Source: Isoptericola halalbus
GTDB lineage: Bacteria > Actinomycetota > Actinomycetes > Actinomycetales > Cellulomonadaceae
Length of the DNA stretch: 64,000 nucleotides
NCBI GenBank assembly: GCA_009663185.1
Contig: VJZX01000012.1
Span: 1 to 64,000 of the forward strand
Direction: 5' to 3'
Below the pieces are notes generated by a model. The model had not been told where the DNA came from, ran no database searches, and worked only from the letters and a program-made list of their open reading frames with translations. Below, one piece after another: positions 1 to 64,000 of this stretch. A program made the translations under genes and the position numbers. Each line of letters starts with the position of its first letter. Within the stretch, counting starts at the first letter, position 1.

Positions 1-548
1 GCCGCGACCGCGACGAGCGCCGCACCGGCGCTCACGCCGCTCCAGGCGAGGAACCGGCGCCGGTCGACGGTCGTGCCCGGGGCCGGGTGGTCGCCGGCCC
101 GCGCGTCCCCTGCCGCAGGCACACGCACCACGAGCGCACGCAGGAGCACGACGCCGACCCCGACGCCCAGCACGCTCGGCACCGCCCACATCGCGGTCGC
201 CGCGGGCCGGGCCGCGGCGACGAGCCCGCCCACGATCCCGACCACCGCGAGGAGCACCGCGCCCCCCGGCGGTCGGCGCGCCTCGAGCCACCCCGCGAAC
301 GCGGCGCCGGCGGCCAGGACCACGCCCATCGTCGCGAGCAGCACGGCCTTGTCAGCCGTGCCGAACCACGCGACCGCGAAGTCCTTGAGCCACCCCGGCA
401 CGCCGTCGACGACCGCGGCACCCGCCGCCAGCAACGGGCTCGCGGCCGGGTCGACGAACGCGGCCACGAGCTCGGCCGACGCGAGGCCGGCACCGGCGGC
501 GACCACGCCCGCGAGCGCCGCCCACCGCCCCGTCGTCGTTGTACGCAT
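1..548 (-). CDS. Molybdopterin-dependent oxidoreductase, membrane-anchored, N-terminal part only
   Basis: The gene starts at an ATG at 548 and runs off the left edge, so only about 182 residues are visible. They show four hydrophobic segments (around residues 10-30, 60-80, 95-115 and 120-140), followed by RRRFLAWSGVSAGAALVAVA, a twin-arginine-like motif and a hydrophobic stretch. This layout is typical of actinobacterial sulfite-oxidase-family molybdoenzymes that carry an N-terminal membrane domain ahead of an exported catalytic domain. The catalytic domain itself lies outside the window, so the family call rests on the membrane region only. Another frame on the same strand is open over 32-589 but is arginine/serine-rich and is a shadow. 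Confidence 0.6.
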   Translation of the reverse strand, partial: MRTTTTGRWAALAGVVAAGAGLASAELVAAFVDPAASPLLAAGAAVVDGVPGWLKDFAVAWFGTADKAVLLATMGVVLAAGAAFAGWLEARRPPGGAVLLAVVGIVGGLVAAARPAATAMWAVPSVLGVGVGVVLLRALVVRVPAAGDARAGDHPAPGTTVDRRRFLAWSGVSAGAALVAVA

Positions 549-635
549 GACCTCAGCGTCCCACTCACGACCCGCCCGCGGCACCGCACACCGAGCCCCG
601 CCGCGATCCGTCACAAGGTCGTGAGAACTTCCGGC

Positions 636-983
636 TCAACCGAGGAGCGAGTCCGCGTCCACCGTGAGGTGGACCGTGTCCCCTTCGATGCGCGCGACCT
701 CGTCCGCGGCCGCGAACCGGTCGCCCTGGAACAGCCCCGCGGCGTCGATCCGGACGTACCCGAGCCGGGCGAACCGCGCGCGCGCCTGCTCGTGCAGCTC
801 GCGGTCGAGCATCGACCCGACGAACGCATCGAACGCGCTCGTGTCGGTCTCCTCCTGGCCCTCCGCAGTGACGGTGCCCGGGTCCCCGGCGCGGACCTCC
901 GCGACAGTCCCGACCCGCTTCCCGCCGCGGTCGACGACCTCCATACCCTCCCGCACGCGGGCGAGCTCACCTGGCTCAGACAT
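636..983 (-). CDS. DUF2171-like small protein
   Basis: A 115-residue soluble protein starting MSEPGELARVREGMEV. The start is fixed by GGAGGAGG seven bases upstream of the ATG at 983; a longer frame opens upstream but its extra residues are arginine-rich and not protein-like. Residues 8-30 (VREGMEVVDRGGKRVGTVAE) resemble the first strands of DUF2171/PRC-barrel-like domains, and a second similar block (GYVRIDAAGLFQGDRFAAAD) follows near residue 85. No catalytic residues are apparent. It is monocistronic; function unknown. The 296 bases upstream (984-1279), shared with the divergent importer cassette, show no element I can name. Confidence 0.65.
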   Translation of the reverse strand: MSEPGELARVREGMEVVDRGGKRVGTVAEVRAGDPGTVTAEGQEETDTSAFDAFVGSMLDRELHEQARARFARLGYVRIDAAGLFQGDRFAAADEVARIEGDTVHLTVDADSLLG

Positions 984-1279
984 CTCGTCCTCCTCCGACG
1001 GCCTCGGGCTCCATCGTGAGCACGGCGGCGGGGCTACGCATGCGGACCGTCGCGCGTGGACTTCGACCTGAGGGGCACGACGGCGAGACGCCAGGCCCAC
1101 GCGACGACACCCGCGACGACGCGGCCCGCGCTCCCCTGCGCGGCCTCGTCGTACTACGCTCGACGCCGGATCACGGGCCGCGACTGGCCCGTCGGCGCGA
1201 CCCGGGTCTGGGCCGCGGTTCCGCGTGACGCGAGATGGCGCGTCCACCCGTCGTCCGACCGAACCTGCGGAGCCTTGTC

Positions 1280-2311
1280 GTGCCCCGACGCACCCCTGCC
1301 ATCACCGTTCCCGCCCTCGTGCTCTCTCTCGGCCTCGTGGCCGCCTGCTCGCCCGCCGACGCGGGCACCTCCGCCCCGCCCGACGGCGAGGCGAGCGCCC
1401 CGACCGGCGACGTGACGTCGTCGTACCCGCTCGAGCTCGACAACTGTGGCGTCGACGTGACGTTCGACGCGCCGCCCGAGCGCGTCGTGACCATCAAGTC
1501 CTCGACCGCCGAGATGCTGCTTGCCCTGGGCCTCGGCGACCGGGTCGTCGGCTCGGCGTTCCTCGACGGCCCCGTTCCCGACTCGCTCGCCGACGCCGCG
1601 GCCGGCACACCCGTCGCCGAACCGTTCAGCGACGAGGTGCCCGGGACCGAGGCCGTGCTCGCGCTCGAGCCCGACCTCGTCTACGCCGGCTGGGAGTCGA
1701 ACGTCTCCGCCGACGGCGCGGGCGACCGCGACACGCTCGCCCAGCTCGGGGTCAGCACGTACGTCTCGCCCGCGGCGTGCAAGGGCGAGGGCTACATGCC
1801 CGACCCGCTCACGTTCGAGACGGTGTTCGCCGAGATCGCCGAGGTCGGCTCGATCTTCGACGCCGACGACGCCGCGGCGCAGCTCGTCGGGGAGCAGGAG
1901 GCCACGCTCGCGTCGGTCACACCCGACGGCCGCGGCCTGGACGCACTCTGGTACTCCTCGGGCGACGACATCCCCTACGTGGGCGCGGGCATCGGGGCGC
2001 CGCAGATGATCATGGACGCGGTCGGGCTGACCAATGTCGCCGGGGACGTTCACGACACGTGGACCCCGTTCTCCTGGGAGCAGATCATCGCGGCCGACCC
2101 GGACGTCATCGTGCTCGTCGACGCGCTGTGGAACTCCGCGGACGACAAGATCGCCCGGCTCGAGTCCAACCCGGCGACGGCCGAGCTCACCGCGGTGCGC
2201 GAGCAGCGGTACCTCGTGATCCCGTTCCCCGCGACCGAGGCCGGTGTGCGCAACGTCGACGCCGTCGTCGACCTGACCGACCAGCTCACCGAGCTCGACA
2301 TCGATGAGTGA
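1280..2311 (+). CDS. ABC transporter substrate-binding lipoprotein, proposed F420-0 binding type
   Basis: A 343-residue exported binding protein, first gene of a three-gene ABC cassette. I chose the GTG at 1280 because GGAG lies seven bases upstream; an in-frame ATG at 1235 would add 15 residues ahead of the signal peptide. The N terminus is a lipoprotein signal with lipobox LVAAC. The mature domain has the class III (siderophore/cobalamin-like) fold pattern: PPERVVTIKSSTAEMLLALG near the first lobe and DPDVIVLVDA in the second. The sequence reminds me of the actinobacterial clade proposed to bind F420-0 (TIGR03868). It overlaps the permease start by 8 bases. A siderophore or cobalamin importer cannot be excluded without a model search. 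Confidence 0.8.
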   Translation: MPRRTPAITVPALVLSLGLVAACSPADAGTSAPPDGEASAPTGDVTSSYPLELDNCGVDVTFDAPPERVVTIKSSTAEMLLALGLGDRVVGSAFLDGPVPDSLADAAAGTPVAEPFSDEVPGTEAVLALEPDLVYAGWESNVSADGAGDRDTLAQLGVSTYVSPAACKGEGYMPDPLTFETVFAEIAEVGSIFDADDAAAQLVGEQEATLASVTPDGRGLDALWYSSGDDIPYVGAGIGAPQMIMDAVGLTNVAGDVHDTWTPFSWEQIIAADPDVIVLVDALWNSADDKIARLESNPATAELTAVREQRYLVIPFPATEAGVRNVDAVVDLTDQLTELDIDE

Positions 2312-3367
2312 CGTGCGGGCGCCCGCCCGCCCCGGCCGGGCCGTCGTGACCGGGATGATCGCGATGGCGGCACTCGTGCTGTCCGTCGTCGTCGCCGTCA
2401 CGATCGGCCCGGCCGAGCTCGCGCCCGCGGACGTCTGGCACGTCGTGGCCACCCGTCTCGGGGTGGGCGACGCGCTGGGGTTCGCGACGCCGGACCGCCT
2501 CGTCGACGGCATGGTCTGGCAGCTGCGCCTCCCCCGCGTGCTCACGGCCGCGGCCGTCGGCGGAGGGCTCGCGGTGTGTGGCGTCGTCATGCAGGCCCTC
2601 ACGCGCAACTCGCTCGCCGACCCCTACCTGCTGGGCCTGTCGTCGGGGGCGAGCCTCGGCGCGGCGTGCGTGCTCGTGCTCGGCGCGACGGTGCTGCTGC
2701 CGGTCGCCGCGTTCGCCGGCGCGACGGCGGCGCTCGCCGCGACCCTGGGCCTCGCGGCCGCGGCGGGGCGGGGCTCGTCCGGCGGCGTGGGTGGTTCGAC
2801 CCCGACCCGCACGGTCCTGGCCGGCCTCGCCGTCGGACAGCTCGCGGCGGCCGCGACGTCGTTCGTCATCTTCTGGTCGGCCAAGGGCGACCAGTACCGC
2901 GAGATCCTGTCGTGGCTCATGGGGTCCGTCGCCGGGGCCACGTGGACCTCCGTGGCGATCGCGGGCGGCGCGGCGCTCGTGCTGGGGACGCTGCTCGCCT
3001 CGACAGGGTCCCTGCTCGACGCCTTCACCTTCGGCGACACCGCCGCCGCCGCGCTCGGCGTGCCCGTGGTGCGAGTGCGCTGGCTGCTGCTCGTCGGGGT
3101 CGCCCTCCTCACGGGGGCGCTCGTGTCGCAGTCGGGCTCCATCGGGTTCGTCGGCCTGATCCTGCCGCACGCCGTGCGGCTCGTCGTCGGCGCGCGGCAC
3201 CGCGCCCTGCTGCCGCTGTCGGCGCTGTGCGGCGCGACGTTCCTCGTCTGGGCCGACACGCTCGCCCGCACCGTGTTCGAGCCGCGCGAGCTGCCCGTCG
3301 GCATCGTGACCGCTGCGATCGGCGCGCCCGTGTTCGCGCTGCTGCTGTGGAACCGAAGGAGCAGCGC

Positions 3368-3371
<4 letters not shown>
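2304..3371 (+). CDS. ABC transporter permease, FecCD/BtuC type (proposed F420-0 importer)
   Basis: A 355-residue integral membrane protein with about ten hydrophobic segments and the FecCD-family landmarks: RLPRVLTAAAVGGGLAVCG, then GLSSGASLGAACVLVLGA, and near the C terminus GSIGFVGLILPHAVRLVVG, where the family contacts its ATPase. The ATG at 2304 overlaps the stop of the binding-protein gene, and its own stop overlaps the next start as ATGA, so the three genes are almost certainly translated in a coupled way. The FecCD/BtuC family is certain; the F420-0 substrate is inferred from the whole cassette. Confidence 0.85.
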
Positions 3372-4213
<842 letters not shown>

Positions 4214-4347
4214 GCACGCCCTGATCGGCTCACCGGTTCACCCAAGAGCACTCTGGCGTCCCACCACCGAGCGGGCGTTAACTGGAGCCAAGAACCCGGA
4301 CGACCTGTCCCGGGCCGCCCGGCCACCCAAGCTCCAGGAGGTGCGCC

Positions 4348-4785
4348 ATGGGACAGGCACGCGAATTGATGGACCGGGGCACCCGGGCGGGGATCTCGGG
4401 AGACCTCGACACGTTGCGCGAGATCTACGACCCCAACGTGGAGGTCACGACGCCGGACTCAGGGACGCTGCGCGGCGTCGAGGCGTTCATCGAATGGAAC
4501 CGCTCCTTCATCGACGCGTTCTCCGACCGCGACTACCGCACCGAGCGGTCGCTCGAGACCGAGGACTGCGCCATCGACCAGGGCGAGTTCATCGGAACCC
4601 ACACCGAGCCGCTGGCGCTGCCTGACGGGACGAGCATCCCGCCGACCGGCAAGCAGATCCGGGTCCGAGCCCTCGACATCGCCACGGTCTCGGACGGAAA
4701 GATCGTCCGGCACGACTTCTACTTCGACCAGCTCGAGATGCTCACCCAGCTCGGTCTGGCTCAGGGCGGCGCACCGACGGCGTAG
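4348..4785 (+). CDS. NTF2-like / SnoaL-like family protein
   Basis: A 145-residue single-domain protein with an excellent ribosome-binding site (AGGAGG seven bases before the ATG). The pattern of an N-terminal helix (ARELMDRGTRAGISGDLDTL), EIYDPNVEVTTPD, ALDIATVSDGKIVRHDFYFD and a short C-terminal helix is that of the NTF2-like alpha+beta cone (ketosteroid-isomerase / SnoaL-like, nuclear transport factor 2 superfamily). Such proteins are small-molecule-binding or isomerase domains with very varied roles, so no substrate is proposed. It stands alone, convergent with the SDR gene. Confidence 0.8.
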   Translation: MGQARELMDRGTRAGISGDLDTLREIYDPNVEVTTPDSGTLRGVEAFIEWNRSFIDAFSDRDYRTERSLETEDCAIDQGEFIGTHTEPLALPDGTSIPPTGKQIRVRALDIATVSDGKIVRHDFYFDQLEMLTQLGLAQGGAPTA

Positions 4786-4822
4786 CGTCGCCTGTGACGC
4801 GACGATGCGTCAGGGCCCGGCG

Positions 4823-4842
4823 GACCCCGCAGGCGCGGGGTC
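4823..4842. terminator. Hairpin between convergent genes
   Basis: A perfect 8-base-pair inverted repeat, GACCCCGC then loop AGGC then GCGGGGTC, lies between the NTF2-like gene and the convergent SDR gene and touches the last bases of the SDR stop codon. No T-run follows, which is common for terminators in GC-rich actinobacteria. It could serve both strands. Confidence 0.5.
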
Positions 4843-5644
4843 AGGAGCGGCTCATGGCGCGGCGCTGGATCGCGCCCATGAACCGGACGACCTGGCGGCG
4901 TGGCAGGAACTTGCTGGCGACGGCGAGCATGCGGCCGTTGGTGATCACCGACGGCGGGTTGGAGCGGCGGTCGAGCGTGTCAAGGGCCATCGCCACGACG
5001 TCCCGGGGGGTCGCCCGCTTCGTCCCGTAGTCGGCCGACTGGCTGCCGGCGGCGTCGAAGAACTCGGTCTGTATCGCACCGGGACTGACGGCGAGGACGC
5101 GCAGGCCGGTGCCGCGGGTCTCTTCCCACAGCGATTCGGTGAAGCTGAGGACGAAGGCCTTGGTGGCGCCGTAGACGCTCAGGTAGGGGGTCGGCTGGAA
5201 TCCGAGCAGGCTCGCGACGTTGATCAGGACGCCGGTACCGGCGGAGGTCAGCGGGTCGATATAGGCGCGGCTGAGGTCGACGAGTGCGGCGACGTTCAGC
5301 GCGATCATGCTCTGGAGGCGCTCGGGGTCCTCGTCCGTGAGGGCGTTGTGGGTGCCGAAGCCGGCGTTGTTGACGAGGCCGGTGGCATGGATCCCGCGGG
5401 ACTCGAGCTCGGCGCGGAGCGTGCGGCCTGCGTCGGGCTGACCGAGATCGCGGGCGACGGCGGTCACGGTGACGCCGTGGGCGCGGGTGAGGTCGTCGGC
5501 CAGGCTCTCGAGCCGGTCCGCCCGGCGGGCGACGAGCACGAGACTCGAGCCGCGGCGGGCCAGCTGGCGAGCGAACTCCTCGCCGAGGCCGGAGCTCGCC
5601 CCGGTGACGATGGTGGTCTGGTTGCGATAGTCGACGCTGCTCAT
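4841..5644 (-). CDS. Short-chain dehydrogenase/reductase (SDR)
   Basis: A 267-residue classical SDR. The Rossmann nucleotide motif TGASSGLGEEFARQLARRG (residues 14-32) is complete, the NNAG motif occurs as LVNNAGFG near residue 90, and the catalytic YxxxK is YGATKAF with the preceding serine in NVASLLGF. The C terminus (residues 200-267) is basic. Substrate unknown; the type is close to DltE/YqjQ-like short-chain oxidoreductases. It is divergent from a TetR regulator, which probably controls it. Confidence 0.88.
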   Translation of the reverse strand: MSSVDYRNQTTIVTGASSGLGEEFARQLARRGSSLVLVARRADRLESLADDLTRAHGVTVTAVARDLGQPDAGRTLRAELESRGIHATGLVNNAGFGTHNALTDEDPERLQSMIALNVAALVDLSRAYIDPLTSAGTGVLINVASLLGFQPTPYLSVYGATKAFVLSFTESLWEETRGTGLRVLAVSPGAIQTEFFDAAGSQSADYGTKRATPRDVVAMALDTLDRRSNPPSVITNGRMLAVASKFLPRRQVVRFMGAIQRRAMSRS

Positions 5645-5667
5645 GTCCTACACGCTACGCACTGATG

Positions 5668-5680
5668 TGCACTGCGTGCA
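5668..5680. promoter_or_regulatory. Inverted repeat, candidate TetR operator
   Basis: The 73-base gap between the divergent SDR and TetR genes contains TGCAC-TGC-GTGCA, a perfect 5-base inverted repeat with a 3-base centre. Reading leftwards, TTGCAC at 5676-5681 could be a -35 element of the SDR promoter, so a repressor bound here would block it. The arrangement is typical for TetR autoregulators; binding is inferred only. Confidence 0.4.
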
Positions 5681-5717
5681 AGTCTCTGCACCATGCGAAT
5701 GGTCGTACCATGGGTGC

Positions 5718-6308
5718 ATGGTCCAGAAGCCGACTCCGATCCGTGAGCAGACACGGGCCGTGGTCCGTTCCCTGCTCGCCCAGACCGCCCTCGAGCTGTT
5801 CGCCGCGAAGGGCTACGACGACACGACGGTCGAAGAGGTCGCCGCCGCGGCGGGCGTCTCCCGACGGACGCTGTTCAACTACTTCCGCAGCAAGGAGGAC
5901 CTCGCACTCGGCGGCATCTCCGAACAGGGCGAGCTGATCGCCGCACGATTCGCCGAGCGCCCGGCGGACGAGGACCCCTGGGCGTCGCTGCGCGCGGCGT
6001 TCCGGGTGCTCGAGGAGATCGAGACCACCGCCGAGCGCCGGCTCGAGGTGGTCACCATCCTGTTCGGGAACGAGTCCCTGCGTCCCGGGCACGCGGAGAA
6101 GCAGGCACGCTGGCAGGACCTGCTCGCACCGCTGATCGAGCCTCGGCTGCCCGACTCCGGCCGCCGGGCCTTCGAGGCACGGGCGATCGCCGCCGCGGCC
6201 ATCACCTGCCTCCAGGCAGCCTTGGAAGAGTGGGTGCGCCGGGGCGGGCGGGTCGACCTGTTCGAGCTCTACGACACTGCCGTGCAGGCGATCCGGCGCC
6301 TCGCCTGA
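5718..6308 (+). CDS. TetR/AcrR family transcriptional regulator
   Basis: A 196-residue repressor. The N-terminal helix-turn-helix is clear: ALELFAAKGYDDTTVEEVAA then AGVSRRTLFNYFRSKEDLAL (residues 17-58). The remaining all-helical ligand domain is variable, as in the family. I chose the ATG at 5718 (MVQKPTPIREQ); a longer frame begins at 5643 but would run through the shared promoter region. It is divergent from the SDR gene, so regulation of that enzyme and of itself is the simplest reading. Inducer unknown. Confidence 0.85.
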   Translation: MVQKPTPIREQTRAVVRSLLAQTALELFAAKGYDDTTVEEVAAAAGVSRRTLFNYFRSKEDLALGGISEQGELIAARFAERPADEDPWASLRAAFRVLEEIETTAERRLEVVTILFGNESLRPGHAEKQARWQDLLAPLIEPRLPDSGRRAFEARAIAAAAITCLQAALEEWVRRGGRVDLFELYDTAVQAIRRLA

Positions 6309-6390
6309 CGCCTGAGTGGGCCGGATCTCTCCTCGCGGGGGGCGGTCAGCCTGCGGGGGCCGGGTGCGGGTGAGCCGCCGTCGTCGGACG

Positions 6391-6840
6391 ATGGAACGCA
6401 TGCCGATCTCACCGAGGCTCGCCGGCGTCGCCCGCCATCTGAACCCGTACATCCTCAAGGTCTCGGGGCGGATGCCGCCCTGGGCGACGCTGCACCACGT
6501 CGGTCGGGTCAGCGGGCGCCCCTACCGGACGCCGATCGCCGCGTTCGCGGCGCGCGCGCCCCACGATCCGCCGTCGGAGGGCAACCCTGTGACGCCGGCG
6601 AGCGCCCGGGACGTGCTCGTCGTGACTCCTCTTCCCTGGGGTAGCGACGCCGACTGGTTCAAGAACGTCCAGGCGGCGGGCTCGGCGACGCTCACGCGCA
6701 AGGGTGTCGACTACCGGGTCGACCGGGTCCGCGTCGTCGGCCCGACCGAAGCCGAGCGCCTCCTCGGGATGCGCGGGCGCGCGATGGTCCAGGGTCTGCG
6801 CACGACGGAGTTCATGGTCGGCAGGGTGCGCCCCGCCTGA
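6391..6840 (+). CDS. Nitroreductase/deazaflavin-dependent oxidoreductase family protein (F420-binding type)
   Basis: A 149-residue protein of the split-beta-barrel DUF385/Ddn type. Landmarks are WATLHHVGRVSGRPYRTPIAA near residues 30-50, then DVLVVTPLPWGSDADWFKNV and an NVQAAGSATLTRKG block; this is the phosphate/deazaflavin-binding layout of F420-dependent nitroreductase-like proteins. It starts at ATG 6391 or possibly 6400 (MPISPRL); neither has a strong ribosome-binding site. An F420-binding protein fits the F420-0 type importer a few kilobases upstream. Some family members bind heme or FMN, so cofactor use is inferred. Confidence 0.75.
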   Translation: MERMPISPRLAGVARHLNPYILKVSGRMPPWATLHHVGRVSGRPYRTPIAAFAARAPHDPPSEGNPVTPASARDVLVVTPLPWGSDADWFKNVQAAGSATLTRKGVDYRVDRVRVVGPTEAERLLGMRGRAMVQGLRTTEFMVGRVRPA

Positions 6841-6858
6841 GCGGTGGAGAATGGCGCC

Positions 6859-7449
6859 ATGGCAACCGACCTGTGGATCACCGGCGACGCAGACACGGAC
6901 ATGCTCTTGGCCGAGGACCCGTTCGCGCTCCTGATCGGGATGCTGCTGGACCAGCAGTACCCCATGGAGCACGCGTTCGCCGGGCCGAGGAAGATCAGGG
7001 ACCGCCTCGGGACGCTCGAGCCGCACGCGATCGCGGACGCCGACCCCGACGAGTTCGTCGCGATGGCGACGACCCCGCCGGCCATCCACCGGTACGGCCG
7101 GTCGATGGCGGGACGCGTGCAGGCGGTCGCCCGCGCGCTCGTCGACGAGTACGACGGCAACGTCACCAAGATCTGGACGTCGCCAGGCGCGGAGGGCACG
7201 CCCACCGGCGCGGAGATCCTGACCCGCCTGCAGGCGCTCCCGGGCTTCGGCAAGCAGAAGGCGCAGATCTTCCTCGCCCTGCTCGGCAAGCAGCGCGGCG
7301 TGCAGCCCCCGGGCTGGCGGGAGGCGGCCGGGCACTACGGCGAGGACGGGTCGCGCCGCTCCATCGCCGACGTCACGAGCGCCGAGTCGCTCGCCGAGGT
7401 CCGGGCGTTCAAGAAGGCCGCCAAGGCCGCCGCGAAGTCCGGCTCCTGA
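6859..7449 (+). CDS. HhH-GPD-type base excision DNA repair protein
   Basis: A 196-residue protein with MLLDQQYPMEHAFAGPRKI near residue 30 and a helix-hairpin-helix at residues 120-150 (RLQALPGFGKQKAQIFLALL), the DNA-backbone-binding motif of endonuclease III-type glycosylases. It belongs to a short actinobacterial group of HhH-GPD proteins without the iron-sulfur cluster; no four-cysteine loop is present at the C terminus. Start at ATG 6859; the frame also opens at a GTG at 6844. The C terminus is alanine/lysine-rich. Damage specificity unknown. Confidence 0.82.
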   Translation: MATDLWITGDADTDMLLAEDPFALLIGMLLDQQYPMEHAFAGPRKIRDRLGTLEPHAIADADPDEFVAMATTPPAIHRYGRSMAGRVQAVARALVDEYDGNVTKIWTSPGAEGTPTGAEILTRLQALPGFGKQKAQIFLALLGKQRGVQPPGWREAAGHYGEDGSRRSIADVTSAESLAEVRAFKKAAKAAAKSGS

Positions 7450-7507
7450 CCCTCCCCCACGGGGGCTCTCCGGTTGCGAAACCGCTGGTCCGACGCACGA
7501 TGGGCGC

Positions 7508-7942
7508 ATGCCGTCGAGCGCACCGCGGACCGTCGCCGCACTCGCCGCGCTCGCCGGCGCCCTCACCGCAGGTTGCGCCGGCCCGGATGCCACGGAGGCG
7601 GACGCGGAGGCCGCCGTCACCGCCTTCTACGCCGCGGTCGAGGCCGGCGACGGCCAGGCCGCGTGCGACCTGCTGCTCCCCGACGCCGCCGAGTCGCTCG
7701 AGCAGGACGCCGAGGCGCCGTGCGCGACCGCCGTCGTGGACGACCCGAACGTCGGGCAGGAGCTCGCGCACCGCGCGGCCGACGCCGCGGTGACCGAGGT
7801 GCACGTCGCGGGCACGCAGGCACAGGTGGTCACGGCGTCGGACACGGTGTTCCTCGCCCGCTCGGGCGAGCGCTGGATCATCACTGCCGCCGCTTGTACG
7901 GAGCGCCCTGAGCGGCCCTACGACTGCGAGGTCGAGGCATGA
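7508..7942 (+). CDS. Putative lipoprotein, NTF2/DUF4878-like
   Basis: A 144-residue secreted protein with signal peptide and lipobox LTAGC at residues 18-22. The mature part has EAAVTAFYAAVEAGDGQAAC followed by a C-terminal ERWIITAAAC block, a pattern reminiscent of small NTF2-like extracytoplasmic domains; four cysteines could form two disulfides. The stop overlaps the next start as ATGA, making it the first gene of a three-gene coupled set. Function unknown. Confidence 0.72.
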   Translation: MPSSAPRTVAALAALAGALTAGCAGPDATEADAEAAVTAFYAAVEAGDGQAACDLLLPDAAESLEQDAEAPCATAVVDDPNVGQELAHRAADAAVTEVHVAGTQAQVVTASDTVFLARSGERWIITAAACTERPERPYDCEVEA

Positions 7943-8031
7943 CGCTGCAGCGCGTGATCTTCACCGCGACTCTGGTGCTGGTCGCCGTCGGACTTGCCGT
8001 CGCGATCGTCCTGCCGGCGGTGCACCGATGA
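7939..8031 (+). CDS. 30-residue single-pass membrane peptide
   Basis: A very short frame, ATG 7939 to TGA 8031, encodes MTLQRVIFTATLVLVAVGLA then a short tail ending in AVHR: one transmembrane helix with a short basic end. Its start overlaps the lipoprotein stop (ATGA) and its stop overlaps the DUF6766 start (ATGA). That double overlap, the in-frame hydrophobic content and the tight spacing support real translation. It may anchor or assist one of its neighbours; no family is recognised. Confidence 0.6.
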   Translation: MTLQRVIFTATLVLVAVGLAVAIVLPAVHR

Positions 8032-8729
8032 CCCGGGCCGGGACGCCGAGGCGGCCCGTCGGGCTGCTCAAGGAGAACTCCCTCAGCCTCTTCTTCGCGC
8101 TCATCTTCCTGGCCTCGCTCGTGGCGCAGGCGTTCGTCGGCACGGCGTTCTTCAACCGGGAGCAGCTGTCGGGGGGCCTGGAGCCCGTCGGCGTGGGCGA
8201 CTATGTGCTCTCGTCGGCGTACTGGGTCGACATCACGGAGAACTGGCAGTCGGAGTTCCTCCAGTTCCTGCTGTTCGTCACCGCCACGGTGTGGTTCGTC
8301 CAGAAGGGCTCGCCCGAGTCCAAGGCGATCGAGAAGGCCGGGCGAGAGTCGGACAAGGACCAGAAGGTCGGCCAGTACGCGGAGGAGAGCTCGCCCCCGT
8401 GGGCGCGCGCGCGTGGCTGGCGCCTGTCGGTCTACTCGAACTCGCTGGCCCTCGTCATGGGAGCGATCTTCCTGGGCTCGTGGCTCGCCCAGTCCCTCGG
8501 CGGCGCCGTCGCGTACAGCGAGGAGCAGCTGCGCAACCTCCAGGACCCGGTCACGTGGACCGAGTACCTCCTCCTGCCGGACTTCTGGTCCCGCACGATC
8601 CAGAACTGGCAGTCCGAGTTCCTCGCCGTGCTCGCCATGGTCGTGCTGTCGATCTACCTGCGCGAGCGCGGATCACCCGAGTCGAAGCCCGTGGGCACGG
8701 CCCACCAGTCGACCGGCGTCCAGGGCTGA
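8028..8729 (+). CDS. DUF6766-like membrane protein with internal duplication
   Basis: A 233-residue membrane protein built from two similar halves (about residues 10-110 and 130-225). Each half has a transmembrane helix (LSLFFALIFLASLVAQAFVG; LALVMGAIFLGSWLAQSL), an NWQSEFL motif leading into a second helix, and ends with a GSPESK motif (KGSPESK; RGSPESK). The family is uncharacterised (DUF6766 by recollection). It is the last gene of the lipoprotein/peptide/DUF6766 set and ends 171 bases before the gas vesicle cluster. Confidence 0.75.
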   Translation: MTRAGTPRRPVGLLKENSLSLFFALIFLASLVAQAFVGTAFFNREQLSGGLEPVGVGDYVLSSAYWVDITENWQSEFLQFLLFVTATVWFVQKGSPESKAIEKAGRESDKDQKVGQYAEESSPPWARARGWRLSVYSNSLALVMGAIFLGSWLAQSLGGAVAYSEEQLRNLQDPVTWTEYLLLPDFWSRTIQNWQSEFLAVLAMVVLSIYLRERGSPESKPVGTAHQSTGVQG

Positions 8730-8900
8730 CGCACGGTCCCCGCCGAGGTCTTGGAACGCGTGCTACGCGGCGGCGCATGCCGCCCCGGCAAACCTGACGC
8801 CGCCGTCGAGCGTGGGTATTGACCCTGTGCAATCCTGCAAAAGGACCCCAGTCGAGCAGCCAGCTGGGCATGAACCGACCCACCCGAAGTGGAGGCTGTG

Positions 8901-9521
8901 ATGGACGACAAGGTCAAGCTCGCCGGGCTGTTGCTCGGTGGATACCTTCTCGGTCGGACGAAGAAGATGAGATTGGCGCTCATGATCGCCGCAGGCATCG
9001 CGGGCAAGCGCTTGAAGGACGAGTCGCAAGGGGCCGGGCTGCTGGGTGGCCTGGGCGGACTTCGCGACTCCGTGCTCTCGTCGCCCGAGATCAAGCGACT
9101 GCAGGGCGAGGTCACGGGCAAGCTGGTGGGCGCCGGGAAGGCCGCCGCTCTCGCGGCCGCCAACAGGAGGATCGACTCGCTCAGCTCCACGATCCAGGAC
9201 CAGACCGAGCGCCTCCGAGCCATGCAGCCTCCGTCCGCGCCCGAGCCAGGCGAAGAGCCGGAGGAGGAGCCCGCCGAGGACGTGACCGAGGAACCCGCCG
9301 AGGAGGAGCCGGAGGCTGAGGCCGAGGAGGAGCCCGAGGCTGAGGCCGAGGAGGAGCCCGAGGAGGAGCGCAAGCCGCCCGCTCGGAGCAGGAGCACCCG
9401 GAAGAAGGCCGGGGACACCGGCGGCGGAACCGACACGACGGCCAAGTCTGCGCGCGCCCCCGCGAAGAAGCCTGCCGCGCCGCGCCAGCGGAGGGCCTCC
9501 GGCTCCCGCAAGTCGAGCTGA
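8901..9521 (+). CDS. Gas vesicle cluster protein, GvpY-like
   Basis: A 206-residue protein, first gene of the gas vesicle cluster, with GGAGG five bases before the ATG. The N-terminal 40 residues contain a hydrophobic KLAGLLLGGYLLGRTKKMRL stretch; the middle is helical; residues 110-160 are a Glu/Ala/Pro-rich acidic block encoded by a 24-base tandem repeat; the C terminus is Lys/Arg-rich and histone-tail-like. I do not recognise a catalytic domain. Its place ahead of the SRPBCC gene resembles the gvpY-gvpZ pair of Streptomyces clusters, hence the tentative name. Possibly an assembly factor or membrane tether. Confidence 0.6.
   Translation: MDDKVKLAGLLLGGYLLGRTKKMRLALMIAAGIAGKRLKDESQGAGLLGGLGGLRDSVLSSPEIKRLQGEVTGKLVGAGKAAALAAANRRIDSLSSTIQDQTERLRAMQPPSAPEPGEEPEEEPAEDVTEEPAEEEPEAEAEEEPEAEAEEEPEEERKPPARSRSTRKKAGDTGGGTDTTAKSARAPAKKPAAPRQRRASGSRKSS
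9300..9371 (+). repeat. 24-base in-gene tandem repeat
   Basis: Two nearly identical 24-base units (9300-9323, 9324-9347) and a diverged third (9348-9371) encode the acidic EEEPEAEA repeats of the GvpY-like protein. Being a multiple of three, copy number can change without breaking the frame. Confidence 0.8.
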
Positions 9522-9544
9522 CACGAACGGCGCGAGGAGAAGTC

Positions 9545-10537
9545 ATGAACGACAAGTCCCGGAAGTCCGCCACCAGCGGACCTGGCGCCAACAGCCTCCC
9601 GCTGGCGCCGCTGAAGGACTCGCTGGGCGGGTTCGCGAAGGCCGTCGGCAACCGTGCGATCGACAAGGTGTCCGAGAAGGCGGGCGGGGTGACGGAGCGT
9701 CTCACCGGCTATGCGGAAGGGCGCCCTTCGCCTGCCGCCGCGGCAGCCGGCAAGGGCGCCGAAGAGATGGTCGACAACGGCTCACCCCTCAAGGCGGGCG
9801 TCAAGGCGGCCGCGACCGGCCTGAAGGAGGCCGCGACCGGCGTGTCGGACAAGGTCAAGAACCTGTTCGGTGGCAAGGGTGGCGGGAACGGCAAGGCGTT
9901 CAAGTTCAACAACATCGTCGAGTCGATCGACGTCGGCGCTCCCGTGGATGTCGTGTACAACGCGTGGACGGAGTACGACCGCTGGCCCGACTTCATGAAG
10001 AAGGTAGAACACGCCGAGCTCGACCCGGACGAGGGCACGGTCGCGTTCAAGGGCCAGGTGTTCTGGTCGCACCGCCAGTGGGAGACCACCATCACCGACC
10101 AGATTCCCGACAAGCGGATCGCCTGGGACTCGACCGGTCAGAAGGGCCACCTGAGTGGCGTCGTGACGTTCCATGAGCTCGGCGAGGACCTGACCCGCGT
10201 CGTCCTGGTGGTCGAGTACCACCACAAGGGGTTCATGGAGAAGACGGCGAACATCTGGCGCGCCCTCAACCGGAGGCTGCGGCTGGAGCTCAAGTTCTTC
10301 GTCCGGTACGTCATGACCGACGTCGTGCTCCACCCCGACGACGTCGAGGGGTACCGGGCCGAGATCCAGGACGGCGAAGTGGTGCGCACCCACGACGAGG
10401 TGGTCGAGGAGGAGTCCGCGCGAGCCGAGGAAGGCGAGGAGTACGACGAGGAAGACGAGTACGACGAGGAGGGCGAGGACAGCGAGGAAGACATCGAAGA
10501 GGAAGAGCCGCAGGAGGCTCCGGCCCAGGCCCGGTGA
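9545..10537 (+). CDS. SRPBCC-domain gas vesicle protein, GvpZ-like
   Basis: A 330-residue protein in three parts: an N-terminal 115 residues with amphipathic Ala/Gly/Lys-rich helices; a SRPBCC (START/polyketide-cyclase) domain from about residue 118 (NNIVESIDVGAPVDVVYNAW) to 250; and a very acidic tail (residues 285-325, long runs of Asp/Glu). SRPBCC domains bind hydrophobic ligands in a deep cavity, which would suit a factor handling sticky GvpA subunits, but that is inference. AGGAG precedes the ATG. It lies between the Y-like gene and gvpA, as gvpZ does in related clusters. Confidence 0.72.
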   Translation: MNDKSRKSATSGPGANSLPLAPLKDSLGGFAKAVGNRAIDKVSEKAGGVTERLTGYAEGRPSPAAAAAGKGAEEMVDNGSPLKAGVKAAATGLKEAATGVSDKVKNLFGGKGGGNGKAFKFNNIVESIDVGAPVDVVYNAWTEYDRWPDFMKKVEHAELDPDEGTVAFKGQVFWSHRQWETTITDQIPDKRIAWDSTGQKGHLSGVVTFHELGEDLTRVVLVVEYHHKGFMEKTANIWRALNRRLRLELKFFVRYVMTDVVLHPDDVEGYRAEIQDGEVVRTHDEVVEEESARAEEGEEYDEEDEYDEEGEDSEEDIEEEEPQEAPAQAR

Positions 10538-10561
10538 GCCGGGCCCCACAAAGGAGGCAGC

Positions 10562-11032
10562 ATGGGAGAGCTCACTACGGCCCGCTCGCGGGGCTATATC
10601 GACCGTCCCTCGTCGTCGTCGCTCGCCGACGTCGTCAACATCATCCTCGACAAAGGTCTCGTCATCGACGCCTTCGTCCGCGTCTCGGTCGTCGGCATCG
10701 AGATCCTCACCATCGACGCCCGCATCGTGATCGCGAGCGTCGACACGTACCTGCGTTTCGCGGAGGCCACCAACCGTATGGACCTGGAGAGGGTCGGCGG
10801 GCGCGACCTTCCGGAGCTCGTGGACGATGTCAGCAAGAGCGGCTCCCACGGGAAGACGAAGGGCATGCTCCAGGGCGCGAAGGAGGCGCTGTTCGGCGAC
10901 GAGGACGAGAAGGGTCGCGCAAACAAGGCCAAGGAAGAGGAGGCTGCGGAGGCTGAGGCTGAGGAGAAGCCGAGGCAGCGGAAACCGCAGGAGCAGCCCC
11001 GACGCCGGCCTGCCCGCAAGGAGCAGACGTGA
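10562..11032 (+). CDS. gvpA: Gas vesicle structural protein GvpA
   Basis: The main shell protein. Residues 18-75 are canonical Gvp[21 protein letters not shown] then [20 protein letters not shown] and [11 protein letters not shown], the amphipathic helix-strand-strand-helix that polymerises into the ribs. A charged 80-residue tail follows (Lys/Glu/Arg-rich), longer than in cyanobacterial or halophile GvpA but of the kind seen in actinobacterial proteins; it would decorate the vesicle or recruit cytoplasmic factors. AAAGGAGG lies upstream of ATG 10562. The stop overlaps gvpF by ATGA-like coupling (11029-11032). Confidence 0.92.
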
Positions 11033-11799
11033 GCACGAGCGCGACCGGGGACGTCGACGTGCGCGTCGGGCAGAGCCTGTACCTCTACGGCCTGGTGATG
11101 CCCGACGCGCACGTTCCGGACGACCTGACCGGACTCCAGGGCGAACGGGTGCGCGCCGAACGGCTCACGTACCTCACCGCACTCGTCTCGGATCTCCCGG
11201 GCGAGCAGGTCGTCGGCCTGCCCGCCGAGCTTCGCGCGCACGCCTTAGTGCTCGACCAGATGGCCAGCATCTGTCCTGTCCTGCCCATGCAGTTCGGCAT
11301 GATCGCCGACGGCCTGGACGCCATCGGCTCCGCGGTTCCCACGGAGCGCCAGCGGACATTCGCCGAAGACCTCCGCGAGCTGGCCGACGTCGTCCAGCTC
11401 AGCCTTTCCGCGCGCTACCACCAAGACGCCGTCATCGCCGAGCTCGTCCGTGAGGAGCCGGAGATACGCCGGCTCCGAGAGCTCACGCGCGGACGGCCCG
11501 AGGAGGCGACCTACGAGGCGCGCATCCGGCTGGGCGAGCTGGTCGTCGCGGGGTTCGACCGCAAGCGGGCGGTGGACGCCGACCGCCTCGAGCGCGCGGT
11601 CCTGCCCCTGGTGCAGAAGCTGCGGTACCGCGAGGTCACCCAGGTCGACGCCGTGCTCGAGGCCGCCGTCCTCGTCCGCAGGGACGCGGTGGCGCGCTTC
11701 GAGGAAGGGCTCGAGGGCGTGGCCGCCGGGCTGGCCGGGCGCATCGCACTGCGCCTCGTCGGACCCCAGGCACCCTACGACTTCGTCGAGGAGGTGTGA
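11029..11799 (+). CDS. gvpF: Gas vesicle protein GvpF/GvpL family
   Basis: A 256-residue GvpL/F-family protein (PF06386 type). It opens with [17 protein letters not shown] and contains [20 protein letters not shown], the conserved core of the first domain, and ends with [17 protein letters not shown], close to the usual GPxPPYSF terminus. The family is a minor component or chaperone contacting GvpA during nucleation. The GTG start at 11029 overlaps the gvpA stop. A second family member (gvpL) sits at the end of the cluster. Confidence 0.9.
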
Positions 11800-11802
11800 G
11801 CC

Positions 11803-12057
11803 GTGGGCCTGATCAGTGCCCTGGTCACGCTGCCGCTCGCCCCGGTTCGGGGCGTCGTCTGGATCGCGGAGAAGGTCCGAGACGAGGCCGAGCGCCAGTA
11901 CTACGACCCCGGCACGATCCGTCGGCAGCTCGACGAGGTGGCCGAGGCCCGGGAGAACGGCTCGATCGACGACGCGGAGGCCGACGCCCTGGAGGAGGCT
12001 CTCGTGGCCAGGCTCGTCGAGGCCAACCGCCGCCGGCGGCAGGGAGGGCAGTCATGA
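11803..12057 (+). CDS. gvpG: Gas vesicle protein GvpG
   Basis: An 84-residue GvpG with the typical N terminus GLISALVTLPLAPVRGVVWI and the downstream helix AEKVRDEAERQYYDPGTIRR. GvpG is an accessory or nucleation factor, usually next to gvpF as here. GTG start at 11803, three bases after the gvpF stop with GGAGG inside the gvpF end. The stop overlaps gvpO (ATGA). Confidence 0.88.
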   Translation: MGLISALVTLPLAPVRGVVWIAEKVRDEAERQYYDPGTIRRQLDEVAEARENGSIDDAEADALEEALVARLVEANRRRRQGGQS

Positions 12058-12509
12058 GCCAGGACCCGAAGGACGCGGCCGACGCCGAGCGCCGTCCCCG
12101 TCGTCCGCGCTCCGAGGCCGGGCACGCTCGACCGTCGGACAGCGCCGAGCGCCGGAGGCGCCCGCGCGAGGCGGAGGACCGCAAGCCGGTCCACACCCGC
12201 ACCGAGGCGGACGAAGGCGAGCGCAGGAAGCCGGAACAGCGAACGACGCCGGACGGGCTCGACGCCCGCGGGGCGGTGCGCCGAGCCCTCGAGGAGCTCA
12301 CCGCGCTCACCGACCGCGCCGTCGAGAACGTCGTCGGCATCGAGCGTGACGACGACGCGTGGACGGTCACCGTCGAGGTCCTCGAGGACGCACACATCCC
12401 GAGCACGTCCGACATCCTGGCCGAATACGAGGTGCGGCTCAGCGCCGACGGAGACCTCCTCGGCTACAGCCGCGGACGGCGGTACGTCCGCGGCCGGACA
12501 GAGGCCTGA
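12054..12509 (+). CDS. gvpO: Gas vesicle protein GvpO
   Basis: A 151-residue protein. The first 70 residues are Arg/Glu/Asp-rich and disordered; the GvpO domain (about residues 75-150) contains VRRALEELTALTDRAVENVV, WTVTVEVLEDAHIPSTSDIL then YEVRLSADGDLLGYSRGRRY, the diagnostic end of the family. GvpO is needed for vesicle formation in several lineages. The ATG at 12054 overlaps the gvpG stop. Confidence 0.9.
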   Translation: MSQDPKDAADAERRPRRPRSEAGHARPSDSAERRRRPREAEDRKPVHTRTEADEGERRKPEQRTTPDGLDARGAVRRALEELTALTDRAVENVVGIERDDDAWTVTVEVLEDAHIPSTSDILAEYEVRLSADGDLLGYSRGRRYVRGRTEA

Positions 12510-12542
12510 GGTGGCGTGCCCGGCAACCAGAGAGGCGGCACC

Positions 12543-12977
12543 ATGACCGTGGTCAGCGGCCCGGGCGGCGCCCTGGAACCGCGACGCTCGCGCGACGGGA
12601 CGCTCGAGCACGTGATCGAGACGGTGCTCGACAAGGGGCTTGTGCTCAACGCCGACATCATGGTGTCGGTCGCCGGAATCGAGCTGCTGGGCATCCGGAT
12701 CCGCGCCGCGCTCGCCTCGTTCGACACCGCCGCACGCTATGGTCTCGAGTTCCCTGCCGGGACGGACCGGGACACGGTGGCCTGGCAGCAGGCTCTCGAG
12801 CCGAAGGAGACCTGCCCGAGCTGCGGCAAGAGCTCGCCGAAAGCACAGCTGCTCGAGGAGTACTGCCCGTGGTGCGGGTGGGAGAGCGCCCTGGCGCTGC
12901 GCGAGGGCTCGGCCCGCGCCGTCGAGCCTGCCGAGGACGAAGGAACGCCGGACGAGGACGACGGCCGCGATGACTGA
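12543..12977 (+). CDS. gvpJ: Gas vesicle protein GvpJ-like with C-terminal zinc ribbon
   Basis: A 144-residue GvpA/J/S-family protein. Residues 20-70 hold the GvpA-like core (TLEHVIETVLDKGLVLNADI, MVSVAGIELLGIRIRAALAS). The C-terminal part departs from the shell protein: CPSCG (about residue 95) and CPWCG (about residue 115), spaced by 16 residues, make a clear four-cysteine zinc-ribbon pattern, followed by an acidic tail. Start at ATG 12543 after GAGGCGG; a frame start at 12516 is less likely. The stop overlaps the next gene by 8 bases. The zinc ribbon suggests a protein- or nucleic-acid-binding minor component. Confidence 0.82.
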   Translation: MTVVSGPGGALEPRRSRDGTLEHVIETVLDKGLVLNADIMVSVAGIELLGIRIRAALASFDTAARYGLEFPAGTDRDTVAWQQALEPKETCPSCGKSSPKAQLLEEYCPWCGWESALALREGSARAVEPAEDEGTPDEDDGRDD

Positions 12978-13932
12978 GCGCGTGCTGACGACCCGCACGG
13001 GACCCGACCGCGAGGCGTCGTCGGCCATGGAACCGACCCGGGACCCGCGAGTCACCCTGCCCGACCTGCTGGACGTGCTGCTCGACAAGGGCGTCTACCT
13101 CGACCTCGACCTCATCGTCACCGTCGCAGACATCCCGTTGATCGGTGTGAGCCTGCGCGCCATGGTCGCCGGCATGGAGACGATGCTGGAACGCGGGATG
13201 ATGCTCGACTGGGACGAGCAGACGCGCGAGTGGGCCCGGCGCTCGCTCTCGCGTCGTGTCCCGCTCGCCGACGACGAGGACGTCGTCGCGCGGATGGCGG
13301 GCGGGCACCGCCAGGAGGAGCCCTACGTCACATGGCGTCCGGGGATCGTCTACCTCACCACCCGGCGGGTCATGGTCTGGCGCGCCGACCCTCGCGAGCT
13401 GCTCTGGCAGGCGCCCCTCGACCAGATCACCGAGGTTGCCCTGGAGTCCGAGCGCAGCATCGGGGGCGACGAGCGCACCCGGGTGGCCGTGACCACCCCC
13501 GCCGGGAGAACGCTGCTCTCTGCGGCGACGCCCGAGCGCCTCGGCGCCCAGCTGCGCGAGGCCGTCCTCGGCGGGCCTGCGGCGGTACCTGAGAGCCGCG
13601 CGGAGGCGCTGCTCCAGGCGAGGGTCTGGTACCTGGAGGACCTGGCCGGCGGGTCGGTGTGGCGGGGCGGGACCGGCACGCTCCACCGCACCGACGGCCT
13701 GACCTGGAAGGGCGTCCGCGACGCCCGGCCCGCGGTCCGCCTGAGGCCGGAGCAGGTCCGATCCGTCGACGTGGTCCGGGGCCGCCGGACGCCGGTGGGC
13801 CGCGAGATGCTCGTCGTGCGCGGCGACGCGACCACCGCCCGTCTCGCCACCGAGGACACGGCACGCTGGGCCGAGGCGTTGTCCGACGTCGCGGGAGCGG
13901 GCACCCTGCCGGGAACGGGAGGAGGGACATGA
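12970..13932 (+). CDS. GvpA-family protein (GvpS/J-like) fused to PH-like domains
   Basis: A 320-residue protein. Residues 25-80 match the GvpA/J/S core (LPDLLDVLLDKGVYLDLDLI, VTVADIPLIGVSLRAMVAGM). Beyond residue 115 comes a block resembling a bacterial PH/GRAM-like domain (PYVTWRPGIVYLTTRRVMVW, DPRELLWQAPLDQITEVALE) and then a second, weaker one (residues 235-310, GTGTLHRTDGLTWKG, VRLRPEQVRSVDVVRG). Ordinary GvpJ/GvpS proteins are about 80-150 residues, so this is a large fusion. It may cap or anchor vesicles to membrane or to another protein. ATG 12970 overlaps the preceding stop, and its own stop overlaps gvpK. Confidence 0.78.
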   Translation: MTERVLTTRTGPDREASSAMEPTRDPRVTLPDLLDVLLDKGVYLDLDLIVTVADIPLIGVSLRAMVAGMETMLERGMMLDWDEQTREWARRSLSRRVPLADDEDVVARMAGGHRQEEPYVTWRPGIVYLTTRRVMVWRADPRELLWQAPLDQITEVALESERSIGGDERTRVAVTTPAGRTLLSAATPERLGAQLREAVLGGPAAVPESRAEALLQARVWYLEDLAGGSVWRGGTGTLHRTDGLTWKGVRDARPAVRLRPEQVRSVDVVRGRRTPVGREMLVVRGDATTARLATEDTARWAEALSDVAGAGTLPGTGGGT

Positions 13933-14252
13933 CGCTGAGAGTCGACGAGAGCAGCCTCAAGGACGGCGTCCTCACGCTCGTGCTGACGCTCGTCGAGGTC
14001 ATCCAGGAGGCGCTTGAGAGCCAGGCGGTGAGACGCCTCGAGAGCGGCGACCTCACCGAGGAGGAGCAGGAGCGGCTCGGCCAGGCCTTGCTCGACCTCG
14101 ACGACGCGCTGGAGGCGATCAAGGCCGACCACGGCCTGACGACCTCGGTCGCGGACCTGCGGCGCGGGCTCGACGACGTCGTCGACGAGATGATCGACAA
14201 GCTCGTCAACCCGGATCGCTGGTCCCAGGAGTCCCGGGAGGAGGGTGCGTGA
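13929..14252 (+). CDS. gvpK: Gas vesicle protein GvpK
   Basis: A 107-residue GvpK. Conserved features are LVLTLVEVIQEALESQAVRR, the acidic LTEEEQERLGQALLDLDDAL helix and a final VDEMIDKLVNPDRW. GvpK is a small conserved assembly factor. GGAGGG precedes the ATG at 13929; both ends overlap neighbours (ATGA with the fusion gene, GTGA with gvpL). Confidence 0.9.
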   Translation: MTLRVDESSLKDGVLTLVLTLVEVIQEALESQAVRRLESGDLTEEEQERLGQALLDLDDALEAIKADHGLTTSVADLRRGLDDVVDEMIDKLVNPDRWSQESREEGA

Positions 14253-15037
14253 CCGACGCGGAGAGCCTCTACGTCTACGCGGTGGTGCGCGGCGCCCCCG
14301 CCGAGCCAGGCGTCGGCATCGACGGCGCTCCGCTGGACGTCGTGACGGTCGGCGAGGGCCTCTGCGCCGTGGTCCACCACCACACCGGAAGCCCGTACAC
14401 GGGCGCCGACGACGACGTCCGGCGCTGGGTCGTCGAGCACAGCGACGTCGTCGACCGCCTCTGGCAACGCGGGTGCACCCTGCTGCCGATGACGTTCAAC
14501 GTGATCGTCGCCGGCAGCGGCGAGGAGTCGGCCCGGCACCGGCTCGAAGCGTGGCTGACGGCGCACTCCGAGGAGCTCCTCGTGCGGCTCGACCTGCTGG
14601 AGGACCGGGTCGAGCTGCGGGTGGAGATCGGGCTCGACCAGGAGGAGGTCGCGCGCGAGGACCCGAGTGCCGAAGCCGTGCGCGCCGAGCTGGAGGGACG
14701 GCCGCCGGGAGTCCAGCGTCTCCTGCGCAAGCGGCTGGAGCGCATCGAGCGCGACCTGACCGACGCCCTCGCCGACGAGCTGTACCAGGAGTACCGCCGT
14801 CGGCTCGCCGGGGTGTCCCAGGAGCTCACGGAGAACCGGCAGGCTCGGGCCGAGCCCGGCGTCGTCTCCGTGCTCAGCGTCTCCCTGCTCGTGCGGCAGG
14901 AGGAGCGCGAGGTCGTCGGGCACGAGCTGGCGGCGATCCGGGACGAGCAGCCCGCCGCGCGCATCCGGTACCTCGGGCCGTGGCCCCCGTACTCCTTCGC
15001 GGACGTGTCCGTGCCGGAGCAGCCGGCCGCCGGCTGA
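14249..15037 (+). CDS. gvpL: Gas vesicle protein GvpL/GvpF family, second copy
   Basis: A 262-residue GvpL/F-family protein starting at GTG 14249, overlapping the gvpK stop. It has the family opening LYVYAVVRGAPAE, the core GCTLLPMTFNVIVAGSGEES, and the terminal GPWPPYSFADV signature. Only modestly similar to the gvpF product in the same cluster, as expected for the paired F and L paralogues. It is the last gene of the gas vesicle run. Confidence 0.9.
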   Translation: MTDAESLYVYAVVRGAPAEPGVGIDGAPLDVVTVGEGLCAVVHHHTGSPYTGADDDVRRWVVEHSDVVDRLWQRGCTLLPMTFNVIVAGSGEESARHRLEAWLTAHSEELLVRLDLLEDRVELRVEIGLDQEEVAREDPSAEAVRAELEGRPPGVQRLLRKRLERIERDLTDALADELYQEYRRRLAGVSQELTENRQARAEPGVVSVLSVSLLVRQEEREVVGHELAAIRDEQPAARIRYLGPWPPYSFADVSVPEQPAAG

Positions 15038-15086
15038 CCGGGCGGTCCGGCCCGCGACGTCCGGCCCTCTGCCTTAGGGTCCTGCC

Positions 15087-15941
15087 ATGACGACGCCCCG
15101 CATCGAGTTCGTGCCGCTCGGCTCCGCCCCCCGCCCTGCCACGGGCGACGACCTCGCCGCGCGCGTCCGGGGGCTGCTCGCCGCCAGCGCAGGCTCCGGG
15201 ATCACGGGCCTCGACGGTGCCCGCACCACCGGCGTGCTCGACGGCTCGGACATCGAGTCGTTCGAGCTCGACCTCACCGGGGTCACGTTCGGCCCGCAGA
15301 GCAAGCCCACCGTCGACGGGTGGGCATCCCCGCAGGTGACGAGCCGCGTGCCGGCGACTGCGGTCCGGCTGCGTCTCGACGCCCACCCGCTGACCGCCAT
15401 CGACCTGCCCGTCGACGTCACCGCCGAGGCCCAGGGCATCCGGTTCGCGTGGGTCGAGGGCACCGACGGGACGGTCGGCGCTCAGCCGATCGAGCCCGAC
15501 CACGACCACCCGGTCACCGGGCACGCACGCGTCGCCGTCGACCAGCGAGGGCTGGCCGGGATGGTGCGCGGGATGCTGTCGGTCGCCCTCGCGTCGCACG
15601 GCGTGACCCTCACGGACCTCGGCGTGGACATCAGCTCGCAAGGACCGCGCGCCGTGAGCGTGCACGCCAGCGCCAAGGTGCGCAAGGGCTTCCTCGGAGC
15701 GAGCGCCGAGGTCACCGCGTCGGCGGAGATCGACGAGAGCATGGTGCTCGTGATCGACGACGTGCGCCTCACGAGCCCGAACCCGCTCGTCGCGGGGATG
15801 CTCGCGATGGTGCGCGGGCGCGTCGAGGGGATGGCGAACCGCCGAATCGACCTGCAGGCCGCGCTGCCACCCGGCGTCCGCCTCGTCGACGTACGGCTCG
15901 ACGCCGGCGAGCAGCTCGTGCTCAGCGCGCGGCTGGGCTGA
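15087..15941 (+). CDS. Hypothetical protein, possibly LmeA/DUF2993-like
   Basis: A 284-residue protein without signal peptide or membrane helix. Alternating beta-strand patterns (SFELDLTGVTFGP, TAVRLRLDAHPLTAIDLPVD, DESMVLVIDDVRL) and LVAGMLAMVRGRVEGMANRR near the C terminus resemble the elongated lipid-binding DUF2993/LmeA fold, but I am not sure of it. It follows gvpL by 49 bases and may be a separate unit; there is no link to vesicles beyond position. Confidence 0.55.
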   Translation: MTTPRIEFVPLGSAPRPATGDDLAARVRGLLAASAGSGITGLDGARTTGVLDGSDIESFELDLTGVTFGPQSKPTVDGWASPQVTSRVPATAVRLRLDAHPLTAIDLPVDVTAEAQGIRFAWVEGTDGTVGAQPIEPDHDHPVTGHARVAVDQRGLAGMVRGMLSVALASHGVTLTDLGVDISSQGPRAVSVHASAKVRKGFLGASAEVTASAEIDESMVLVIDDVRLTSPNPLVAGMLAMVRGRVEGMANRRIDLQAALPPGVRLVDVRLDAGEQLVLSARLG

Positions 15942-15944
15942 GGC

Positions 15945-16262
15945 TCAGCGAACTTCTCGCGCGACCCACGCGAGGTAGTCGGCGTTCCCGCCCTGCACAG
16001 GCGTGGTGAGCACCTCCGGCACGTCGTACGGGTGCCGCTCCACCAGGAACGTCTCGAGCGCCCCGGCCCGGGCGGCAGTCGTCTTGAGCACAGCGCGCCA
16101 CTCGGTCGCGGTCTCGATCGCGTCGTACCACCAGTACGTGCTCACCAACGGCCCGTCGACCTGCCCGCACGCCGCAAGCCGGGCGGCGACGGCGTCGCGC
16201 ACGAGCGCGTTCGCCACGTCCTGGGAGTTAACGGTCGTCACCACCTGCACGACGTCGCTCAT
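15945..16262 (-). CDS. cutA: Divalent-cation tolerance protein CutA
   Basis: A 105-residue CutA1. The family pattern is complete: VQVVTTVNSQDVANALVRDA, then AACGQVDGPLVSTYWWYDAI (usual form NIxxxxSxYxW), WRAVLKTTAAR, then HPYDVPEVLTTPVQGGNADY and a final tryptophan. CutA forms very stable trimers; its ties to copper tolerance are not settled. ATG at 16262; the frame also stays open upstream. Confidence 0.92.
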   Translation of the reverse strand: MSDVVQVVTTVNSQDVANALVRDAVAARLAACGQVDGPLVSTYWWYDAIETATEWRAVLKTTAARAGALETFLVERHPYDVPEVLTTPVQGGNADYLAWVAREVR

Positions 16263-16345
16263 GCCACCGACCGTAGCCGCCGACGCCGGCCGAGGCCGCC
16301 GCACCGACCGCGAACCCCCGACCCCAGCCCACCGGAGACCACTTC

Positions 16346-16399
16346 GAGCACGCCATCTCTGCCGCTACCGCGCCGGACAGCGGCAGAGTTGACGTGCTC
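16346..16399 (-). terminator. Long hairpin after the sugar ABC importer operon
   Basis: A strong two-part stem: outer arms GAGCACG (16346-16352) and CGTGCTC (16393-16399), inner arms CTCTGCCGCT (16357-16366) and AGCGGCAGAG (16379-16388), separated by short mismatched bulges, with a 12-base loop. It begins 17 bases after the stop of the permease gene at 16416, so it should end that operon and isolate cutA. No T-tract. Confidence 0.65.
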
Positions 16400-16415
16400 A
16401 AGAGGAGGTGGCGGG

Positions 16416-17315
16416 TCAGCCCTTCACCGCGCCCGCGCTGGCGTTCATGATCCGGCGCTGGAAGACGAAGAACAGCACCGCCACGGGGATGGTCATGATG
16501 ACCGCGGCGCCGAGCTTGAGCGGGTACTGCGTCCCCTGGCTGAGGGCACCCGACGCCAGCTGGGCCACGCCCTTGGTCAGGTTGAACAGCTCCTGGCTCT
16601 GGGACGCCACGATGAAGTGGGACAGCTCGTTCCACGACCCTTGGAAGGACAGGATCACGATCGTGACGAGCGGCGGCCGTGCCATGGGCAGGACCACCGA
16701 CCAGAACACGCGGAACGTGCCCGCCCCGTCGATGCGCGCCGCCTCCTCGACGCTCGGCGGGATCGACTCGAAGAAGTTCTTCATGATGAAGACCCCCGCC
16801 GCGTCGGCCAGGAGCGGGATGATGAGGCCCGCGTACGAGTCGTAGATGCCGAGCGTGTTGATCACGAGGAACTTCGGGATGAGCAGGACGACGCTCGGCA
16901 CGGCCATGACGGCGACGACCCCCGCGAAGACCACGCCCCGGCCCCGGAACGGCAGCCGCGCGAGCGCGTAACCGGCCATGGAGACGAACATGACGCGCCC
17001 GAGCGTCACGACGAGCGTCACGATCACCGAGTTCTGGAACCACAGCGGGAAGTCCGAGTTGAGGAACAGCCGCTCGTAGGCCGCGGTCGTGAACGTCGCG
17101 GGCACGAGCGACAGCGGGTTCCCCGCGGCGTCGGCGGTCGTCTTGAACGACGTGGAGATCGAGATGAGGAACGGGAAGATGTACACGACGGCGAGCGCCA
17201 CGAGCAGCGCGTAGACGAGTGACGTCGTGGTCATCCACCGCGCGGTCGGCGGGCGCCGCCCAGGGGGAGCTCCAGCACCATCGGCTCGCACAGGTGCGTC
17301 GGCGACGGCGGTCAT
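16416..17315 (-). CDS. Carbohydrate ABC transporter permease (MalG type)
   Basis: A 299-residue inner-membrane subunit with six hydrophobic segments after a 35-residue cytoplasmic lead. The coupling EAA loop is EEAARIDGAGTFRVFWSVVL (around residue 205), and the family C terminus is RRIMNASAGAVKG. It starts at ATG 17315, overlapping the stop of the upstream permease (17312-17315). With that permease and the binding protein it makes an importer of the MalFGE class; no ATPase lies in the operon. Confidence 0.9.
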   Translation of the reverse strand: MTAVADAPVRADGAGAPPGRRPPTARWMTTTSLVYALLVALAVVYIFPFLISISTSFKTTADAAGNPLSLVPATFTTAAYERLFLNSDFPLWFQNSVIVTLVVTLGRVMFVSMAGYALARLPFRGRGVVFAGVVAVMAVPSVVLLIPKFLVINTLGIYDSYAGLIIPLLADAAGVFIMKNFFESIPPSVEEAARIDGAGTFRVFWSVVLPMARPPLVTIVILSFQGSWNELSHFIVASQSQELFNLTKGVAQLASGALSQGTQYPLKLGAAVIMTIPVAVLFFVFQRRIMNASAGAVKG

Positions 17316-18436
17316 GGCTTCTCACCTCCCGGGGTGCCGCCCGTACGGTAGAACCGCTTGCGGGCGGGGACGATGTCGCGCTCGACCAGCACGATGCGCT
17401 GGACGATCGTCATGGCGACGATGATCGCGAAGAGGATGAACGCGATCGCCGCACCCCTGCCCCACTGCTGGCCGTTGAACGACGTCTCGTACGACAGGTA
17501 CGCGGGTGTGAGCGTCGTCTTGCCGGGCGAGCCACGGGTGCCTGTGTAGATCTGGTCGAACACCTGCCACGTGCCGATGAGGCCGAGCGTGACGACGGTG
17601 AAGATCGTCGGGCGCAGCATCGGGATCGTCACGTACCGCAGGCGCTGCCATGCCGTCGTGCCGTCGACCATCGCGGCCTCCTCGACCTCGCCCGAGATGT
17701 TCTGCAGCGCCGCGAGGAAGAGCAGCATGAACGTGCCCGACGTCGTGAAGATCGCCATGATGATGAACACGCACATGGCGACGCTGGGCCCGGCCAACCA
17801 CTGCCACCAGGACAGCCCGAGGAAGGGCGCGGACTGCAGCGGCGCGGGCGGCTGGTCGACCCCGAGGGCGTTCAGGATGACGTGCAGCACGCCCCGCGGG
17901 TCGTCGATCCAGTTGGGCCCGTCGACGCTCAGGTAGCTCAGCATCCGGTTGACCGAACCCGAGGCGGTGAACAGGAACAAGAACACGACGGTGATGGCCA
18001 CCGAGCTCGTCACCGACGGGAAGTAGAAGGCGGTGCGGAAGAATCCCTTGCCGCGCAGGATCCGGCGGTTGACCAGTACCGCCAGCGCTAGTGAGAGCGC
18101 CGTCTGGATCGGCACCACGAGCAGCACGTAGTACGCGTTGTTCCGCAGCGACGTCGCGAAGTCGCGCTGCGCCAGGCCCCCGCCCGCGAGCAGCTCGGCG
18201 TAGTTCTGCCCGCCCACGTAGTTCGCGTCCCCGCCGAACGGGTTGCCGCGCCCGGTCCAGTCGGACACGCTGACCCACGCCGCCATGATGATGGGCAGCA
18301 CGAGGAACAGCCCGAGCAGGACCAGCGTGGGGGTGACGAACACCCACCCCGCCGCGGCCTGCTCGGATCGGATGTTCCGGCCGGGACGACGACGCAGCGG
18401 CTGCATCGTCGTCCCGGCCGGCCGGTTCGTGGCCAC
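17312..18436 (-). CDS. Carbohydrate ABC transporter permease (MalF type)
   Basis: A 374-residue permease if it starts at GTG 18436 (MATNRPAG), or 364 residues from ATG 18406. I favour the GTG because GGAGG is well placed upstream and because a GTGA overlap with the binding-protein gene would be restored by one base change (see that gene). The membrane region begins with AAAGWVFVTPTLVLLGLFLV; the EAA loop is EEAAMVDGTTAWQRLRYVTI; the periplasmic insert at residues 165-230 is longer than usual. The reading frame is intact throughout. Confidence 0.88.
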   Translation of the reverse strand: MATNRPAGTTMQPLRRRPGRNIRSEQAAAGWVFVTPTLVLLGLFLVLPIIMAAWVSVSDWTGRGNPFGGDANYVGGQNYAELLAGGGLAQRDFATSLRNNAYYVLLVVPIQTALSLALAVLVNRRILRGKGFFRTAFYFPSVTSSVAITVVFLFLFTASGSVNRMLSYLSVDGPNWIDDPRGVLHVILNALGVDQPPAPLQSAPFLGLSWWQWLAGPSVAMCVFIIMAIFTTSGTFMLLFLAALQNISGEVEEAAMVDGTTAWQRLRYVTIPMLRPTIFTVVTLGLIGTWQVFDQIYTGTRGSPGKTTLTPAYLSYETSFNGQQWGRGAAIAFILFAIIVAMTIVQRIVLVERDIVPARKRFYRTGGTPGGEKP

Positions 18437-19704
18437 GGCGCCACCGCCTCCATGGAGGACTGCACCGACGTCAGGATCGTCTGCGGGTCGGCATTCTTGA
18501 GGCCCTCGAGCTGGGCGTTGAAGTCCGCGATGACCTCCGCGATGCCCTCGACCGGCGGCACGCCCTGGGCGTAGTCGACGCCCTCGATGAAGGCCGACTG
18601 CTCGGGGAACTGCTCGGCCCACTGGTCACGGACGGACTCGACGGACGGCATGACGCCGAAGCCCTCGGCGAACGTCATCTGCTGCTCGTCGGACACCAGG
18701 AAGCGCACGAGCTCGATCGCGGCCTCCTTGTTGTCCGAGTCCGCGGCGATGCCCCAGCAGTTGGTGAACTGCAGGGTGCCGGACCCGCCCGGGCCTTCGG
18801 GCAGCGGGACGACGGTGTATTCGATGTCCGGGAAGTCGTTCGTCAGCGCGCCGACGACCCAGTTGCCCTCGATGGTCATGGCCGCCCGGCCCGTGCCGAA
18901 GGCCTCGCCGCCCCAGCCGGAGTCGACCGCGGACGGGTACGCCGCAGTGCCGTCGGCCAGCATCTCCTTGACGAAGGCAAGCGCCTCGGCGTTCTCCGGG
19001 GTGTCGACGTTCGCCGATCCGGCATCGTCGACGAGCCCGCCTCCCGCCTGGGCCATGAACGTGCCGACGCGCTGCCACTCGGGTCCGAAGCTCAGGCCGG
19101 CCTGGTCGCCCGTCGTGAGCTGCTCGGCCACGGAGCGCAGGTCGTCCCACGTGGTCGGGTAGTCGGCCTCGGTGAGCCCGGCCTCCTGCCACGCGGCGTT
19201 GTTGATGACGAGCGCGAGCGTCGAGAAGTCCTTGGGCGCGCAGTAGAACGTGTCCTCGTAGGTGAACGACTCGACGAGCGTCGGGTAGAAGTCCGCCTCG
19301 ATCTGGTCCGCGTACGGCTCGAGCGAGCCGTTGGCCGCGTAGCCGGCGAAGTGGTCGACGCCGACGTAGAACACGTCGGGCGGCGAGCCGGCCGCGAAGC
19401 CCTGACTGAGCTGCTGCGGGAGATCGGCCGCGACGTTGAGGTTGGCCTCGGTACCGGACTCGGCGGACCAGGCCTCGAGCGCCTCGGTCACCGACTGTGT
19501 CTCGGCGTCGCCGGACGATCCGATGAGCACCTCGATCGGTCCACCGCCGTCACCGCCGTCGCCGCCGGTGTCACCGTCCTCGTCGAAGCCGGACCCGCCG
19601 CCGCAGGCCGCCAGGGTGAGCGCCGCGACCGACGCGGTGACGGCCGCGAGCGAGCCGCGGGCCCGGCGTGTGGACCTGCTGGTTCGTGAGGTCGTCGTTG
19701 ACAT
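18088..19704 (-). CDS. Extracellular sugar-binding lipoprotein, apparent stop-codon loss
   Basis: The genuine protein is about 423 residues: lipobox LTLAAC at residue 34, then a family 1 solute-binding fold (EAWSAESGTEANLNVAADLP; GYAANGSLEPYADQIEADFY; GVMPSVESVRDQWAEQFPEQ), ending naturally at ILTSVQSSMEAV near residue 421. The frame has no stop there and continues about 115 residues to 18088, all inside the permease gene, with Arg/Pro/Ser/Cys-rich sequence typical of out-of-frame reading. The codon at 18435-18433 is TGG where TGA would give a normal end. GAAGGAGA precedes the start. Substrate unknown. Confidence 0.8.
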   Translation of the reverse strand: MSTTTSRTSRSTRRARGSLAAVTASVAALTLAACGGGSGFDEDGDTGGDGGDGGGPIEVLIGSSGDAETQSVTEALEAWSAESGTEANLNVAADLPQQLSQGFAAGSPPDVFYVGVDHFAGYAANGSLEPYADQIEADFYPTLVESFTYEDTFYCAPKDFSTLALVINNAAWQEAGLTEADYPTTWDDLRSVAEQLTTGDQAGLSFGPEWQRVGTFMAQAGGGLVDDAGSANVDTPENAEALAFVKEMLADGTAAYPSAVDSGWGGEAFGTGRAAMTIEGNWVVGALTNDFPDIEYTVVPLPEGPGGSGTLQFTNCWGIAADSDNKEAAIELVRFLVSDEQQMTFAEGFGVMPSVESVRDQWAEQFPEQSAFIEGVDYAQGVPPVEGIAEVIADFNAQLEGLKNADPQTILTSVQSSMEAVAPWPRTGRPGRRCSRCVVVPAGTSDPSRPRRGGCSSPPRWSCSGCSSCCPSSWRRGSACPTGPGAATRSAGTRTTWAGRTTPSCSRAGAWRSATSRRRCGTTRTTCCSWCRSRRRSH

Positions 19705-19748
19705 CGTGTTTCTCTCCTTCGGTGTGGATGAGGCGCCCGCGCTGGGGG

Positions 19749-20801
19749 TCAGCGTGGGGCGCGGGTCGTCCCGCGGACGACGAGATAGGGCTCGATGAGT
19801 GCCTGCCGGTTCACGGCGTCGGGGCGCCCGTCGATCTGGGCGCGCAGCAGCTCGACCGCCCGGGCCGCGACGTCACCGACGGGCTGGGCGACGCTCGTGA
19901 GGTCGACGGCGCCCGCGACGGGCGTGTCGTCGAACCCCGTCACCGCGACGGGCGCCCGGTCGGGGCGCGACGTCGCGAGCTCGCGCACGGCGGCGAGCGC
20001 GCCGAGGGCGATCGAGTCGCTCACGCACACGAGCGCGGTGACGTCGTCGCGGACGAGCGCCCGGTTCGCCGCCGCCGCGCCCTGCGCCACGCCGTCGTCC
20101 ATCGTCCGGTGCACGACGGCGTCGCCCGCCAGCCCGGCATCGGCGAGGGCCTCGTACCATCCGGCGTGGCGGTCGTCCCCGACGCCCGAGCCCTCGGGCC
20201 AGCCGAGGAACGCGATGTGCCGGTGACCGGCGTCGAGCAGGTGCCGGGTCGCGGCGCGCGTGCCGGCGCGGCCGTCGATGTCGACCCACGCGTGCTCGTG
20301 CGACGTCCCGTCCCCGGTGCCGGCGTCGTCCCACGGCCGGCCGAACGACACGAACGGCACGTCGTGGTCGGCGAGCCACCGGGTGCGCGGGTCGCCCTCG
20401 TGGGTGGCCGTGAGCACGAACCCGTCGATGCCCGTCGTGGCGCGCAGGTTCTCGTACTCGCGGATCTCGGCCTCGTCGTCGTCGGCGGTGAAGAGCATGA
20501 CGCGCAGGCCCGCGCGCTGCGCCTCGTCGGTGAGCGCGTGCAGGAACCGGTCGAGAACCTGGCCGCTGATGCCGTCCGTCGTGGGCGGCATGCGCAGGCC
20601 CAGCACGTACGAGCGGCGCGTGCGCAGCTGGCGCGCGACGACGTTGGGCCGGTAGTCGAGCTCGGCGATGGCCCGCAGGACGCGCTCGCGCGTGTCGGGC
20701 AGCACGACCTCGGGCGAGTTGAGCACGTTGGAGACCGTCTGGCGCGACACCTTGGCGTGCGCGGCCACGGTAGCCAGCGTCGGCCTCGACTCCTGTGCCA
20801 T
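19749..20801 (-). CDS. LacI family transcriptional regulator
   Basis: A 350-residue repressor. HTH and hinge: TLATVAAHAKVSRQTVSNVL then ELDYRPNVVARQLRT (residues 8-60). A periplasmic-binding-like sugar domain follows (VLGLRMPPTT; VFTADDD-like region; CVSDSIALGALAAVREL; GFDDTPVAGAVDLTSVAQPV). It is the first gene of the leftward unit LacI, binding protein, two permeases, and is divergent from the debranching-type enzyme gene, so it probably controls both directions through the paired operators between them. Confidence 0.9.
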   Translation of the reverse strand: MAQESRPTLATVAAHAKVSRQTVSNVLNSPEVVLPDTRERVLRAIAELDYRPNVVARQLRTRRSYVLGLRMPPTTDGISGQVLDRFLHALTDEAQRAGLRVMLFTADDDEAEIREYENLRATTGIDGFVLTATHEGDPRTRWLADHDVPFVSFGRPWDDAGTGDGTSHEHAWVDIDGRAGTRAATRHLLDAGHRHIAFLGWPEGSGVGDDRHAGWYEALADAGLAGDAVVHRTMDDGVAQGAAAANRALVRDDVTALVCVSDSIALGALAAVRELATSRPDRAPVAVTGFDDTPVAGAVDLTSVAQPVGDVAARAVELLRAQIDGRPDAVNRQALIEPYLVVRGTTRAPR

Positions 20802-20840
20802 GTCGCTCCCTCGCGATCTCTCCGGCCGCGCTCTCCGCGG

Positions 20841-20889
20841 TTTGAACGATCTAATACAGGACGATAGCCTGAACTCTTAGATCGTTCAA
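20841..20889. promoter_or_regulatory. Two inverted LacI-type operator sites
   Basis: TTTGAACGATCTAA (20841-20854) and its exact reverse complement core TTAGATCGTTCAA (20877-20889) lie in the gap between the divergent LacI gene and the debranching-type gene, centred 36 bases apart. Each is itself a loose palindrome around a central CG, the usual LacI-family operator form. Two sites allow independent repression of each direction or a small loop. Confidence 0.65.
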
Positions 20890-20921
20890 GTCACCCTGAC
20901 CCGCACCGAAGGAGTCGCACC

Positions 20922-22946
20922 ATGGCTGGAGTCCAGCCGTTCCTGCACGACCTGCTCGTCACGCTGCGAGCGCCCAGCCAGGTCTGGTGCGCGCGCGGCG
21001 GGCAAGTCCGTCCCGACGGCGCCCAGGGCGTCTACCACGCCGACGTGCGCGTGCTGAGCACCGCCGTCGTGCGGGTGGACGACGTGGAGCCCGAGCCGAT
21101 CTCCGCCGGTCCGTCCGGGCCCGGCGAGCTCGAGGCCGTGGGCGTGCTGCGCATGATCGACGGCCCCGGCCCCGACCCGACGGCGATGCTGCGCCGGCGA
21201 CGCACCGTGCGCCCGGGGCAGGTGGTCGAGGAGCTCGAGCTGTCGTGCGCCACGGCCGACCCGGTCTCCGGCCGCGTGACCCTGCGCGTCGCGAGCGACC
21301 TCGCGCGCATGGAGGAGATCAAGCACGGCGTCGAGACCTACCCGGTGGCGCCCACCGCCGCGCCTGACGGCGTGACGTGGAGCGACGGTTCCACCGTCGT
21401 CGAGGTCGACGCACCGGGCGCGTCGGTCGAGATCGACGACGACGGCGCGACGCTCGTCTGGGACGTGACCGTCACGCCCGGCGAGCCCGTCACGCTGAGC
21501 TGGGGCGTACGCACCGAGGTGCCGAGCGTGGTGTCCGCGCCGACGAGCCCCGAGCCCGAGTGGTCGGCCCTGACAGTCGATGCGGACGACAAGCGGCTGG
21601 CTCCCCTGGTGCTGCGTTCCCTCGAGGACCTCGCGGGGTTGCGCATGAGCGCGGACTTCGCGCCGGGCGACACGTTCCTCGCGGCAGGCGCGCCCTGGTT
21701 CTTCACGCTCTTCGGGCGTGACTCGCTGTGGGCGGCACGCATGCTGCTGCCGCTCGGCACCGACCTCGCCCGCGGAACGCTGCGCACGCTCGCGGCCCGA
21801 CAGGGCGCGGTGACGGACGTCGACACCGCCGAGGAGCCGGGCAAGATCCTGCACGAGGTACGCAGCGCCCCCCTGAGGATCGACGACGGCACGACGCTGC
21901 CTCCGCTGTACTACGGCACGGTCGACGCCACCTGTCTGTGGATCTGCCTGCTCCACGATGCCTGGCGCTGGGGCATGGCTCCCGAGGATGTCGAGGCGCT
22001 GCTGCCAGCTCTCGATCGCGCGCTCGCCTGGATGCGAGACCACGGCGACGCCGACGGCGACGGGTTCCTCGACTACGCCGACACCAGCGGGCACGGGCTG
22101 AGCAACCAGGGCTGGAAGGACTCGGGCGACTCCATCCAGTGGCACGACGGCCGGCTCGCCGAGGGGCCGATCGCGCTCAGCGAGGTGCAGGCCTACGCGT
22201 ACGAGGCCGCCATGGGCGGGGCCGACCTGCTCGACGCGTTCGGGCGTGACGGCGGGGCCACGTGGCGTGCGTGGGCCGCCGAGCTCAAGTCACGGTTCCG
22301 GGGCGCGTTCTGGCTGTCCGACGACGACGGCCCCTACGTCGCGATCGCGCTCGACCGGCACGGCAAGCCCGTGGACTCCGTCGCCTCCAACATGGGCCAC
22401 CTGCTCGGCACGGGACTGCTCGACCCGGACGAGGAGCGGTCGGTGGCGCGGCGGCTCGTGGCCCCGGACCTGAGCTCCGGCTACGGGCTGCGCACCCTGT
22501 CGGCCGGCGCGACCGGGTACTGGCCGCTGCGCTACCACGGCGGCACCGTGTGGACCCACGACACCGCCATCACCGTGCTGGGCATGGCCAGGGCCGGGCT
22601 GGGCTCCGAGGCGGCGGTGCTGGCGCGCGGGCTGCTCGAGGCCGCCCCGCACCTGGGCTACCAGCTGCCCGAGCTCTACGGCGGCAACGCCGTCGGCGAC
22701 GGACCCGGGCCGCTGCCCTACCCCGCCGCATGTCACCCGCAGGCGTGGTCCGCCGCGTCCGCCGTCACGCTGCTCACCGCGATCCTCGGCCTGTCGCCGT
22801 CCCTCGACGCCGACGGCGGGCTCGACGTCGCGCCGATCGTCCCGTCACCGGTCGGAGCGCTCCACGTCGAGGGCCTGCGCGTCGGGTCGACGCGGTTCGC
22901 GGTCGACGTCGACGCCGGTGGTGCGGTCGCGACCTCGGCGTCGTGA
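20922..22946 (+). CDS. Glycogen debranching-type enzyme (amylo-alpha-1,6-glucosidase family)
   Basis: A 674-residue cytoplasmic enzyme with an N-terminal GDE domain (residues 10-200; LVTLRAPSQVWCARGGQVRP, GVYHADVRVLSTAVV) and a C-terminal alpha/alpha toroid (APWFFTLFGRDSLWAARMLL; YYGTVDATCLWICLLHDAW; GLSNQGWKDSGDSIQWHDGR; PLRYHGGTVWTHDTAITVLG). The toroid residues correspond to the catalytic region of the family. Many such stand-alone proteins act on sugars other than glycogen, so the importer divergent from it, not glycogen, may define the substrate. AAGGAG precedes the ATG. Confidence 0.85.
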   Translation: MAGVQPFLHDLLVTLRAPSQVWCARGGQVRPDGAQGVYHADVRVLSTAVVRVDDVEPEPISAGPSGPGELEAVGVLRMIDGPGPDPTAMLRRRRTVRPGQVVEELELSCATADPVSGRVTLRVASDLARMEEIKHGVETYPVAPTAAPDGVTWSDGSTVVEVDAPGASVEIDDDGATLVWDVTVTPGEPVTLSWGVRTEVPSVVSAPTSPEPEWSALTVDADDKRLAPLVLRSLEDLAGLRMSADFAPGDTFLAAGAPWFFTLFGRDSLWAARMLLPLGTDLARGTLRTLAARQGAVTDVDTAEEPGKILHEVRSAPLRIDDGTTLPPLYYGTVDATCLWICLLHDAWRWGMAPEDVEALLPALDRALAWMRDHGDADGDGFLDYADTSGHGLSNQGWKDSGDSIQWHDGRLAEGPIALSEVQAYAYEAAMGGADLLDAFGRDGGATWRAWAAELKSRFRGAFWLSDDDGPYVAIALDRHGKPVDSVASNMGHLLGTGLLDPDEERSVARRLVAPDLSSGYGLRTLSAGATGYWPLRYHGGTVWTHDTAITVLGMARAGLGSEAAVLARGLLEAAPHLGYQLPELYGGNAVGDGPGPLPYPAACHPQAWSAASAVTLLTAILGLSPSLDADGGLDVAPIVPSPVGALHVEGLRVGSTRFAVDVDAGGAVATSAS

Positions 22947-22951
22947 CGGCC

Positions 22952-24268
22952 TCACCCCGTCAACGGGTACGCGACGAGGTCGCCGTGCGACGCTCCCCCG
23001 TCCACCTCGACGCCGAGCGACGCGACCGGCCGGGGGACGACGTGCGCGAGGGCGGCGCCCCCGGCGAAGACCTCGACCACGGGCCCGTCCAGCACGACGC
23101 GAACGTCGCCCCCGATCAGCGGCACGGACTCCGGGTGCTCCGGACCGACGGGGCGGAGCACGCCGCCTCGGACCGTGAGCCGTAGGTGCTCGGCGCCCGA
23201 CGCATCGCGGAGGACGAGGTCGGAGTCCTGCATGGGTGACCAGACGACGTCTGCGGCGGCCGGCACGCGGACGTCACCGTCCCGCGGCGCCACCGGCTCA
23301 CCCCGGCGCGCAGCCACGCCGGGGTGCGGCGCCGCGACGACGCTCGCGCCGTCGGGCCCGAGCTCGAGCCGGTGCGGGATGCTGTTGGCGCCGGCCCAGC
23401 CGGCGTCGGCGCCGCCGACGCCCGGCATCCAGTAGATGATGCCGCGCTCGGCGTCGAGGTCGCGCAGGGCCGAGCCGGCGTAGTAGCCCCGGCCGTACGT
23501 GAGCCGGCCCCATCGCTCAGGGGTGAAGACGCCGTCGGCGTAGGTTCCGACGGCACAGGCCTCGTAGAACGTCTCGGTCGGCCGCCATGCGGCGACGGTC
23601 AGCACGTGCTTGTCACCGAGGGCGAAGAACTGGGGGCACTCCCACACGTCGCCCGCCCACACGGGATCCTTCAGGGCTCCTGACCGGGCGAGGAACTCAC
23701 CGTCGTACCGCCAGGTGTCCAGGTCCGGCGAGGAGTAGGAGAGCGCTGTCGCCGTCCCGTCGGTCCTGCCGGCGCCCACGAGCATGCGCCAGCCGTCGCC
23801 GTCGCGGAACACGTACGGGTCCCGGAACGCGACGACCGGGTACCCCTCGGGCAGCTCGGCCACGACCTCGCCCTTGACCCACGTGTCCCAGTCGTCGTCG
23901 GCGGCGCGCGCGACGCGGATGCGACCGACCCGGAAGTCGTCGACGTCGACGGAGGTGTAGAAGATCCGCGCGGCGCCATCGTCGGGAACGACGACGCAGC
24001 CCGACCAGCAGCCGCCGTCACCGTCGCCCGGCTCCAGTGCCACGGGCCGCGGGTGCCAGGTCAGTCCGTCGTCGGAGACGGCGTGCCCCCAGCGGCACTC
24101 CGGCGCCCACTCTGTGCGCCCGGGGACGTGCTGGAAGAACAGGTGGTAGCGGCCGCGGTGCACGACCGGGCCCAGCGGGTCGTTGATCCAGCCCGCAGGC
24201 ACCGTGTGGTGGAGGACCGGCCGGAAGACCGCGGAGCCCGGGGCCGGCGCAGAGGTCTGCGTGGTCAT
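22952..24268 (-). CDS. Glycoside hydrolase family 32 (beta-fructosidase/levanase/sucrase type)
   Basis: A 438-residue enzyme with no signal peptide, so intracellular. The three GH32 acidic motifs are present: WINDPLGP with nucleophile Asp30, FRDPYVF with transition-state stabiliser Asp150, and WECPQFF with acid/base Glu210. A C-terminal beta-sandwich (residues 330-438) follows the five-blade propeller. The ATG at 24268 overlaps the stop of the GH172 gene (ATGA). It should release terminal beta-fructose from imported fructo-oligosaccharide or sucrose. The same frame remains open upstream across two other genes to 26404, which is a GC artefact. Confidence 0.92.
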   Translation of the reverse strand: MTTQTSAPAPGSAVFRPVLHHTVPAGWINDPLGPVVHRGRYHLFFQHVPGRTEWAPECRWGHAVSDDGLTWHPRPVALEPGDGDGGCWSGCVVVPDDGAARIFYTSVDVDDFRVGRIRVARAADDDWDTWVKGEVVAELPEGYPVVAFRDPYVFRDGDGWRMLVGAGRTDGTATALSYSSPDLDTWRYDGEFLARSGALKDPVWAGDVWECPQFFALGDKHVLTVAAWRPTETFYEACAVGTYADGVFTPERWGRLTYGRGYYAGSALRDLDAERGIIYWMPGVGGADAGWAGANSIPHRLELGPDGASVVAAPHPGVAARRGEPVAPRDGDVRVPAAADVVWSPMQDSDLVLRDASGAEHLRLTVRGGVLRPVGPEHPESVPLIGGDVRVVLDGPVVEVFAGGAALAHVVPRPVASLGVEVDGGASHGDLVAYPLTG

Positions 24269-25629
24269 GCTTCCATCCTTCCCTCGGCGTCGAACGACGC
24301 ACGGATCTGCCGCGACCGCTCGGCGTTGCCCGCCTCCCACGCGTCGACCTCGGCGCGCCGCTCCGCGCGGACCCGGTCGCGCAGCGCGACGAACTCCTCC
24401 ATCCGCGCGGCCGTCGCCTCGCGGGCCGCCCTCTGGTCGGCTGTGAGCTCCGGGAGGCCGGTGTGCGCGACGGCGTCGCGTGGCCGCAGCGGGAGCCGCT
24501 CGTCGACGGGCGGGATCGTCAGGACGGGGCTGGGCAGCGTCTGGTACCAGTACGCGACCGACGACCAGTCGTCGGAGAGATGGTTGGCGTGCCCGTGCTC
24601 GAACGTCACCCTGATCCGCGTGCTGAAGCGGATCGGGTCGACCAGGTGGAACCGGTACGAGTGGTGGAAGCCGGGGACGTCCTCCTCGTGCACGATCGTT
24701 CCGTTGAACAGGTACGCGTTGCGCTGCATGCCCCACGCGTGCCCGAAGTAGTCCTCCATGCCCGTGCCGTGCAGGCTCGGCGGCCACGTGTCGTCGTCGA
24801 TGAAGATCATGTCGTCGCCCTCGCCCCACCACGAGCCCTGGAAGTGGCGGACCGCGAGGGTGCAGCCGACGTAGTGGCCGCTCCCGGTGGTCTCGAGCGC
24901 GACGTAGTTGTCCTTGCCGTCGAGGTTCGCGATGGCGACCTCGATGCTGTTCGTCTGCAGGTCCGGGCCCCAGCCCGGGTTCGGCCGCGCCTGGCGGTAG
25001 TGCGCGTGGAAGTATGCGACGTCGCCGGCGAGCGGCTCGCGGTACAGCTCGTAGTCGACGTAGAAGTACTGCAGGTAGGGCACGTCGTTCTGGTTCTCGA
25101 CAGTGACGCGCGCCCGCCGGGCGAACGGCATCTGGAAGTATGAGTTGAACGCCGCGCTGCCGCCGAACGTGTGCTCCTCGGGCTCCTTGGCCGACACCGA
25201 CAGCGGCAGCGACTCGTACGACCCGGACAGCGAGTTCATCAGCCCGAAGAAGTCGCCGAGCGGTGCGACGACGCTCGGCGTCTCCTGGTCGTCCCAGTAG
25301 ATGCGCAGGACGACCTTGCGGTAGTAGTCCGGGTCGACGACCTCCCAGCTCACACCGAGCGCGTTGTGGATCTCGAGCATGGGGACACCGACGACGTCGG
25401 TCGGGATCTGGCCGGGTCCCGGCTGCAGCCGGCAGGACTGCGTCATCCAGATGTGCGTGATCACGCCCGGGCCGTGGAGATCGGCCAGCACACGCTCCTC
25501 GCCGGGCATGACGATCCAGTTGTCGCGGTTGCGGCCCGTCTGGTCCCAGCTCGAGGCGCGCGCCGTGCGCGCGTCGCGCAGCCGGGTGACGTCGGCGAGG
25601 AGTCCGGCGCGGGGTCCGGAGGTGGTCAT
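24265..25629 (-). CDS. Glycoside hydrolase family 172 (DUF2961)
   Basis: A 454-residue cytoplasmic protein of the DUF2961/GH172 jelly-roll family: NRDNWIVMPGEERVLADLHG, GVITHIWMTQSC, YFDDE-like region WDDQETPSVVAPLGDFFGL, FNSYFQMPFARRARVTVENQ, and GTGMEDYFGHAWGMQ. The family includes difructose dianhydride I synthase/hydrolase and alpha-D-arabinofuranosidases. Its pairing with GH32 and a dedicated importer points to alpha-linked fructose or difructose anhydride rather than arabinan. The C-terminal 70 residues are charged and helical. Confidence 0.88.
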   Translation of the reverse strand: MTTSGPRAGLLADVTRLRDARTARASSWDQTGRNRDNWIVMPGEERVLADLHGPGVITHIWMTQSCRLQPGPGQIPTDVVGVPMLEIHNALGVSWEVVDPDYYRKVVLRIYWDDQETPSVVAPLGDFFGLMNSLSGSYESLPLSVSAKEPEEHTFGGSAAFNSYFQMPFARRARVTVENQNDVPYLQYFYVDYELYREPLAGDVAYFHAHYRQARPNPGWGPDLQTNSIEVAIANLDGKDNYVALETTGSGHYVGCTLAVRHFQGSWWGEGDDMIFIDDDTWPPSLHGTGMEDYFGHAWGMQRNAYLFNGTIVHEEDVPGFHHSYRFHLVDPIRFSTRIRVTFEHGHANHLSDDWSSVAYWYQTLPSPVLTIPPVDERLPLRPRDAVAHTGLPELTADQRAAREATAARMEEFVALRDRVRAERRAEVDAWEAGNAERSRQIRASFDAEGRMEA

Positions 25630-25653
25630 CAGGGTCCTTTCGGGTATGAGGGG

Positions 25654-26595
25654 TCAGCCCTTGACGCCGGACTGGGTGAGGCTCGCGATGATCCAGCGCT
25701 GGGCCAGGAGGAAGAGCACGAACGCGGGCGCGATCGCGATGACCGTCGCGGCCATGACCTGGGCCAGGTTTCCGGCACCGTACGGGCCGAGCAGGAGCAC
25801 GAGCGCGAGCGGGAGCGTCGCGGTCTCGGTGCTGCTGAGGAGGATCGACGGCGCGAAGTACGCGTTCCAGCTCGTCAGGAACGTGATGATCCCGAGGGTG
25901 GAGACGCCGTTGCGCGCCAGCGGGAGCGCGACGAGCCGGTACGTCCCCCACGCGGAGGCGCCGTCGAGCCGTGCCGCCTCGAGGATGGACTCCGGGAGCG
26001 ACAGGAAGAACTGCCGCATGAGGAAGACTCCCAGCGCGCCGGTGAGGCCCGGCAGGATCAGGCTCAGGAGGTTGTCGACCAGCCCCCACGAGCTCATCAT
26101 CAGGAACAGCGGGATGATCGTGACCTGCGCGGGGACCATGAGGGAGGCCAGCAGCAGGACGAAGATCGAGCTCCGGCCGGGGAACCGGAGCCGGGCGAAC
26201 GCGTAGCCGGCCATAGGCGCGGTGACGATCATGCCGACGCTCGTCGCGATCGCCACGATCGCGCTGTTGAGCATGTTGCGCAGGATCGGCACCGGGCCGC
26301 CCACGGCGTCGGCGAAGTTCGACCACCGGAACTCCGTGGGCAGCCACTGCGGCGGCAGGTCGTAGGCGTGCCCCGGCGACCGCAGGGACGTGGTGAGCAT
26401 CCACAGGAACGGGGCGATCATCGCGACCGCGCCCAGCCCCAGCAGGACCATCGCGACGACCTGGCCCGCGCTGACGCGGCGCACTCCCCGCCGTCGGCGG
26501 GCGATCGGGGCGGGACGATCCCCCGGGAGGACCGGTCGCGCCTCGGTCGCGCCCGCCTCGCCGGCGGGCAGGCTGACGACGGCGTGGTTACTCAT
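25654..26595 (-). CDS. Carbohydrate ABC transporter permease (MalG type), fructan-type operon
   Basis: A 313-residue permease with a 45-residue basic N-terminal lead and six hydrophobic segments; the EAA loop is EAARLDGASAWGTYRLVALP. C terminus QRWIIASLTQSGVKG is typical for MalG. It overlaps the end of the upstream permease gene by 8 bases and is followed, 24 bases later, by the GH172 gene with AAAGGA as ribosome-binding site, so transport and hydrolysis are in one operon. Confidence 0.9.
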   Translation of the reverse strand: MSNHAVVSLPAGEAGATEARPVLPGDRPAPIARRRRGVRRVSAGQVVAMVLLGLGAVAMIAPFLWMLTTSLRSPGHAYDLPPQWLPTEFRWSNFADAVGGPVPILRNMLNSAIVAIATSVGMIVTAPMAGYAFARLRFPGRSSIFVLLLASLMVPAQVTIIPLFLMMSSWGLVDNLLSLILPGLTGALGVFLMRQFFLSLPESILEAARLDGASAWGTYRLVALPLARNGVSTLGIITFLTSWNAYFAPSILLSSTETATLPLALVLLLGPYGAGNLAQVMAATVIAIAPAFVLFLLAQRWIIASLTQSGVKG

Positions 26596-27517
26596 AGTGG
26601 ACCCACCGCTTCCTCATCCGGAACTGCACGAGCGTGACGACGAGGATCAGGGCGAAGAGGCTCACCGCGATCGCCGACGCGTAGCCCATGTCGTACGAGC
26701 TGAACGCCTTCTCCGTCAGGTACATGACGACGCTGCGCGAGGAGTCGCCGGGCCCGCCGCGGGTCAGGACGATGATCGACTCGTAGATCTGGAAGGCGCC
26801 GATCACCGTCGTGGTGACGTTGAAGAACGTCGCCTGGCTGATCATCGGCAGGACGATCCGTCGGAACCTCTGCCACGGCCCCGCCCCGTCGATCTCCGAG
26901 GCCTCGACGACGTCGCGGGGCACCTCCTGGAGCGCCGCGACGTAGATCAGCATCGCGAACCCGATGTTGCGCCAGGTGTCGACGACGATGACCGTGACCT
27001 TCGACATCGACGGGCTGTTGAGCCAGTCCACGGGCGCGACGCCGATCGTCGACAGGTAGTAGTTGACGATTCCCGTGTCCTTCTGGAACAGCGCCTGCCA
27101 GATGATCGAGACGTAGACCAGCGCCACGAGGTACGGGAAGAAGTACGCCGAGCGGAACAGGACCGTGAGCCAGCGCGGCATGTGCTGGTTGATGAGCACC
27201 GCCGCCGCGAGCGCGACCGCGTTGATGAGCACGACCGCGGCCGCGACGTAGACGAACGTGTTGCCGTAGGTCTGCAGGAGACGCTCGTCGCCGAGCATCT
27301 TCGTGTAGTTGTCGAGACCCACGAGCTCCGGGGGCCGCAGGATCGTGTACTTCGTGAGCGAGAGGTAGATCGCGGCGAGGACGGGCCCGAGGACGAAGAC
27401 GACGAACCCGAGGACGGACGGTGCGATGAACGCGTACCCGGTGATCGCCTCGCGCCGGACGGCCGACGTGCGCCACGTGCCGGCGGCCTGGCGGGTGCTA
27501 CTGGTCGGCGAGCGCAT
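26588..27517 (-). CDS. Carbohydrate ABC transporter permease (MalF type), fructan-type operon
   Basis: A 309-residue permease. The start is the ATG at 27517 (MRSPTSSTRQAAG), which lies 20 bases inside the end of the binding-protein gene; the frame is open further upstream but there it is arginine/serine-rich. Hydrophobic segments start at AITGYAFIAPSVLGFVVFVL; the EAA loop is EASEIDGAGPWQRFRRIVLP. It pairs with the downstream MalG-type subunit. Confidence 0.9.
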   Translation of the reverse strand: MRSPTSSTRQAAGTWRTSAVRREAITGYAFIAPSVLGFVVFVLGPVLAAIYLSLTKYTILRPPELVGLDNYTKMLGDERLLQTYGNTFVYVAAAVVLINAVALAAAVLINQHMPRWLTVLFRSAYFFPYLVALVYVSIIWQALFQKDTGIVNYYLSTIGVAPVDWLNSPSMSKVTVIVVDTWRNIGFAMLIYVAALQEVPRDVVEASEIDGAGPWQRFRRIVLPMISQATFFNVTTTVIGAFQIYESIIVLTRGGPGDSSRSVVMYLTEKAFSSYDMGYASAIAVSLFALILVVTLVQFRMRKRWVHYE

Positions 27518-28814
27518 CGCGGACCTCGTCGTCGGCCTTGGCGAGCTCCGTCTCCACGTCGGCCCCGGCCATGATCTTGTCCATGGCCCGCATGAACGCC
27601 GGCTCGAGCGTGTTGAAGACCGTCGGGGCGGGTACGGGCCGCGCCGACCCGATCGACCGGTAGTAGAGGTCGGCGCGGGCGGGGAACTTCGCGAACTCCT
27701 CCGACATCGCCGCCACCTCCATCGACGGGACGGCCGCACCGGCGGTCGCCCAGTCCTTCTGCGTCTCCTCGCTCGCGAGCGCCTTGATGAGCTCCCACGC
27801 GAGGTCCGGGTTCTCGGAGGTCCCGGAGATCGCGAACCCGCCGCCGCCCCAGACCGTCGTCTGCTCGGTGTTGCGGGGCCAGGGCAGGACGTCGTAGTCC
27901 GTGAAGCCGGCGTCCTCGAACGGTCCGACCAGCCAGTGCCCGGCGCCGGTCATCGCGACCTTGCCCGCCGGGAAGAGCTGGTACGGGTCGGCGCCCTTGG
28001 GCTGCGGGGCGACTCCTCGCTCGACGACGAGGTCGCGGACCCACTCGATCGCCTCGACCGTCGCGGGGTCGGACATCGTGGGCTCGGAGAGGTCGTCGCT
28101 CATGGTCGACGCCGAGCTCGTGTAGAGCCACGGCATGAGGCCGAAGTTGAAGTACGGCAGCCCGAACCCGTAGACCTTGTCCTCGCCGGACCCGGTCGTG
28201 AGCTGCTCCGCGATCTCGACGAAGTCGTCCCAGGTCCAGTCGTCGGCCGGGCGCTCGATGCCTGCCTCCTCGAACATCCGGGTGTTGTAGTAGATGAGCA
28301 TCGAGTTCCACGTGTTCGGCACGAGGTACTGCGACCCGTCGGAGGAGAAGCCCTCGACCAGGGTGGGGTTCATCGCCTCGAAGAGCGGGCCCGACTCCGG
28401 GTCGTTGGCGAGGTAGCCGTCGAGCGGCGCGAAGAGCTCGTTGTACACGCCGAGCTCGAAGCCCTCGGTCGCGATGTTGATGACGTCGGGCGCGTCACCG
28501 GCGGCGACGGACGCGACGAGCTTGTTCACGTACTCGGTCCACGTCGTGATCGGGGTGAAGTCGTTCTTTACGGTGACGTTCGGGTAGGCCTCGCTGAACC
28601 GCTCGATCGCGGCGTCGTAGACCGCCTTGTCGGCGGGGTCGCCCCAGTTGGAGATCGTGATCTCGGCAGTGACGTCCGACTCGGGCGCGGTGTAGGGGCC
28701 GTCGGTGCCGGGGGTCTCGGCCGGCCCGCCGCCGGAGCAGCCGGCGAGGGTCACGAGCCCGGCCGCGACGGCCGCGGCGGTGAGCGCGCGGGCGCGCCTG
28801 CGGATGGTTGCCAT
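27498..28814 (-). CDS. Extracellular sugar-binding lipoprotein, fructan-type operon
   Basis: A 438-residue family 1 solute-binding protein. Signal and lipobox LVTLAGC at residues 19-25; mature part starts with a Gly/Pro linker, then AEITISNWGDPADKAVYDAA, NTWNSMLIYYNTRMFEEAGI, GKVAMTGAGHWLVGPFEDAG and a final helical lobe. ATG 28814 is preceded by GGGAG. It follows the LacI gene by 65 bases on the same strand and starts the transporter part of the operon. Substrate inferred from GH32/GH172: fructo-oligosaccharide or difructose anhydride. Confidence 0.9.
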   Translation of the reverse strand: MATIRRRARALTAAAVAAGLVTLAGCSGGGPAETPGTDGPYTAPESDVTAEITISNWGDPADKAVYDAAIERFSEAYPNVTVKNDFTPITTWTEYVNKLVASVAAGDAPDVINIATEGFELGVYNELFAPLDGYLANDPESGPLFEAMNPTLVEGFSSDGSQYLVPNTWNSMLIYYNTRMFEEAGIERPADDWTWDDFVEIAEQLTTGSGEDKVYGFGLPYFNFGLMPWLYTSSASTMSDDLSEPTMSDPATVEAIEWVRDLVVERGVAPQPKGADPYQLFPAGKVAMTGAGHWLVGPFEDAGFTDYDVLPWPRNTEQTTVWGGGGFAISGTSENPDLAWELIKALASEETQKDWATAGAAVPSMEVAAMSEEFAKFPARADLYYRSIGSARPVPAPTVFNTLEPAFMRAMDKIMAGADVETELAKADDEVRDALADQ

Positions 28815-28879
28815 GGAATGCTCCCTTGCATCTGTGGTTGATCGAGGCCCGCGCGGCGCGCGGAGCGAGACAGGACGGC

Positions 28880-29887
28880 TCAGGCGTGGCGCCCGAGCGC
28901 GGGACCGACGGCGGTGGAGTCGCGCTGCTGGACGACGGACGGGATCCGGACGGTCTGCGGCTCGCGGTCCTTGTCGGCGATCCGCTCCCGCAGGAGGCGC
29001 ACCGCCGCGGCACCGACCTCGAAGGCGGGCTGGCGCACGGTCGTGAGCCGAGGCTGGAACAGGTCGGGGTAGGCGAAGCCGTCGAACACGGCGAGCGCGA
29101 TGTCGTCCGGCACGGCGATCCGGGCGTCCTGCAGCGCCTCGAGCGTCTGGGCAGCGAGGACGGTCGAGCACGCGATCACCGCCGTCGGCAGCGACGTCGC
29201 GAGCGCGGCCGCGATGTCGGCGGGGACCGTGTCGGCGCCCCGCTCCCCCTCGACGACGAACTGGTCGGCGCGGTCGAGGCCCGCCTCGTCGACGACCGCG
29301 AGGAACCCGTCGCGCCGCTCGCGCAGCGTCGGGACCCGCGTGTCGCCGGCCACCAGCAGCATCCTGCGGTGGCCCTGCCCCACCAGGCCGCGGACCAGCC
29401 CGCGCATCGCGGCGTCGTTGTCGGCGCCGACCTGGTCCGCGTCGTCGACGCCGAGGCGGTCCATGAGCACGAAGGGCACGTCCGAGCCGCGCAGCTCGGC
29501 GAGGACCTCGTCGCGCGAGCCGGCCACACGGGCCAGCACCATCCCGTCGACCCGGCGCTCGAGGAGTGCCCGCACGGCGTTCTCCTCCCGCTCGGGTGAC
29601 TCGTCGGAGTTGGCGAGCAGCAGCGTGAGACCCTCGGCCGCGGCGGCCTCCTGGACCCCGTGGACCATCTCGGCGAACGCAGGCTCGCCCGCGTCCGACA
29701 CGACGAGGCCGATGCTGTCGGTCCGCGAGCGCCGCAGCGCGCGCGCCAGTGCGTCCTGGCGGTAGCCCGACTCCTCGACGGCGCGCAGGACGCGGTCCTT
29801 CGTCTCCTGCTCGACTCGCCGCGTGCCGTTGAGCACGTGCGAGACGGTCGTCACCGACACTCCCGCCAGCCGAGCCACATCACTCAT
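28880..29887 (-). CDS. LacI family transcriptional regulator of the fructan-type operon
   Basis: A 335-residue repressor starting at ATG 29887 (MSDVARLAGVSVTTVSHVLN, the complete HTH), followed by hinge ESGYRQDALARALRRSRT and an effector domain ending QRDSTAVGPALGRHA. A longer frame reaches 29965 but would put the HTH in the middle and run through the promoter. It heads the operon LacI, binding protein, permease, permease, GH172, GH32, and is likely autoregulated. Confidence 0.9.
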   Translation of the reverse strand: MSDVARLAGVSVTTVSHVLNGTRRVEQETKDRVLRAVEESGYRQDALARALRRSRTDSIGLVVSDAGEPAFAEMVHGVQEAAAAEGLTLLLANSDESPEREENAVRALLERRVDGMVLARVAGSRDEVLAELRGSDVPFVLMDRLGVDDADQVGADNDAAMRGLVRGLVGQGHRRMLLVAGDTRVPTLRERRDGFLAVVDEAGLDRADQFVVEGERGADTVPADIAAALATSLPTAVIACSTVLAAQTLEALQDARIAVPDDIALAVFDGFAYPDLFQPRLTTVRQPAFEVGAAAVRLLRERIADKDREPQTVRIPSVVQQRDSTAVGPALGRHA

Positions 29888-29908
29888 CCGGGCCACATCG
29901 CCTCCAGC

Positions 29909-29965
29909 CAATCGTTTGCGCGATCGATTGCGTCCCATCAAACGGCGACAAACGGTCGATGTCAA
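29909..29965 (-). promoter_or_regulatory. Sigma-70-type promoter with downstream palindromic operator
   Basis: On the leftward strand, TTGACA (29960-29965) and TTTGAT (29937-29942) are separated by 17 bases, an almost ideal vegetative promoter. Just downstream, positions 29909-29930 carry CAATCG and CGATTG arms around a 10-base centre, a LacI-like operator placed at the expected transcription start of the LacI-headed operon. Confidence 0.65.
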
Positions 29966-29981
29966 GAGGGAGGATCGAAAC

Positions 29982-30926
29982 TCAGCCCCGGTGGCGACGG
30001 AGGGTCGCGAGCACCTCCGCGCGGTGCGGCGCGGCCTCTTGCGCCCCCGGCCGGGTCACGGCGAGCGCACCGGCGACTCCCGCAACCCGCGCAGCCTCCG
30101 CCAGGTCCACGCCACGCGCCAGCTCGGCGGCAAGCACGCCGCAGAACGTGTCCCCCGCTCCGGTGGTGTCGACGGCGACGACCTCGATCCCCGGGACGCG
30201 GACGTCGAGGCGGCCGCGGCGCGCCACGAGCGACCCCTCGCCACCCAGGGTCACGACGACGGCGGGCACCCGGGAGAGCAGCACGCGTGCGAGCTCGGAG
30301 GGCTCTTCCGCGGGGTTCTCCCCTCCGCGTCCGGCGAGGTCGGCCGCCTCGTGCTCGTTGACGACCAGAACGTCGACCGCACGCCACACCGCGTCGGGCA
30401 GGTCCCGCGAGGGCGCCGCGTTGAGGACGAACGGCACACCGGGCCGGCGCGCCCCGGCCGCAGCGACGACGGTCTCGACCGGGATCTCGAGCTGCGCGAG
30501 GACGACGTCGGCCGACGCGATCAGCTCTCTCGCGCCGTCGTCGACCGTCACGCGGTCGTTCGCGCCCGGGGCGACCACGATCGCGTTCTCCCCGTCGGTC
30601 GACACCGTGATGAGCGCGGTGCCGGTCGGGGCGCCGACCCTCGGCACGCCGTCCGTGCGCACCCCCGCCCCGGCGAGCGACCGCAGGAGGAGCTCCGCGC
30701 CGTCGTCGCGCCCGAGCGCTCCGACCAGCACGGTGTCGGCCCCGCCGGCGCGCGCAGCCGCGACGGCCTGGTTGGCGCCCTTGCCGCCGGGACTGCGGCG
30801 CAGCTCGCCGCCGAGGATCGTCTCCCCACCGCGCGGGTGCCGCGGCACGTCCACGACCACGTCGACGTTCGCCGATCCGACGACGACGACGCGCCCGGCG
30901 GCGTGCTCACCACCGCTGTTGCCCAT
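29982..30926 (-). CDS. Ribokinase-type PfkB sugar kinase
   Basis: A 314-residue kinase. N-terminal VVVVGSANVDVVVDVPRHPR and GGKGANQAVAAARAGG give the substrate-binding signature; VDTTGAGDTFCGVLAAELAR carries the anion hole and catalytic aspartate. ATG 30926 is chosen for AGGAG six bases upstream; a GTG 18 bases earlier is possible. Close to ribokinase in both signatures. Last gene of the GntR/Tct operon; it probably phosphorylates a sugar released by the aldolase-type enzyme upstream. Confidence 0.86.
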   Translation of the reverse strand: MGNSGGEHAAGRVVVVGSANVDVVVDVPRHPRGGETILGGELRRSPGGKGANQAVAAARAGGADTVLVGALGRDDGAELLLRSLAGAGVRTDGVPRVGAPTGTALITVSTDGENAIVVAPGANDRVTVDDGARELIASADVVLAQLEIPVETVVAAAGARRPGVPFVLNAAPSRDLPDAVWRAVDVLVVNEHEAADLAGRGGENPAEEPSELARVLLSRVPAVVVTLGGEGSLVARRGRLDVRVPGIEVVAVDTTGAGDTFCGVLAAELARGVDLAEAARVAGVAGALAVTRPGAQEAAPHRAEVLATLRRHRG

Positions 30927-30963
30927 GCCCTGCTCCTGGCTCACGCGACCGATCGTGCCGTGC

Positions 30964-31821
30964 TCAGCGGTGCGCCGCGACGGCATCACCGATCGCGGCG
31001 CGTGTCGCGTCGTCGACGGCGGGCAACGCCATCCGCGACGCCCAGGCGGCGCCGTCGCGTGCGGCCATCGCCGCCTTGAGCCGCGGGACGGTCGGACCGA
31101 CCAGCGGGACGATCTCCTGCACGACCCGCTGGAGCCCGTCCGCGGCGGGGTCGCCGGCGTCGAGCGCCCGCGCGAGCGCGGCGAACGTCTCGGGGAATGC
31201 GCTCGAGACCCCGGACACGACGCCGGTCCCGCCGGCCGCGAGGACCGCCGGGAGCGTGGCGTCGTCGCCCGAGTAGAGCTCCTGGCCCTCGCCCAGCACG
31301 GCCGCATACTCGGGCAGCCGCGCCGCGGCCCCGCCCGAGAGCTTGGCGCCCACCATGCCCGACAGCGCCATGACGCGCGCGAACACCTCCGGCTGGACCA
31401 CCATCCCGGTCCGCTCGGGGAAGAGGTACGCGTAGACCTCGGCCTGCGGGTGCGCCTCGGTGAGCGAGCGGAAGAACGTGACGACGCCGTCGTCGTCGGT
31501 CGGCAGGTAGTACGGGCTGAGCAGGGTGAGGCGCCGGATGCCCAGCGCTGCGACGGCGTCGGCGAGACGCAGCACCTGCCGCGAGCTGCCGTGACCGAGA
31601 TGCGCGATGACCCGCTCCGTGCCAAGCATGTCCACCGACCGCCGGAACAGCTCGACCCGCTCGTCGTCGTCGAGCGCGGGGAACTCTCCGGTCGTCCCGG
31701 CGACGAGCGCGCCGCCGACGTGCGGCGCGATGGCCGCGAGCGCCGCGTCGTAGGCCGCGAGGTCGAGGTCGCCGGTGGGCGTGAACGGGGTGGGTACGGC
31801 GCTGATGATGCGAGCGGTCAT
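30964..31821 (-). CDS. Dihydrodipicolinate synthase / N-acetylneuraminate lyase family protein
   Basis: A 285-residue (beta/alpha)8 class I aldolase of the DapA superfamily: AVPTPFTPTGDLD, then GTTGEFPALDDDERVELFRR, YLFPERTG (position of the catalytic tyrosine, YN-PGRTG in DapA) and GMVGAKLSGG with the Schiff-base lysine. The LFPERTG and KLSGG variants are unlike true DapA, and lysine synthesis makes no sense in this operon. A sugar-acid lyase or dehydratase role is more likely. ATG 31821; GGAAG upstream. Confidence 0.82.
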   Translation of the reverse strand: MTARIISAVPTPFTPTGDLDLAAYDAALAAIAPHVGGALVAGTTGEFPALDDDERVELFRRSVDMLGTERVIAHLGHGSSRQVLRLADAVAALGIRRLTLLSPYYLPTDDDGVVTFFRSLTEAHPQAEVYAYLFPERTGMVVQPEVFARVMALSGMVGAKLSGGAAARLPEYAAVLGEGQELYSGDDATLPAVLAAGGTGVVSGVSSAFPETFAALARALDAGDPAADGLQRVVQEIVPLVGPTVPRLKAAMAARDGAAWASRMALPAVDDATRAAIGDAVAAHR

Positions 31822-31861
31822 GGTCTTCCTTCGAGTCGGTGGACGACGGCGGTCGAGCAGG

Positions 31862-32962
31862 TCAGGAAGCGAGGAGCGCGAGCGGGACCACGGCTTCGAC
31901 GATGCCACGGCGCTGCCAGGTGTAGGTGATGAGGAGCCCGTCGCGGTCCAGCACCGCCGCCGGGTAGGAGTACTCGCCCGTGCCGTCGGTGCCGACGCCG
32001 CCGTCGGCGGGCTCGAGTGCCGGGCCCGGGGGCGGCGGCGACGGGACGAGCGGCGGCTCGTCCTCGACAGGCGTCCGACCGTCCTCGACGACGAGCGTCT
32101 GCCGCCACGTCCGTCCGTCGTCGCCGGAGAGGGAGACGACGAGCGGGCAGCGAGCGCCCCAGTCACCTGCGACGGGATTGTGGACGCACGCGACCCGACC
32201 GCCCGGCAGGGCGACCACGGCGAGCCCTGAGTTGTTGTTCGGCAGGTCGGTCGGCTCGGCGACCGACCACGTCCGGCCCCCGTCCGTCGAGGACGAGCGC
32301 AGCGCCCGGCCCTCGGTGCTGCGCAGGAGAGCGTGCACGCGCCCGCCAAGGACCCACAGGGCGGGCTGGATCGCGCCGGCGCCCCGCAGACGCCGACGGT
32401 CGAGCGGGATCGGTGCGGCGTGCCACGTGCGGCCGCCGTCCTCGGAGCGGTCGACGAACGGCTGCCAACGCGGGCGGTCACCCCATTCCTCGGTCGACCC
32501 CGGGGCGAGCCACGCGCCCCCGGAGGCGAGAACGGGCGGGTTCTTCACCGGCCCGCGGCCCCCGACGTCGCCCGGGACGAGCTCGGCCGCGTCCGACCAC
32601 GTCCGCCCACCGTCGGTCGAGCGGCGCACCCACGTGGTCCAGGCCGAGATCCGTGCGCCGCGACGCAGGAACAGCCAGAGATCGCCCGCCTGGCCGTGCG
32701 CGAGCACCGGGTTCCAGCGCGCGACCTCGCCCGCGTCGATGACGACGGGCTCCTCCCAGGGACCTCGCGGTCCCCGCCGCGCGAGCCACACCCGGTTGTC
32801 CGGGGTGCCCTCGCGCGTGCCGGCGAACCAGGCGGCGAGCGCCCCGTCCGCGTGGGTGAGAACCGTCGACGCGTGCGCCTGGCGCCAGCCGGGGTGGTCG
32901 ACCGCGACCCAGCGTCGGCGCACGCGCGGGACCACCTGCGCCGCACGAACGTCCGGAGTCAC
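31862..32962 (-). CDS. Sialidase-like (exo-alpha-sialidase/BNR repeat) protein
   Basis: A 366-residue six-blade-propeller-type protein without signal peptide. Four Asp-box motifs are seen: STDGGRTWS (near residue 120), SEDGGRTWH, STDGGRTWS and SGDDGRTWR. WFAGTREGTPDNRVWLARRG near the N terminus and KNPPVLASGGAWLAPGSTEE fit the DUF4185/sialidase-like group often annotated exo-alpha-sialidase; the arginine triad is not certain. It starts at GTG 32962, overlapping the tctA stop. Probably intracellular hydrolase or lyase acting on the imported acid sugar. Confidence 0.75.
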   Translation of the reverse strand: MTPDVRAAQVVPRVRRRWVAVDHPGWRQAHASTVLTHADGALAAWFAGTREGTPDNRVWLARRGPRGPWEEPVVIDAGEVARWNPVLAHGQAGDLWLFLRRGARISAWTTWVRRSTDGGRTWSDAAELVPGDVGGRGPVKNPPVLASGGAWLAPGSTEEWGDRPRWQPFVDRSEDGGRTWHAAPIPLDRRRLRGAGAIQPALWVLGGRVHALLRSTEGRALRSSSTDGGRTWSVAEPTDLPNNNSGLAVVALPGGRVACVHNPVAGDWGARCPLVVSLSGDDGRTWRQTLVVEDGRTPVEDEPPLVPSPPPPGPALEPADGGVGTDGTGEYSYPAAVLDRDGLLITYTWQRRGIVEAVVPLALLAS

Positions 32963-34479
32963 CGGCTGCGCCCGGCGGCGGCGCGCGGTCGCTCGGAGGG
33001 CGCCTCCGCACGGCGCGAGGCTCGCACCCGGGCGACGATCGGCGTCGCGAGCCCGACGAGGGCGAGCACCAGCAGCACCGCCGAGATCGGCTGCGTGACG
33101 AGCGCCGTCGGGCCGTCGATGAGCAGGGTGCGGCGCAGGTTCGCCTCGGCGAGCGGGCCCAGCAGCAGGCCCAGGACGACGGGGCCGGCCGGGAATCCGG
33201 TGCGCTTCATGGCGAGGCCCAGCACACCGGAGCCCAGCATGACCCACACCGTGTACATCGAGTTCGTGGTCGTGTAGGTCCCGACGACGCAGAAGATGAG
33301 GATCCCGGCCCACAGGAAGTGGTGGGGCAGGTCGAGCAGCCGCACCATGCCGCGCATGCGCACGAGACTGATTCCGAGTGACAGGACGGTCGCGACGATC
33401 ATGATTGCGGCGATCGTGACGACGAGCTCAGGGTCGTTGCTGAACAGGGACGGCCCGGGCTGAAGTCCCCAGATGACCATCGACCCGATCATGACGGCCA
33501 TGACCGAGTCGCCCGGGATACCCAGGGCCATGGTCGTGGTCAAGGAGCCGCCGAGCGTCGCGCTCGACGACGTGTCGGCCGCCGCCAGGCCCTCGAGCGA
33601 GCCCTTGCCGAACTTCTCGGGCTCCTTCGACATCCGCTTGGCGCGGTCCCAGCCGATCAGGCCGGCGATGTCGCCGCCCGCGGCAGGGACGATGCCGACG
33701 ACGGTGCCGATCACGGAGCCAAGGGCGAACGGCTTGCGCATCTGCGCGAGCTCACCGCGCGTGGGCCACCACCGGCCCAGGGAGGAGATGGGCCGGAGCA
33801 CGTGCGCTCGATGCACCAGGAGCTGGTCGAACAGCTCCGCGATGCCGAAGAGGCCGATGATCACGGCGATGAAGGGCAGACCGGAGTTGAGGTCGTTGAC
33901 GCCGAAGACGAACCGCTCGTCGCCCGTGACGGGGTCGCGGCCGACGGTGGCGATGGCAAGACCGCCGATGCCGGCGATGACGCCCTTGAGGATCGACCGG
34001 GAGGAGATCGAGATCATGACCGTGAGGCCGAAGACGACGAGCGCGAACATCTCCGCGGGTCCGAAGTTGAGCGCGAGCTGCGCGATCGGCCGGGCCGCCA
34101 GGAGGAACACGGCCATGGACACCAGGATCCCGCCCGTGGTGACGAACGATGACGCGACGAGCGCGAGGCCGGCCTTGCCCTGCTTGGCGAGCGGGTAGCC
34201 GTCCAGCGTGGTGGCGATGGCGGCGGGCGTGCCGGGCGTGTTGACGAGGATCGACGGGATCCGGTCGCCGTAGTTGGCGCCGACGTAGATCGTGAGCAGG
34301 ACCGCGAGGCCCTGCACCGGCTCGAGGGTCAGCGTGAAGCCGGCCGCGAGCGCGACGGCCATGGACCCGGTCACTCCGGGGAAGGCACCCACGAGGGTGC
34401 CGACGAGGAGCCCGGCCAGGAGGCAGACGAGCACCGTCGGGTCGAGCAGCGGGGCGAGCCCGTCGACGAGGACGTTCAC
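32959..34479 (-). CDS. tctA: Tripartite tricarboxylate transporter large permease TctA
   Basis: A 506-residue TctA with about twelve hydrophobic segments and the hallmark GAFPGVTGSMAVALAAGFTL near residue 33, IYVGANYGDRIPSILVNTPG, GYPLAKQGKAGLAL, and GDIAGLIGWDRAKRMSKEPE. GTG 34479 overlaps the tctB stop. With TctB and TctC it forms a secondary carboxylate importer that uses a periplasmic binding protein. Confidence 0.94.
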   Translation of the reverse strand: MNVLVDGLAPLLDPTVLVCLLAGLLVGTLVGAFPGVTGSMAVALAAGFTLTLEPVQGLAVLLTIYVGANYGDRIPSILVNTPGTPAAIATTLDGYPLAKQGKAGLALVASSFVTTGGILVSMAVFLLAARPIAQLALNFGPAEMFALVVFGLTVMISISSRSILKGVIAGIGGLAIATVGRDPVTGDERFVFGVNDLNSGLPFIAVIIGLFGIAELFDQLLVHRAHVLRPISSLGRWWPTRGELAQMRKPFALGSVIGTVVGIVPAAGGDIAGLIGWDRAKRMSKEPEKFGKGSLEGLAAADTSSSATLGGSLTTTMALGIPGDSVMAVMIGSMVIWGLQPGPSLFSNDPELVVTIAAIMIVATVLSLGISLVRMRGMVRLLDLPHHFLWAGILIFCVVGTYTTTNSMYTVWVMLGSGVLGLAMKRTGFPAGPVVLGLLLGPLAEANLRRTLLIDGPTALVTQPISAVLLVLALVGLATPIVARVRASRRAEAPSERPRAAAGRSR

Positions 34480-35015
34480 AGCGGCACCTCGAGAAGCGTG
34501 TGGAAGAGCAGGTAGATGAAGCCGGTCGTCAGGGCCGGGAAACCGAGCAGCACCTGCCATCCACGGCCGCCGAACACCGCGGTCAGGGCGAGGAGAAAGA
34601 CGGGCGTGGCGGCGAGGAACCCGACCAGCGGCCACGCGACGAGGTACGCCGCGGTGAGCGCGACCGTGATCCCCACGCGCACGAACCCCGCGCGGGTGGA
34701 CGCCTCCAGGTCGTCGCGCGATGCCGGCCGCACGACGGACACGACGAGCAGCGCGACGGCCAGGACGAGGCCGACGGTCCCGAGGAGCTCCGGCCACCAC
34801 CGGGGGTCGACTCCTCCGGTCTCGGCACGCAGCTCGATCCGGCGCGCGAGGAACGCCAGTGCACCGAGGAACACGAGTGCACCCAGGGCGGAGGTGATCT
34901 CGAGCGGTCGCGAGGTCGGCGCGGCGGGTACCGCGGCCTCGTCCGACGAGCCAAGGGCGGGGGCCACCCCGTCCGTACGGGACGGGGTGGCCTGCGAGTG
35001 ACGAGCCTCGTTCAT
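34476..35015 (-). CDS. tctB: Tripartite tricarboxylate transporter small subunit TctB
   Basis: A 179-residue membrane protein: a 40-residue soluble N terminus, then four hydrophobic segments (SALGALVFLGALAFLARRIE; WWPELLGTVGLVLAVALLVV; then two more toward LLFHTLLEVPL). The size and the WWPELLG motif fit TctB. Its ATG shares the A with the tctC stop (TGATG), and its stop overlaps tctA. Confidence 0.88.
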   Translation of the reverse strand: MNEARHSQATPSRTDGVAPALGSSDEAAVPAAPTSRPLEITSALGALVFLGALAFLARRIELRAETGGVDPRWWPELLGTVGLVLAVALLVVSVVRPASRDDLEASTRAGFVRVGITVALTAAYLVAWPLVGFLAATPVFLLALTAVFGGRGWQVLLGFPALTTGFIYLLFHTLLEVPL

Positions 35016-35983
35016 CAGCCGTTCCCGAGGATCGTCCCGAACCGGTCGTACTCGGTGCTCACGAAGTCCGCGAACTCCTCGGCCGTCTTGTAGACCGGCA
35101 GGGCACCGGAGGACGAGACGGTCTCGACGAAACCGTCGGACGTCGCGGCCTCCTCGATCGCGCTCTCGAGCGTCGACCGGACGTCGTCCGGCAGGCCCTT
35201 GGGTGCGTAGATGCCGCCCCAGCCGCCGAACTCGAGGTCGTAGCCCTCCTCGGCGGCCGTCGGCACGTCCGGCAGGTCGGGGTGGCGCTCGTCGTGGAAG
35301 ATGGCGAGCGCCCGGACCTGGCCCTCGGCCACGGCGCCCGATACCTCGCCGGAGCCGGCGACGGCGGCGTCGACCTGACCGCCCATGGCGGCGGCGAGAG
35401 CGGGAGCGCCGCCGTCGAACGGGACGGGCGTGACCTGGGCACCGGTCGCGTCGGCGAGCCCGAGCGCCGCGGCTTCCCAGATCGATCCGGCGCCGGAGTT
35501 GGCGACGGAAAGCGGCTCGGCGTTCGCTCCCTCGATGAAGTCCGCAAGCGTCTGGTACGGGCTGTCGGCCGGGACGACGAGAACTCCCGGAGCGAGCATG
35601 ATCTGCCCGAGGAAGTCGTAGTCGGCCGGGTCGACGTCGAAGTTCTGGTGGCCCAGCATCGCGATCTCGACGGGGACGAAGCCGATCGTGTAGCCGTCGG
35701 GCTCTTGGTCGGCGACGTACTGCATCGCGGTCGAGCCGGACGCACCTGGCCGGTTCTCGACCACGATCGACGTGTCGAGGATCGGCTCGAGCTCTCCGGC
35801 GAGGGCGCGCGAGGTCAGGTCGGACCCGCCGCCGGCAGCCGCCTGGACGATGAGCGTGATGTCGTCGCTCGGGTAGTCCGCCTCGCCGCCGGTGGCGTCG
35901 GCGCCGGAGCAGGCGGAGATGGTCAGCGCGGTGGCGGCGAGCGCGGCCCCGGTGGAGACCGAGCGTGTGCTGCGTCGGGTCAT
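35015..35983 (-). CDS. tctC: Tripartite tricarboxylate transporter substrate-binding lipoprotein TctC
   Basis: A 322-residue Bug-type binding protein. Lipobox TISAC at residue 25; then DITLIVQAAAGGGSDLTSRA, SIVVENRPGASGSTAMQYVA, GYTIGFVPVEIAML and LPDVPTAAEEGYDLEFGGWG, all family signatures. The ligand is normally a carboxylate bound through two water molecules, which fits a sugar acid. First gene after the GntR regulator. Confidence 0.93.
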   Translation of the reverse strand: MTRRSTRSVSTGAALAATALTISACSGADATGGEADYPSDDITLIVQAAAGGGSDLTSRALAGELEPILDTSIVVENRPGASGSTAMQYVADQEPDGYTIGFVPVEIAMLGHQNFDVDPADYDFLGQIMLAPGVLVVPADSPYQTLADFIEGANAEPLSVANSGAGSIWEAAALGLADATGAQVTPVPFDGGAPALAAAMGGQVDAAVAGSGEVSGAVAEGQVRALAIFHDERHPDLPDVPTAAEEGYDLEFGGWGGIYAPKGLPDDVRSTLESAIEEAATSDGFVETVSSSGALPVYKTAEEFADFVSTEYDRFGTILGNG

Positions 35984-36040
35984 GCGGTATCAACTCCCTT
36001 GTCGGTACTGCAGCGGGCTGGTGGTGCGGTCGGGTGCGAG

Positions 36041-36736
36041 TCAGGGCTCGGCGACGAACCGTGAGTAGGCGGTGAGCATCCGACGGTGCGACCCGTCAAG
36101 GTGCTCTTCGAGGAGCGCGAGCGCTCGGGCGGTGTCTCCGTCCTGGACGACCTGCAGGAGAGCCGCGTGGTCGCCGAACGTCGGCGCAAGGTCCTTGTCC
36201 TCGGCGTTCGTGACGGCGAGCATGCCCGCGAAGGTGGGGCGGTACTGCTGCCAGATGGCGTCGAGACGGCGGTGGCCGGAAGCCGCGTAGAAGGCGGAGT
36301 GGAAGTCGAGGTCGGCGGTGGCGAACGCCGTCGGGTCCTGGTTGTCCGCGGCCTGGCGCATGCGGTCGAGCGCGGCAGCTGCGGGGCCGTAGTCGGTGCT
36401 CGCGTCCTCCATGCACAGCCGCACGGCCTCGAGCTCGAGCAACCTGCGGAGCAGGTAGAGCTCCTCGATGTCGTCCAGCGTGAGCCCGACGACGAACACG
36501 CCCCGCCGACGCGACTCGACCAGCCCCTCGGTCTCGAGCTGGCGAAGCGCGTCGCGCACCGGGCCCCGGCTCACGTCGAACGTCTCCGAGAGCTGAGACT
36601 CGACGAGATGCGTGCCGCGCCGCAGCTCCCCGGTGATGATGAGCCGGCGCAGGTGGTCGACGACGTGCTGCCCGAGCGCCGGAGCTGGACGCACGCTCAG
36701 CGCCTCGCTGCGCCACTGACTCTCGACGGTGCCCAC
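36041..36736 (-). CDS. GntR family regulator, FadR/VanR type
   Basis: A 231-residue regulator: winged HTH at residues 25-85 (IITGELRRGTHLVESQLSET, VSRGPVRDALRQLETEGLVE) and an all-helical FCD effector domain (EELYLLRRLLELEAVRLCME; DLDFHSAFYAASGHRRLDAI; HAALLQVVQDGDTARALALL) with the metal-coordinating Asp/His residues of the FCD group. Ligands of FCD regulators are usually sugar acids or other carboxylates, matching the Tct operon that it heads. Confidence 0.9.
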   Translation of the reverse strand: MGTVESQWRSEALSVRPAPALGQHVVDHLRRLIITGELRRGTHLVESQLSETFDVSRGPVRDALRQLETEGLVESRRRGVFVVGLTLDDIEELYLLRRLLELEAVRLCMEDASTDYGPAAAALDRMRQAADNQDPTAFATADLDFHSAFYAASGHRRLDAIWQQYRPTFAGMLAVTNAEDKDLAPTFGDHAALLQVVQDGDTARALALLEEHLDGSHRRMLTAYSRFVAEP

Positions 36737-36780
36737 CGGACCTCCCTGTCCGTCGGATTGCTGGTTCCCCGAGGCAGCGC

Positions 36781-36810
36781 TGTAATCGATTGCTGCTAAC
36801 GGTTAACCGT
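36781..36810. promoter_or_regulatory. Adjacent LacI-like and GntR-like operators
   Basis: The gap between the divergent GntR and LacI genes holds GTAATCGATTGC (36782-36793), nearly identical to the perfect palindrome before the fucose-isomerase-like gene, and next to it the perfect 12-base palindrome ACGGTTAACCGT (36799-36810). The first suits the LacI product; the second suits the GntR product. The two regulons may therefore be interlocked here. Confidence 0.55.
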
Positions 36811-36915
36811 CAACGTAGGCCGTTGGCCGACGAAATGCAACACTCCACCTCAACGGCCGCCGGTCGAGCCCGGCGTGCACCAGAGTGGTCGCCGCACCCG
36901 ATCCCAGGAGGTCAC

Positions 36916-37935
36916 ATGACGCGCATCATCGACGTCGCCCGCCGCGCAGGCGTCTCGACGGCGACCGTCTCGCGCGTGCTCAACGGCAAGAACGTCCGGC
37001 CCGAGCTCGCGGCCGCGGTGCGTGACGCGGTCGGGGAGCTCGGGTACTCCCCGGACCGCACCGCGCGCTCGCTCCGTCGGCGGCACAGCGAGGTCATCGC
37101 CCTGGTGTTGCCCGACGTCGAGAACCCGTTCTTCACCGCCGTCGCGCGCGGGGTCGAGGACGCGGCGCTCGAGGCCGGGTACTCCGTCGTCCTGTGCAAC
37201 ACGGACGATCGCCGCGACAAGGAGGAGCGCTACCTCGGTGTCGCGGACGACGAGAACATGGCGGGCGTGATCCTCGCGCCGGCAGACGCTACCCCACCGA
37301 TCGGCCGGCTCGTCGAGCGAGGTCGCAGCGTCGTCGTCATCGACCGCCGCGTCACCCACGACGTCGACCAGGTGACGTTCGACAACCGCGCGCTCGGCTT
37401 CCGGGCCACGAAGGCCCTGGTCGACCGCGGATTTCGCCGTATCGCGTGCATCACCGGCCCCGAGACGACCAGCACCGCCGTCGACCGCGCCGAGGGCTGG
37501 CGCGACGCGCTGCACGACGCGGGCCTCGTCGCGGACGACGGCCTGCTCGTCCACGCCAACTTCCGCGTCGACGGCGGCTACGAGGCGATCGGCACCCTGC
37601 TCGGCCGCTCACCGGCGCCCGACGCCGTCCTGGCCACCAACAACCTCGCCGGCGTCGGAGTGCTGCGCGCACTGGCCGACAGACACGGCGGACCCGCGCC
37701 CGCACCGGCAGGGGACGACGGATCCGCAGGTCCGGTGCTCGGCGTCGGGGTGGTGGGCGACCTGCCGTTCGCGACGTCGCGCACGTCGGACGTCGTCATC
37801 GTCCCGCTCAACCCGCGAGATCTCGGAGTGACGGCAGCCGGTCTCCTGCTCGAGCGGATCGCAGGGAGCGACGCCCCCGCCCGGCAGCTCATCCAGGAGA
37901 CCGAAGATCACCGAGAGGGCGTCCGACCGGTATGA
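36916..37935 (+). CDS. LacI family transcriptional regulator
   Basis: A 339-residue repressor; AGGAGG lies six bases before ATG 36916, and the HTH follows at once (IIDVARRAGVSTATVSRVLN; ELGYSPDRTARSLRRRHSEV). The effector domain includes VALVLPDVENPFFTAVARGV and RGFRRIACITGPETTSTAVD. A frame start at 36790 is rejected since it would place 42 non-homologous residues ahead of the HTH. It precedes the fucose-isomerase-like gene by 49 bases and probably represses it through the palindrome at 37958. Confidence 0.9.
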   Translation: MTRIIDVARRAGVSTATVSRVLNGKNVRPELAAAVRDAVGELGYSPDRTARSLRRRHSEVIALVLPDVENPFFTAVARGVEDAALEAGYSVVLCNTDDRRDKEERYLGVADDENMAGVILAPADATPPIGRLVERGRSVVVIDRRVTHDVDQVTFDNRALGFRATKALVDRGFRRIACITGPETTSTAVDRAEGWRDALHDAGLVADDGLLVHANFRVDGGYEAIGTLLGRSPAPDAVLATNNLAGVGVLRALADRHGGPAPAPAGDDGSAGPVLGVGVVGDLPFATSRTSDVVIVPLNPRDLGVTAAGLLLERIAGSDAPARQLIQETEDHREGVRPV

Positions 37936-37957
37936 CCGACGGATCGGCCTTGCGGCT

Positions 37958-37969
37958 GTAATCGATTAC
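37958..37969 (+). promoter_or_regulatory. Perfect palindrome before the isomerase gene
   Basis: GTAATCGATTAC is a perfect 12-base palindrome 15 bases before ATG 37985. A near copy sits at 36782. The CG centre and AT-rich arms are typical of LacI-family operators. Confidence 0.6.
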
Positions 37970-37984
37970 TGGCATCCTCGGCCC

Positions 37985-39649
37985 ATGGCTGACACGAGCC
38001 CCTACACCCTGCCCCCGATCCCCGAGCCGCTAGTCGCACCCGAGAACACGGCCTACCTGATCGCCTCCGGTGACCTGCGCGAGTCCGCCAACGTCGCGGG
38101 CTGGCCGACACAGGTGGAGCTCGAGCGCATCCTCACCGACGCGTTCGCGGCGAACGGCTGGAAGATCGTCCGTGCCAACGAGATCGACCGCCAGACGGGC
38201 CACGGGTTCGTCTCGAGCCAGCGCATGGGCCTCGAGATCTTCAAGACCATCCCGCCGGACGCCCCGCTTGTCGTCGCCGAGGCGGTCTGGCAGTACTCGC
38301 ACCACGTGCTCGCCGGGCTGCGCACGCACCGCGGGCCGATCCTCACCGCCGCCAACTTCGCCGGCGACTGGCCCGGCCTCGTCGGACTCCTCGGCCTCAA
38401 CGCCAGCCTGACGAAGATGGGCAAGCCGTACGCGACAGTCTGGACCGTCGACGGGACGGACGCCTGGTTCCGGGACGCCATCCGCTCCTGGGTCACCACC
38501 GGGCGCATCGAGCACGACGACTCGCACGTCCACCCTCTCCCCGCCCTGCCGACGTCACCGGAGACCGAGCTCGGCGACGCCGTCGCTACCCAGCTCCTGC
38601 GGGACAAGGCGATCATCGGCGTTTTCGACGAGGGCTGCATGGGCATGTACAACGCGATCTTCGACGACGAGCTCCTCAACGGGATCGGGATCTACAAGGA
38701 GCGGCTCTCCCAGTCCGCCCTGTGGGCCGAGATGCAGCGAGTCACCGACGACGAGGCCGACGAGGTCCAGCGCTGGCTCGAGGACGTCGGCATGACGTTC
38801 CGGCTCGGCAACGACGAGGCGACCGAGCTCACACCGACGCAGCTGCGCTGGCAGCACAAGATGTACATCGCGGCCTTGCGCATCGCGGACGACTTCGGGC
38901 TCGACGCGGTCGGCATCCAGTACCAGCAGGGCCTCAAGGACCTCTCCCCCGCGTCCGACCTGGCCGAGGGCCTGCTCAACAACGTCCAGCGGCCGCCGGT
39001 CCGCTCGCGCGACGGATCGCGGGTCCTGTGGGACGGCCAGGCGTTCCCGCACTTCAACGAGGCGGACGAGGGAGTCGCGGTCGACGCGCTGGTCACCCAC
39101 CGCGTCTGGACCGCGATGGGGCTCGACCCCGCGACGACCCTGCACGACGTGCGCTGGGGCGAGGAGTACGACGGGCAGTTCGTCTGGGTGTTCGAGATCT
39201 CGGGCTCGGTGCCCGCCTCGCACCTCGTGGGCGGCTACGCCGGCGCCGAGGGCTGGCGGCAGGACCCGGTCTTCTTCCCCGCCGGAGGATCGACGATCAA
39301 CGGCGTGTCGAAGCCCGGCGAGATCGTGTGGTCCCGGGTCTACATCGCCGACGGGATCCTCCAGGTGGACCTCGGCCGCGCCTCGGCGATCGCGCTTCCC
39401 GACGACGAGACGTGGCGACGCAAGGAGGCCACCAACCCCGAGTGGCCCATCATGCACGCCGTGCTGCACGGCATCACCCGCGACCAGTTCATGGCGCGGC
39501 ACAAGGCCAACCACCTCAACGTCGCCTACGCGCCCGACGCCCGGACGGCCGACAAGGCGCTCACGGCCAAGGCGGCGTGCTTCGCCGCGCTCGGCATGCC
39601 CGTGCACCTGTGCGGCGAGACGGTTCTGGCCGGCCAGGCGATGGCGTGA
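37985..39649 (+). CDS. L-fucose isomerase-like protein
   Basis: A 554-residue cytoplasmic protein of the fucose/arabinose isomerase superfamily. Recognisable segments: EAVWQYSHHVLAGLRTHRGP and TAANFAGDWPGLVGLLGLN in the first domain; FDEGCMGMYNAIFDDELLNG with the proposed metal-binding acidic residues; IQYQQGLKDLSPASDLAEGL; and the C-terminal HANHLNVAYA-like segment (KANHLNVAYAPDA). FucI proper is about 590 residues, so this is a distinct subgroup. The GH29 fucosidase elsewhere in the window makes fucose a sensible but unproven substrate. Controlled by the preceding LacI gene. Confidence 0.8.
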   Translation: MADTSPYTLPPIPEPLVAPENTAYLIASGDLRESANVAGWPTQVELERILTDAFAANGWKIVRANEIDRQTGHGFVSSQRMGLEIFKTIPPDAPLVVAEAVWQYSHHVLAGLRTHRGPILTAANFAGDWPGLVGLLGLNASLTKMGKPYATVWTVDGTDAWFRDAIRSWVTTGRIEHDDSHVHPLPALPTSPETELGDAVATQLLRDKAIIGVFDEGCMGMYNAIFDDELLNGIGIYKERLSQSALWAEMQRVTDDEADEVQRWLEDVGMTFRLGNDEATELTPTQLRWQHKMYIAALRIADDFGLDAVGIQYQQGLKDLSPASDLAEGLLNNVQRPPVRSRDGSRVLWDGQAFPHFNEADEGVAVDALVTHRVWTAMGLDPATTLHDVRWGEEYDGQFVWVFEISGSVPASHLVGGYAGAEGWRQDPVFFPAGGSTINGVSKPGEIVWSRVYIADGILQVDLGRASAIALPDDETWRRKEATNPEWPIMHAVLHGITRDQFMARHKANHLNVAYAPDARTADKALTAKAACFAALGMPVHLCGETVLAGQAMA

Positions 39650-39665
39650 CGTCCTGCGGTCGTGC

Positions 39666-40403
39666 TCAGTGCGCGAACAGGGTGGCGTCGAACATGTAGC
39701 GCGAGGCGCGGTAGATGTGGCGCCCGAACTCGACGACCGCGCCGGCGTCGTCGTAGGCCGTGCGCTCCATGGTCAGCAGCGCGGAGTGCGGCTCCTCGTC
39801 GAGGACCTTGGCCTCAGCCTCGGTCGCCGTGCGCGCGCCGATACGCTGCCGCGCCACGGCCGGCTGGATCCCCCGCTGACGCAGCGCCTCGTACAGCCCG
39901 AGGGTGTCGAGCTCCTCGCGTGAGGGAGCGGTCTGCACGTCGAGGTAGTTGCTGAGCACGGCGAGCGGTTCGCCGTCGGCCAGGCGCAGCCGCTCGACGT
40001 GCACGACAGGGGTGCCGACGGGCAGCTCGAGCGCGCTCGCGACGTCGGAGTCCGCCGGGATCGTCTCGTAGCCGAGCACCTCGGTCGACGGGTGCCGGCC
40101 GGCTCGCTCGAGGTCCGACTTCAGCGACGTGAGCTCGACCGTGCGGCGGATGCGTTCCGGCGCGACCCGCGTGCCCACGCCGCGCTTGCGGACCAACCGG
40201 CCCTTGTCGACCAGCTCTTGCAGCGCCTGCCGGGCGGTGGGTCGCGAGATGCCGAGGCGGGCCGCGAGCGCGACCTCGTTCTCGAGGAAGTCGCCCGGCG
40301 TCAGCGTGCCAGACTGGATGTGACTCTCGATCGCCGTGGCGACCTGGTGGTAGAGCGGCACGGGGCTGGAGCGATCCAGCTCGATGCGCAACGGATCAGC
40401 CAC
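39666..40403 (-). CDS. GntR family regulator, HutC/UTRA type
   Basis: A 245-residue regulator from GTG 40403, with GGAGG six bases upstream. The winged HTH is VPLYHQVATAIESHIQSGTL then RLGISRPTARQALQELVDKG; the UTRA domain contains VVHVERLRLADGEPLAVLSN and ALLTMERTAYDDAGAVVEFG. UTRA regulators sense sugar phosphates or similar. It is downstream of the lyase/importer operon on the same strand, 125 bases later, with a palindrome between. Confidence 0.9.
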   Translation of the reverse strand: MADPLRIELDRSSPVPLYHQVATAIESHIQSGTLTPGDFLENEVALAARLGISRPTARQALQELVDKGRLVRKRGVGTRVAPERIRRTVELTSLKSDLERAGRHPSTEVLGYETIPADSDVASALELPVGTPVVHVERLRLADGEPLAVLSNYLDVQTAPSREELDTLGLYEALRQRGIQPAVARQRIGARTATEAEAKVLDEEPHSALLTMERTAYDDAGAVVEFGRHIYRASRYMFDATLFAH

Positions 40404-40479
40404 GCTGAGCCTCCTCGGTTCGGGCGATCGGCTCGTCGGCAAGCCGCCGTCGACGACGGTCCTGCTGGGGACCAGCGTA

Positions 40480-40489
40480 TGTCCGGACA
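40480..40489 (-). promoter_or_regulatory. TGTCCGGACA palindrome upstream of the UTRA regulator
   Basis: A perfect 10-base palindrome lies 77 bases before the regulator start, with AT-rich flanks (GTA before, AAAAT after). GntR-family operators often have this 2+2+2 dyad form. It could give autoregulation. Confidence 0.45.
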
Positions 40490-40528
40490 AAATCGCGTTC
40501 CATCGCAGCGACCTCCTGGCGAGCGCGC

Positions 40529-42223
40529 TCACGCACGGCGGATCCGCACGGTCGTGGTGCCCGGCGACGACCAGGTCACGTAGAGGCGAGGGCCGGCGAG
40601 TGCGTCGGTCCCGTCGAGGAACTCGTACGCCTCCCCCGGTCGGTACACGGGCGGCGACGCGTGGTCGGCACCGATCGGCTGCTCCACGCGGAGCGTCGCG
40701 CCGGTGCCGACGACCTCCGCCGCCCTGGTCAGGCGGAACCGGCCGTCCCCCAGGTCGTCCGCGCCGCGCACCTCGCAGTCCCACGGCAGCGCCAGCTCGA
40801 GCGCGTGCGGAGCCGCGAGCCCGCGCGTCGTGATCCCGAGCGTCACGCCGTCGTCGGCGAGGTCGAGCACGACCTCGGTCTCGAGCCGCACGACGTCGCG
40901 ACGCCGCGCTGAGAACGCCATCGACGCCGCGAAGCGCCCCTCGAACTCGAGCGCGTACGCCCCGTCGGGCCGGCGCCGCGCGGCATCGAGCGGCTGGTAG
41001 TACGACGCCGCGATCTCCTCGCGCAGCACGACCCGGTCGCCCACGTGCTCGACATCCGTGGCCCGGAACGGGCCCAGCCCGAAGAAGTCCCGCGACAGCC
41101 GCGCCGAGCGCACGCCGACCCCGCCCAGGCCCAGCCGCAGGAACGTCGGGTTGCAGGCGAGCCCCGAGGCGACCCGCCCGGCCGCCGGCACGTCCGAGCC
41201 GCCGTAGACCGTGACCCACTCCTCGCCGCGCCGCCGGCGCAGCAGCCGGCTCCCGGCGAACCACCGGCTCCCGGCGAACCACCGTTCGCCCGCGCCCGCG
41301 ACCCGCGGCTCGCCGGCACCCATGTCCCCCGCCGCGAGGAGCCCGGCGCGCACGTCGCCGTCGAGCAGCGCGCGCGCCGCTGCGTGGACCGCGTCGACGT
41401 GCTCGGCGGACGCTGCGCGCCGTGTCGCCTCCCGACACCGCGCACAGGCCGCGGCGAACCGCGCGAGCTGGTCGAGGAACGGCCCGAGCGGGTACGACTC
41501 GTACTTCTGGTCCTGCCGCCGGGAGTGCACGGTCTCGATCCCGCCGTCCGGCGCGGCCAGGTCGAGCTGGGCGTGCAGGTTGGCGTGCACGACGTCGAGC
41601 AGGTCGTCGCGACCGAGCGCAACGGCGAGCGTGAGCAGCGACGGGTTGGACACGTGCGCCGCGTAGTTGGGGCTGCGCTCGCTGTAGATGCCGTCGGCGT
41701 CGACGTCGACGCCCTCGGCGAGCCACTCGCGGGCGCGGTCGTGCGCCTCGGGCGCGCCGAGCAGGGTGCCGAGACCCGCGAGCGCCCCGGCGATCTCCCA
41801 CCGATGGTTGGGCGTGTGCACGCCGCCGGCCACGAGCGCGGGCAGCGACCGCCGCAGGATGCGGTCCACGCGCTCCCGGACGCCCGCCCACGCCGACCCG
41901 CGACGCAGCAGCGTCAGCGCGAGCACGCCGTCGGACACCGTGAACGCGGAGTCCGGCGGGGAGGCCAGGTTGTCGCCCGACGAGAACAGGCCCGTCGGCT
42001 CCTGGAGCGCCTCGAGCTCGCCGAGCCAGCCCGTGGCCGCCGCCTCGAGCGTCGCCCGCTCAGGGTCGCCGTCGTCGTGCCCCGCGACGACGGCGGCCAG
42101 CACCATGGCCATGAGGCCGCGGTGGCCCCGGGCGCGCTCGGCCGTGGCCGTGGCACCGGAGGCGAGGTCGTACGCCCGGTCGCGGGCCTCCCGGGCGAGC
42201 GACGCCGCCAGGTCGTCGGCCAC
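40529..42223 (-). CDS. Heparinase II/III-like toroid protein, possible polysaccharide lyase
   Basis: A 564-residue protein without signal peptide. The first 300 residues look like an alpha/alpha toroid (NHRWEIAGALAGLGTLLGAP; YSERSPNYAAHVSNPSLLTL; HSRRQDQKYESYPLGPFLDQ), the rest like a beta-sandwich (VVLREEIAASYYQPLDAARR; GVTLGITTRGLAAPHALELA). Asn-His-Arg and Tyr/Asn-Tyr clusters are placed like catalytic residues of heparinase-type lyases, but no established family is certain. GTG start at 42223, four bases after the permease stop. It probably degrades the oligosaccharide brought in by the upstream importer. Confidence 0.65.
   Translation of the reverse strand: MADDLAASLAREARDRAYDLASGATATAERARGHRGLMAMVLAAVVAGHDDGDPERATLEAAATGWLGELEALQEPTGLFSSGDNLASPPDSAFTVSDGVLALTLLRRGSAWAGVRERVDRILRRSLPALVAGGVHTPNHRWEIAGALAGLGTLLGAPEAHDRAREWLAEGVDVDADGIYSERSPNYAAHVSNPSLLTLAVALGRDDLLDVVHANLHAQLDLAAPDGGIETVHSRRQDQKYESYPLGPFLDQLARFAAACARCREATRRAASAEHVDAVHAAARALLDGDVRAGLLAAGDMGAGEPRVAGAGERWFAGSRWFAGSRLLRRRRGEEWVTVYGGSDVPAAGRVASGLACNPTFLRLGLGGVGVRSARLSRDFFGLGPFRATDVEHVGDRVVLREEIAASYYQPLDAARRRPDGAYALEFEGRFAASMAFSARRRDVVRLETEVVLDLADDGVTLGITTRGLAAPHALELALPWDCEVRGADDLGDGRFRLTRAAEVVGTGATLRVEQPIGADHASPPVYRPGEAYEFLDGTDALAGPRLYVTWSSPGTTTVRIRRA
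41246..41281 (-). repeat. Perfect 18-base tandem duplication inside the toroid gene
   Basis: Two identical 18-base copies (41246-41263, 41264-41281) encode RWFAGSRWFAGS around residue 320. The frame is kept. Confidence 0.85.
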
Positions 42224-42227
42224 CGGG

Positions 42228-43046
42228 TCAGTCCTTGAGGCCGGAGTTGATGTCCGCGCTCATGATCTGCCGCTGGAAGATGGCGAAGAGCACGATCATC
42301 GGGATGAGCGAGATCACCGACGCCGACAGCAGGACCGACCAGTCGATGTTGTCTGCGCCGACGATGCTGCGCAGGGCGATCTGCAGGGTGTAGCGGTCCG
42401 GGTCGCGCAGGATGAGCAGGGGCCAGATGTAGTCGTTCCAGCGCCACTGGAAGGAGAAGATCGCGAGCACCACGGCGATCGGCTTGGCCAGCGGCAGCAT
42501 GATCCGCAGGAACAGCCCGAACTCGCCCACGCCGTCGATCCGCGCGGCCTCCATGAGCTCGTCGGGGACCGTGGCGAAGTACTGACGGAACATGAAGATG
42601 CCGGTCGCGGTGATGATCGACGGCACGATGATGCCGGCGAGCGTGTCGTACATGCCCAGGTCCCGCACGACGATGAACGAGCTCGGCATGATGACCTCGG
42701 TCGGCAGCATCGTCGTCGCGAGGATGCAGATGAAGAACGCCTTGAGCCACCACGCCTTGTACTTCGCGAACGCGTAGCCCGTCATGGCGCTGACGAACAC
42801 GGTGAGCGCCGTGGTCGTCACGGCCACGATCGTCGTGTTGAGGAAGTACTGCTGGAAGTCGAACCGGTTCCATGCCGTCGCGTAACCGGAGACGGTCCAG
42901 GTCTCCGGGAACAGCGTCAGCGGCAGGCTGAAGAGCTCGAAGCCCGGCTTGAACGAGCTGAGGAGGAACCAGGCCGTCGGGAAGATGTAGGCCGCGGCGA
43001 GGACCCAGAGGATGACCGTGCTCGGCACGGCGCGCAAAGTCTTCAC
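42228..43046 (-). CDS. Carbohydrate ABC transporter permease (MalG type)
   Basis: A 272-residue permease starting at GTG 43046, overlapping the upstream permease stop (GTGA). Short N terminus, then VILWVLAAAYIFPTAWFLLS; EAA loop EAARIDGVGEFGLFLRIMLP; C terminus QRQIMSADINSGLKD. The frame is open far upstream (to 43838) but that stretch is antisense-like noise inside the neighbouring gene. Confidence 0.9.
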   Translation of the reverse strand: MKTLRAVPSTVILWVLAAAYIFPTAWFLLSSFKPGFELFSLPLTLFPETWTVSGYATAWNRFDFQQYFLNTTIVAVTTTALTVFVSAMTGYAFAKYKAWWLKAFFICILATTMLPTEVIMPSSFIVVRDLGMYDTLAGIIVPSIITATGIFMFRQYFATVPDELMEAARIDGVGEFGLFLRIMLPLAKPIAVVLAIFSFQWRWNDYIWPLLILRDPDRYTLQIALRSIVGADNIDWSVLLSASVISLIPMIVLFAIFQRQIMSADINSGLKD

Positions 43047-43981
43047 GAGAGGTCCCTCCGGCGGTCGAAGCGGAGCTGGATCAGGGCGATGACGATGAGG
43101 ATCACCATGAGCACCATCGAGGCCGCGCTTGCGTAGCCGATGTTCGCCCGCTCGAAGCCGGTCTGGTAGATGTACTGGACGATCAGCCGGTTCTGGGTGC
43201 CAGGTCCACCGGCGTTGAGCGCCTGGATCATGGCGAACTCCTTCATGGAGCCGATCGTGGTCAGCAGGATCACCATGAAGGACGTCGGCGCGAGCAGCGG
43301 GAGCGTGATCCGGCGGAACCGCACCCAGGCGCTGGCCCCGTCGATCTCGGCGGCCTCGAGGTAGGACCGGGGAACGTTCCGGATCGCCGCGATGAACAGC
43401 AGCATGTTGAATGCGGTACCGCCCCACGTGCCGACGATGAGGATGAGGATCAGGGCGAGCGTGGGGTCGGTCTGCCAGTTGGGCCCCTGGCCACCGATCG
43501 ACGTGATGACGAAGTTGACGACGCCGAAGCTCTCGCCGAACAGCCACCGCCAGATGACGCCGGCGACGATGGGCGAGATCAGCCAGGGCAGGAAGAAGAT
43601 CACGCGCGCTGGCGTCTTGCCCGTGGCCAGCGAGCTGGTCAGCAGCATCGCGATGCCGAGCGACACGACATAGTGGGCGGGCACCGCCAGCGCCGTGTAG
43701 ACGAAGGTACGGCTGAGGGACCGGTAGAAGTCCTCGTCGGCGAAGAGCTCCTGGTAGTTCTCGAACCCGATGAAGTTGAGGTCCCCGACGCCGCGGTAGT
43801 CGGTGAACGAGTACATCAGCCCCAGCGCGCCCGGCCACAGGAAGAAGAGCGCGAAGAGCACGACCGCGACGGCGATGAACGCCAGGGGTGCCACCGTGTG
43901 CGAGCGTGAGGTGCGCCGCCGGCGCTGCGCGGTCGTCGAGCCGACGGCGGCGGGTACCGCCTGCGTCGTGGGTGTGCTCAT
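43043..43981 (-). CDS. Carbohydrate ABC transporter permease (MalF type)
   Basis: A 312-residue permease with a 25-residue basic lead and six hydrophobic segments (VAPLAFIAVAVVLFALFFLW first). The EAA loop is EAAEIDGASAWVRFRRITLP. It lies 73 bases after the binding-protein gene; that gap contains a GC-rich GCGCCAGGGG/CCCCTGGCGC hairpin-like sequence that may lower transporter levels relative to the binding protein. Confidence 0.9.
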   Translation of the reverse strand: MSTPTTQAVPAAVGSTTAQRRRRTSRSHTVAPLAFIAVAVVLFALFFLWPGALGLMYSFTDYRGVGDLNFIGFENYQELFADEDFYRSLSRTFVYTALAVPAHYVVSLGIAMLLTSSLATGKTPARVIFFLPWLISPIVAGVIWRWLFGESFGVVNFVITSIGGQGPNWQTDPTLALILILIVGTWGGTAFNMLLFIAAIRNVPRSYLEAAEIDGASAWVRFRRITLPLLAPTSFMVILLTTIGSMKEFAMIQALNAGGPGTQNRLIVQYIYQTGFERANIGYASAASMVLMVILIVIALIQLRFDRRRDLS

Positions 43982-44054
43982 TGCTGCTCCGAAGGTCGTG
44001 ACGGGGCTGCCGTGCGGGCCCCCTGGCGCGCGGGCGCCAGGGGGCCGGCGGGCC

Positions 44055-45344
44055 TTACGGCAGGGCGCCCAGCTGGTCCGACAGCTGCTCGTTGATCCGC
44101 TGGATCGTGGTGTCGACGTCCTGCTCGCCGTTCAGGTACCGGATCGTCTCGTCGCGCACCGGGTCGCCCTCGGTGGACACGCCCTCGATCTCGTAGGCGA
44201 GCTCCTTGGCCTTGATCTCGCCGACGATCGCCGGGGAGTTGGCGATCTCCTGGTTGTAGAGCTCGAACGCCTCGGCGTGCGACTCGTACGTCACCTCGAG
44301 GCCGTCGATGGCCGGCAGGAAGCCGGACGTCTCGGCGAGCTCGCGGTAGTTCTCCGGGTCGTAGAGCCACTGCACGAACTCCAGGGCCGCGTCCTCCTGG
44401 CCCGAGCCGTCGAAGACGACGATGTTCGCCGCGTTGCCGAAGTTGGTGGCCTTCACCGGCTGCTGGGGCATGGGGACCGACGCCCACTCGAAGTCGGCGA
44501 TGTTGACCGCGAAGTCGGCGATCTGCCACGAGCCCGACATGTAGGAGACGACGTCGCCGCTCTTGAACAGCGCGTTGGGGTCGTCGCCGGACAGCCACAC
44601 CGAGCGCGGCATGAACTTGTCGTCGTTCAGGCTCGCGAAGTACTCGAGCGCCGTCTTCGTGGCGTCGTTCGTCGTGAACTGACCGGACTCGTCAGCCTGG
44701 AAGTACTCCGAGCCGAACTCGTACAGGAAGGCCTTGAGCCGGTGCGAGGACTGGTCCACGACCATGCCGTAGGTGGTGTCGGTCTTCTGCTGGACGTCCT
44801 TGACGGCGGCGACGTACTCGTCCCACGTCCAGCTCTCGTCGGCGGTGGTCGGGTACTCGACGCCGGCCTCGTCGAAGAGGGTCTTGTTGATGAACATGCC
44901 GACCGCGGTGATGTCGGTCGGGATCGACAGCACCTTGCCGTCGGGGTCGACGGCGGCCAGGTCGGTGCGGATGTCGCTTCCGTCGGTGACCGGGGCCAGG
45001 TCGACCGTGGCGTCCTTCCAGACCGGGTCGACCGCGCCGACACGCGCGAGCGCCGGCAGGTCGTTGGCCTGAGCGGCGTTCTTGAGCTTGGTCGGAAGGT
45101 CCTCGTTCGCGATGTCGACGATCTCGACCGTCACGCCCGTCTCTTCCTGGTACTTCTCGGCCATGTGCGCGAAGCCGCCGCCCTGGTTGGCGTCTCCCGA
45201 GAGGAAGAACTGCAGGGGCTCGTCGCTCGGGGCCTGCTCACCACCGCCGCCGCCCGAGCCGCACGCGGCGACGAGGGCGAGCGTGACGGCGCCCGCGAAC
45301 GCACCTGGGACGCCTCGGCGTCGGATCTTCTGAGAACGCAACAT
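44055..45344 (-). CDS. Extracellular sugar-binding lipoprotein
   Basis: A 429-residue family 1 solute-binding protein with lipobox LVAAC at residue 28. Segments LQFFLSGDANQGGGFAHMAE, SIPTDITAVGMFINKTLFDE and DVVSYMSGSWQIADFAVNIA are typical. It is preceded by GGAGAGA, and heads the operon binding protein, MalF, MalG, toroid protein, UTRA regulator. The substrate is probably the product of an extracellular polysaccharide lyase or hydrolase not seen here. Confidence 0.9.
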   Translation of the reverse strand: MLRSQKIRRRGVPGAFAGAVTLALVAACGSGGGGGEQAPSDEPLQFFLSGDANQGGGFAHMAEKYQEETGVTVEIVDIANEDLPTKLKNAAQANDLPALARVGAVDPVWKDATVDLAPVTDGSDIRTDLAAVDPDGKVLSIPTDITAVGMFINKTLFDEAGVEYPTTADESWTWDEYVAAVKDVQQKTDTTYGMVVDQSSHRLKAFLYEFGSEYFQADESGQFTTNDATKTALEYFASLNDDKFMPRSVWLSGDDPNALFKSGDVVSYMSGSWQIADFAVNIADFEWASVPMPQQPVKATNFGNAANIVVFDGSGQEDAALEFVQWLYDPENYRELAETSGFLPAIDGLEVTYESHAEAFELYNQEIANSPAIVGEIKAKELAYEIEGVSTEGDPVRDETIRYLNGEQDVDTTIQRINEQLSDQLGALP

Positions 45345-45420
45345 CGTGTCTCTCTCCTTCGCGGGCGCTCAGCAGCGAGCCGCCCCGTCGTCCTGGTCGC
45401 TGGTAGGGACCAACGTTCCT

Positions 45421-45435
45421 TGGAAAACGCTTGCA
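45421..45435 (-). promoter_or_regulatory. LacI/catabolite-type operator upstream of the importer
   Basis: TGGAAAACGCTTGCA matches the general TGNAANCGNTTNCA form of LacI-family operators (its complement reads TGCAAGCGTTTTCCA). TTGACA at 45451-45456 on the leftward strand may be the -35 element, so the site would cover the -10 region. No LacI gene is adjacent, which suggests control from elsewhere. Confidence 0.55.
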
Positions 45436-45573
45436 CGGGCCTTGTGCGATTGTCAAGAGTAGCGGACAACCACCTGACATACCTCGGTCCGGCCCTCGCG
45501 CGCCATCGATCGTCGACACCAGATCGACCGGCGGGTCACCGCGTACGGCGCGCTGATCGTCGCCAGGCTGGGT

Positions 45574-45876
45574 TCAATCCGCACCCTCTCGGAACGCTGG
45601 CCGCACGTCGGCGAAGTCGTACTCCTCGACGGAGACCGTGAGCATCGCCCGACGCTGCTCCGTGTCTGGGCCGCTGCTGCGGAAGGTCGCCAGCGCCCCC
45701 TGCGACTCCCAGCGCTCGAAGATGTTGACACGCCCAGGGTCGACCAGGTCCGCGCAGATCGCGAAGTCGAGGCAGCCCACTGCTCGGCGAGCCTGCTCGA
45801 CGATGAGCACACAGCCCGCGAGGTAGGACTCGCGCTGCTGCGGCTCAACGGTGATGTGTCCTGCAACGATGACCAT
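45574..45876 (-). CDS. Antibiotic biosynthesis monooxygenase (ABM) domain protein
   Basis: A 100-residue ferredoxin-like ABM-domain protein: VIVAGHITVEPQQRESYLAG, ARRAVGCLDFAICADLVDPG, NIFERWESQGALATF. Such small dimers are often quinol monooxygenases (YgiN) or heme-degrading relatives. It follows the beta-galactosidase gene by 104 bases on the same strand but has no evident functional link. The C-terminal residues DFADVRPAFREGAD are unusual but compatible. Confidence 0.8.
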   Translation of the reverse strand: MVIVAGHITVEPQQRESYLAGCVLIVEQARRAVGCLDFAICADLVDPGRVNIFERWESQGALATFRSSGPDTEQRRAMLTVSVEEYDFADVRPAFREGAD

Positions 45877-45980
45877 GGGTGCGCTCCGGTGCTCTCGCCT
45901 TCGTGTCCAGCCCGCCGGGCTGTTCCGCTGAGAGACCTCCAGGGCAGGAGAAGATCATCGGTGGGGCGTCCTGGCGGCGA

Positions 45981-48900
45981 TCACCCGGCCGTGAGCCGCA
46001 GCCCGATCGTCGCGGGCGCGGGGCGCAGCGTGGCCTCGCGCACGACGCCGGGACCGCACGCCGCGCTGCCGACGCCGTGCTGGCCGGCGTCGAGGTGGAG
46101 CCACAGCGCGCCGTCGGGGGTCAGCTCGTGCGGGTGCGCAGCGGCATCGAGGGCGGCGTCGGTCCAAGGCCGGGCGGTGAGCTCGAACCCGGGGACCGGT
46201 CGGCCGCCGATCTCCACGTGCCCGGCCCGCACCGTCAGCGGGCCTTCGGAGAGCCCGAAGGTGGCGCGCGTGACTCCGCGCCGGGCGCCGTTCTCCTGCG
46301 GGTGCGTGTAGTCGGTCTGCAGCTCGGCGACGGTGTGCCGCCAGTGGCCACCGAGCGCGGCGCGGCGCGAGTCGGCGTACGACTCCCCCGGCCCGAGCCC
46401 GACCCAGTCGACCGCCACGCCCGCGGCGTCGGACTGCTCGAGGCCGAGCAACCAGCCCAGGCGCGCGAGCGGTCCGGGCCAATCGCCCTCGGGCGCCAGG
46501 TGGATCGTCAGGTCGGTCGTCGCGTCGTCGACGGCGCGCCACTCGTAGCGCACGGCGAACCCGCAGCCGCTCGGGGCCCCGGCCGCCCGCCCGGTGACCA
46601 CGACGGCGTCGCCCTCGACGCGCACCTCGTCGATCCGCTCGTGCAGGCGGCGAAGCCCGGCGCGCTCCCACGCCTCGCCGTCACCGATCGCGGCCGTCCA
46701 CGAACGGGCGCGATCGTTGTCGGTGCGGGCGCGCCAGGCGTCGACGCGCGCCTCGCGCACGGGCGTGCCGGCGACGGCGACCGGGCGCCCGGTGGCGTCG
46801 AGCGTGACCGCGCCGAGGTCGTAGCCGCCGTCGGATGTGCGTCCGACGGCCCGCGCGCCGGCGCCCGACGCCGGAGCGTGCCGCAGCGACGCGGGACGCA
46901 GCAGCACCTGGCCGGCGCCCAGCTCGAAGCCCTCGGGCGCCCAGTCGGGCCGAGCGTCGTCGTCGAGCAGCGCGCGGACGGTCCACCACACGGGTGCGCC
47001 GGCCGGGGCCTCGGAGAAGTGGTCCTCGAACGCGTCGGCGCCGAACGCGGCGCGGGCGTCGACGTCGACCCACTCCCCCGGCGCGAGCGCCGGGAGCTCG
47101 AGCTCGCCGCTCGCGAGCGTGCCGCCGTCGGACACCAGCTCCCAGACCCAGCGCACGTGGTCGAGGGAGGTGAACGCGTAGCGGTTGCGGATCCGCAGCG
47201 CGCCGTGGTCGTGGGGCGCCCCCGTGATGCCGACCGGCGCGTAGACGGCCGCGAGCTCGACGAGCCCGGGCGAGGGCGTGCGGTCCGGCAGTACGAGACC
47301 GTCGGCGATGAAGGTGCCGTCGTGCAGCTCCTCGCCGAAGTCGCCGCCGTAGCCGAAGAAGCTGGTCCCGTCATCGGTGCGCGTGGCGACTCCGTGGTCG
47401 ATCCACTCCCACACGAACGCGCCCATCATGCGCGGCGAGCCGTCGACGAGGTCGATCTGCTCGGTCAGTCCGCCCGGTCCGTTGCCCATGGCGTGCGCGT
47501 ACTCGCACAGCACGAACGGCATGGCCCGACGGCGGGCGTCGGTGACGGCGTCTGGCAGCGGGTCCTCCTCGCGCCGGGCGATGAGGGCCATCTCGTCGAT
47601 CGGCGGGTACATCCGCGAGTACACGTCGACGTGTGCGCTCGACCAGTCGCCCTCGTAGTGCAGCGGACGCGAGGTGTCGAGCTCGCGGATCGCGGTGGCC
47701 ATGACCTCGAGGTTGCGTCCCGGGCCGGCCTCGTTGCCGAGCGACCACACCACGACGCTCGGGTGGTGGGCGTCGCGGCGGACCATGCGCTGCACGCGGT
47801 CGGCGAGGACGGGCGCCCAGGTCTCGTCGTCGGTCGGGTTGCCGCGCCAGCCCTGCATCTCGAAGCCGTGCGTCTCGAGGTCGTTCTCGTCGATGACGTA
47901 CAGGCCGTGCTCGTCGCACAGGTCGAGGAAGTGCGGGTGCGGCGGGTAGTGGCTCGTGCGCACCGCGTTGACGTGGTGGCGCTTCATGAGCAGCACGTCC
48001 TCGAGCATGGTCTCGCGCGTCACCGCCCGGCCGCGGGTCGGCTCGAACTCGTGGCGGTTGACGCCGTACAGCTTGACCGGCGCACCGTTGACGGTGAAGA
48101 CGCCGTCGACAATTGCGATGGTGCGGAAGCCGACCTTGAGCGTGACAGTCTCTGCCGGGGTGCTGACCACGAGCTCGTACAGGCGCGGGTGCTCGGCGCT
48201 CCAGGGCTCGACGGCGGCAGTCGCCTCCATGCCGGCACGCAGGTCGAGGCCGAGCTCGGGGACGGTGATGCTGACGTCGCCGTCGGCGGCGTCGGTCTCG
48301 ACGTCGACGCGCAGCCGGCCCGTGCGCGTGGCGGAGTCGAAGCCGGCGTCGACGGCGACGTGCTCGATGCCGCCGTCGGGCCGGTGCTCGAGGGTGACAT
48401 CGCGGAAGATGCCGGACAGCCACCACTGGTCCTGGTCCTCGATGTAGGTGAAGGCCGACCACTGCGTGACGCGGACGGCGAGCAGGTTCTCGCCGTCGGT
48501 CAGCGCGTCGGTGACGTCGACCTCGGTGGGCAGACGCGAGCCGTGCGAGGTCGCGAGCACCTGACCGTTGACCGCGACCTCGAACCACGAGTCGACGCCC
48601 TCGAAGCGCAGCACGACCCGGCCACCGGTGCGCCAGTCCGCCGGGACCGTCACGGTGCGGCGGTACTCGCCGGTCGGGTTCTCGTTGGGCACGTGGGGCG
48701 GGTCGACCGGGATCGGGAACTGGACGTTCGTGTATGCGGGCTTGCCGTGCGGCCACGCGTCCGGGGCGCCGGCGAGCTGCCAGTGGCCGGGGACCTGGAT
48801 CGTGCCCCAGCCCTCGCCGGTGCCGTCGTCCGAGGGCTCGACGCCGGTGACCGGGTTGCCGAACAGGCGGAAGCGCCACTCCCCGTTCAGGTCCACGCGG

Positions 48901-48992
48901 CCCGCCGTCGAGGCGCCCAGCGGCGGGCGGAACCGGGCGGGGCGGACCCCCGCGGGGACGACGACGGACTCGTGCGTCGGGCGCAGCGCCAT
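45981..48992 (-). CDS. lacZ: Beta-galactosidase, glycoside hydrolase family 2
   Basis: A 1003-residue LacZ-type enzyme with five domains as in E. coli beta-galactosidase. Acid/base Glu421 lies in LGNEAGPG and nucleophile Glu497 in CEYAHAMGN; FVWEWIDHG follows. The N-terminal lectin-like domain includes GTIQVPGHWQLAGAPDAWPH and YTNVQFPIPVDPPHVPNENP, and the small beta-galactosidase domain 5 is complete (GLGPGESYADSRRAALGGHW). No signal peptide: cytosolic. Monocistronic or with the ABM gene. GAGTACCA precedes the ATG. Confidence 0.94.
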   Translation of the reverse strand: MALRPTHESVVVPAGVRPARFRPPLGASTAGRVDLNGEWRFRLFGNPVTGVEPSDDGTGEGWGTIQVPGHWQLAGAPDAWPHGKPAYTNVQFPIPVDPPHVPNENPTGEYRRTVTVPADWRTGGRVVLRFEGVDSWFEVAVNGQVLATSHGSRLPTEVDVTDALTDGENLLAVRVTQWSAFTYIEDQDQWWLSGIFRDVTLEHRPDGGIEHVAVDAGFDSATRTGRLRVDVETDAADGDVSITVPELGLDLRAGMEATAAVEPWSAEHPRLYELVVSTPAETVTLKVGFRTIAIVDGVFTVNGAPVKLYGVNRHEFEPTRGRAVTRETMLEDVLLMKRHHVNAVRTSHYPPHPHFLDLCDEHGLYVIDENDLETHGFEMQGWRGNPTDDETWAPVLADRVQRMVRRDAHHPSVVVWSLGNEAGPGRNLEVMATAIRELDTSRPLHYEGDWSSAHVDVYSRMYPPIDEMALIARREEDPLPDAVTDARRRAMPFVLCEYAHAMGNGPGGLTEQIDLVDGSPRMMGAFVWEWIDHGVATRTDDGTSFFGYGGDFGEELHDGTFIADGLVLPDRTPSPGLVELAAVYAPVGITGAPHDHGALRIRNRYAFTSLDHVRWVWELVSDGGTLASGELELPALAPGEWVDVDARAAFGADAFEDHFSEAPAGAPVWWTVRALLDDDARPDWAPEGFELGAGQVLLRPASLRHAPASGAGARAVGRTSDGGYDLGAVTLDATGRPVAVAGTPVREARVDAWRARTDNDRARSWTAAIGDGEAWERAGLRRLHERIDEVRVEGDAVVVTGRAAGAPSGCGFAVRYEWRAVDDATTDLTIHLAPEGDWPGPLARLGWLLGLEQSDAAGVAVDWVGLGPGESYADSRRAALGGHWRHTVAELQTDYTHPQENGARRGVTRATFGLSEGPLTVRAGHVEIGGRPVPGFELTARPWTDAALDAAAHPHELTPDGALWLHLDAGQHGVGSAACGPGVVREATLRPAPATIGLRLTAG

Positions 48993-49032
48993 TGGTACTC
49001 CTCGGTCGTGGGGGTCGGGGGCATGTCGGGTG

Positions 49033-49046
49033 TGGTGACGTCACCA
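49033..49046 (-). promoter_or_regulatory. Perfect 14-base palindrome upstream of lacZ
   Basis: TGGTGACGTCACCA is a perfect palindrome 41 bases before the lacZ start. No regulator gene is adjacent. Likely operator; family not determinable. Confidence 0.5.
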
Positions 49047-49194
49047 TTCGCCCCCGCACAACCCTAGACGGCGTCCACCGAACCAGACCAGGGCGCCCGG
49101 ATCATGAAAGCGGGAAGCCCCAGGCATGGGCTGCCGACGACGGCTCGTTCACGCGCCCACCGAGCGCGCGCTCGTCTCTGCCAGACTCGCGGTC

Positions 49195-49692
49195 ATGAGG
49201 GTGAGCGCCGCGCAGGTCCGGGAGGCGACAGCAGGCGACCTGCCGGCGCTGGCCGCGTTGCGGTGGCGGTGGGCGGTCCCGGACCGGCCGCCCGGCCCCG
49301 GAGACCTGGAAGCGTTCGAGGCTGCGCTGGCCGCGTGGCTGCGTCAGCGCGGGGGCGATGTGGTCTGCGTCGTCGCGGCAACCGGTGATGAGCTGGTCGG
49401 CATGGCATGGCTGGTCGTGTTCGACCGCGTGCCCAACCCCGACGCCCCGGTCCGGCGCACCGGCGACGTGCAAAGTGTGTTCGTCCTGCCTGAACACCGC
49501 GGCGACGGCGTCGGGAGTCGCCTGATCGCGGCGGTCTGCGAGGCGGCTGACGGGCGTGGGCTCGCGAAGCTGACCGTCGACTCCAGTGCGCGGGCGGTGT
49601 CGCTCTACGAGCGGTGGGGCTTCACGAGGTCGGGCGCGCTCCTGCAGCGCGCCGCCTCAGGCGTGGTCACCGGGGCATCCGGGCAAGGGTGA
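49195..49692 (+). CDS. GNAT family N-acetyltransferase
   Basis: A 165-residue acetyltransferase starting at ATG 49195 (MRVSAAQVREATAGDLPALA). The acetyl-CoA site is VQSVFVLPEHRGDGVGSRLI (R/Q-x-x-G-x-G/A), followed by KLTVDSSARAVSLYERWGFT. Substrate unknown. It ends inside the convergent exonuclease gene (26-base overlap). Confidence 0.87.
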   Translation: MRVSAAQVREATAGDLPALAALRWRWAVPDRPPGPGDLEAFEAALAAWLRQRGGDVVCVVAATGDELVGMAWLVVFDRVPNPDAPVRRTGDVQSVFVLPEHRGDGVGSRLIAAVCEAADGRGLAKLTVDSSARAVSLYERWGFTRSGALLQRAASGVVTGASGQG

Positions 49693-50257
49693 CCAGCAGG
49701 TTCGCGTAGCCGAGGGCATCGTCGATCGCCCGGTGGGTGTGCTCGATGTTGCCGAACCACTCGGCGGGTAGCCGTGCCGTGGAGACCTCCGCGACCGGCT
49801 GGCCCGTGATCGCTGCGGCGTAGGAGCGCAGACACAGGCCCGGCCCGTCGAACAGCCGGTCGGTCTCGTAGGGCCCCTGGACGAGCCCGTATCGGGTGAA
49901 GCGACGCAGGTAGTAGTCAATCCAGCCGCCGTCGAACAGGACCGGCGACGCGGCGAACGTGCGCGGGCTGGGCAGCGACCGCACCCAGGTGACGAATCGG
50001 GCCATCACTTCGCCGACCGGCTCCGGATTCGTGGTGGCCGCGGCCCACGCCTCGGGTTGGGTCTCGAACCACGCACGGGTGTCTGGGTTCGGCGCCGCGC
50101 CAGGTAGAGGTTCGAGGACGGCCTCGAACCGGCCGTGTTCGGTGCCGTCGACCGTCATCGCGACGGAGGCGAAGGACCGCATCGAGTTCGCGCCGGGCCA
50201 TGGCCCGTCGACCTCGATGTCAGTCACCACGTATACCCACTCGTCCGTGCTCGTCAC
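49667..50257 (-). CDS. DEDDh 3'-5' exonuclease family protein
   Basis: A 196-residue RNase T/DnaQ-like exonuclease. Motif I DIEVDG supplies Asp13 and Glu15; Exo II lies around FAASPVLFDGGWIDYYL; Exo III is HTHRAIDDALGYANLL with the catalytic His and Asp. Close to actinobacterial 3'-5' exoribonuclease annotations. Convergent overlap with the GNAT gene. Confidence 0.82.
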   Translation of the reverse strand: MTSTDEWVYVVTDIEVDGPWPGANSMRSFASVAMTVDGTEHGRFEAVLEPLPGAAPNPDTRAWFETQPEAWAAATTNPEPVGEVMARFVTWVRSLPSPRTFAASPVLFDGGWIDYYLRRFTRYGLVQGPYETDRLFDGPGLCLRSYAAAITGQPVAEVSTARLPAEWFGNIEHTHRAIDDALGYANLLVTLARMPR

Positions 50258-50338
50258 AGCGGGTCATGATGCCCGAAGACGCGGCTCCGTCTCGCCCTTC
50301 GATGCGGCGGGCCCTGGCCCGGTGAACGACACTGCGCG

Positions 50339-51610
50339 TCAGGGGCCGAGCAGCGCCGCGGGAACGACGGCGACGCCGTCGCGTCGACGGTAGGCGTGTC
50401 GTCCGGTGGTGATCACGGCCATGTCCGCGAGCTCGTCGCCGAGCTGGTCCCTGAGCCACAGCAGATGGCGGACGTCGTGGTCGTCAGGAGTCGCGACGAG
50501 CTTGACCTCAAGAGCGACGACGCGTCCCCCGACGCCCGTGACGACAAGGTCGATCTCGCGTCGCCCGTTCCAGTCGCGAAGGTGGTGGACCTCCGCCTCC
50601 CTGAGCTGTGCGTACACCTGGACGTCGAGCGTGACGAGAGACTCGAAGAGGGCCGCGAGCATCGTCCCGTCGCGGGCGCTACCCGACCCGTCCCGTCCAC
50701 GCAGCATGGCCTGAGCGTCGAGGTTCATCAGTCGCGCCGCGAGCGCCGGGTCTGCCAACTGGTGCTTCGCCGTTTGGCTCAGCCGGGAGAGGTGCGAGCC
50801 GACAGGCATCCAGGCGGGGGTCGGATCGAGCAGCCAGAGCCCGGAGAGCGCGTCGCGGTAGGTCAGTGTCGTGGCCTTCGCGGGCTTGTCGCCCTGGTTC
50901 GGGGTCGCCGCGTCGAGAATCTCGCCGTACTTGGCGGTCGACGAGGTCGCCGCCGCATACGCCGCGAGCCATGCGCGCAGCGCCTCGGGCCGCCGTACGG
51001 GATATCCGTGCTCGGCGAACTCCCGCTGCACGATGTCGGTGAGATACGTGTCGAGAGCGGCGCGCCGCAGCCGCGGTGACGGCTCGCGACGCACTGCCGG
51101 CAGCCCCGAGCCGACGATCTCTTCGACGTAGTCACCGAGGACGACATCGGTCTCGCCGCCGATCTCGGCAATCCCCTCGAGCATCGCACCGAGGCTGACC
51201 GTGGGAACCCCGACGCCACGCTCGAGAAGGCTCATCGGCCGCATCCGCATCCCGACGATCCGGCCTGCCCCGGAGTGGACTGCCACGCCTCGCGGCGCGG
51301 AACTGCCCGTCAGGAGGAACCGGCCCCGATCGGAGACCGCGTCGACGGCCCGCCGCACACGGTCCCACGCCTCCGGCCACCGCTGCCACTCGTCGACCAG
51401 CAGCGGCCCCGGCAGCGTGGTGAGCAAAGTCGGGTCGGCGCGCAGCCTCGCCACATCGTCTAGCAGGTCCAGCGCCAGGACGGACTGTGCGCGCCGGCGG
51501 GCCGTCTCTGTCTTGCCGACACCGCGCGGTCCGTAGAGGGCTGTTGCCCGCAGGAGCGGCTGCAGCTCATCAAGGAGATCATCGATCACGCGGCGCACAT
51601 AGCGGGCCAT
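50339..51610 (-). CDS. DUF4143-type AAA ATPase, left paralogue
   Basis: A 423-residue protein from ATG 51610 (GGGAGG six bases upstream). N-terminal P-loop domain: Walker A YGPRGVGKTE, Walker B PLLVDEWQRWPE, sensor-like LLTGSSAPRG. The C-terminal half is DUF4143-like with REIDLVVTG...VALEVK (near residues 355-373), the D-ExK pattern of PD-(D/E)xK nucleases. Similar proteins are widespread and poorly understood. A second copy lies at the right end of the window. Confidence 0.84.
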   Translation of the reverse strand: MARYVRRVIDDLLDELQPLLRATALYGPRGVGKTETARRRAQSVLALDLLDDVARLRADPTLLTTLPGPLLVDEWQRWPEAWDRVRRAVDAVSDRGRFLLTGSSAPRGVAVHSGAGRIVGMRMRPMSLLERGVGVPTVSLGAMLEGIAEIGGETDVVLGDYVEEIVGSGLPAVRREPSPRLRRAALDTYLTDIVQREFAEHGYPVRRPEALRAWLAAYAAATSSTAKYGEILDAATPNQGDKPAKATTLTYRDALSGLWLLDPTPAWMPVGSHLSRLSQTAKHQLADPALAARLMNLDAQAMLRGRDGSGSARDGTMLAALFESLVTLDVQVYAQLREAEVHHLRDWNGRREIDLVVTGVGGRVVALEVKLVATPDDHDVRHLLWLRDQLGDELADMAVITTGRHAYRRRDGVAVVPAALLGP

Positions 51611-51646
51611 GTGCATCCTCCCTGGTGTGGCGTCCTATCGACCCTT

Positions 51647-51700
51647 GCACACACACGCTAGTAGTCTCCGCACACACCGTCTACCAGTCCTTGCACACAC
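51647..51700 (-). repeat. Three GCACACAC motifs at 23-base period
   Basis: GCACACAC starts at 51647, 51670 and 51693: exactly 23 bases apart each time. On the gene strand they read GTGTGTGC. Two copies have CCTT immediately before. They sit 37-90 bases upstream of the ATPase start, within its probable promoter. Confidence 0.75.
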
Positions 51701-51786
51701 CTGGACGGCGGAGGATCTCCAAGCCGCGGAGACGATCGTCGAGACGATGAAAACGTTCCTCTCGCGGGTCGGGTCCCGGGGGCACA

Positions 51787-54700
51787 CTACGAATTCGAAG
51801 GCGCGTCGACTGTGTGTGGCATGCTCGGCGATGCACCGGGCCGGGCGATCCTCAGCGTCACGATCTGGAAGGGACGCAGCTCCAGGGCGATGCGGCGTCC
51901 GACGGCGTCGAGCGAGCGCGCCCGGGGCATACCCTCGCCCAGCGGTTGCTCGGTCAGACCGACCTCCGCGACGCCCGCGACGTCGAACCCGGCGGACAAG
52001 GTCGCCCGCGCGCGCCGCCCGAGGGCCTCGTAGACGCGGACGACGACGTCGCCCGACCGGTCGTCGGCGAGCTTGACGGACTCGATGCGCACGCCGGGGT
52101 CGGAGCTCGACATGACGCTCCACGGATCGAGCCGCCGCGCGGCCGTGCCTGCCGCGAAGCGCAGCGGCAGGTTCAGCTCGTACCCGGCGGCGACCGCGTC
52201 GGCGACCGACGCGCCCGGCACGACGGCGTAGGCAAAGACGTGGTGGCCCTGGTCCTGGTGCGGGTCGGGCGACTTCGCGGCCCGCACGAGGCTCAGGCGG
52301 ACCTGTGTCTCGACCTGGCCGTCCGCACCGACGCTGCGGGTGATGTCGTGGCCGTACGTCCCCGCGTTGACGACGGCGATGCCGTAGCCCGGCTCCTCGA
52401 CGTGGACCCACCGGTGCGCCATGACCTCGAACCGGGCGTCGTCCCAGGACGTGTTCGTGTGCGTCGGGCGGCGCACGTGCCCGAACTGGATCTCCGCCGA
52501 GTGGTGCTGCGCGTGGACGACGAAGGGCAGCGCGGCCTTGAGGAGCTTCTCGCCCTCGTGCCAGTCCAGCTCCGCCTCGAGGTGCACGCGGGCGTCGTCG
52601 GCGTGCAGGGAGATCCGCTGCGTCACCCGGGACGCCCCGAACGCGCGCACGACCTCGACGCGCGCTCGCAGCGGCCCGCTCTCGACGACGCTGATCGACT
52701 CGGCGTCGACGAGGTCGCGCACCGTGTGCCGGTAGTGCGCGTCGATGTCCCACGCGTCCCACGCGTTCGGCAGGTCCTGGTGGAGCTGGAGCAGGTTGGC
52801 TGCCCGGCCGGTGGGCACGAGCTCGCGGTCCGCCTGCCGGTCGAGGATCGAGGTCGCCAGGCCCCGGGCGTCGATGCGCACCTGCACCAGGTCGTTGCGC
52901 AGGACGATGTCCTCGCCGTCGCGCCCGGCCGTCACGGGGTGGGCCGGCTCCCAGGGCTCGAACGGCGCCATCCCGTGGCCGGGCACGCTCACCAGGCCGG
53001 CCGGCTCGCCGTGCTCGTCGAGCACGAGCTCGACGCGGCGGTGGTCGGCCGCGTTGACGACCGCCCCGTCGGCCTCGAGATGCTTGAGCGCGTGCTCGAT
53101 CAGGGCGTCGAGCCGGGCGAGGCTCTGGCCGTACTCCTCCTCGTTCTCCCGGTGCACCCAGGCGATCGACGAGCCCGGCAGGATGTCGTGGAACTGCTGC
53201 ACGAGCGTGGTCTGCCAGAGGCGCTCGAAGTCGTCGTACGGGTACTCGGCGCCCCGCAGCGCCGCCGCGGTCCACCACAGCTCCGCCTCGCGCAGCCGGT
53301 GCTCGACGAGGCGGTTGCCGCGCTTCTCGCGGGCGTGGGACGTGAACGTCCCCCGATGCAGCTCGAGGTAGAGCTCGCCGACCCACACCGGCGCGTCCGG
53401 GTACTCGGCGCGGGCACGGGCGAAGAAGTCGTCCGGACTCTCGATCTGCACCCGCGGCGATCCCTCGAGGTTCGCGACCCGGCGCTGGCGCTCCATCATC
53501 TCGCGGATGGGGCCGCCTCCACCGTCGCCGTACCCGAACGGCACGAGCGACGTCGTCGCCCTGCCCTTCTCGCGGAACTCCCGGACCGCGTGGTGGAGCT
53601 CCTCTGCCTCCAGCGTCGAGTTGTACGTGTCGATCGGCGGGAAGTGGGTGAAGATGCGGCTGCCGTCGATGCCCTCCCACCAGAAGGTGTGGTGCGGGAA
53701 CGTGTTCGTCTGGTTCCACGAGATCTTCTGCGTGAGGAACCACTCGGCGCCGGCCAGCCGGGCGATCTGGGGGAAGGCTGCGGTGTAGCCGAACGAGTCG
53801 GGCATCCAGATGCCCGTGGTGGTGACGCCCAGCTCGCGCTCGAAGAACCGCAGGCCCTGCGTGAGCTGGCGGACCATGGCCTCGCCACCGGGGAGGTTGC
53901 CGTCGGGCTCGACCCACTGCGAGCCGACGACGAACCACCGGCCGTCGTCGACGGCGGCCTTGATCCCCTGCCAGATGTCCGGGTACCTCTCCTTGACCCA
54001 CGCGTACTGCTGCGCGGACGACGCCGCGAACCGGAAGTCCGGGTACCGCTCGCCGAGCGCGAGCACGTTGGCGAACGTGCGCCCGACCTTGCGCTTGGTC
54101 TCCCGGATCGGCCAGAGCCACGCCGTGTCGATGTGGGCGTGCCCGACGCCGCTGAGCACGTGCGCGGACGCGTTCGCGGGCCTCGCGAGCACGTCGGCGA
54201 GCTCGGCGCGCGCCGCGGCCGCCGTGCCGACGATGTCGTCGAGCAGCAGCACGTCGAGCGCCCGCTCGAGGGCGCGCAGCACCTCGTTCCGTCGCGGGTC
54301 GGTCTCGGGCAGCTCCTTGAGGAGCTGGTAGAGGACCTCGACGTCGAACCGCAGGGCCCACACCTCGGGCTCGAGCACCGCGAGGTCGGCGGTCGCGAAC
54401 GTGTAGACCGGGTCTGTCGGGGCGGTCGACTTCTCCCCGTAGACGGTGGGGACGAATTCGTTCTTGAGGATGTCCGGGTTGGCGGCGGCCTCGAGGAAGA
54501 GGTGCACGCGCTCGCCGCCTGCGGCCTCATCGGCGATCGGGACGTAGAAGTTCCGCGGGTGGATGCCCTTGACCGCGACGCCGTCGGGCGTGAACACCAG
54601 GCCCTCGGCCTGGTTGCCCGGCCAGTCGCCCTGGAACCCCGGGTCGAGGAGCAGCTCGACGGTCCGCCCCGCCCACTCCGTGGGCACGGTACCCGTGATC

Positions 54701-54915
54701 TGGAACCACCACGTCGACCAGGGGCGGCCCCACGGGCGTCCGACGGCGAAGTCGGTGTACGTCGCGTCCAGCGCCTCTCGGACCGGGACCGGTTCGTCGG
54801 GCACCTCCCACGCGGACAGGGCGACGGGGGCGCGGGCGGAGTAGACGGCCGGGACGATCCGCTCCGTGAGGACCCGGTGGATCCGCTCCTCGACGAGCTT
54901 CTGGTTCTGGTGCAT
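51787..54915 (-). CDS. Alpha-mannosidase, glycoside hydrolase family 38
   Basis: A 1042-residue cytosolic enzyme. The GH38 catalytic domain starts with GHAHIDTAWLWP, giving zinc ligands His259-region and Asp263; the nucleophile is Asp373 in WMPDSFGYTAAF. Then EWFLTQKISWNQTNTFPHHT and the helical bundle DFERLWQTTLVQQFHDILPG; the C-terminal beta domains run to the end (VTQRISLHADDARVHLEAEL; NTSWDDARFEVMAHRWVHVE). Size and N-terminal domain fit bacterial alpha-mannosidases. It is co-directional with GH4 and DeoR genes and 30 bases downstream of GH4. Confidence 0.93.
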   Translation of the reverse strand: MHQNQKLVEERIHRVLTERIVPAVYSARAPVALSAWEVPDEPVPVREALDATYTDFAVGRPWGRPWSTWWFQITGTVPTEWAGRTVELLLDPGFQGDWPGNQAEGLVFTPDGVAVKGIHPRNFYVPIADEAAGGERVHLFLEAAANPDILKNEFVPTVYGEKSTAPTDPVYTFATADLAVLEPEVWALRFDVEVLYQLLKELPETDPRRNEVLRALERALDVLLLDDIVGTAAAARAELADVLARPANASAHVLSGVGHAHIDTAWLWPIRETKRKVGRTFANVLALGERYPDFRFAASSAQQYAWVKERYPDIWQGIKAAVDDGRWFVVGSQWVEPDGNLPGGEAMVRQLTQGLRFFERELGVTTTGIWMPDSFGYTAAFPQIARLAGAEWFLTQKISWNQTNTFPHHTFWWEGIDGSRIFTHFPPIDTYNSTLEAEELHHAVREFREKGRATTSLVPFGYGDGGGGPIREMMERQRRVANLEGSPRVQIESPDDFFARARAEYPDAPVWVGELYLELHRGTFTSHAREKRGNRLVEHRLREAELWWTAAALRGAEYPYDDFERLWQTTLVQQFHDILPGSSIAWVHRENEEEYGQSLARLDALIEHALKHLEADGAVVNAADHRRVELVLDEHGEPAGLVSVPGHGMAPFEPWEPAHPVTAGRDGEDIVLRNDLVQVRIDARGLATSILDRQADRELVPTGRAANLLQLHQDLPNAWDAWDIDAHYRHTVRDLVDAESISVVESGPLRARVEVVRAFGASRVTQRISLHADDARVHLEAELDWHEGEKLLKAALPFVVHAQHHSAEIQFGHVRRPTHTNTSWDDARFEVMAHRWVHVEEPGYGIAVVNAGTYGHDITRSVGADGQVETQVRLSLVRAAKSPDPHQDQGHHVFAYAVVPGASVADAVAAGYELNLPLRFAAGTAARRLDPWSVMSSSDPGVRIESVKLADDRSGDVVVRVYEALGRRARATLSAGFDVAGVAEVGLTEQPLGEGMPRARSLDAVGRRIALELRPFQIVTLRIARPGASPSMPHTVDAPSNS

Positions 54916-54945
54916 GGGTGGTGTGCCTCCGAAGGGACCTCGACG

Positions 54946-56286
54946 TCAGACGAGGTAGGACAGCTCGGGAAACGTGGCCGTGGCGCTGTCGAGGAGCGCG
55001 CGCGCGACCCTGACCGAGTCGATGAGGGGGTGGTGAGCCAGGGCGCGCAGCGCAGCCGTGCGCGAGCCGCCGAGGCCCGCCAGGATCGTCTGGCGCTCGA
55101 CGTACTTGACGGTCGTGACCAGTCCCCTGCCGAAGTCCGGCACCACCGCTCCGGGCACCGGGTGCGCGCCGGCGGCGTCGACGACGCACGGGACCTCGAC
55201 GACGGCGTCGTCGTCGAGCCAGGCGATCGCGCCGGCGTTGGGGACGTTGAGGATGAGGCGCGAGCGCTCGTCGTGGGCGATCCCGCGCATCAGCGCCAGC
55301 GCGACGTCCTCGTAGCCCCCGGAGACGAGGTCGTGCTCGTCACGCTCCCCTATCCCCGCCGAGTGGCGGTTGGTCGCCATGTAGGTCGACTCCCGATCGA
55401 GCCGCGCGGCTTCCCAGACGGCGAGCGGGTTCCGGTCGCCGTGAGCGTCCGCCCAGAAGCGGGCCTGCTGGTCGAGGAGGTAGCGAGCGCGGGTGCGGGA
55501 CGCGAGCTGGTCGGAGTGCAGCACCTCCCGCCGGGACGAGTAGTAGTGCAGGTACTCGTTCGGCAGCGCGCCCAGGGCCCGGATCCACTCCGCGCCGAAG
55601 AGCCGCCCCTCCTCGAACGACTCGATCCGCGCGGGGTCGCGGAGCACCTCCGGCAGGAGATCGACGCCGTCGACTCGCAGCCCGGTGAGCCAGCCCAGGT
55701 GGTTGAGCCCGGCGTACTCGACCTCGACGCCGGGGCCGACCCGGAGCCCGAGCGACGAGAGCGCCCGCCGCGCGAGGCCGATCGGCGAGTCGCAGATGCC
55801 GATGACCCGGTTCCCGAGCACCTGCGACATGGCCTCCGTGACCAGCCCGGCGGGGTTGGTGAAGTTGATGACCCACGCGTCCGGCGCGACCCGTTTGACG
55901 AGGTCGGCCAGCTGCATGACGGTCGGGAGCGTGCGCAGGGCGTAGGAGACGCCGCCGAAGCCCACCGTCTCCTGCCCGATCACCCCGTGGGCCAGGCCGA
56001 TGAGCTCGTCGTGCGCACGCCCCTCGAGGCCTCCGACCCGGACGGCCGAGAAGACGAAGTCGGCACCTCGCAGCCCCTCGGCCGCGTCCGTGTGGGTCGT
56101 CACCGCGGGGGCGTCGTCCACGCCGTCGGCGAGGGCGGCGAGAATCCGGGCCATGGTCGCCAGCCGCTGCTCGTCGACGTCGACGAGCGCCACGGATGTC
56201 ACCCGTCCGGGCTCGCGGTCGCGCAGCAGCGCGGCGTAGACGAGCGGCGTGCGAAAGCCGCCACCGCCGATCACAGCAAGTCTCAT
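54946..56286 (-). CDS. Glycoside hydrolase family 4 (6-phospho-glycosidase type)
   Basis: A 446-residue NAD- and Mn-dependent GH4. N-terminal Rossmann start LAVIGGGGFRTPLVYAAL; INFTNPAGLVTEAMSQVLGN; metal-binding Cys and His in GICDSPIGLARR and YAGLNHLGWLTG; the C-terminal PNAGAIAWLDDDAVVEVPCV. The GFRTP form is found in a subgroup annotated 6-phospho-beta-glucosidase. Its ATG overlaps the DeoR stop. A phosphosugar substrate would need a kinase or PTS; the divergent PfkB gene could supply it. Confidence 0.88.
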   Translation of the reverse strand: MRLAVIGGGGFRTPLVYAALLRDREPGRVTSVALVDVDEQRLATMARILAALADGVDDAPAVTTHTDAAEGLRGADFVFSAVRVGGLEGRAHDELIGLAHGVIGQETVGFGGVSYALRTLPTVMQLADLVKRVAPDAWVINFTNPAGLVTEAMSQVLGNRVIGICDSPIGLARRALSSLGLRVGPGVEVEYAGLNHLGWLTGLRVDGVDLLPEVLRDPARIESFEEGRLFGAEWIRALGALPNEYLHYYSSRREVLHSDQLASRTRARYLLDQQARFWADAHGDRNPLAVWEAARLDRESTYMATNRHSAGIGERDEHDLVSGGYEDVALALMRGIAHDERSRLILNVPNAGAIAWLDDDAVVEVPCVVDAAGAHPVPGAVVPDFGRGLVTTVKYVERQTILAGLGGSRTAALRALAHHPLIDSVRVARALLDSATATFPELSYLV

Positions 56287-57029
56287 GCGACGAGGACCTC
56301 CACCTGCTGGGCTGCGAGGGCGCCCGCGATCGGGCCCGGCACCTCGGCGTCGGTGATGAACCGCGCGACGTTGGGTGGGAGCCTCACACGCCCGAGCCCG
56401 GTCCCCGGGAACTTGCTGCGGTCGGCCAGCACCGTGAGGTCGAGCGAGACCTCGGCGATGGCCTGCTTGACCGGGACCTGGGCCATCGTGGTGTCCCGCA
56501 GGTCGCCCGTGTCCGACACGCCGCTGACACCCAGGAACGCGTGGTCCGCGCGGATCATGCGCAGGCACTCGGTCGTCAGCGGGCCCGAGACCGACCGGTA
56601 CACGGGGTCGTAGTCCCCCGGCAGCATGACCAGGTGCGCGGTGCGGCTCTCCCGCAGCGCCTCGTAGATGGCCAGGTTCGCGGTGATGACGGTGACCGGG
56701 CGGTCGATCAGCAGGCGTGCGAGCTGCAGCGTGGTCGTCCCGATGTCGAGGATGACCGACTCCCCGTCGGCGATCAGCTGGGCGGCGCGCGCGGCGATGC
56801 GTCTCTTGGCGTCCCGGTTGACCGGCACGACGCTGGCGAACGGGGCGTCCTGCTCGCCGAGCACGGCGCCGCCGTGGGCTCGCCGGATCGCCCCCGACCG
56901 GTCGAGCTCCTGCAGGTCGCGGCGGATCGTCGCGACGCTCGACCCCGTCACGGAGGCGAGCTCGTTCACCGTCGCAACGCCCACCTTGCGAAGGTGTTCG
57001 AGGATCACCCGCTCTCGTATGTCTCTCAC
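56283..57029 (-). CDS. DeoR family transcriptional regulator
   Basis: A 248-residue repressor if it starts at GTG 57029 (VRDIRERVILEHLRKVGVAT). An alternative TTG at 57056 would begin inside the operator repeats. HTH: TVNELASVTGSSVATIRRDL; then RRAHGGAVL, the family linker, and a DeoRC sugar-phosphate domain with DIGTTTLQLARLL and LADRSKFPG. Heads the leftward operon DeoR, GH4, GH38. Effector probably a phosphosugar. Confidence 0.87.
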   Translation of the reverse strand: MRDIRERVILEHLRKVGVATVNELASVTGSSVATIRRDLQELDRSGAIRRAHGGAVLGEQDAPFASVVPVNRDAKRRIAARAAQLIADGESVILDIGTTTLQLARLLIDRPVTVITANLAIYEALRESRTAHLVMLPGDYDPVYRSVSGPLTTECLRMIRADHAFLGVSGVSDTGDLRDTTMAQVPVKQAIAEVSLDLTVLADRSKFPGTGLGRVRLPPNVARFITDAEVPGPIAGALAAQQVEVLVA

Positions 57030-57048
57030 GCGGACGACGCTACCACAA

Positions 57049-57068
57049 TCGCTCAATTTCGCTCAGTT
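57049..57068. promoter_or_regulatory. Two direct 10-base repeats, candidate DeoR operator
   Basis: TCGCTCAATT and TCGCTCAGTT are directly adjacent (57049-57058, 57059-57068), phased by one helical turn, just upstream of the DeoR gene and facing the divergent kinase gene. DeoR proteins often bind such phased direct repeats. Confidence 0.6.
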
Positions 57069-57150
57069 ACCGAATCGCAACACTCAAAACTTGTAGATTT
57101 CCGCGCACAGATGTGCTACTCCTTACGGACCGGCTCACCGAGGAGGATGG

Positions 57151-58173
57151 ATGCACACCGACGCACGCGTCGAGCCACCCGCTCCGACCGTCCGACCCGA
57201 GATCGCTGCCCCGAACGGCACGCACGTGGTGGACGCCCTCGTGGTGGGCCAGCTGTTCCTCGACGTCGTCTTCGCCGGCCTGCGCGGCAGCCCGCGGCCC
57301 GGCGAGGAGGAGTGGACCGCCGACTTCGGCTGGGGGCCGGGCGGGATCGCCAACATGGCGACGGTCGCCGCGCGGCTCGGAGCGTCGACGGCGATCAGCG
57401 CCGCCGTCGGCGACGACCCGCTGAGCACACTGTGCAGGGAGCGCCTCGAGGCCGAAGGCGTCGACGTCACGGGGCTGCGCACCGTGGCCGGGTGGTCGCT
57501 GCCGGTCACGGCCTCCCTCGGCTTCGACGGCGACCGCGCCCTCGTGACCGGCGGGACACCCGCACCGCGTGAGCTTGCCGAGATCCTCGATCCCGAGATC
57601 CGGCCCCGCGTCGCCATCGTCCACGTCGACGACACGACGCACGACGTCGTGCGCCCGCTCGCCGACCGCGGCGCGAAGGTGTTCGCGGACCTCGGCTGGG
57701 ACGGCACCGGAGCCTGGGACACCACCGTCCTCGACGGGCTCGACGGCTGCTACGCCTTCGTCCCCAACGACGCCGAGGCCATGGCGTTCACCCGGACCGA
57801 GACCCCCGAGCAGGCGCTGGAGGCACTGTCCTCGCGCGTCCCCCTCAGCGTCGTCACCCTCGGCGCGCGGGGCGTCCTGGCGCTCGACGCCGCCACGGGC
57901 GAACGGGTCCGGGTCGAGCCCGTCCCGGTCGACGCCGTCGACGTGACCGGTGCCGGCGACGTGTTCGTCGCCGCGCTCGCGGTGGCGACGCTGCGCGACT
58001 GGACGCTGCGCGAGCGCGTCGACTTCGCGGCGCTGGCTGCGGCGGTCACGGTCGCCCGCCCCGGCGGCGCCGCGACCGCACCCACCCGTGCGGGCCTCGT
58101 GAGCTGGCTCGACCAGCACCCCGGCGCCGCCATGGCGATGCGGTTCGCCTTCCTCCGCGACCCGTACCGGTGA
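57151..58173 (+). CDS. PfkB family carbohydrate kinase
   Basis: A 340-residue kinase with a proline-rich 25-residue lead. Signatures: DFGWGPGGIANMATVAARLG (family signature 1) and DVTGAGDVFVAALAVATLRD (signature 2, catalytic Asp). GAGGAGG precedes. Less close to ribokinase than the copy at 29982. The gene is divergent from DeoR and leads the rightward operon to the importer and fucosidase. Confidence 0.88.
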   Translation: MHTDARVEPPAPTVRPEIAAPNGTHVVDALVVGQLFLDVVFAGLRGSPRPGEEEWTADFGWGPGGIANMATVAARLGASTAISAAVGDDPLSTLCRERLEAEGVDVTGLRTVAGWSLPVTASLGFDGDRALVTGGTPAPRELAEILDPEIRPRVAIVHVDDTTHDVVRPLADRGAKVFADLGWDGTGAWDTTVLDGLDGCYAFVPNDAEAMAFTRTETPEQALEALSSRVPLSVVTLGARGVLALDAATGERVRVEPVPVDAVDVTGAGDVFVAALAVATLRDWTLRERVDFAALAAAVTVARPGGAATAPTRAGLVSWLDQHPGAAMAMRFAFLRDPYR

Positions 58174-58202
58174 CCCGCCGCCACCGTCCGAACGCTCGCC
58201 CC

Positions 58203-58228
58203 CGAACGACTCGACCGAACGACTCGAC
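58203..58228 (+). repeat. 13-base tandem repeat before the binding-protein gene
   Basis: CGAACGACTCGAC occurs twice in succession (58203-58215, 58216-58228), with a partial third. It sits in the 80-base gap after the kinase gene, 25 bases before the binding-protein start. Confidence 0.7.
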
Positions 58229-58253
58229 CGAAGAGACACAGGAGAAGAACCCC

Positions 58254-59528
58254 ATGAGACTCACGACCTCACGCGCCCCGGCCGCGGCGCTCGCAGCGGC
58301 CGTCGCACTCTCCCTGGGCCTGACGGCCTGCTCGAGCGCCCAGCCCGCCGACGGGAGCTCGGGCGGCGACGGGTCGCTGAGCCTGTGGATCTGGCCCGGC
58401 GGACTGAGCGAGACCGTCGTCGAGACCGTCACCGACGAGTACGCCGGCGGGGACCTCGAGGTGTCGGTCATCGGCGACGACTTCAAGAACAAGCTGCTCA
58501 CCAGCTTCACGGCCCGCTCCGACATTCCCGACATCACCGGCGTCAAGGGCGAGGACATGCCCTACTTCCTGCAGGAGCCGGATCTGTTCACCGACCTGAA
58601 CGAGCTCGGCATCGACGACATCGTCGGGGAGTTCCCGGAGTGGAAGCTCGCCGAGGCCACCACGGCGGACGGGAAGTTGCTCGGTCTGCCGATCGACATC
58701 GGCCCGACGGGGCTGTTCTACCGCGAGGACATCCTCTCCGACGCCGGCCTGCCCACCGACCCTGTCGAGCTCGCGGCCGCGACGTCGACGTGGGAGGACT
58801 ACTTCAGCTTCGGCGAGCAGCTCAAGGAGGCGACCGGCGCCCACCTCCAGGTCTCGCTGGGGGGCCTCTTCGGCATAGCGATGGGCCAGAGCGAGACCAA
58901 GTTCGTGAGCCCCGACGGCGAGTTCCTCGGCGAGAGCGACGCCGTGCGCCACGCCTGGGACCTCGCGGTGGAGGCCCGGGACCGTGGCCTGGTGGCCGGG
59001 CTCGAGGACGGCAGCCCCGACTGGGCCTCCGCGGTCAACGCCGGCGCCCTGCCGACGCTGGTGGGTGCGGCGTGGTACGCCGGCGACATCAAGGGCAACG
59101 CGGCCGACACCGCCGGCCTGTGGCGCGTCACGCAGACGCCCGGCGGGCCCGCGAACATCGGCGGCTCGTTCCTGACGATCCCCGCCGCCACCGAGGACAA
59201 GGCCGCGGCGCTCGAGGTCGTCAAGGCTCTCCTGAGCCCCGCGAACGAGGCCGTCATGTACACCGAGACCGGCAACTTCCCGGCCCGCACCGCGGCCTTC
59301 GACGAGCCCGGCCTGCACGACGGCGACGACTTCTTCGGCGGTCAGGACACGGTTGCGGTGTTCGCCGAGGCCTCGGAGAACATGCCGATCGTCTACAACA
59401 GCCCGCTCGACAACCAGGTCTCCGCCCCCTACTTCACGGAGCTGGGCAACGTGCAGACCGGCAAGGACCCTGACCAGGCGTGGGCCGACGCGGTGGCCGC
59501 GGCCAAGGCGGCCCTGGAGTCCTCGTGA
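58254..59528 (+). CDS. Extracellular sugar-binding lipoprotein
   Basis: A 424-residue family 1 solute-binding protein: lipobox LGLTAC at residue 25; LSLWIWPGGLSETVVETVTD; KGEDMPYFLQEPDLFTDLNE; LGLPIDIGPTGLFYREDILS; WYAGDIKGNAADTAGLWRVT. Start at ATG 58254, preceded by GGAGAAG. Terminal EEA-like helices end AKAALESS. With the two following permeases it forms an importer for the fucosidase-containing operon. Confidence 0.92.
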   Translation: MRLTTSRAPAAALAAAVALSLGLTACSSAQPADGSSGGDGSLSLWIWPGGLSETVVETVTDEYAGGDLEVSVIGDDFKNKLLTSFTARSDIPDITGVKGEDMPYFLQEPDLFTDLNELGIDDIVGEFPEWKLAEATTADGKLLGLPIDIGPTGLFYREDILSDAGLPTDPVELAAATSTWEDYFSFGEQLKEATGAHLQVSLGGLFGIAMGQSETKFVSPDGEFLGESDAVRHAWDLAVEARDRGLVAGLEDGSPDWASAVNAGALPTLVGAAWYAGDIKGNAADTAGLWRVTQTPGGPANIGGSFLTIPAATEDKAAALEVVKALLSPANEAVMYTETGNFPARTAAFDEPGLHDGDDFFGGQDTVAVFAEASENMPIVYNSPLDNQVSAPYFTELGNVQTGKDPDQAWADAVAAAKAALESS

Positions 59529-60484
59529 CGCTCACCGCTCGTACGGTGACGGCTGGGGCGCGCGCCTCGACGCGCCCCAGCCGGCGTCGGACCACTCCGG
59601 TCTGGCCGATGTACGTCGCGATCGCGCCGTTCTTCGTCCTCTTCCTGTGCTTCGGCCTGTACCCGACGGCGTCCTCCCTCGTCCTGTCCTTCCAGAAGTG
59701 GAACGGCCTCGGCTCCGCGGAATGGGTCGGCGTCGACAACTACGTGCGGCTCTTCTCCGACACGACGTTCTGGCTCTCGGTGCGCAACACGTTCATCATC
59801 TTCGCCCTCTCGACGATCCCGATGATGATCATCGCGCTGGCCGTGGCCGCGATGCTCAACAACGCCGTGCGCTACAGCACGACCCTGCGGATCGCCTACT
59901 TCGTGCCGAACATCACGTCGGTGGTCGCGATGGCGATCCTCTTCGGCGCGATCTTCGGCGAGACGTTCGGGCTTGCCAACGCACTCCTCAACGGGCTCGG
60001 CCTGCCGGACTTCCGATGGTTCTCCACTCCGTTCGGCATCCAGCTCACCGTGTCCATCCTCATCACGTACCAGTGGACCGGGTACAACGCGATCATCTTC
60101 CTCGCGGGCATGCAGTCCATCAGCAGCGAGGTCTACGAGGCGGCCACGATGGACGGCGCCGGCCCGGTCCGGAGCTTCTTCTCCATCACGATCCCGCTGC
60201 TGCGCCCGACGATCATCTTCGTCCTCATCGTGTCGATCATCACGGGGCTGCAGAGCTTCACCGAGGCACAGGTGCTCACGAGCAGCGCCAGCACCACGAA
60301 CCCCAACAGCGGCGGGGCCGGCCAAGGCGCTCTCACGATGGTCCTGTACTTCTACCAGCAGGCCTTCAGCTACAACAAGCTCGGCTACGGCGCCGCGATC
60401 GCGTGGGGGATCTTCCTCATCATCCTCGTCTTCGTGATCATCAGCTGGCGCTACAGCCTCAAGAGGGAGGACCCGACGCGATGA
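59525..60484 (+). CDS. Carbohydrate ABC transporter permease (MalF type)
   Basis: A 319-residue permease starting at GTG 59525, overlapping the binding-protein stop. First helix MYVAIAPFFVLFLCFGLYPT; EAA loop EAATMDGAGPVRSFFSITIP; terminal helix AWGIFLIILVFVIISWRYSL. A frame start at 59480 is rejected as it lies inside the previous gene. Confidence 0.92.
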   Translation: MTLTARTVTAGARASTRPSRRRTTPVWPMYVAIAPFFVLFLCFGLYPTASSLVLSFQKWNGLGSAEWVGVDNYVRLFSDTTFWLSVRNTFIIFALSTIPMMIIALAVAAMLNNAVRYSTTLRIAYFVPNITSVVAMAILFGAIFGETFGLANALLNGLGLPDFRWFSTPFGIQLTVSILITYQWTGYNAIIFLAGMQSISSEVYEAATMDGAGPVRSFFSITIPLLRPTIIFVLIVSIITGLQSFTEAQVLTSSASTTNPNSGGAGQGALTMVLYFYQQAFSYNKLGYGAAIAWGIFLIILVFVIISWRYSLKREDPTR

Positions 60485-61374
60485 GCGCCACCGTCACGTC
60501 AGAACTCTCGACAGCGAGCTCGAGCGCGCTCCCGGAGCGTCCCGCGCCGCCCGGCAGACGCCGTCGTCGTCAGGTGGGGCTCTACCTGATGCTGACGTCC
60601 GGCGCCCTGGTCTCCGTCTTCCCGCTCTACTGGCTCGCCGTGATCGCGAGCAACACCACGAGCGACATCTACCGGTCGCCGCCCAAGCTCCTGCCCGGCG
60701 GCCACCTCGTGGAGAACATCGGCAAGGTCTTCGACCGGGTCGACTTCCTCGCTCCGCTGGCGAACACCGTCGTGGTGGCGGTCTCCGTCACGTTCCTGGT
60801 GCTCTTCTTCGACTCGCTGGCGGCGTTCGCGTTCGCGAAGTTTGACTTCCCGGGCCGCAACGCGCTGTTCACGCTCGTGCTCGTGATGTTCATGCTGCCG
60901 ATGCAGCTGGCCATCATCCCGCAGTTCATCACGATGGTGAACCTGGGCTGGGTCGGGCACCTGCACGCGCTCATCATCCCCGCGGCCGCGAACGCCTTCG
61001 GCATCTTCTGGCTGCGCCAGTACATCAGCTCCGCGGTTCCCGACGAGCTGATGGACGCCTCCGTGATCGACGGCGCCGGCTTCATGCGCCAGTACGTCAC
61101 CGTGTGCCTGCCGCTGATCCGACCGGGCCTGGGTTTCCTCGGGCTGTTCACCTTCATCTCGACGTGGAACGACTACCTGTGGCCGCTCACCGTCCTGACC
61201 GATCCGGACCGGGTCACGCTGCAGGTGGCGCTGGCGCAGCTCAAGTCGGCGTTCGGCCAGGACTACGGGATGATCATGGCCGGCGCCCTGCTGGCGGTCG
61301 TGCCTCTCCTTGTCGTCTTCCTCATCGGGGCTCGGCAGTTCATCGGAGACATCGCGAAGGGGGCGATCCGGTGA
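60481..61374 (+). CDS. Carbohydrate ABC transporter permease (MalG type)
   Basis: A 297-residue permease, ATG 60481 overlapping the preceding stop (ATGA). Ser/Pro/Arg-rich 30-residue lead, then VGLYLMLTSGALVSVFPLYW; EAA-type loop DASVIDGAGFMRQYVTVCLP; C terminus GARQFIGDIAKGAIR. Stop overlaps the fucosidase start (GTGA). Confidence 0.92.
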   Translation: MSATVTSELSTASSSALPERPAPPGRRRRRQVGLYLMLTSGALVSVFPLYWLAVIASNTTSDIYRSPPKLLPGGHLVENIGKVFDRVDFLAPLANTVVVAVSVTFLVLFFDSLAAFAFAKFDFPGRNALFTLVLVMFMLPMQLAIIPQFITMVNLGWVGHLHALIIPAAANAFGIFWLRQYISSAVPDELMDASVIDGAGFMRQYVTVCLPLIRPGLGFLGLFTFISTWNDYLWPLTVLTDPDRVTLQVALAQLKSAFGQDYGMIMAGALLAVVPLLVVFLIGARQFIGDIAKGAIR

Positions 61375-62693
61375 CCCCCGCGGGGATCGTCGCGGTCGAC
61401 GACGCCGTGCGTGCCGAGGCCGTCGACCGGATGCGCGAGCGCCGCTTCGGGATGTTCATCCACTGGGGGCTGTACTCCCTCGCTGCCCGCAACGAGTGGA
61501 TGCGGCACCGCGAACGGACGCCCGACGTCGACTACCGGCGCTACCTCGACCACTTCGAGCCGGACCTGTTCGACCCCGCGGCCTGGGCCGACCTCGCCGC
61601 GGAGGCCGGGATGCGGTACGTCGTGGCGACCACCAAGCACCACGAGGGCTTCTGCCTGTGGGACAGCGCGTACACCGACTTCTCCGTCGCCGCGACTCCG
61701 TGGGGACGGGACCTGATCGGCCCGATCACGAAGGCCTTCCGCGAGCGCGGCCTCGGCGTCGGGCTGTACCACTCGCTCATCGACTGGCACCACCCGCAGT
61801 TCCCGATCGACGGTCTGCACCCGCTGCGCGACGACGACGCGGCGCGTGCGGAGTCGCGCGACGTCGGCGTGTACCGCGAGTACCTGCACGCCCAGGTGGT
61901 CGAGCTGCTCACCCGGTACGGCGTCATCGACCAGCTGTTCTTCGACTTCTCGTATGAGGACCACGTCCACGAGGGCACGCCGGTCTGGGGCGGCAAGGGC
62001 GCGCGGGACTGGGGCAGCGAGGAGCTGCTCGCGACAGTGCGGCGACTGCAGCCGGGCATCCTGGTCAACGACCGGCTCGGCATCGGTGGCGACTACCTGA
62101 CGCCGGAGCAGTACCAGCCGGCGGCGGCGCCGACTGTCGACGGCCGGCCCGCGATGTGGGAGGCGTGCCAGACGATCAACGGCAGCTGGGGCTACGACCG
62201 CGACAACGCCGCGGCCAAGTCGCCCGACCTGCTGCTGCGGATGCTCGTCGACACGGTGGCGAAGAACGGCAACCTGCTGCTCAACGTCGGGCCGACCGCT
62301 CGGGGCGAGCTCGACCCCGTGGCCGTGGACACGCTGCGGGCCATCGGCCGGTGGATGGCCCGGCACGGGCGGGCGATCCACGGCGCGGGCCCGTCCGCGT
62401 ACTCCGCGCCGCCGGACTGCCGGTACACCCAGCGCGGGAACCGCCTCTACCTGCACCTGTTCTCGTGGCCGTTCGAGGCGGTGCATCTGCCCGGGCTCGC
62501 CGGCCGGGTGGAGTACGCCCAGCTCCTGCACGACGCGTCCGAGATCCCGACGGAGGTGCTGCCGACGGACCAGGAGTCGCACATGACCAGCGCCGCGGGC
62601 ACCGGGGAGGACACCCTGACCCTGTGGCTGCCGGTGCGGCGACCCGACGTCGCCATCCCGGTCGTGGAGCTGTTCCTGCGTGAGAACGGCTGA
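61371..62693 (+). CDS. Alpha-L-fucosidase, glycoside hydrolase family 29
   Basis: A 440-residue intracellular GH29: RRFGMFIHWGLYSLAARNEW; VVATTKHHEGFCLWDSAYTD; VGLYHSLIDWHHPQFPIDGL; and the nucleophile region DQLFFDFSYED with Asp192. C-terminal beta-sandwich LLLNVGPTARGELDPVAVDT and a final lectin-like part. GTG 61371 overlaps the permease stop. It releases alpha-L-fucose from imported oligosaccharide. Confidence 0.93.
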   Translation: MTPAGIVAVDDAVRAEAVDRMRERRFGMFIHWGLYSLAARNEWMRHRERTPDVDYRRYLDHFEPDLFDPAAWADLAAEAGMRYVVATTKHHEGFCLWDSAYTDFSVAATPWGRDLIGPITKAFRERGLGVGLYHSLIDWHHPQFPIDGLHPLRDDDAARAESRDVGVYREYLHAQVVELLTRYGVIDQLFFDFSYEDHVHEGTPVWGGKGARDWGSEELLATVRRLQPGILVNDRLGIGGDYLTPEQYQPAAAPTVDGRPAMWEACQTINGSWGYDRDNAAAKSPDLLLRMLVDTVAKNGNLLLNVGPTARGELDPVAVDTLRAIGRWMARHGRAIHGAGPSAYSAPPDCRYTQRGNRLYLHLFSWPFEAVHLPGLAGRVEYAQLLHDASEIPTEVLPTDQESHMTSAAGTGEDTLTLWLPVRRPDVAIPVVELFLRENG

Positions 62694-62714
62694 CCGCGGT
62701 CCTGGCCCGCTGAA

Positions 62715-62730
62715 GGCGCCGGGCGGCGCC
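62715..62730. terminator. GC hairpin between convergent genes
   Basis: GGCGCC, loop GGGC, GGCGCC: a 6-base-pair stem in the 42-base gap between the fucosidase and the convergent ATPase pseudogene. Usable in both directions. Confidence 0.45.
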
Positions 62731-62735
62731 GGGTG

Positions 62736-63984
62736 TCAAGGGCCGAGCAGGGCCGCCGGTACGACCGCGATCCCGTCCGGCCGGCGGTAAGCGTGCGGTC
62801 CGGCGGTCACGACGATGGCGTCGACGAGGTCGTCTCCGATCTTGGTCTGCAGCCACCGCAGATGTTTGAGGTCGGCGTCGGTCGGCGTGGGCGTCAGTTT
62901 CGTCTCGATCGCGAGCACCCGACCGTCGGGCCGCTCGACGATGACGTCGACCTCATGATCCCCGTTGCGTGTTCGCAGGTGTGACGTCGTCGCTCCGCTG
63001 ACCTGGGAATAGACCTGGACGCACAGGGCGACCAGGTGCTCGAACAGCGGACCTAGCATGTGGGCGTGCCGCCCGCGCAAGAGAGACTCGGGAGTGGCTC
63101 CCAGGAGCCGGGCAGCCAGTCCCGGATCGGCGAGCTGGTGCTTGGGCGAGCTCGCCAGTCGGTCGAACTCGTTGTGCGTGGGCAGCCAGGCTGGCAGCGG
63201 GTCGAGGATCCACAGCGCGCTGAGCACGTCGCGGTAGGCGATCGTGGTACTGCGCGCAGGCTTGTCCCCCTCGCCAGGGGTCGCCGCCTCGAGGATGCGG
63301 GTGTACTGCGTGGTCGTGGACGTCGCCGCTGCATACGCAGCCATCCATGACATGAGAACGCCGGGTTTGCGCACGGGGTATCCCTGCTCGGGGAACTCTC
63401 GTTGGGCGACGTTCTGCAGGTATCCGTCCAGGAGCGACGGCCGGATACGCGGGGGCTCGTCGTGGATGCCAGGGAACCCGGAGGCGACAATCTCCTCCGC
63501 ATAGTCGGACAACCGCACCGCGGTCGCCCCAGACACCTCCGTGTCGCCGTCGAGCAGGGACGCAAGGCTCACCGTCGGGGTCTCGACGCCGCGCTCCATG
63601 AGGCTGAGCGGCCGCATCCGGAACGGCACGATGCGTCCGGCTCCCGAGTGCACGGTGGGCCCCTCGCGGGGCTGAGCTTCCCGTCAGGATCAAGTGTCCG
63701 CGCGGCACCCCTGCGTCGACCGCCCGGCGAGCCCGGTCCCACGACTCGGGCCATCGCTGCCACTCGTCGATCAGCACCGGTCCGGGAAGAGTCTCCAAGA
63801 CCTCGGGCTGGGCAGCGAACGTCGTTCGCTCGACCTCGCTGTCGAGCGAGATCACTGTTCGCGCGCGCCGGCTCGCCGTCGCCGTCTTGCCCACGCCCTT
63901 GGCTCCCTCGATGGCGACGGCGCGAAGGTTCGGCTGCAGCTCGTCGAGCAGGGTGTCGATCACGCGGCGTCGGTAGGTGCTCAC
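62736..63984 (-). pseudogene. DUF4143-type AAA ATPase, right paralogue, frameshifted
   Basis: A paralogue of the gene at 50339. The N-terminal part (GTG 63984; Walker A IEGAKGVGKTAT; VLIDEWQRWPES; LILTGSSAPRG) and the C-terminal part (VHSGAGRIVPFRMRPLSLME onward; HEVDVIVERPDGRVLAIETK) lie in different frames. The switch is at 63660-63663, a run of four C (GGGG on the gene strand): removing one G restores SSAPRGPTVHSGAGRIV, the same length as SSAPRGVAVHSGAGRIV in the intact copy. The restored protein would be 415 residues. Either a true frameshift mutation or a base-call error in a homopolymer; only 16 bases of upstream sequence are in the window. Confidence 0.82.
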
Positions 63985-64000
63985 CTGTCAAAACTACATC

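Follow-up and report, generated by a model that had tools for sequence, protein, structure and literature searches.

In sialic acid catabolism of the NanA type, an acidic keto-sugar is imported, a pyruvate lyase of the DapA superfamily cleaves it, and the resulting sugar is then converted and phosphorylated. 3-Deoxy-D-manno-octulosonic acid (KDO) occurs in Gram-negative outer membranes. It is also present in plant rhamnogalacturonan-II (PMC12168206). N-acetylneuraminate lyases of the DapA superfamily join D-arabinose and pyruvate into KDO (PMC4016182), and KDO aldolase (EC 4.1.2.23) stands in a table of validated orphan activities in a 2007 survey, where it is ranked "difficult" (PMC1940265). 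Titles and abstract openings in one limited literature collection yielded no description of bacterial genes for KDO catabolism, and nothing joining Tct, sialidase and dihydrodipicolinate synthase. D-Arabinose itself is handled by the D-arabinan locus of Microbacterium arabinogalactanolyticum, which combines a GH172 exo-enzyme and an ABC importer with a putative isomerase and kinase leading from D-arabinose to D-ribulose 5-phosphate (PMC10509167).

The locus considered here lies in a window of 64,000 nucleotides from Isoptericola halalbus, the window being the whole stretch of DNA that was analysed. We consider it rather likely that a regulon in this window catabolises a 3-deoxy-2-ulosonic acid that is cleaved to pyruvate and D-arabinose, most likely KDO. 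Its core is a run of seven genes, all on the minus strand and each scoring above the Pfam threshold for its main family, and all of those named by an earlier, sequence-only reading are present (Table 1). That reading also gave them overlapping ends, which is correct for three of the six junctions (1 nt for TctC/TctB, 4 nt each for TctB/TctA and TctA/propeller) but not for the other three, where gaps of 57, 40 and 19 nt separate the genes. The TctABC gene set is complete, since the three families are all above their cut-offs and adjacent; the TctA gene is one of three TctA matches genome-wide. The operon's span of 29982-36736 is nonetheless too narrow for the whole unit, because the divergent LacI and isomerase genes belong to it as well.

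Table 1. Features of the locus, in window coordinates.
Feature	Position	Strand	Basis or remark
PfkB/ribokinase-like kinase, putative D-ribulose (or D-arabinose) kinase	29982..30944	-	PF00294, 196 bits
DapA/NAL-superfamily protein, putative KDO aldolase	30964..31821	-	PF00701, 127.9 bits
BNR_2 (sialidase-like) beta-propeller, cytosolic, 366 aa, perhaps accessory	31862..32962	-	PF13088, 216 bits
TctA membrane permease	32959..34479	-	PF01970, 442 bits
TctB membrane protein	34476..35015	-	PF07331, 58 bits
TctC solute-binding lipoprotein	35015..35983	-	PF03401, 162 bits; lipoprotein-type N-terminus read by eye
GntR-family regulator with FCD domain, operon gene 1	36041..36736	-	PF07729 and PF00392 above cut-off
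AATCGATT, putative LacI operator	36784..36791	.	48 bp upstream of GntR start
CGGTTAACCG palindrome, putative GntR operator	36800..36809	.	0.02 expected
LacI-family regulator, divergent	36916..37935	+	PF00356 and PF00532; start 36916 inferred, ORF opens at 36790
AATCGATT, putative LacI operator	37960..37967	.	~25 bp upstream of isomerase start
Fucose-isomerase-like protein (FucI-like), putative D-arabinose isomerase	37985..39649	+	PF02952, 26.0 bits, below cut-off 29.3

The DapA-family protein belongs to its superfamily by PF00701, and it falls below the cut-offs of both equivalog models, dapA (TIGR00674, 112.1 bits against 206.15) and nanA (TIGR00683, 32.8 bits against 382). Its motifs had been called non-canonical, yet they are less odd than that: the lysine of GAKLSGG (158) and the tyrosine of YLFPERTG (132), which we take to be the Schiff-base lysine and the catalytic tyrosine of the DapA/NAL superfamily, are where such residues are expected. 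Relatives of this aldolase are found in 23 of the 396 genomes of the order, and the isomerase is present in 16 of these 23 as against 47 of the 396 overall (Fisher p 1.6e-11, kinship ignored); it is adjacent in seven, elsewhere in nine, and not found in seven. The kinase is a member of the PfkB superfamily that scores 273.2 bits against the ribokinase equivalog TIGR02152 (cut-off 299.65) and is the only match to this model below 1e-20 in the genome. A Georgenia-type FGGY kinase was also sought there and rejected, the best match being 32%.

The gene order GntR-TctC-TctB-TctA-propeller-aldolase is kept in nine of ten distinct actinobacterial loci, the window counted, with GntR in the same place in all nine and the tenth truncated where its contig ends. 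These ten leave out L011 (a 35% propeller fragment) and 26 genomes, out of 31 with a propeller, that are all below 40% identity. Between the window and loci with the six-gene order in other genera, the propeller is 53-85% identical. This recurrence, which leaves the kinase out, indicates that the cluster is more than a product of chance. Of the seven genes, the PfkB kinase varies most in occurrence: it was found in the window, in L005 and, at 43%, in L010, and in no other of the ten loci. The isomerase adjoins the operon in six of the ten, is elsewhere in the genome in three, and was not found in one, a MAG that is 89% complete; in one subset of four genomes bearing the propeller operon it adjoins it in none. 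Where isomerase and aldolase operon are contiguous, they take several arrangements (Ald-FucI, Ald-FGGY-FucI, Ald-PfkB-FucI, and divergent). Further afield, a Martelella plasmid carries DapA-like, propeller, TctC, TctB and TctA genes together, and the Klebsiella and Martelella aldolases form a divergent subfamily. Nine plasmid regions with the isomerase were viewed, selected among 22 matches, and eight of them have an FGGY kinase with a DapA-, HpcH- or RraA-type gene. On one Chloroflexota plasmid the isomerase stands by itself, lacking the other genes of the set. Where loci are GC-rich, some ORF calls of a simple gene finder were fused or displaced, and neighbourhoods were therefore read mainly from tblastn matches.

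The propeller is the only PF13088 match in the genome. It is of the sialidase type, with PF13088 above the cut-off and three Asp-box stretches (PF02012, 21.9 bits, cut-off 27), and no signal peptide is seen by eye in its 366 residues, as the sequence-only reading had stated. Its AlphaFold2 model (pLDDT 83.8) has as Foldseek neighbours 5hx0, of unknown function, and GH33 sialidases, with TM scores of ~0.7 and 10-20% identity among the 50 matches listed. Across an alignment of eight propellers, read without residue-level superposition, a tyrosine (the second Y in the EYSYP motif at 330) and two arginines (LLRS at 212, ARCPL at 270) are kept. In L150 and L151, secreted propellers adjoining a related aldolase score 27.5 and 22.2 bits against PF24067 (BT_1020-like, cut-off 27); the window propeller has no PF24067 match even at E values up to 10, which rules it out as a BT_1020-type relative. 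Three loci (L112, L142 and L143) have GntR, Tct, aldolase and isomerase genes with no propeller match in their genomes at 1e-20, so the propeller step is dispensable, and the aldolase rather than the propeller should yield the aldose. The window propeller is perhaps an accessory enzyme, a putative KDO glycosidase or mutarotase.

The sugar isomerase points to the aldose released. The FucI-like protein scores below the curated Pfam cut-off and has no match in the PDB; its AlphaFold2 model is poor (pLDDT 61), and structure was dropped as evidence. In other loci it is linked to GH172 (DUF2961) and GH183-like genes, and LacI homologues adjoin it in D-arabinan loci. A DUF2961 gene lies within 12 kb of the isomerase in 25 of 47 isomerase-bearing genomes, and by genome DUF2961 occurs in 32 of 47 with the isomerase versus 38 of 349 without it (p 9e-17, kinship ignored). 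The comparison with solved enzymes covers one such neighbour, that of L099, which scores 707 bits to 8ic8, an exo-alpha-D-arabinofuranosidase by its PDB name, versus 120 to alphaFFase1, and is by this measure an exo-alpha-D-arabinofuranosidase orthologue. Of 20 fetched loci, nine carry genes that match the L099 gene at 58-100% identity and one carries a distant relative; the other ten lack such a gene. Of the GH183-like proteins, the one in L110 has no match in the PDB and the one in L104 scores under its Pfam cut-off. Loci of D-arabinan context and loci of transporter-aldolase context are intermingled in the isomerase tree, with at least seven changes over 20 labelled rows (p-AU 0.0024 for one clade). 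An isomerase common to apparent D-arabinan-degradation loci presumably acts on D-arabinose. The window has a DUF2961 gene of its own (24265-25629), which was rejected as a D-arabinan component: its scores of 519 bits to 7v1v and 97.6 to 8ic8 make it alphaFFase1-like, and it adjoins a GH32 gene.

The two arms have a sequence element in common. AATCGATT, chosen post hoc from intergenic sequence among five patterns tried, has two sites in the window, one before each arm (0.06 expected; two sites in none of 100 shuffles), and is likewise common to the isomerase and aldolase-operon arms in L005, L006 and L008. It also precedes D-arabinan genes in other loci. Of 31 loci, 18 have it upstream of the isomerase or of the FGGY gene that goes with it (13 do not); it is upstream of GH172 in five of nine and of GntR in six of 23 (absent in 17), as against none of 17 for the operon-internal TctC and 1.1% of random sequence windows. 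The palindrome CGGTTAACCG occurred once in two of 100 shuffles. Its core GGTTAACC is upstream of GntR in L005, L006, L008, L010, L089 and L091, was not found before GntR in L009 and L090, and occurs once before an aldolase gene in L147.

The sequence itself shows which genes are present, their kept order, the link to the isomerase and the common element; from these data a pathway can be proposed, in which the reactions, the roles of the two regulators and the identity of the acid are inferred. TctABC would import KDO or a small KDO glycoside, and the cytosolic propeller would free or anomerise KDO where needed. The DapA-family enzyme would then cleave KDO into pyruvate and D-arabinose, the FucI-like enzyme would convert D-arabinose into D-ribulose, and the PfkB kinase, replaced by an FGGY kinase in some relatives, would form D-ribulose 5-phosphate. 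GntR and LacI may co-regulate both arms. The step back from D-arabinose to KDO as the parent acid is a matter of chemical reasoning, KDO probably being the natural acid that fits the scheme. The sugar-acid pathway first suggested for these genes keeps its coherent import, aldol cleavage and phosphorylation, with the propeller tied to Tct and aldolase, but it had treated the propeller as a step in its own right and had missed the isomerase. To our knowledge Tct systems are not confined to citrate-like acids, and the remark that they normally go with such acids and not with sialidase-like enzymes was an overstatement.

Other substrates can be imagined. The acid could be another ulosonic acid (KDN-, Neu5Ac- or nonulosonate-like), with the isomerase and kinase acting on a released hexose or amino sugar; the GH33-like fold of the propeller would suit this, as would an aldolase superfamily that includes N-acetylneuraminate lyase. 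A sialic acid pathway was nevertheless set aside because of the nanA score and the operon's gene content, with no amino-sugar enzyme among the operon's own genes by Pfam, and the sharing of the isomerase with D-arabinan-type loci makes the wider group of acids unlikely too. Alternatively, the import of a D-arabinose-acid glycoside can be envisaged, in which the glycosidase-like propeller hydrolyses the bond, D-arabinose goes to the isomerase and kinase, and another keto-acid, such as 2-keto-3-deoxygluconate, is the substrate of the aldolase. The two halves of such a compound could indeed fall to different enzymes, one to a D-arabinose isomerase and the other to a pyruvate-type aldolase. The scheme is nevertheless improbable in view of L112, L142 and L143, which lack the propeller but still have Tct, aldolase and isomerase, and which gave no match to the one enolase-type sugar-acid dehydratase query used.

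It could also be that the aldolase acts on a shorter sugar acid and releases a triose or tetrose, and that the isomerase link reflects the clustering of unrelated sugar genes. The Tct-aldolase loci L149, L153 and L155 lend this some colour, as they have dihydroxyacetone-kinase genes and no isomerase match in their genomes, and most aldolases at 35-41% identity occur in other, mixed gene settings. The contiguity of isomerase and aldolase operon in several arrangements, and the presence of AATCGATT before both arms in four loci including the window, nevertheless leave such clustering with little probability.

A broader reading of KDO catabolism, to which we give somewhat less than even weight, is that of a widespread modular pathway. 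In it, the DapA-family protein would be the orphan KDO aldolase, and the FucI-like protein a D-arabinose isomerase that D-arabinan degradation uses as well. The BNR_2 propeller would represent a new family of cytosolic enzymes, either KDO glycosidases or KDO mutarotases, that open KDO glycosides of plant rhamnogalacturonan-II or the Gram-negative envelope. KDO is common in nature. If the proposal is correct, an activity listed in 2007 as a validated orphan gains candidate sequences, a propeller group annotated as exo-alpha-sialidase gains a function, and so do genes of actinobacteria, Deinococcus and rhizobia that are annotated as fucose isomerase.

Several described systems resemble the locus in part. 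Its propeller shares the Asp-box beta-propeller fold of GH33 sialidases, but is cytosolic and distant in sequence. It differs likewise from BT_1020, which we take to be the GH143 Dha hydrolase of Bacteroides thetaiotaomicron, in having neither a PF24067 match nor a visible signal peptide. The likeness to KDO aldolase lies in the reaction proposed for the DapA-family gene from its gene context. As in NanA-type catabolism, an acidic keto-sugar would be imported, cleaved by a DapA-superfamily lyase, converted and phosphorylated; unlike it, the aldolase is far below the nanA cut-off, the operon holds no amino-sugar enzyme, and the product would be a pentose, not ManNAc. Finally, the FucI-like gene occurs in loci that resemble in make-up the D-arabinan locus of M. 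arabinogalactanolyticum, with the difference that D-arabinose comes there from a polysaccharide (PMC10509167), and here would come from a sugar acid that Tct imports and the aldolase splits.

All seven genes that the sequence-only reading assigned to the cluster (GntR-FCD, TctC, TctB, TctA, a BNR_2 propeller, a DapA-family aldolase and a PfkB kinase) are present in the window and run in a single direction. Their ends, said to overlap throughout, do so at three of the six junctions (1, 4 and 4 nt), and gaps of 57, 40 and 19 nt separate the rest. A LacI gene and a fucose-isomerase-like gene lie divergent to the operon, and this pair is what was missing from the cluster. The host genome measures 4.1 Mb in 110 contigs. 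The separate operon downstream, whose DUF2961 protein is alphaFFase1-like (difructose-dianhydride type) with 519 bits to 7v1v, looks from its genes like one for fructan use.

Coordinates of the features in the window and in other sequences
Feature	Sequence	Coordinates	Strand	Remarks
Seven-gene operon	window	29982-36736	minus	
LacI and isomerase genes together	window	36916-39649	plus	
LacI gene	window	36916-37935	plus	
Fucose-isomerase-like gene	window	37985-39649	plus	554 residues
AATCGATT before GntR	window	36784		
AATCGATT before isomerase	window	37960		
Downstream operon	window	22955-29900		GH32, DUF2961, ABC importer genes (read from ORFs), LacI
Open frame	window	40532-42223		564 residues; Pfam search at 0.001, no match
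Glycosidase-rich region	window	45984-56568		GH2 beta-galactosidase type, GH38, GH4; AAA/DUF4143 gene
Propeller over two reading frames	L091	G200:C2:154198-155246		
Plasmid enzyme set	Klebsiella pneumoniae, L042	4726-12627		with MFS transporter
BNR_2 + fn3 protein	L150	10335-11999		
BNR_2 + fn3 protein	L151	4869-6452		

An aldolase of this superfamily frees pyruvate, and the operon would isomerise and then phosphorylate D-arabinose. The predicted cleavage products are therefore pyruvate and D-arabinose, which by chemical reasoning makes the substrate KDO or its C4 epimer. D-arabinose is quite probably the aldolase product, and the best reading of the cluster as a whole, held with somewhat less assurance, is a KDO-catabolic regulon. 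An N-acetylneuraminate lyase of Lactobacillus antri is described in excerpted literature as joining pyruvate to D-arabinose to give KDO, at 80% conversion after 120 hours (PMC4016182), and a 2007 survey, also in excerpt, tables EC 4.1.2.23 as a validated orphan activity of rank "difficult" (PMC1940265).

The propeller operon recurs in relatives. A first locus search gave seven loci, and six were retained (an Isoptericola MAG, two Georgenia, a Cryobacterium, an Arthrobacter MAG and an Actinomycetales MAG) after L011, a 35% fragment, was left out. The closest is the Isoptericola MAG (L005), with 85% identity in the propeller and 91% in the isomerase. Propeller matches occur in 31 of 396 genomes of the order, including the window's own; those of G105, G200, G256 and G305 are 54-66% identical, and the remaining 26, all below 40%, were left out of the count. 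With G305 and the Actinomycetales MAG counted as one, since their matching contigs are both 7916 long, there are ten distinct loci including the window. The order GntR-TctC-TctB-TctA-propeller-aldolase is kept in nine of them, and in the tenth the contig ends inside TctC. One of the nine, in G200, has its propeller spread over two reading frames while the neighbouring genes are uninterrupted. The gene set on a Martelella plasmid is DapA-like, propeller, TctC, TctB and TctA; that on a Klebsiella plasmid is FGGY kinase, FucI-like, DapA-like (a divergent subfamily), propeller, MFS and LacI. The latter plasmid is conjugative, with IS5 and IS110 transposase genes close to the set. Two Proteus mirabilis records have propeller and isomerase matches about 1 kb apart.

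The LacI/isomerase layout of the window is repeated in L005, L006 and L008; the isomerase directly follows the aldolase in L009 and L010, and lies elsewhere in the genomes G105, G200 and G256. It was not found in the genome of G305 (89% complete). An FGGY kinase accompanies the isomerase in L006, L008 and L010, and PfkB is present in three of the ten propeller loci (window, L005 and, at 43%, L010).

Aldolase relatives occur in 23 of the 396 genomes, and 16 of these 23 also carry the isomerase (Fisher p 1.6e-11, uncorrected for relatedness): it is adjacent in seven (window, L107, L112, L141, L142, L143, L144), elsewhere in nine and not found in seven. Sixteen further aldolase loci were examined with their flanks. 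GntR, TctC, TctA, aldolase, FGGY or PfkB, and isomerase stand together in L112, L142 and L143, where no propeller was found and only L143 gave a TctB match by tblastn. A sugar ABC importer replaces Tct in L107 and L141. Both of these loci and L143 have a PfkB gene near the aldolase, as do L149 and L155, where no isomerase was found. Of 22 plasmid isomerase matches, nine hand-picked ones were viewed: in eight, an FGGY kinase is accompanied by a gene of a pyruvate-type aldolase family (DapA-type in L042, L044, L048, L055 and L056; HpcH and/or RraA-type in L045, L046 and L049) and by MFS, ABC or Tct transporters, and L043 has the isomerase without the remaining set. What comes back across these loci is thus a transporter, an aldolase-type gene, an isomerase and a kinase, with the propeller optional. 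The sugar-acid pathway first proposed is partly supported, in its import, aldol-cleavage and phosphorylation steps; it missed the isomerase and gave the propeller too central a place. Contrary to this core pathway, L149, L153 and L155 join GntR-Tct-aldolase to dihydroxyacetone-kinase (Dak1/Dak2) genes, L153 also with a SIS-domain gene, and searches of their genomes (G329, G387, G252) gave no isomerase match.

The element AATCGATT, one of five patterns tried and selected after the intergenic sequence was read, has two sites in the window against 0.06 expected; two sites arose in 0 of 100 shuffles. Base composition predicts 1.6 sites in 49 loci totalling 958 kb; 37 were counted. Taking the 250 bp ahead of each gene, the element is present at 18 of 31 loci for the isomerase or its FGGY gene, at 5 of 9 for GH172 and at 6 of 23 for GntR (window, L005, L006, L008, L089, L144); the background in random windows of the same loci is 1.1%, and operon-internal TctC has none (0/17). 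In G105, the operon (L089) and the isomerase locus (L096) are on separate contigs, each with the element. Its absence from 17 of 23 GntR genes and 13 of 31 isomerase loci argues against a universal rule.

The propeller's structure model is good (pLDDT 83.8, pTM 0.87). Its top Foldseek match, 5hx0, has no known function, and further matches include many GH33-type sialidases (TM about 0.7, 10-20% identity). No signal peptide was seen by eye at its N-terminus; its substrate would thus be a compound already imported. Rhamnogalacturonan-II contains KDO and Dha, both sialic acid-related (PMC12168206, in excerpt), and this kinship would explain a sialidase-like propeller. Our first choice is a predicted KDO glycosidase, and our second a predicted mutarotase or lactonase. 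Seven plasmid regions with a propeller were viewed, out of 304 records: a DapA-like gene is near in L042, L050 and L054 (about 5 kb in L054), pectin- or arabinose-type glycosidase genes are near in Croceibacterium (L051) and Monoglobus (L052), and L047 and L053 have other settings. BNR_2 + fn3 proteins by a related aldolase in L150 and L151 have a twin-arginine-like leader (by eye) and score 27.5 and 22.2 bits to PF24067, the BT_1020-like propeller (cut-off 27).

The isomerase is found in 47 of the 396 order genomes versus 4 of 396 in a phylum-wide draw. Twenty of these 47 loci (L095-L114), hand-picked across groups and non-random, were examined: nine have a GH172 gene sharing 58-100% identity with the L099 one, three of them with a DUF4185 (GH183-like) gene as well; L100 has a distant DUF2961 gene (30% identity), and no DUF2961/GH172 gene was found in the other ten. 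Compared with solved enzymes, the L099 protein reaches 707 bits with the exo-alpha-D-arabinofuranosidase 8ic8; with alphaFFase1 it reaches 120 bits. The GH183-like protein of L110 is above the Pfam cut-off and gave no match in a PDB search; that of L104 is below it. DUF2961 lies within 12 kb of the isomerase in 25 of the 47 genomes, elsewhere in 7 (including the window's fructan-type gene, 13.4 kb off) and was not found in 15; per genome, it occurs in 32 of 47 with the isomerase versus 38 of 349 without. GH172 and GH183 activities have been described (PMC10115798, in excerpt), and in the D-arabinan utilisation locus of Microbacterium arabinogalactanolyticum D-arabinose is a strong inducer of several genes and a mild one of the GH172 gene (PMC10509167). 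We infer that the isomerase converts D-arabinose to D-ribulose; the excerpted text of PMC10509167 does not name the isomerase family of its locus. On an isomerase tree of 41 rows, D-arabinan rows intermingle with transporter-aldolase rows. The 20 Actinomycetes rows that were labelled by gene context (11 and 9; other or unclear contexts and plasmid rows excluded) require at least seven context changes. A single D-arabinan clade is rejected (p-AU 0.0024) in a test run after inspection of the tree. The transporter-aldolase loci and the apparent D-arabinan loci share the same type of isomerase.
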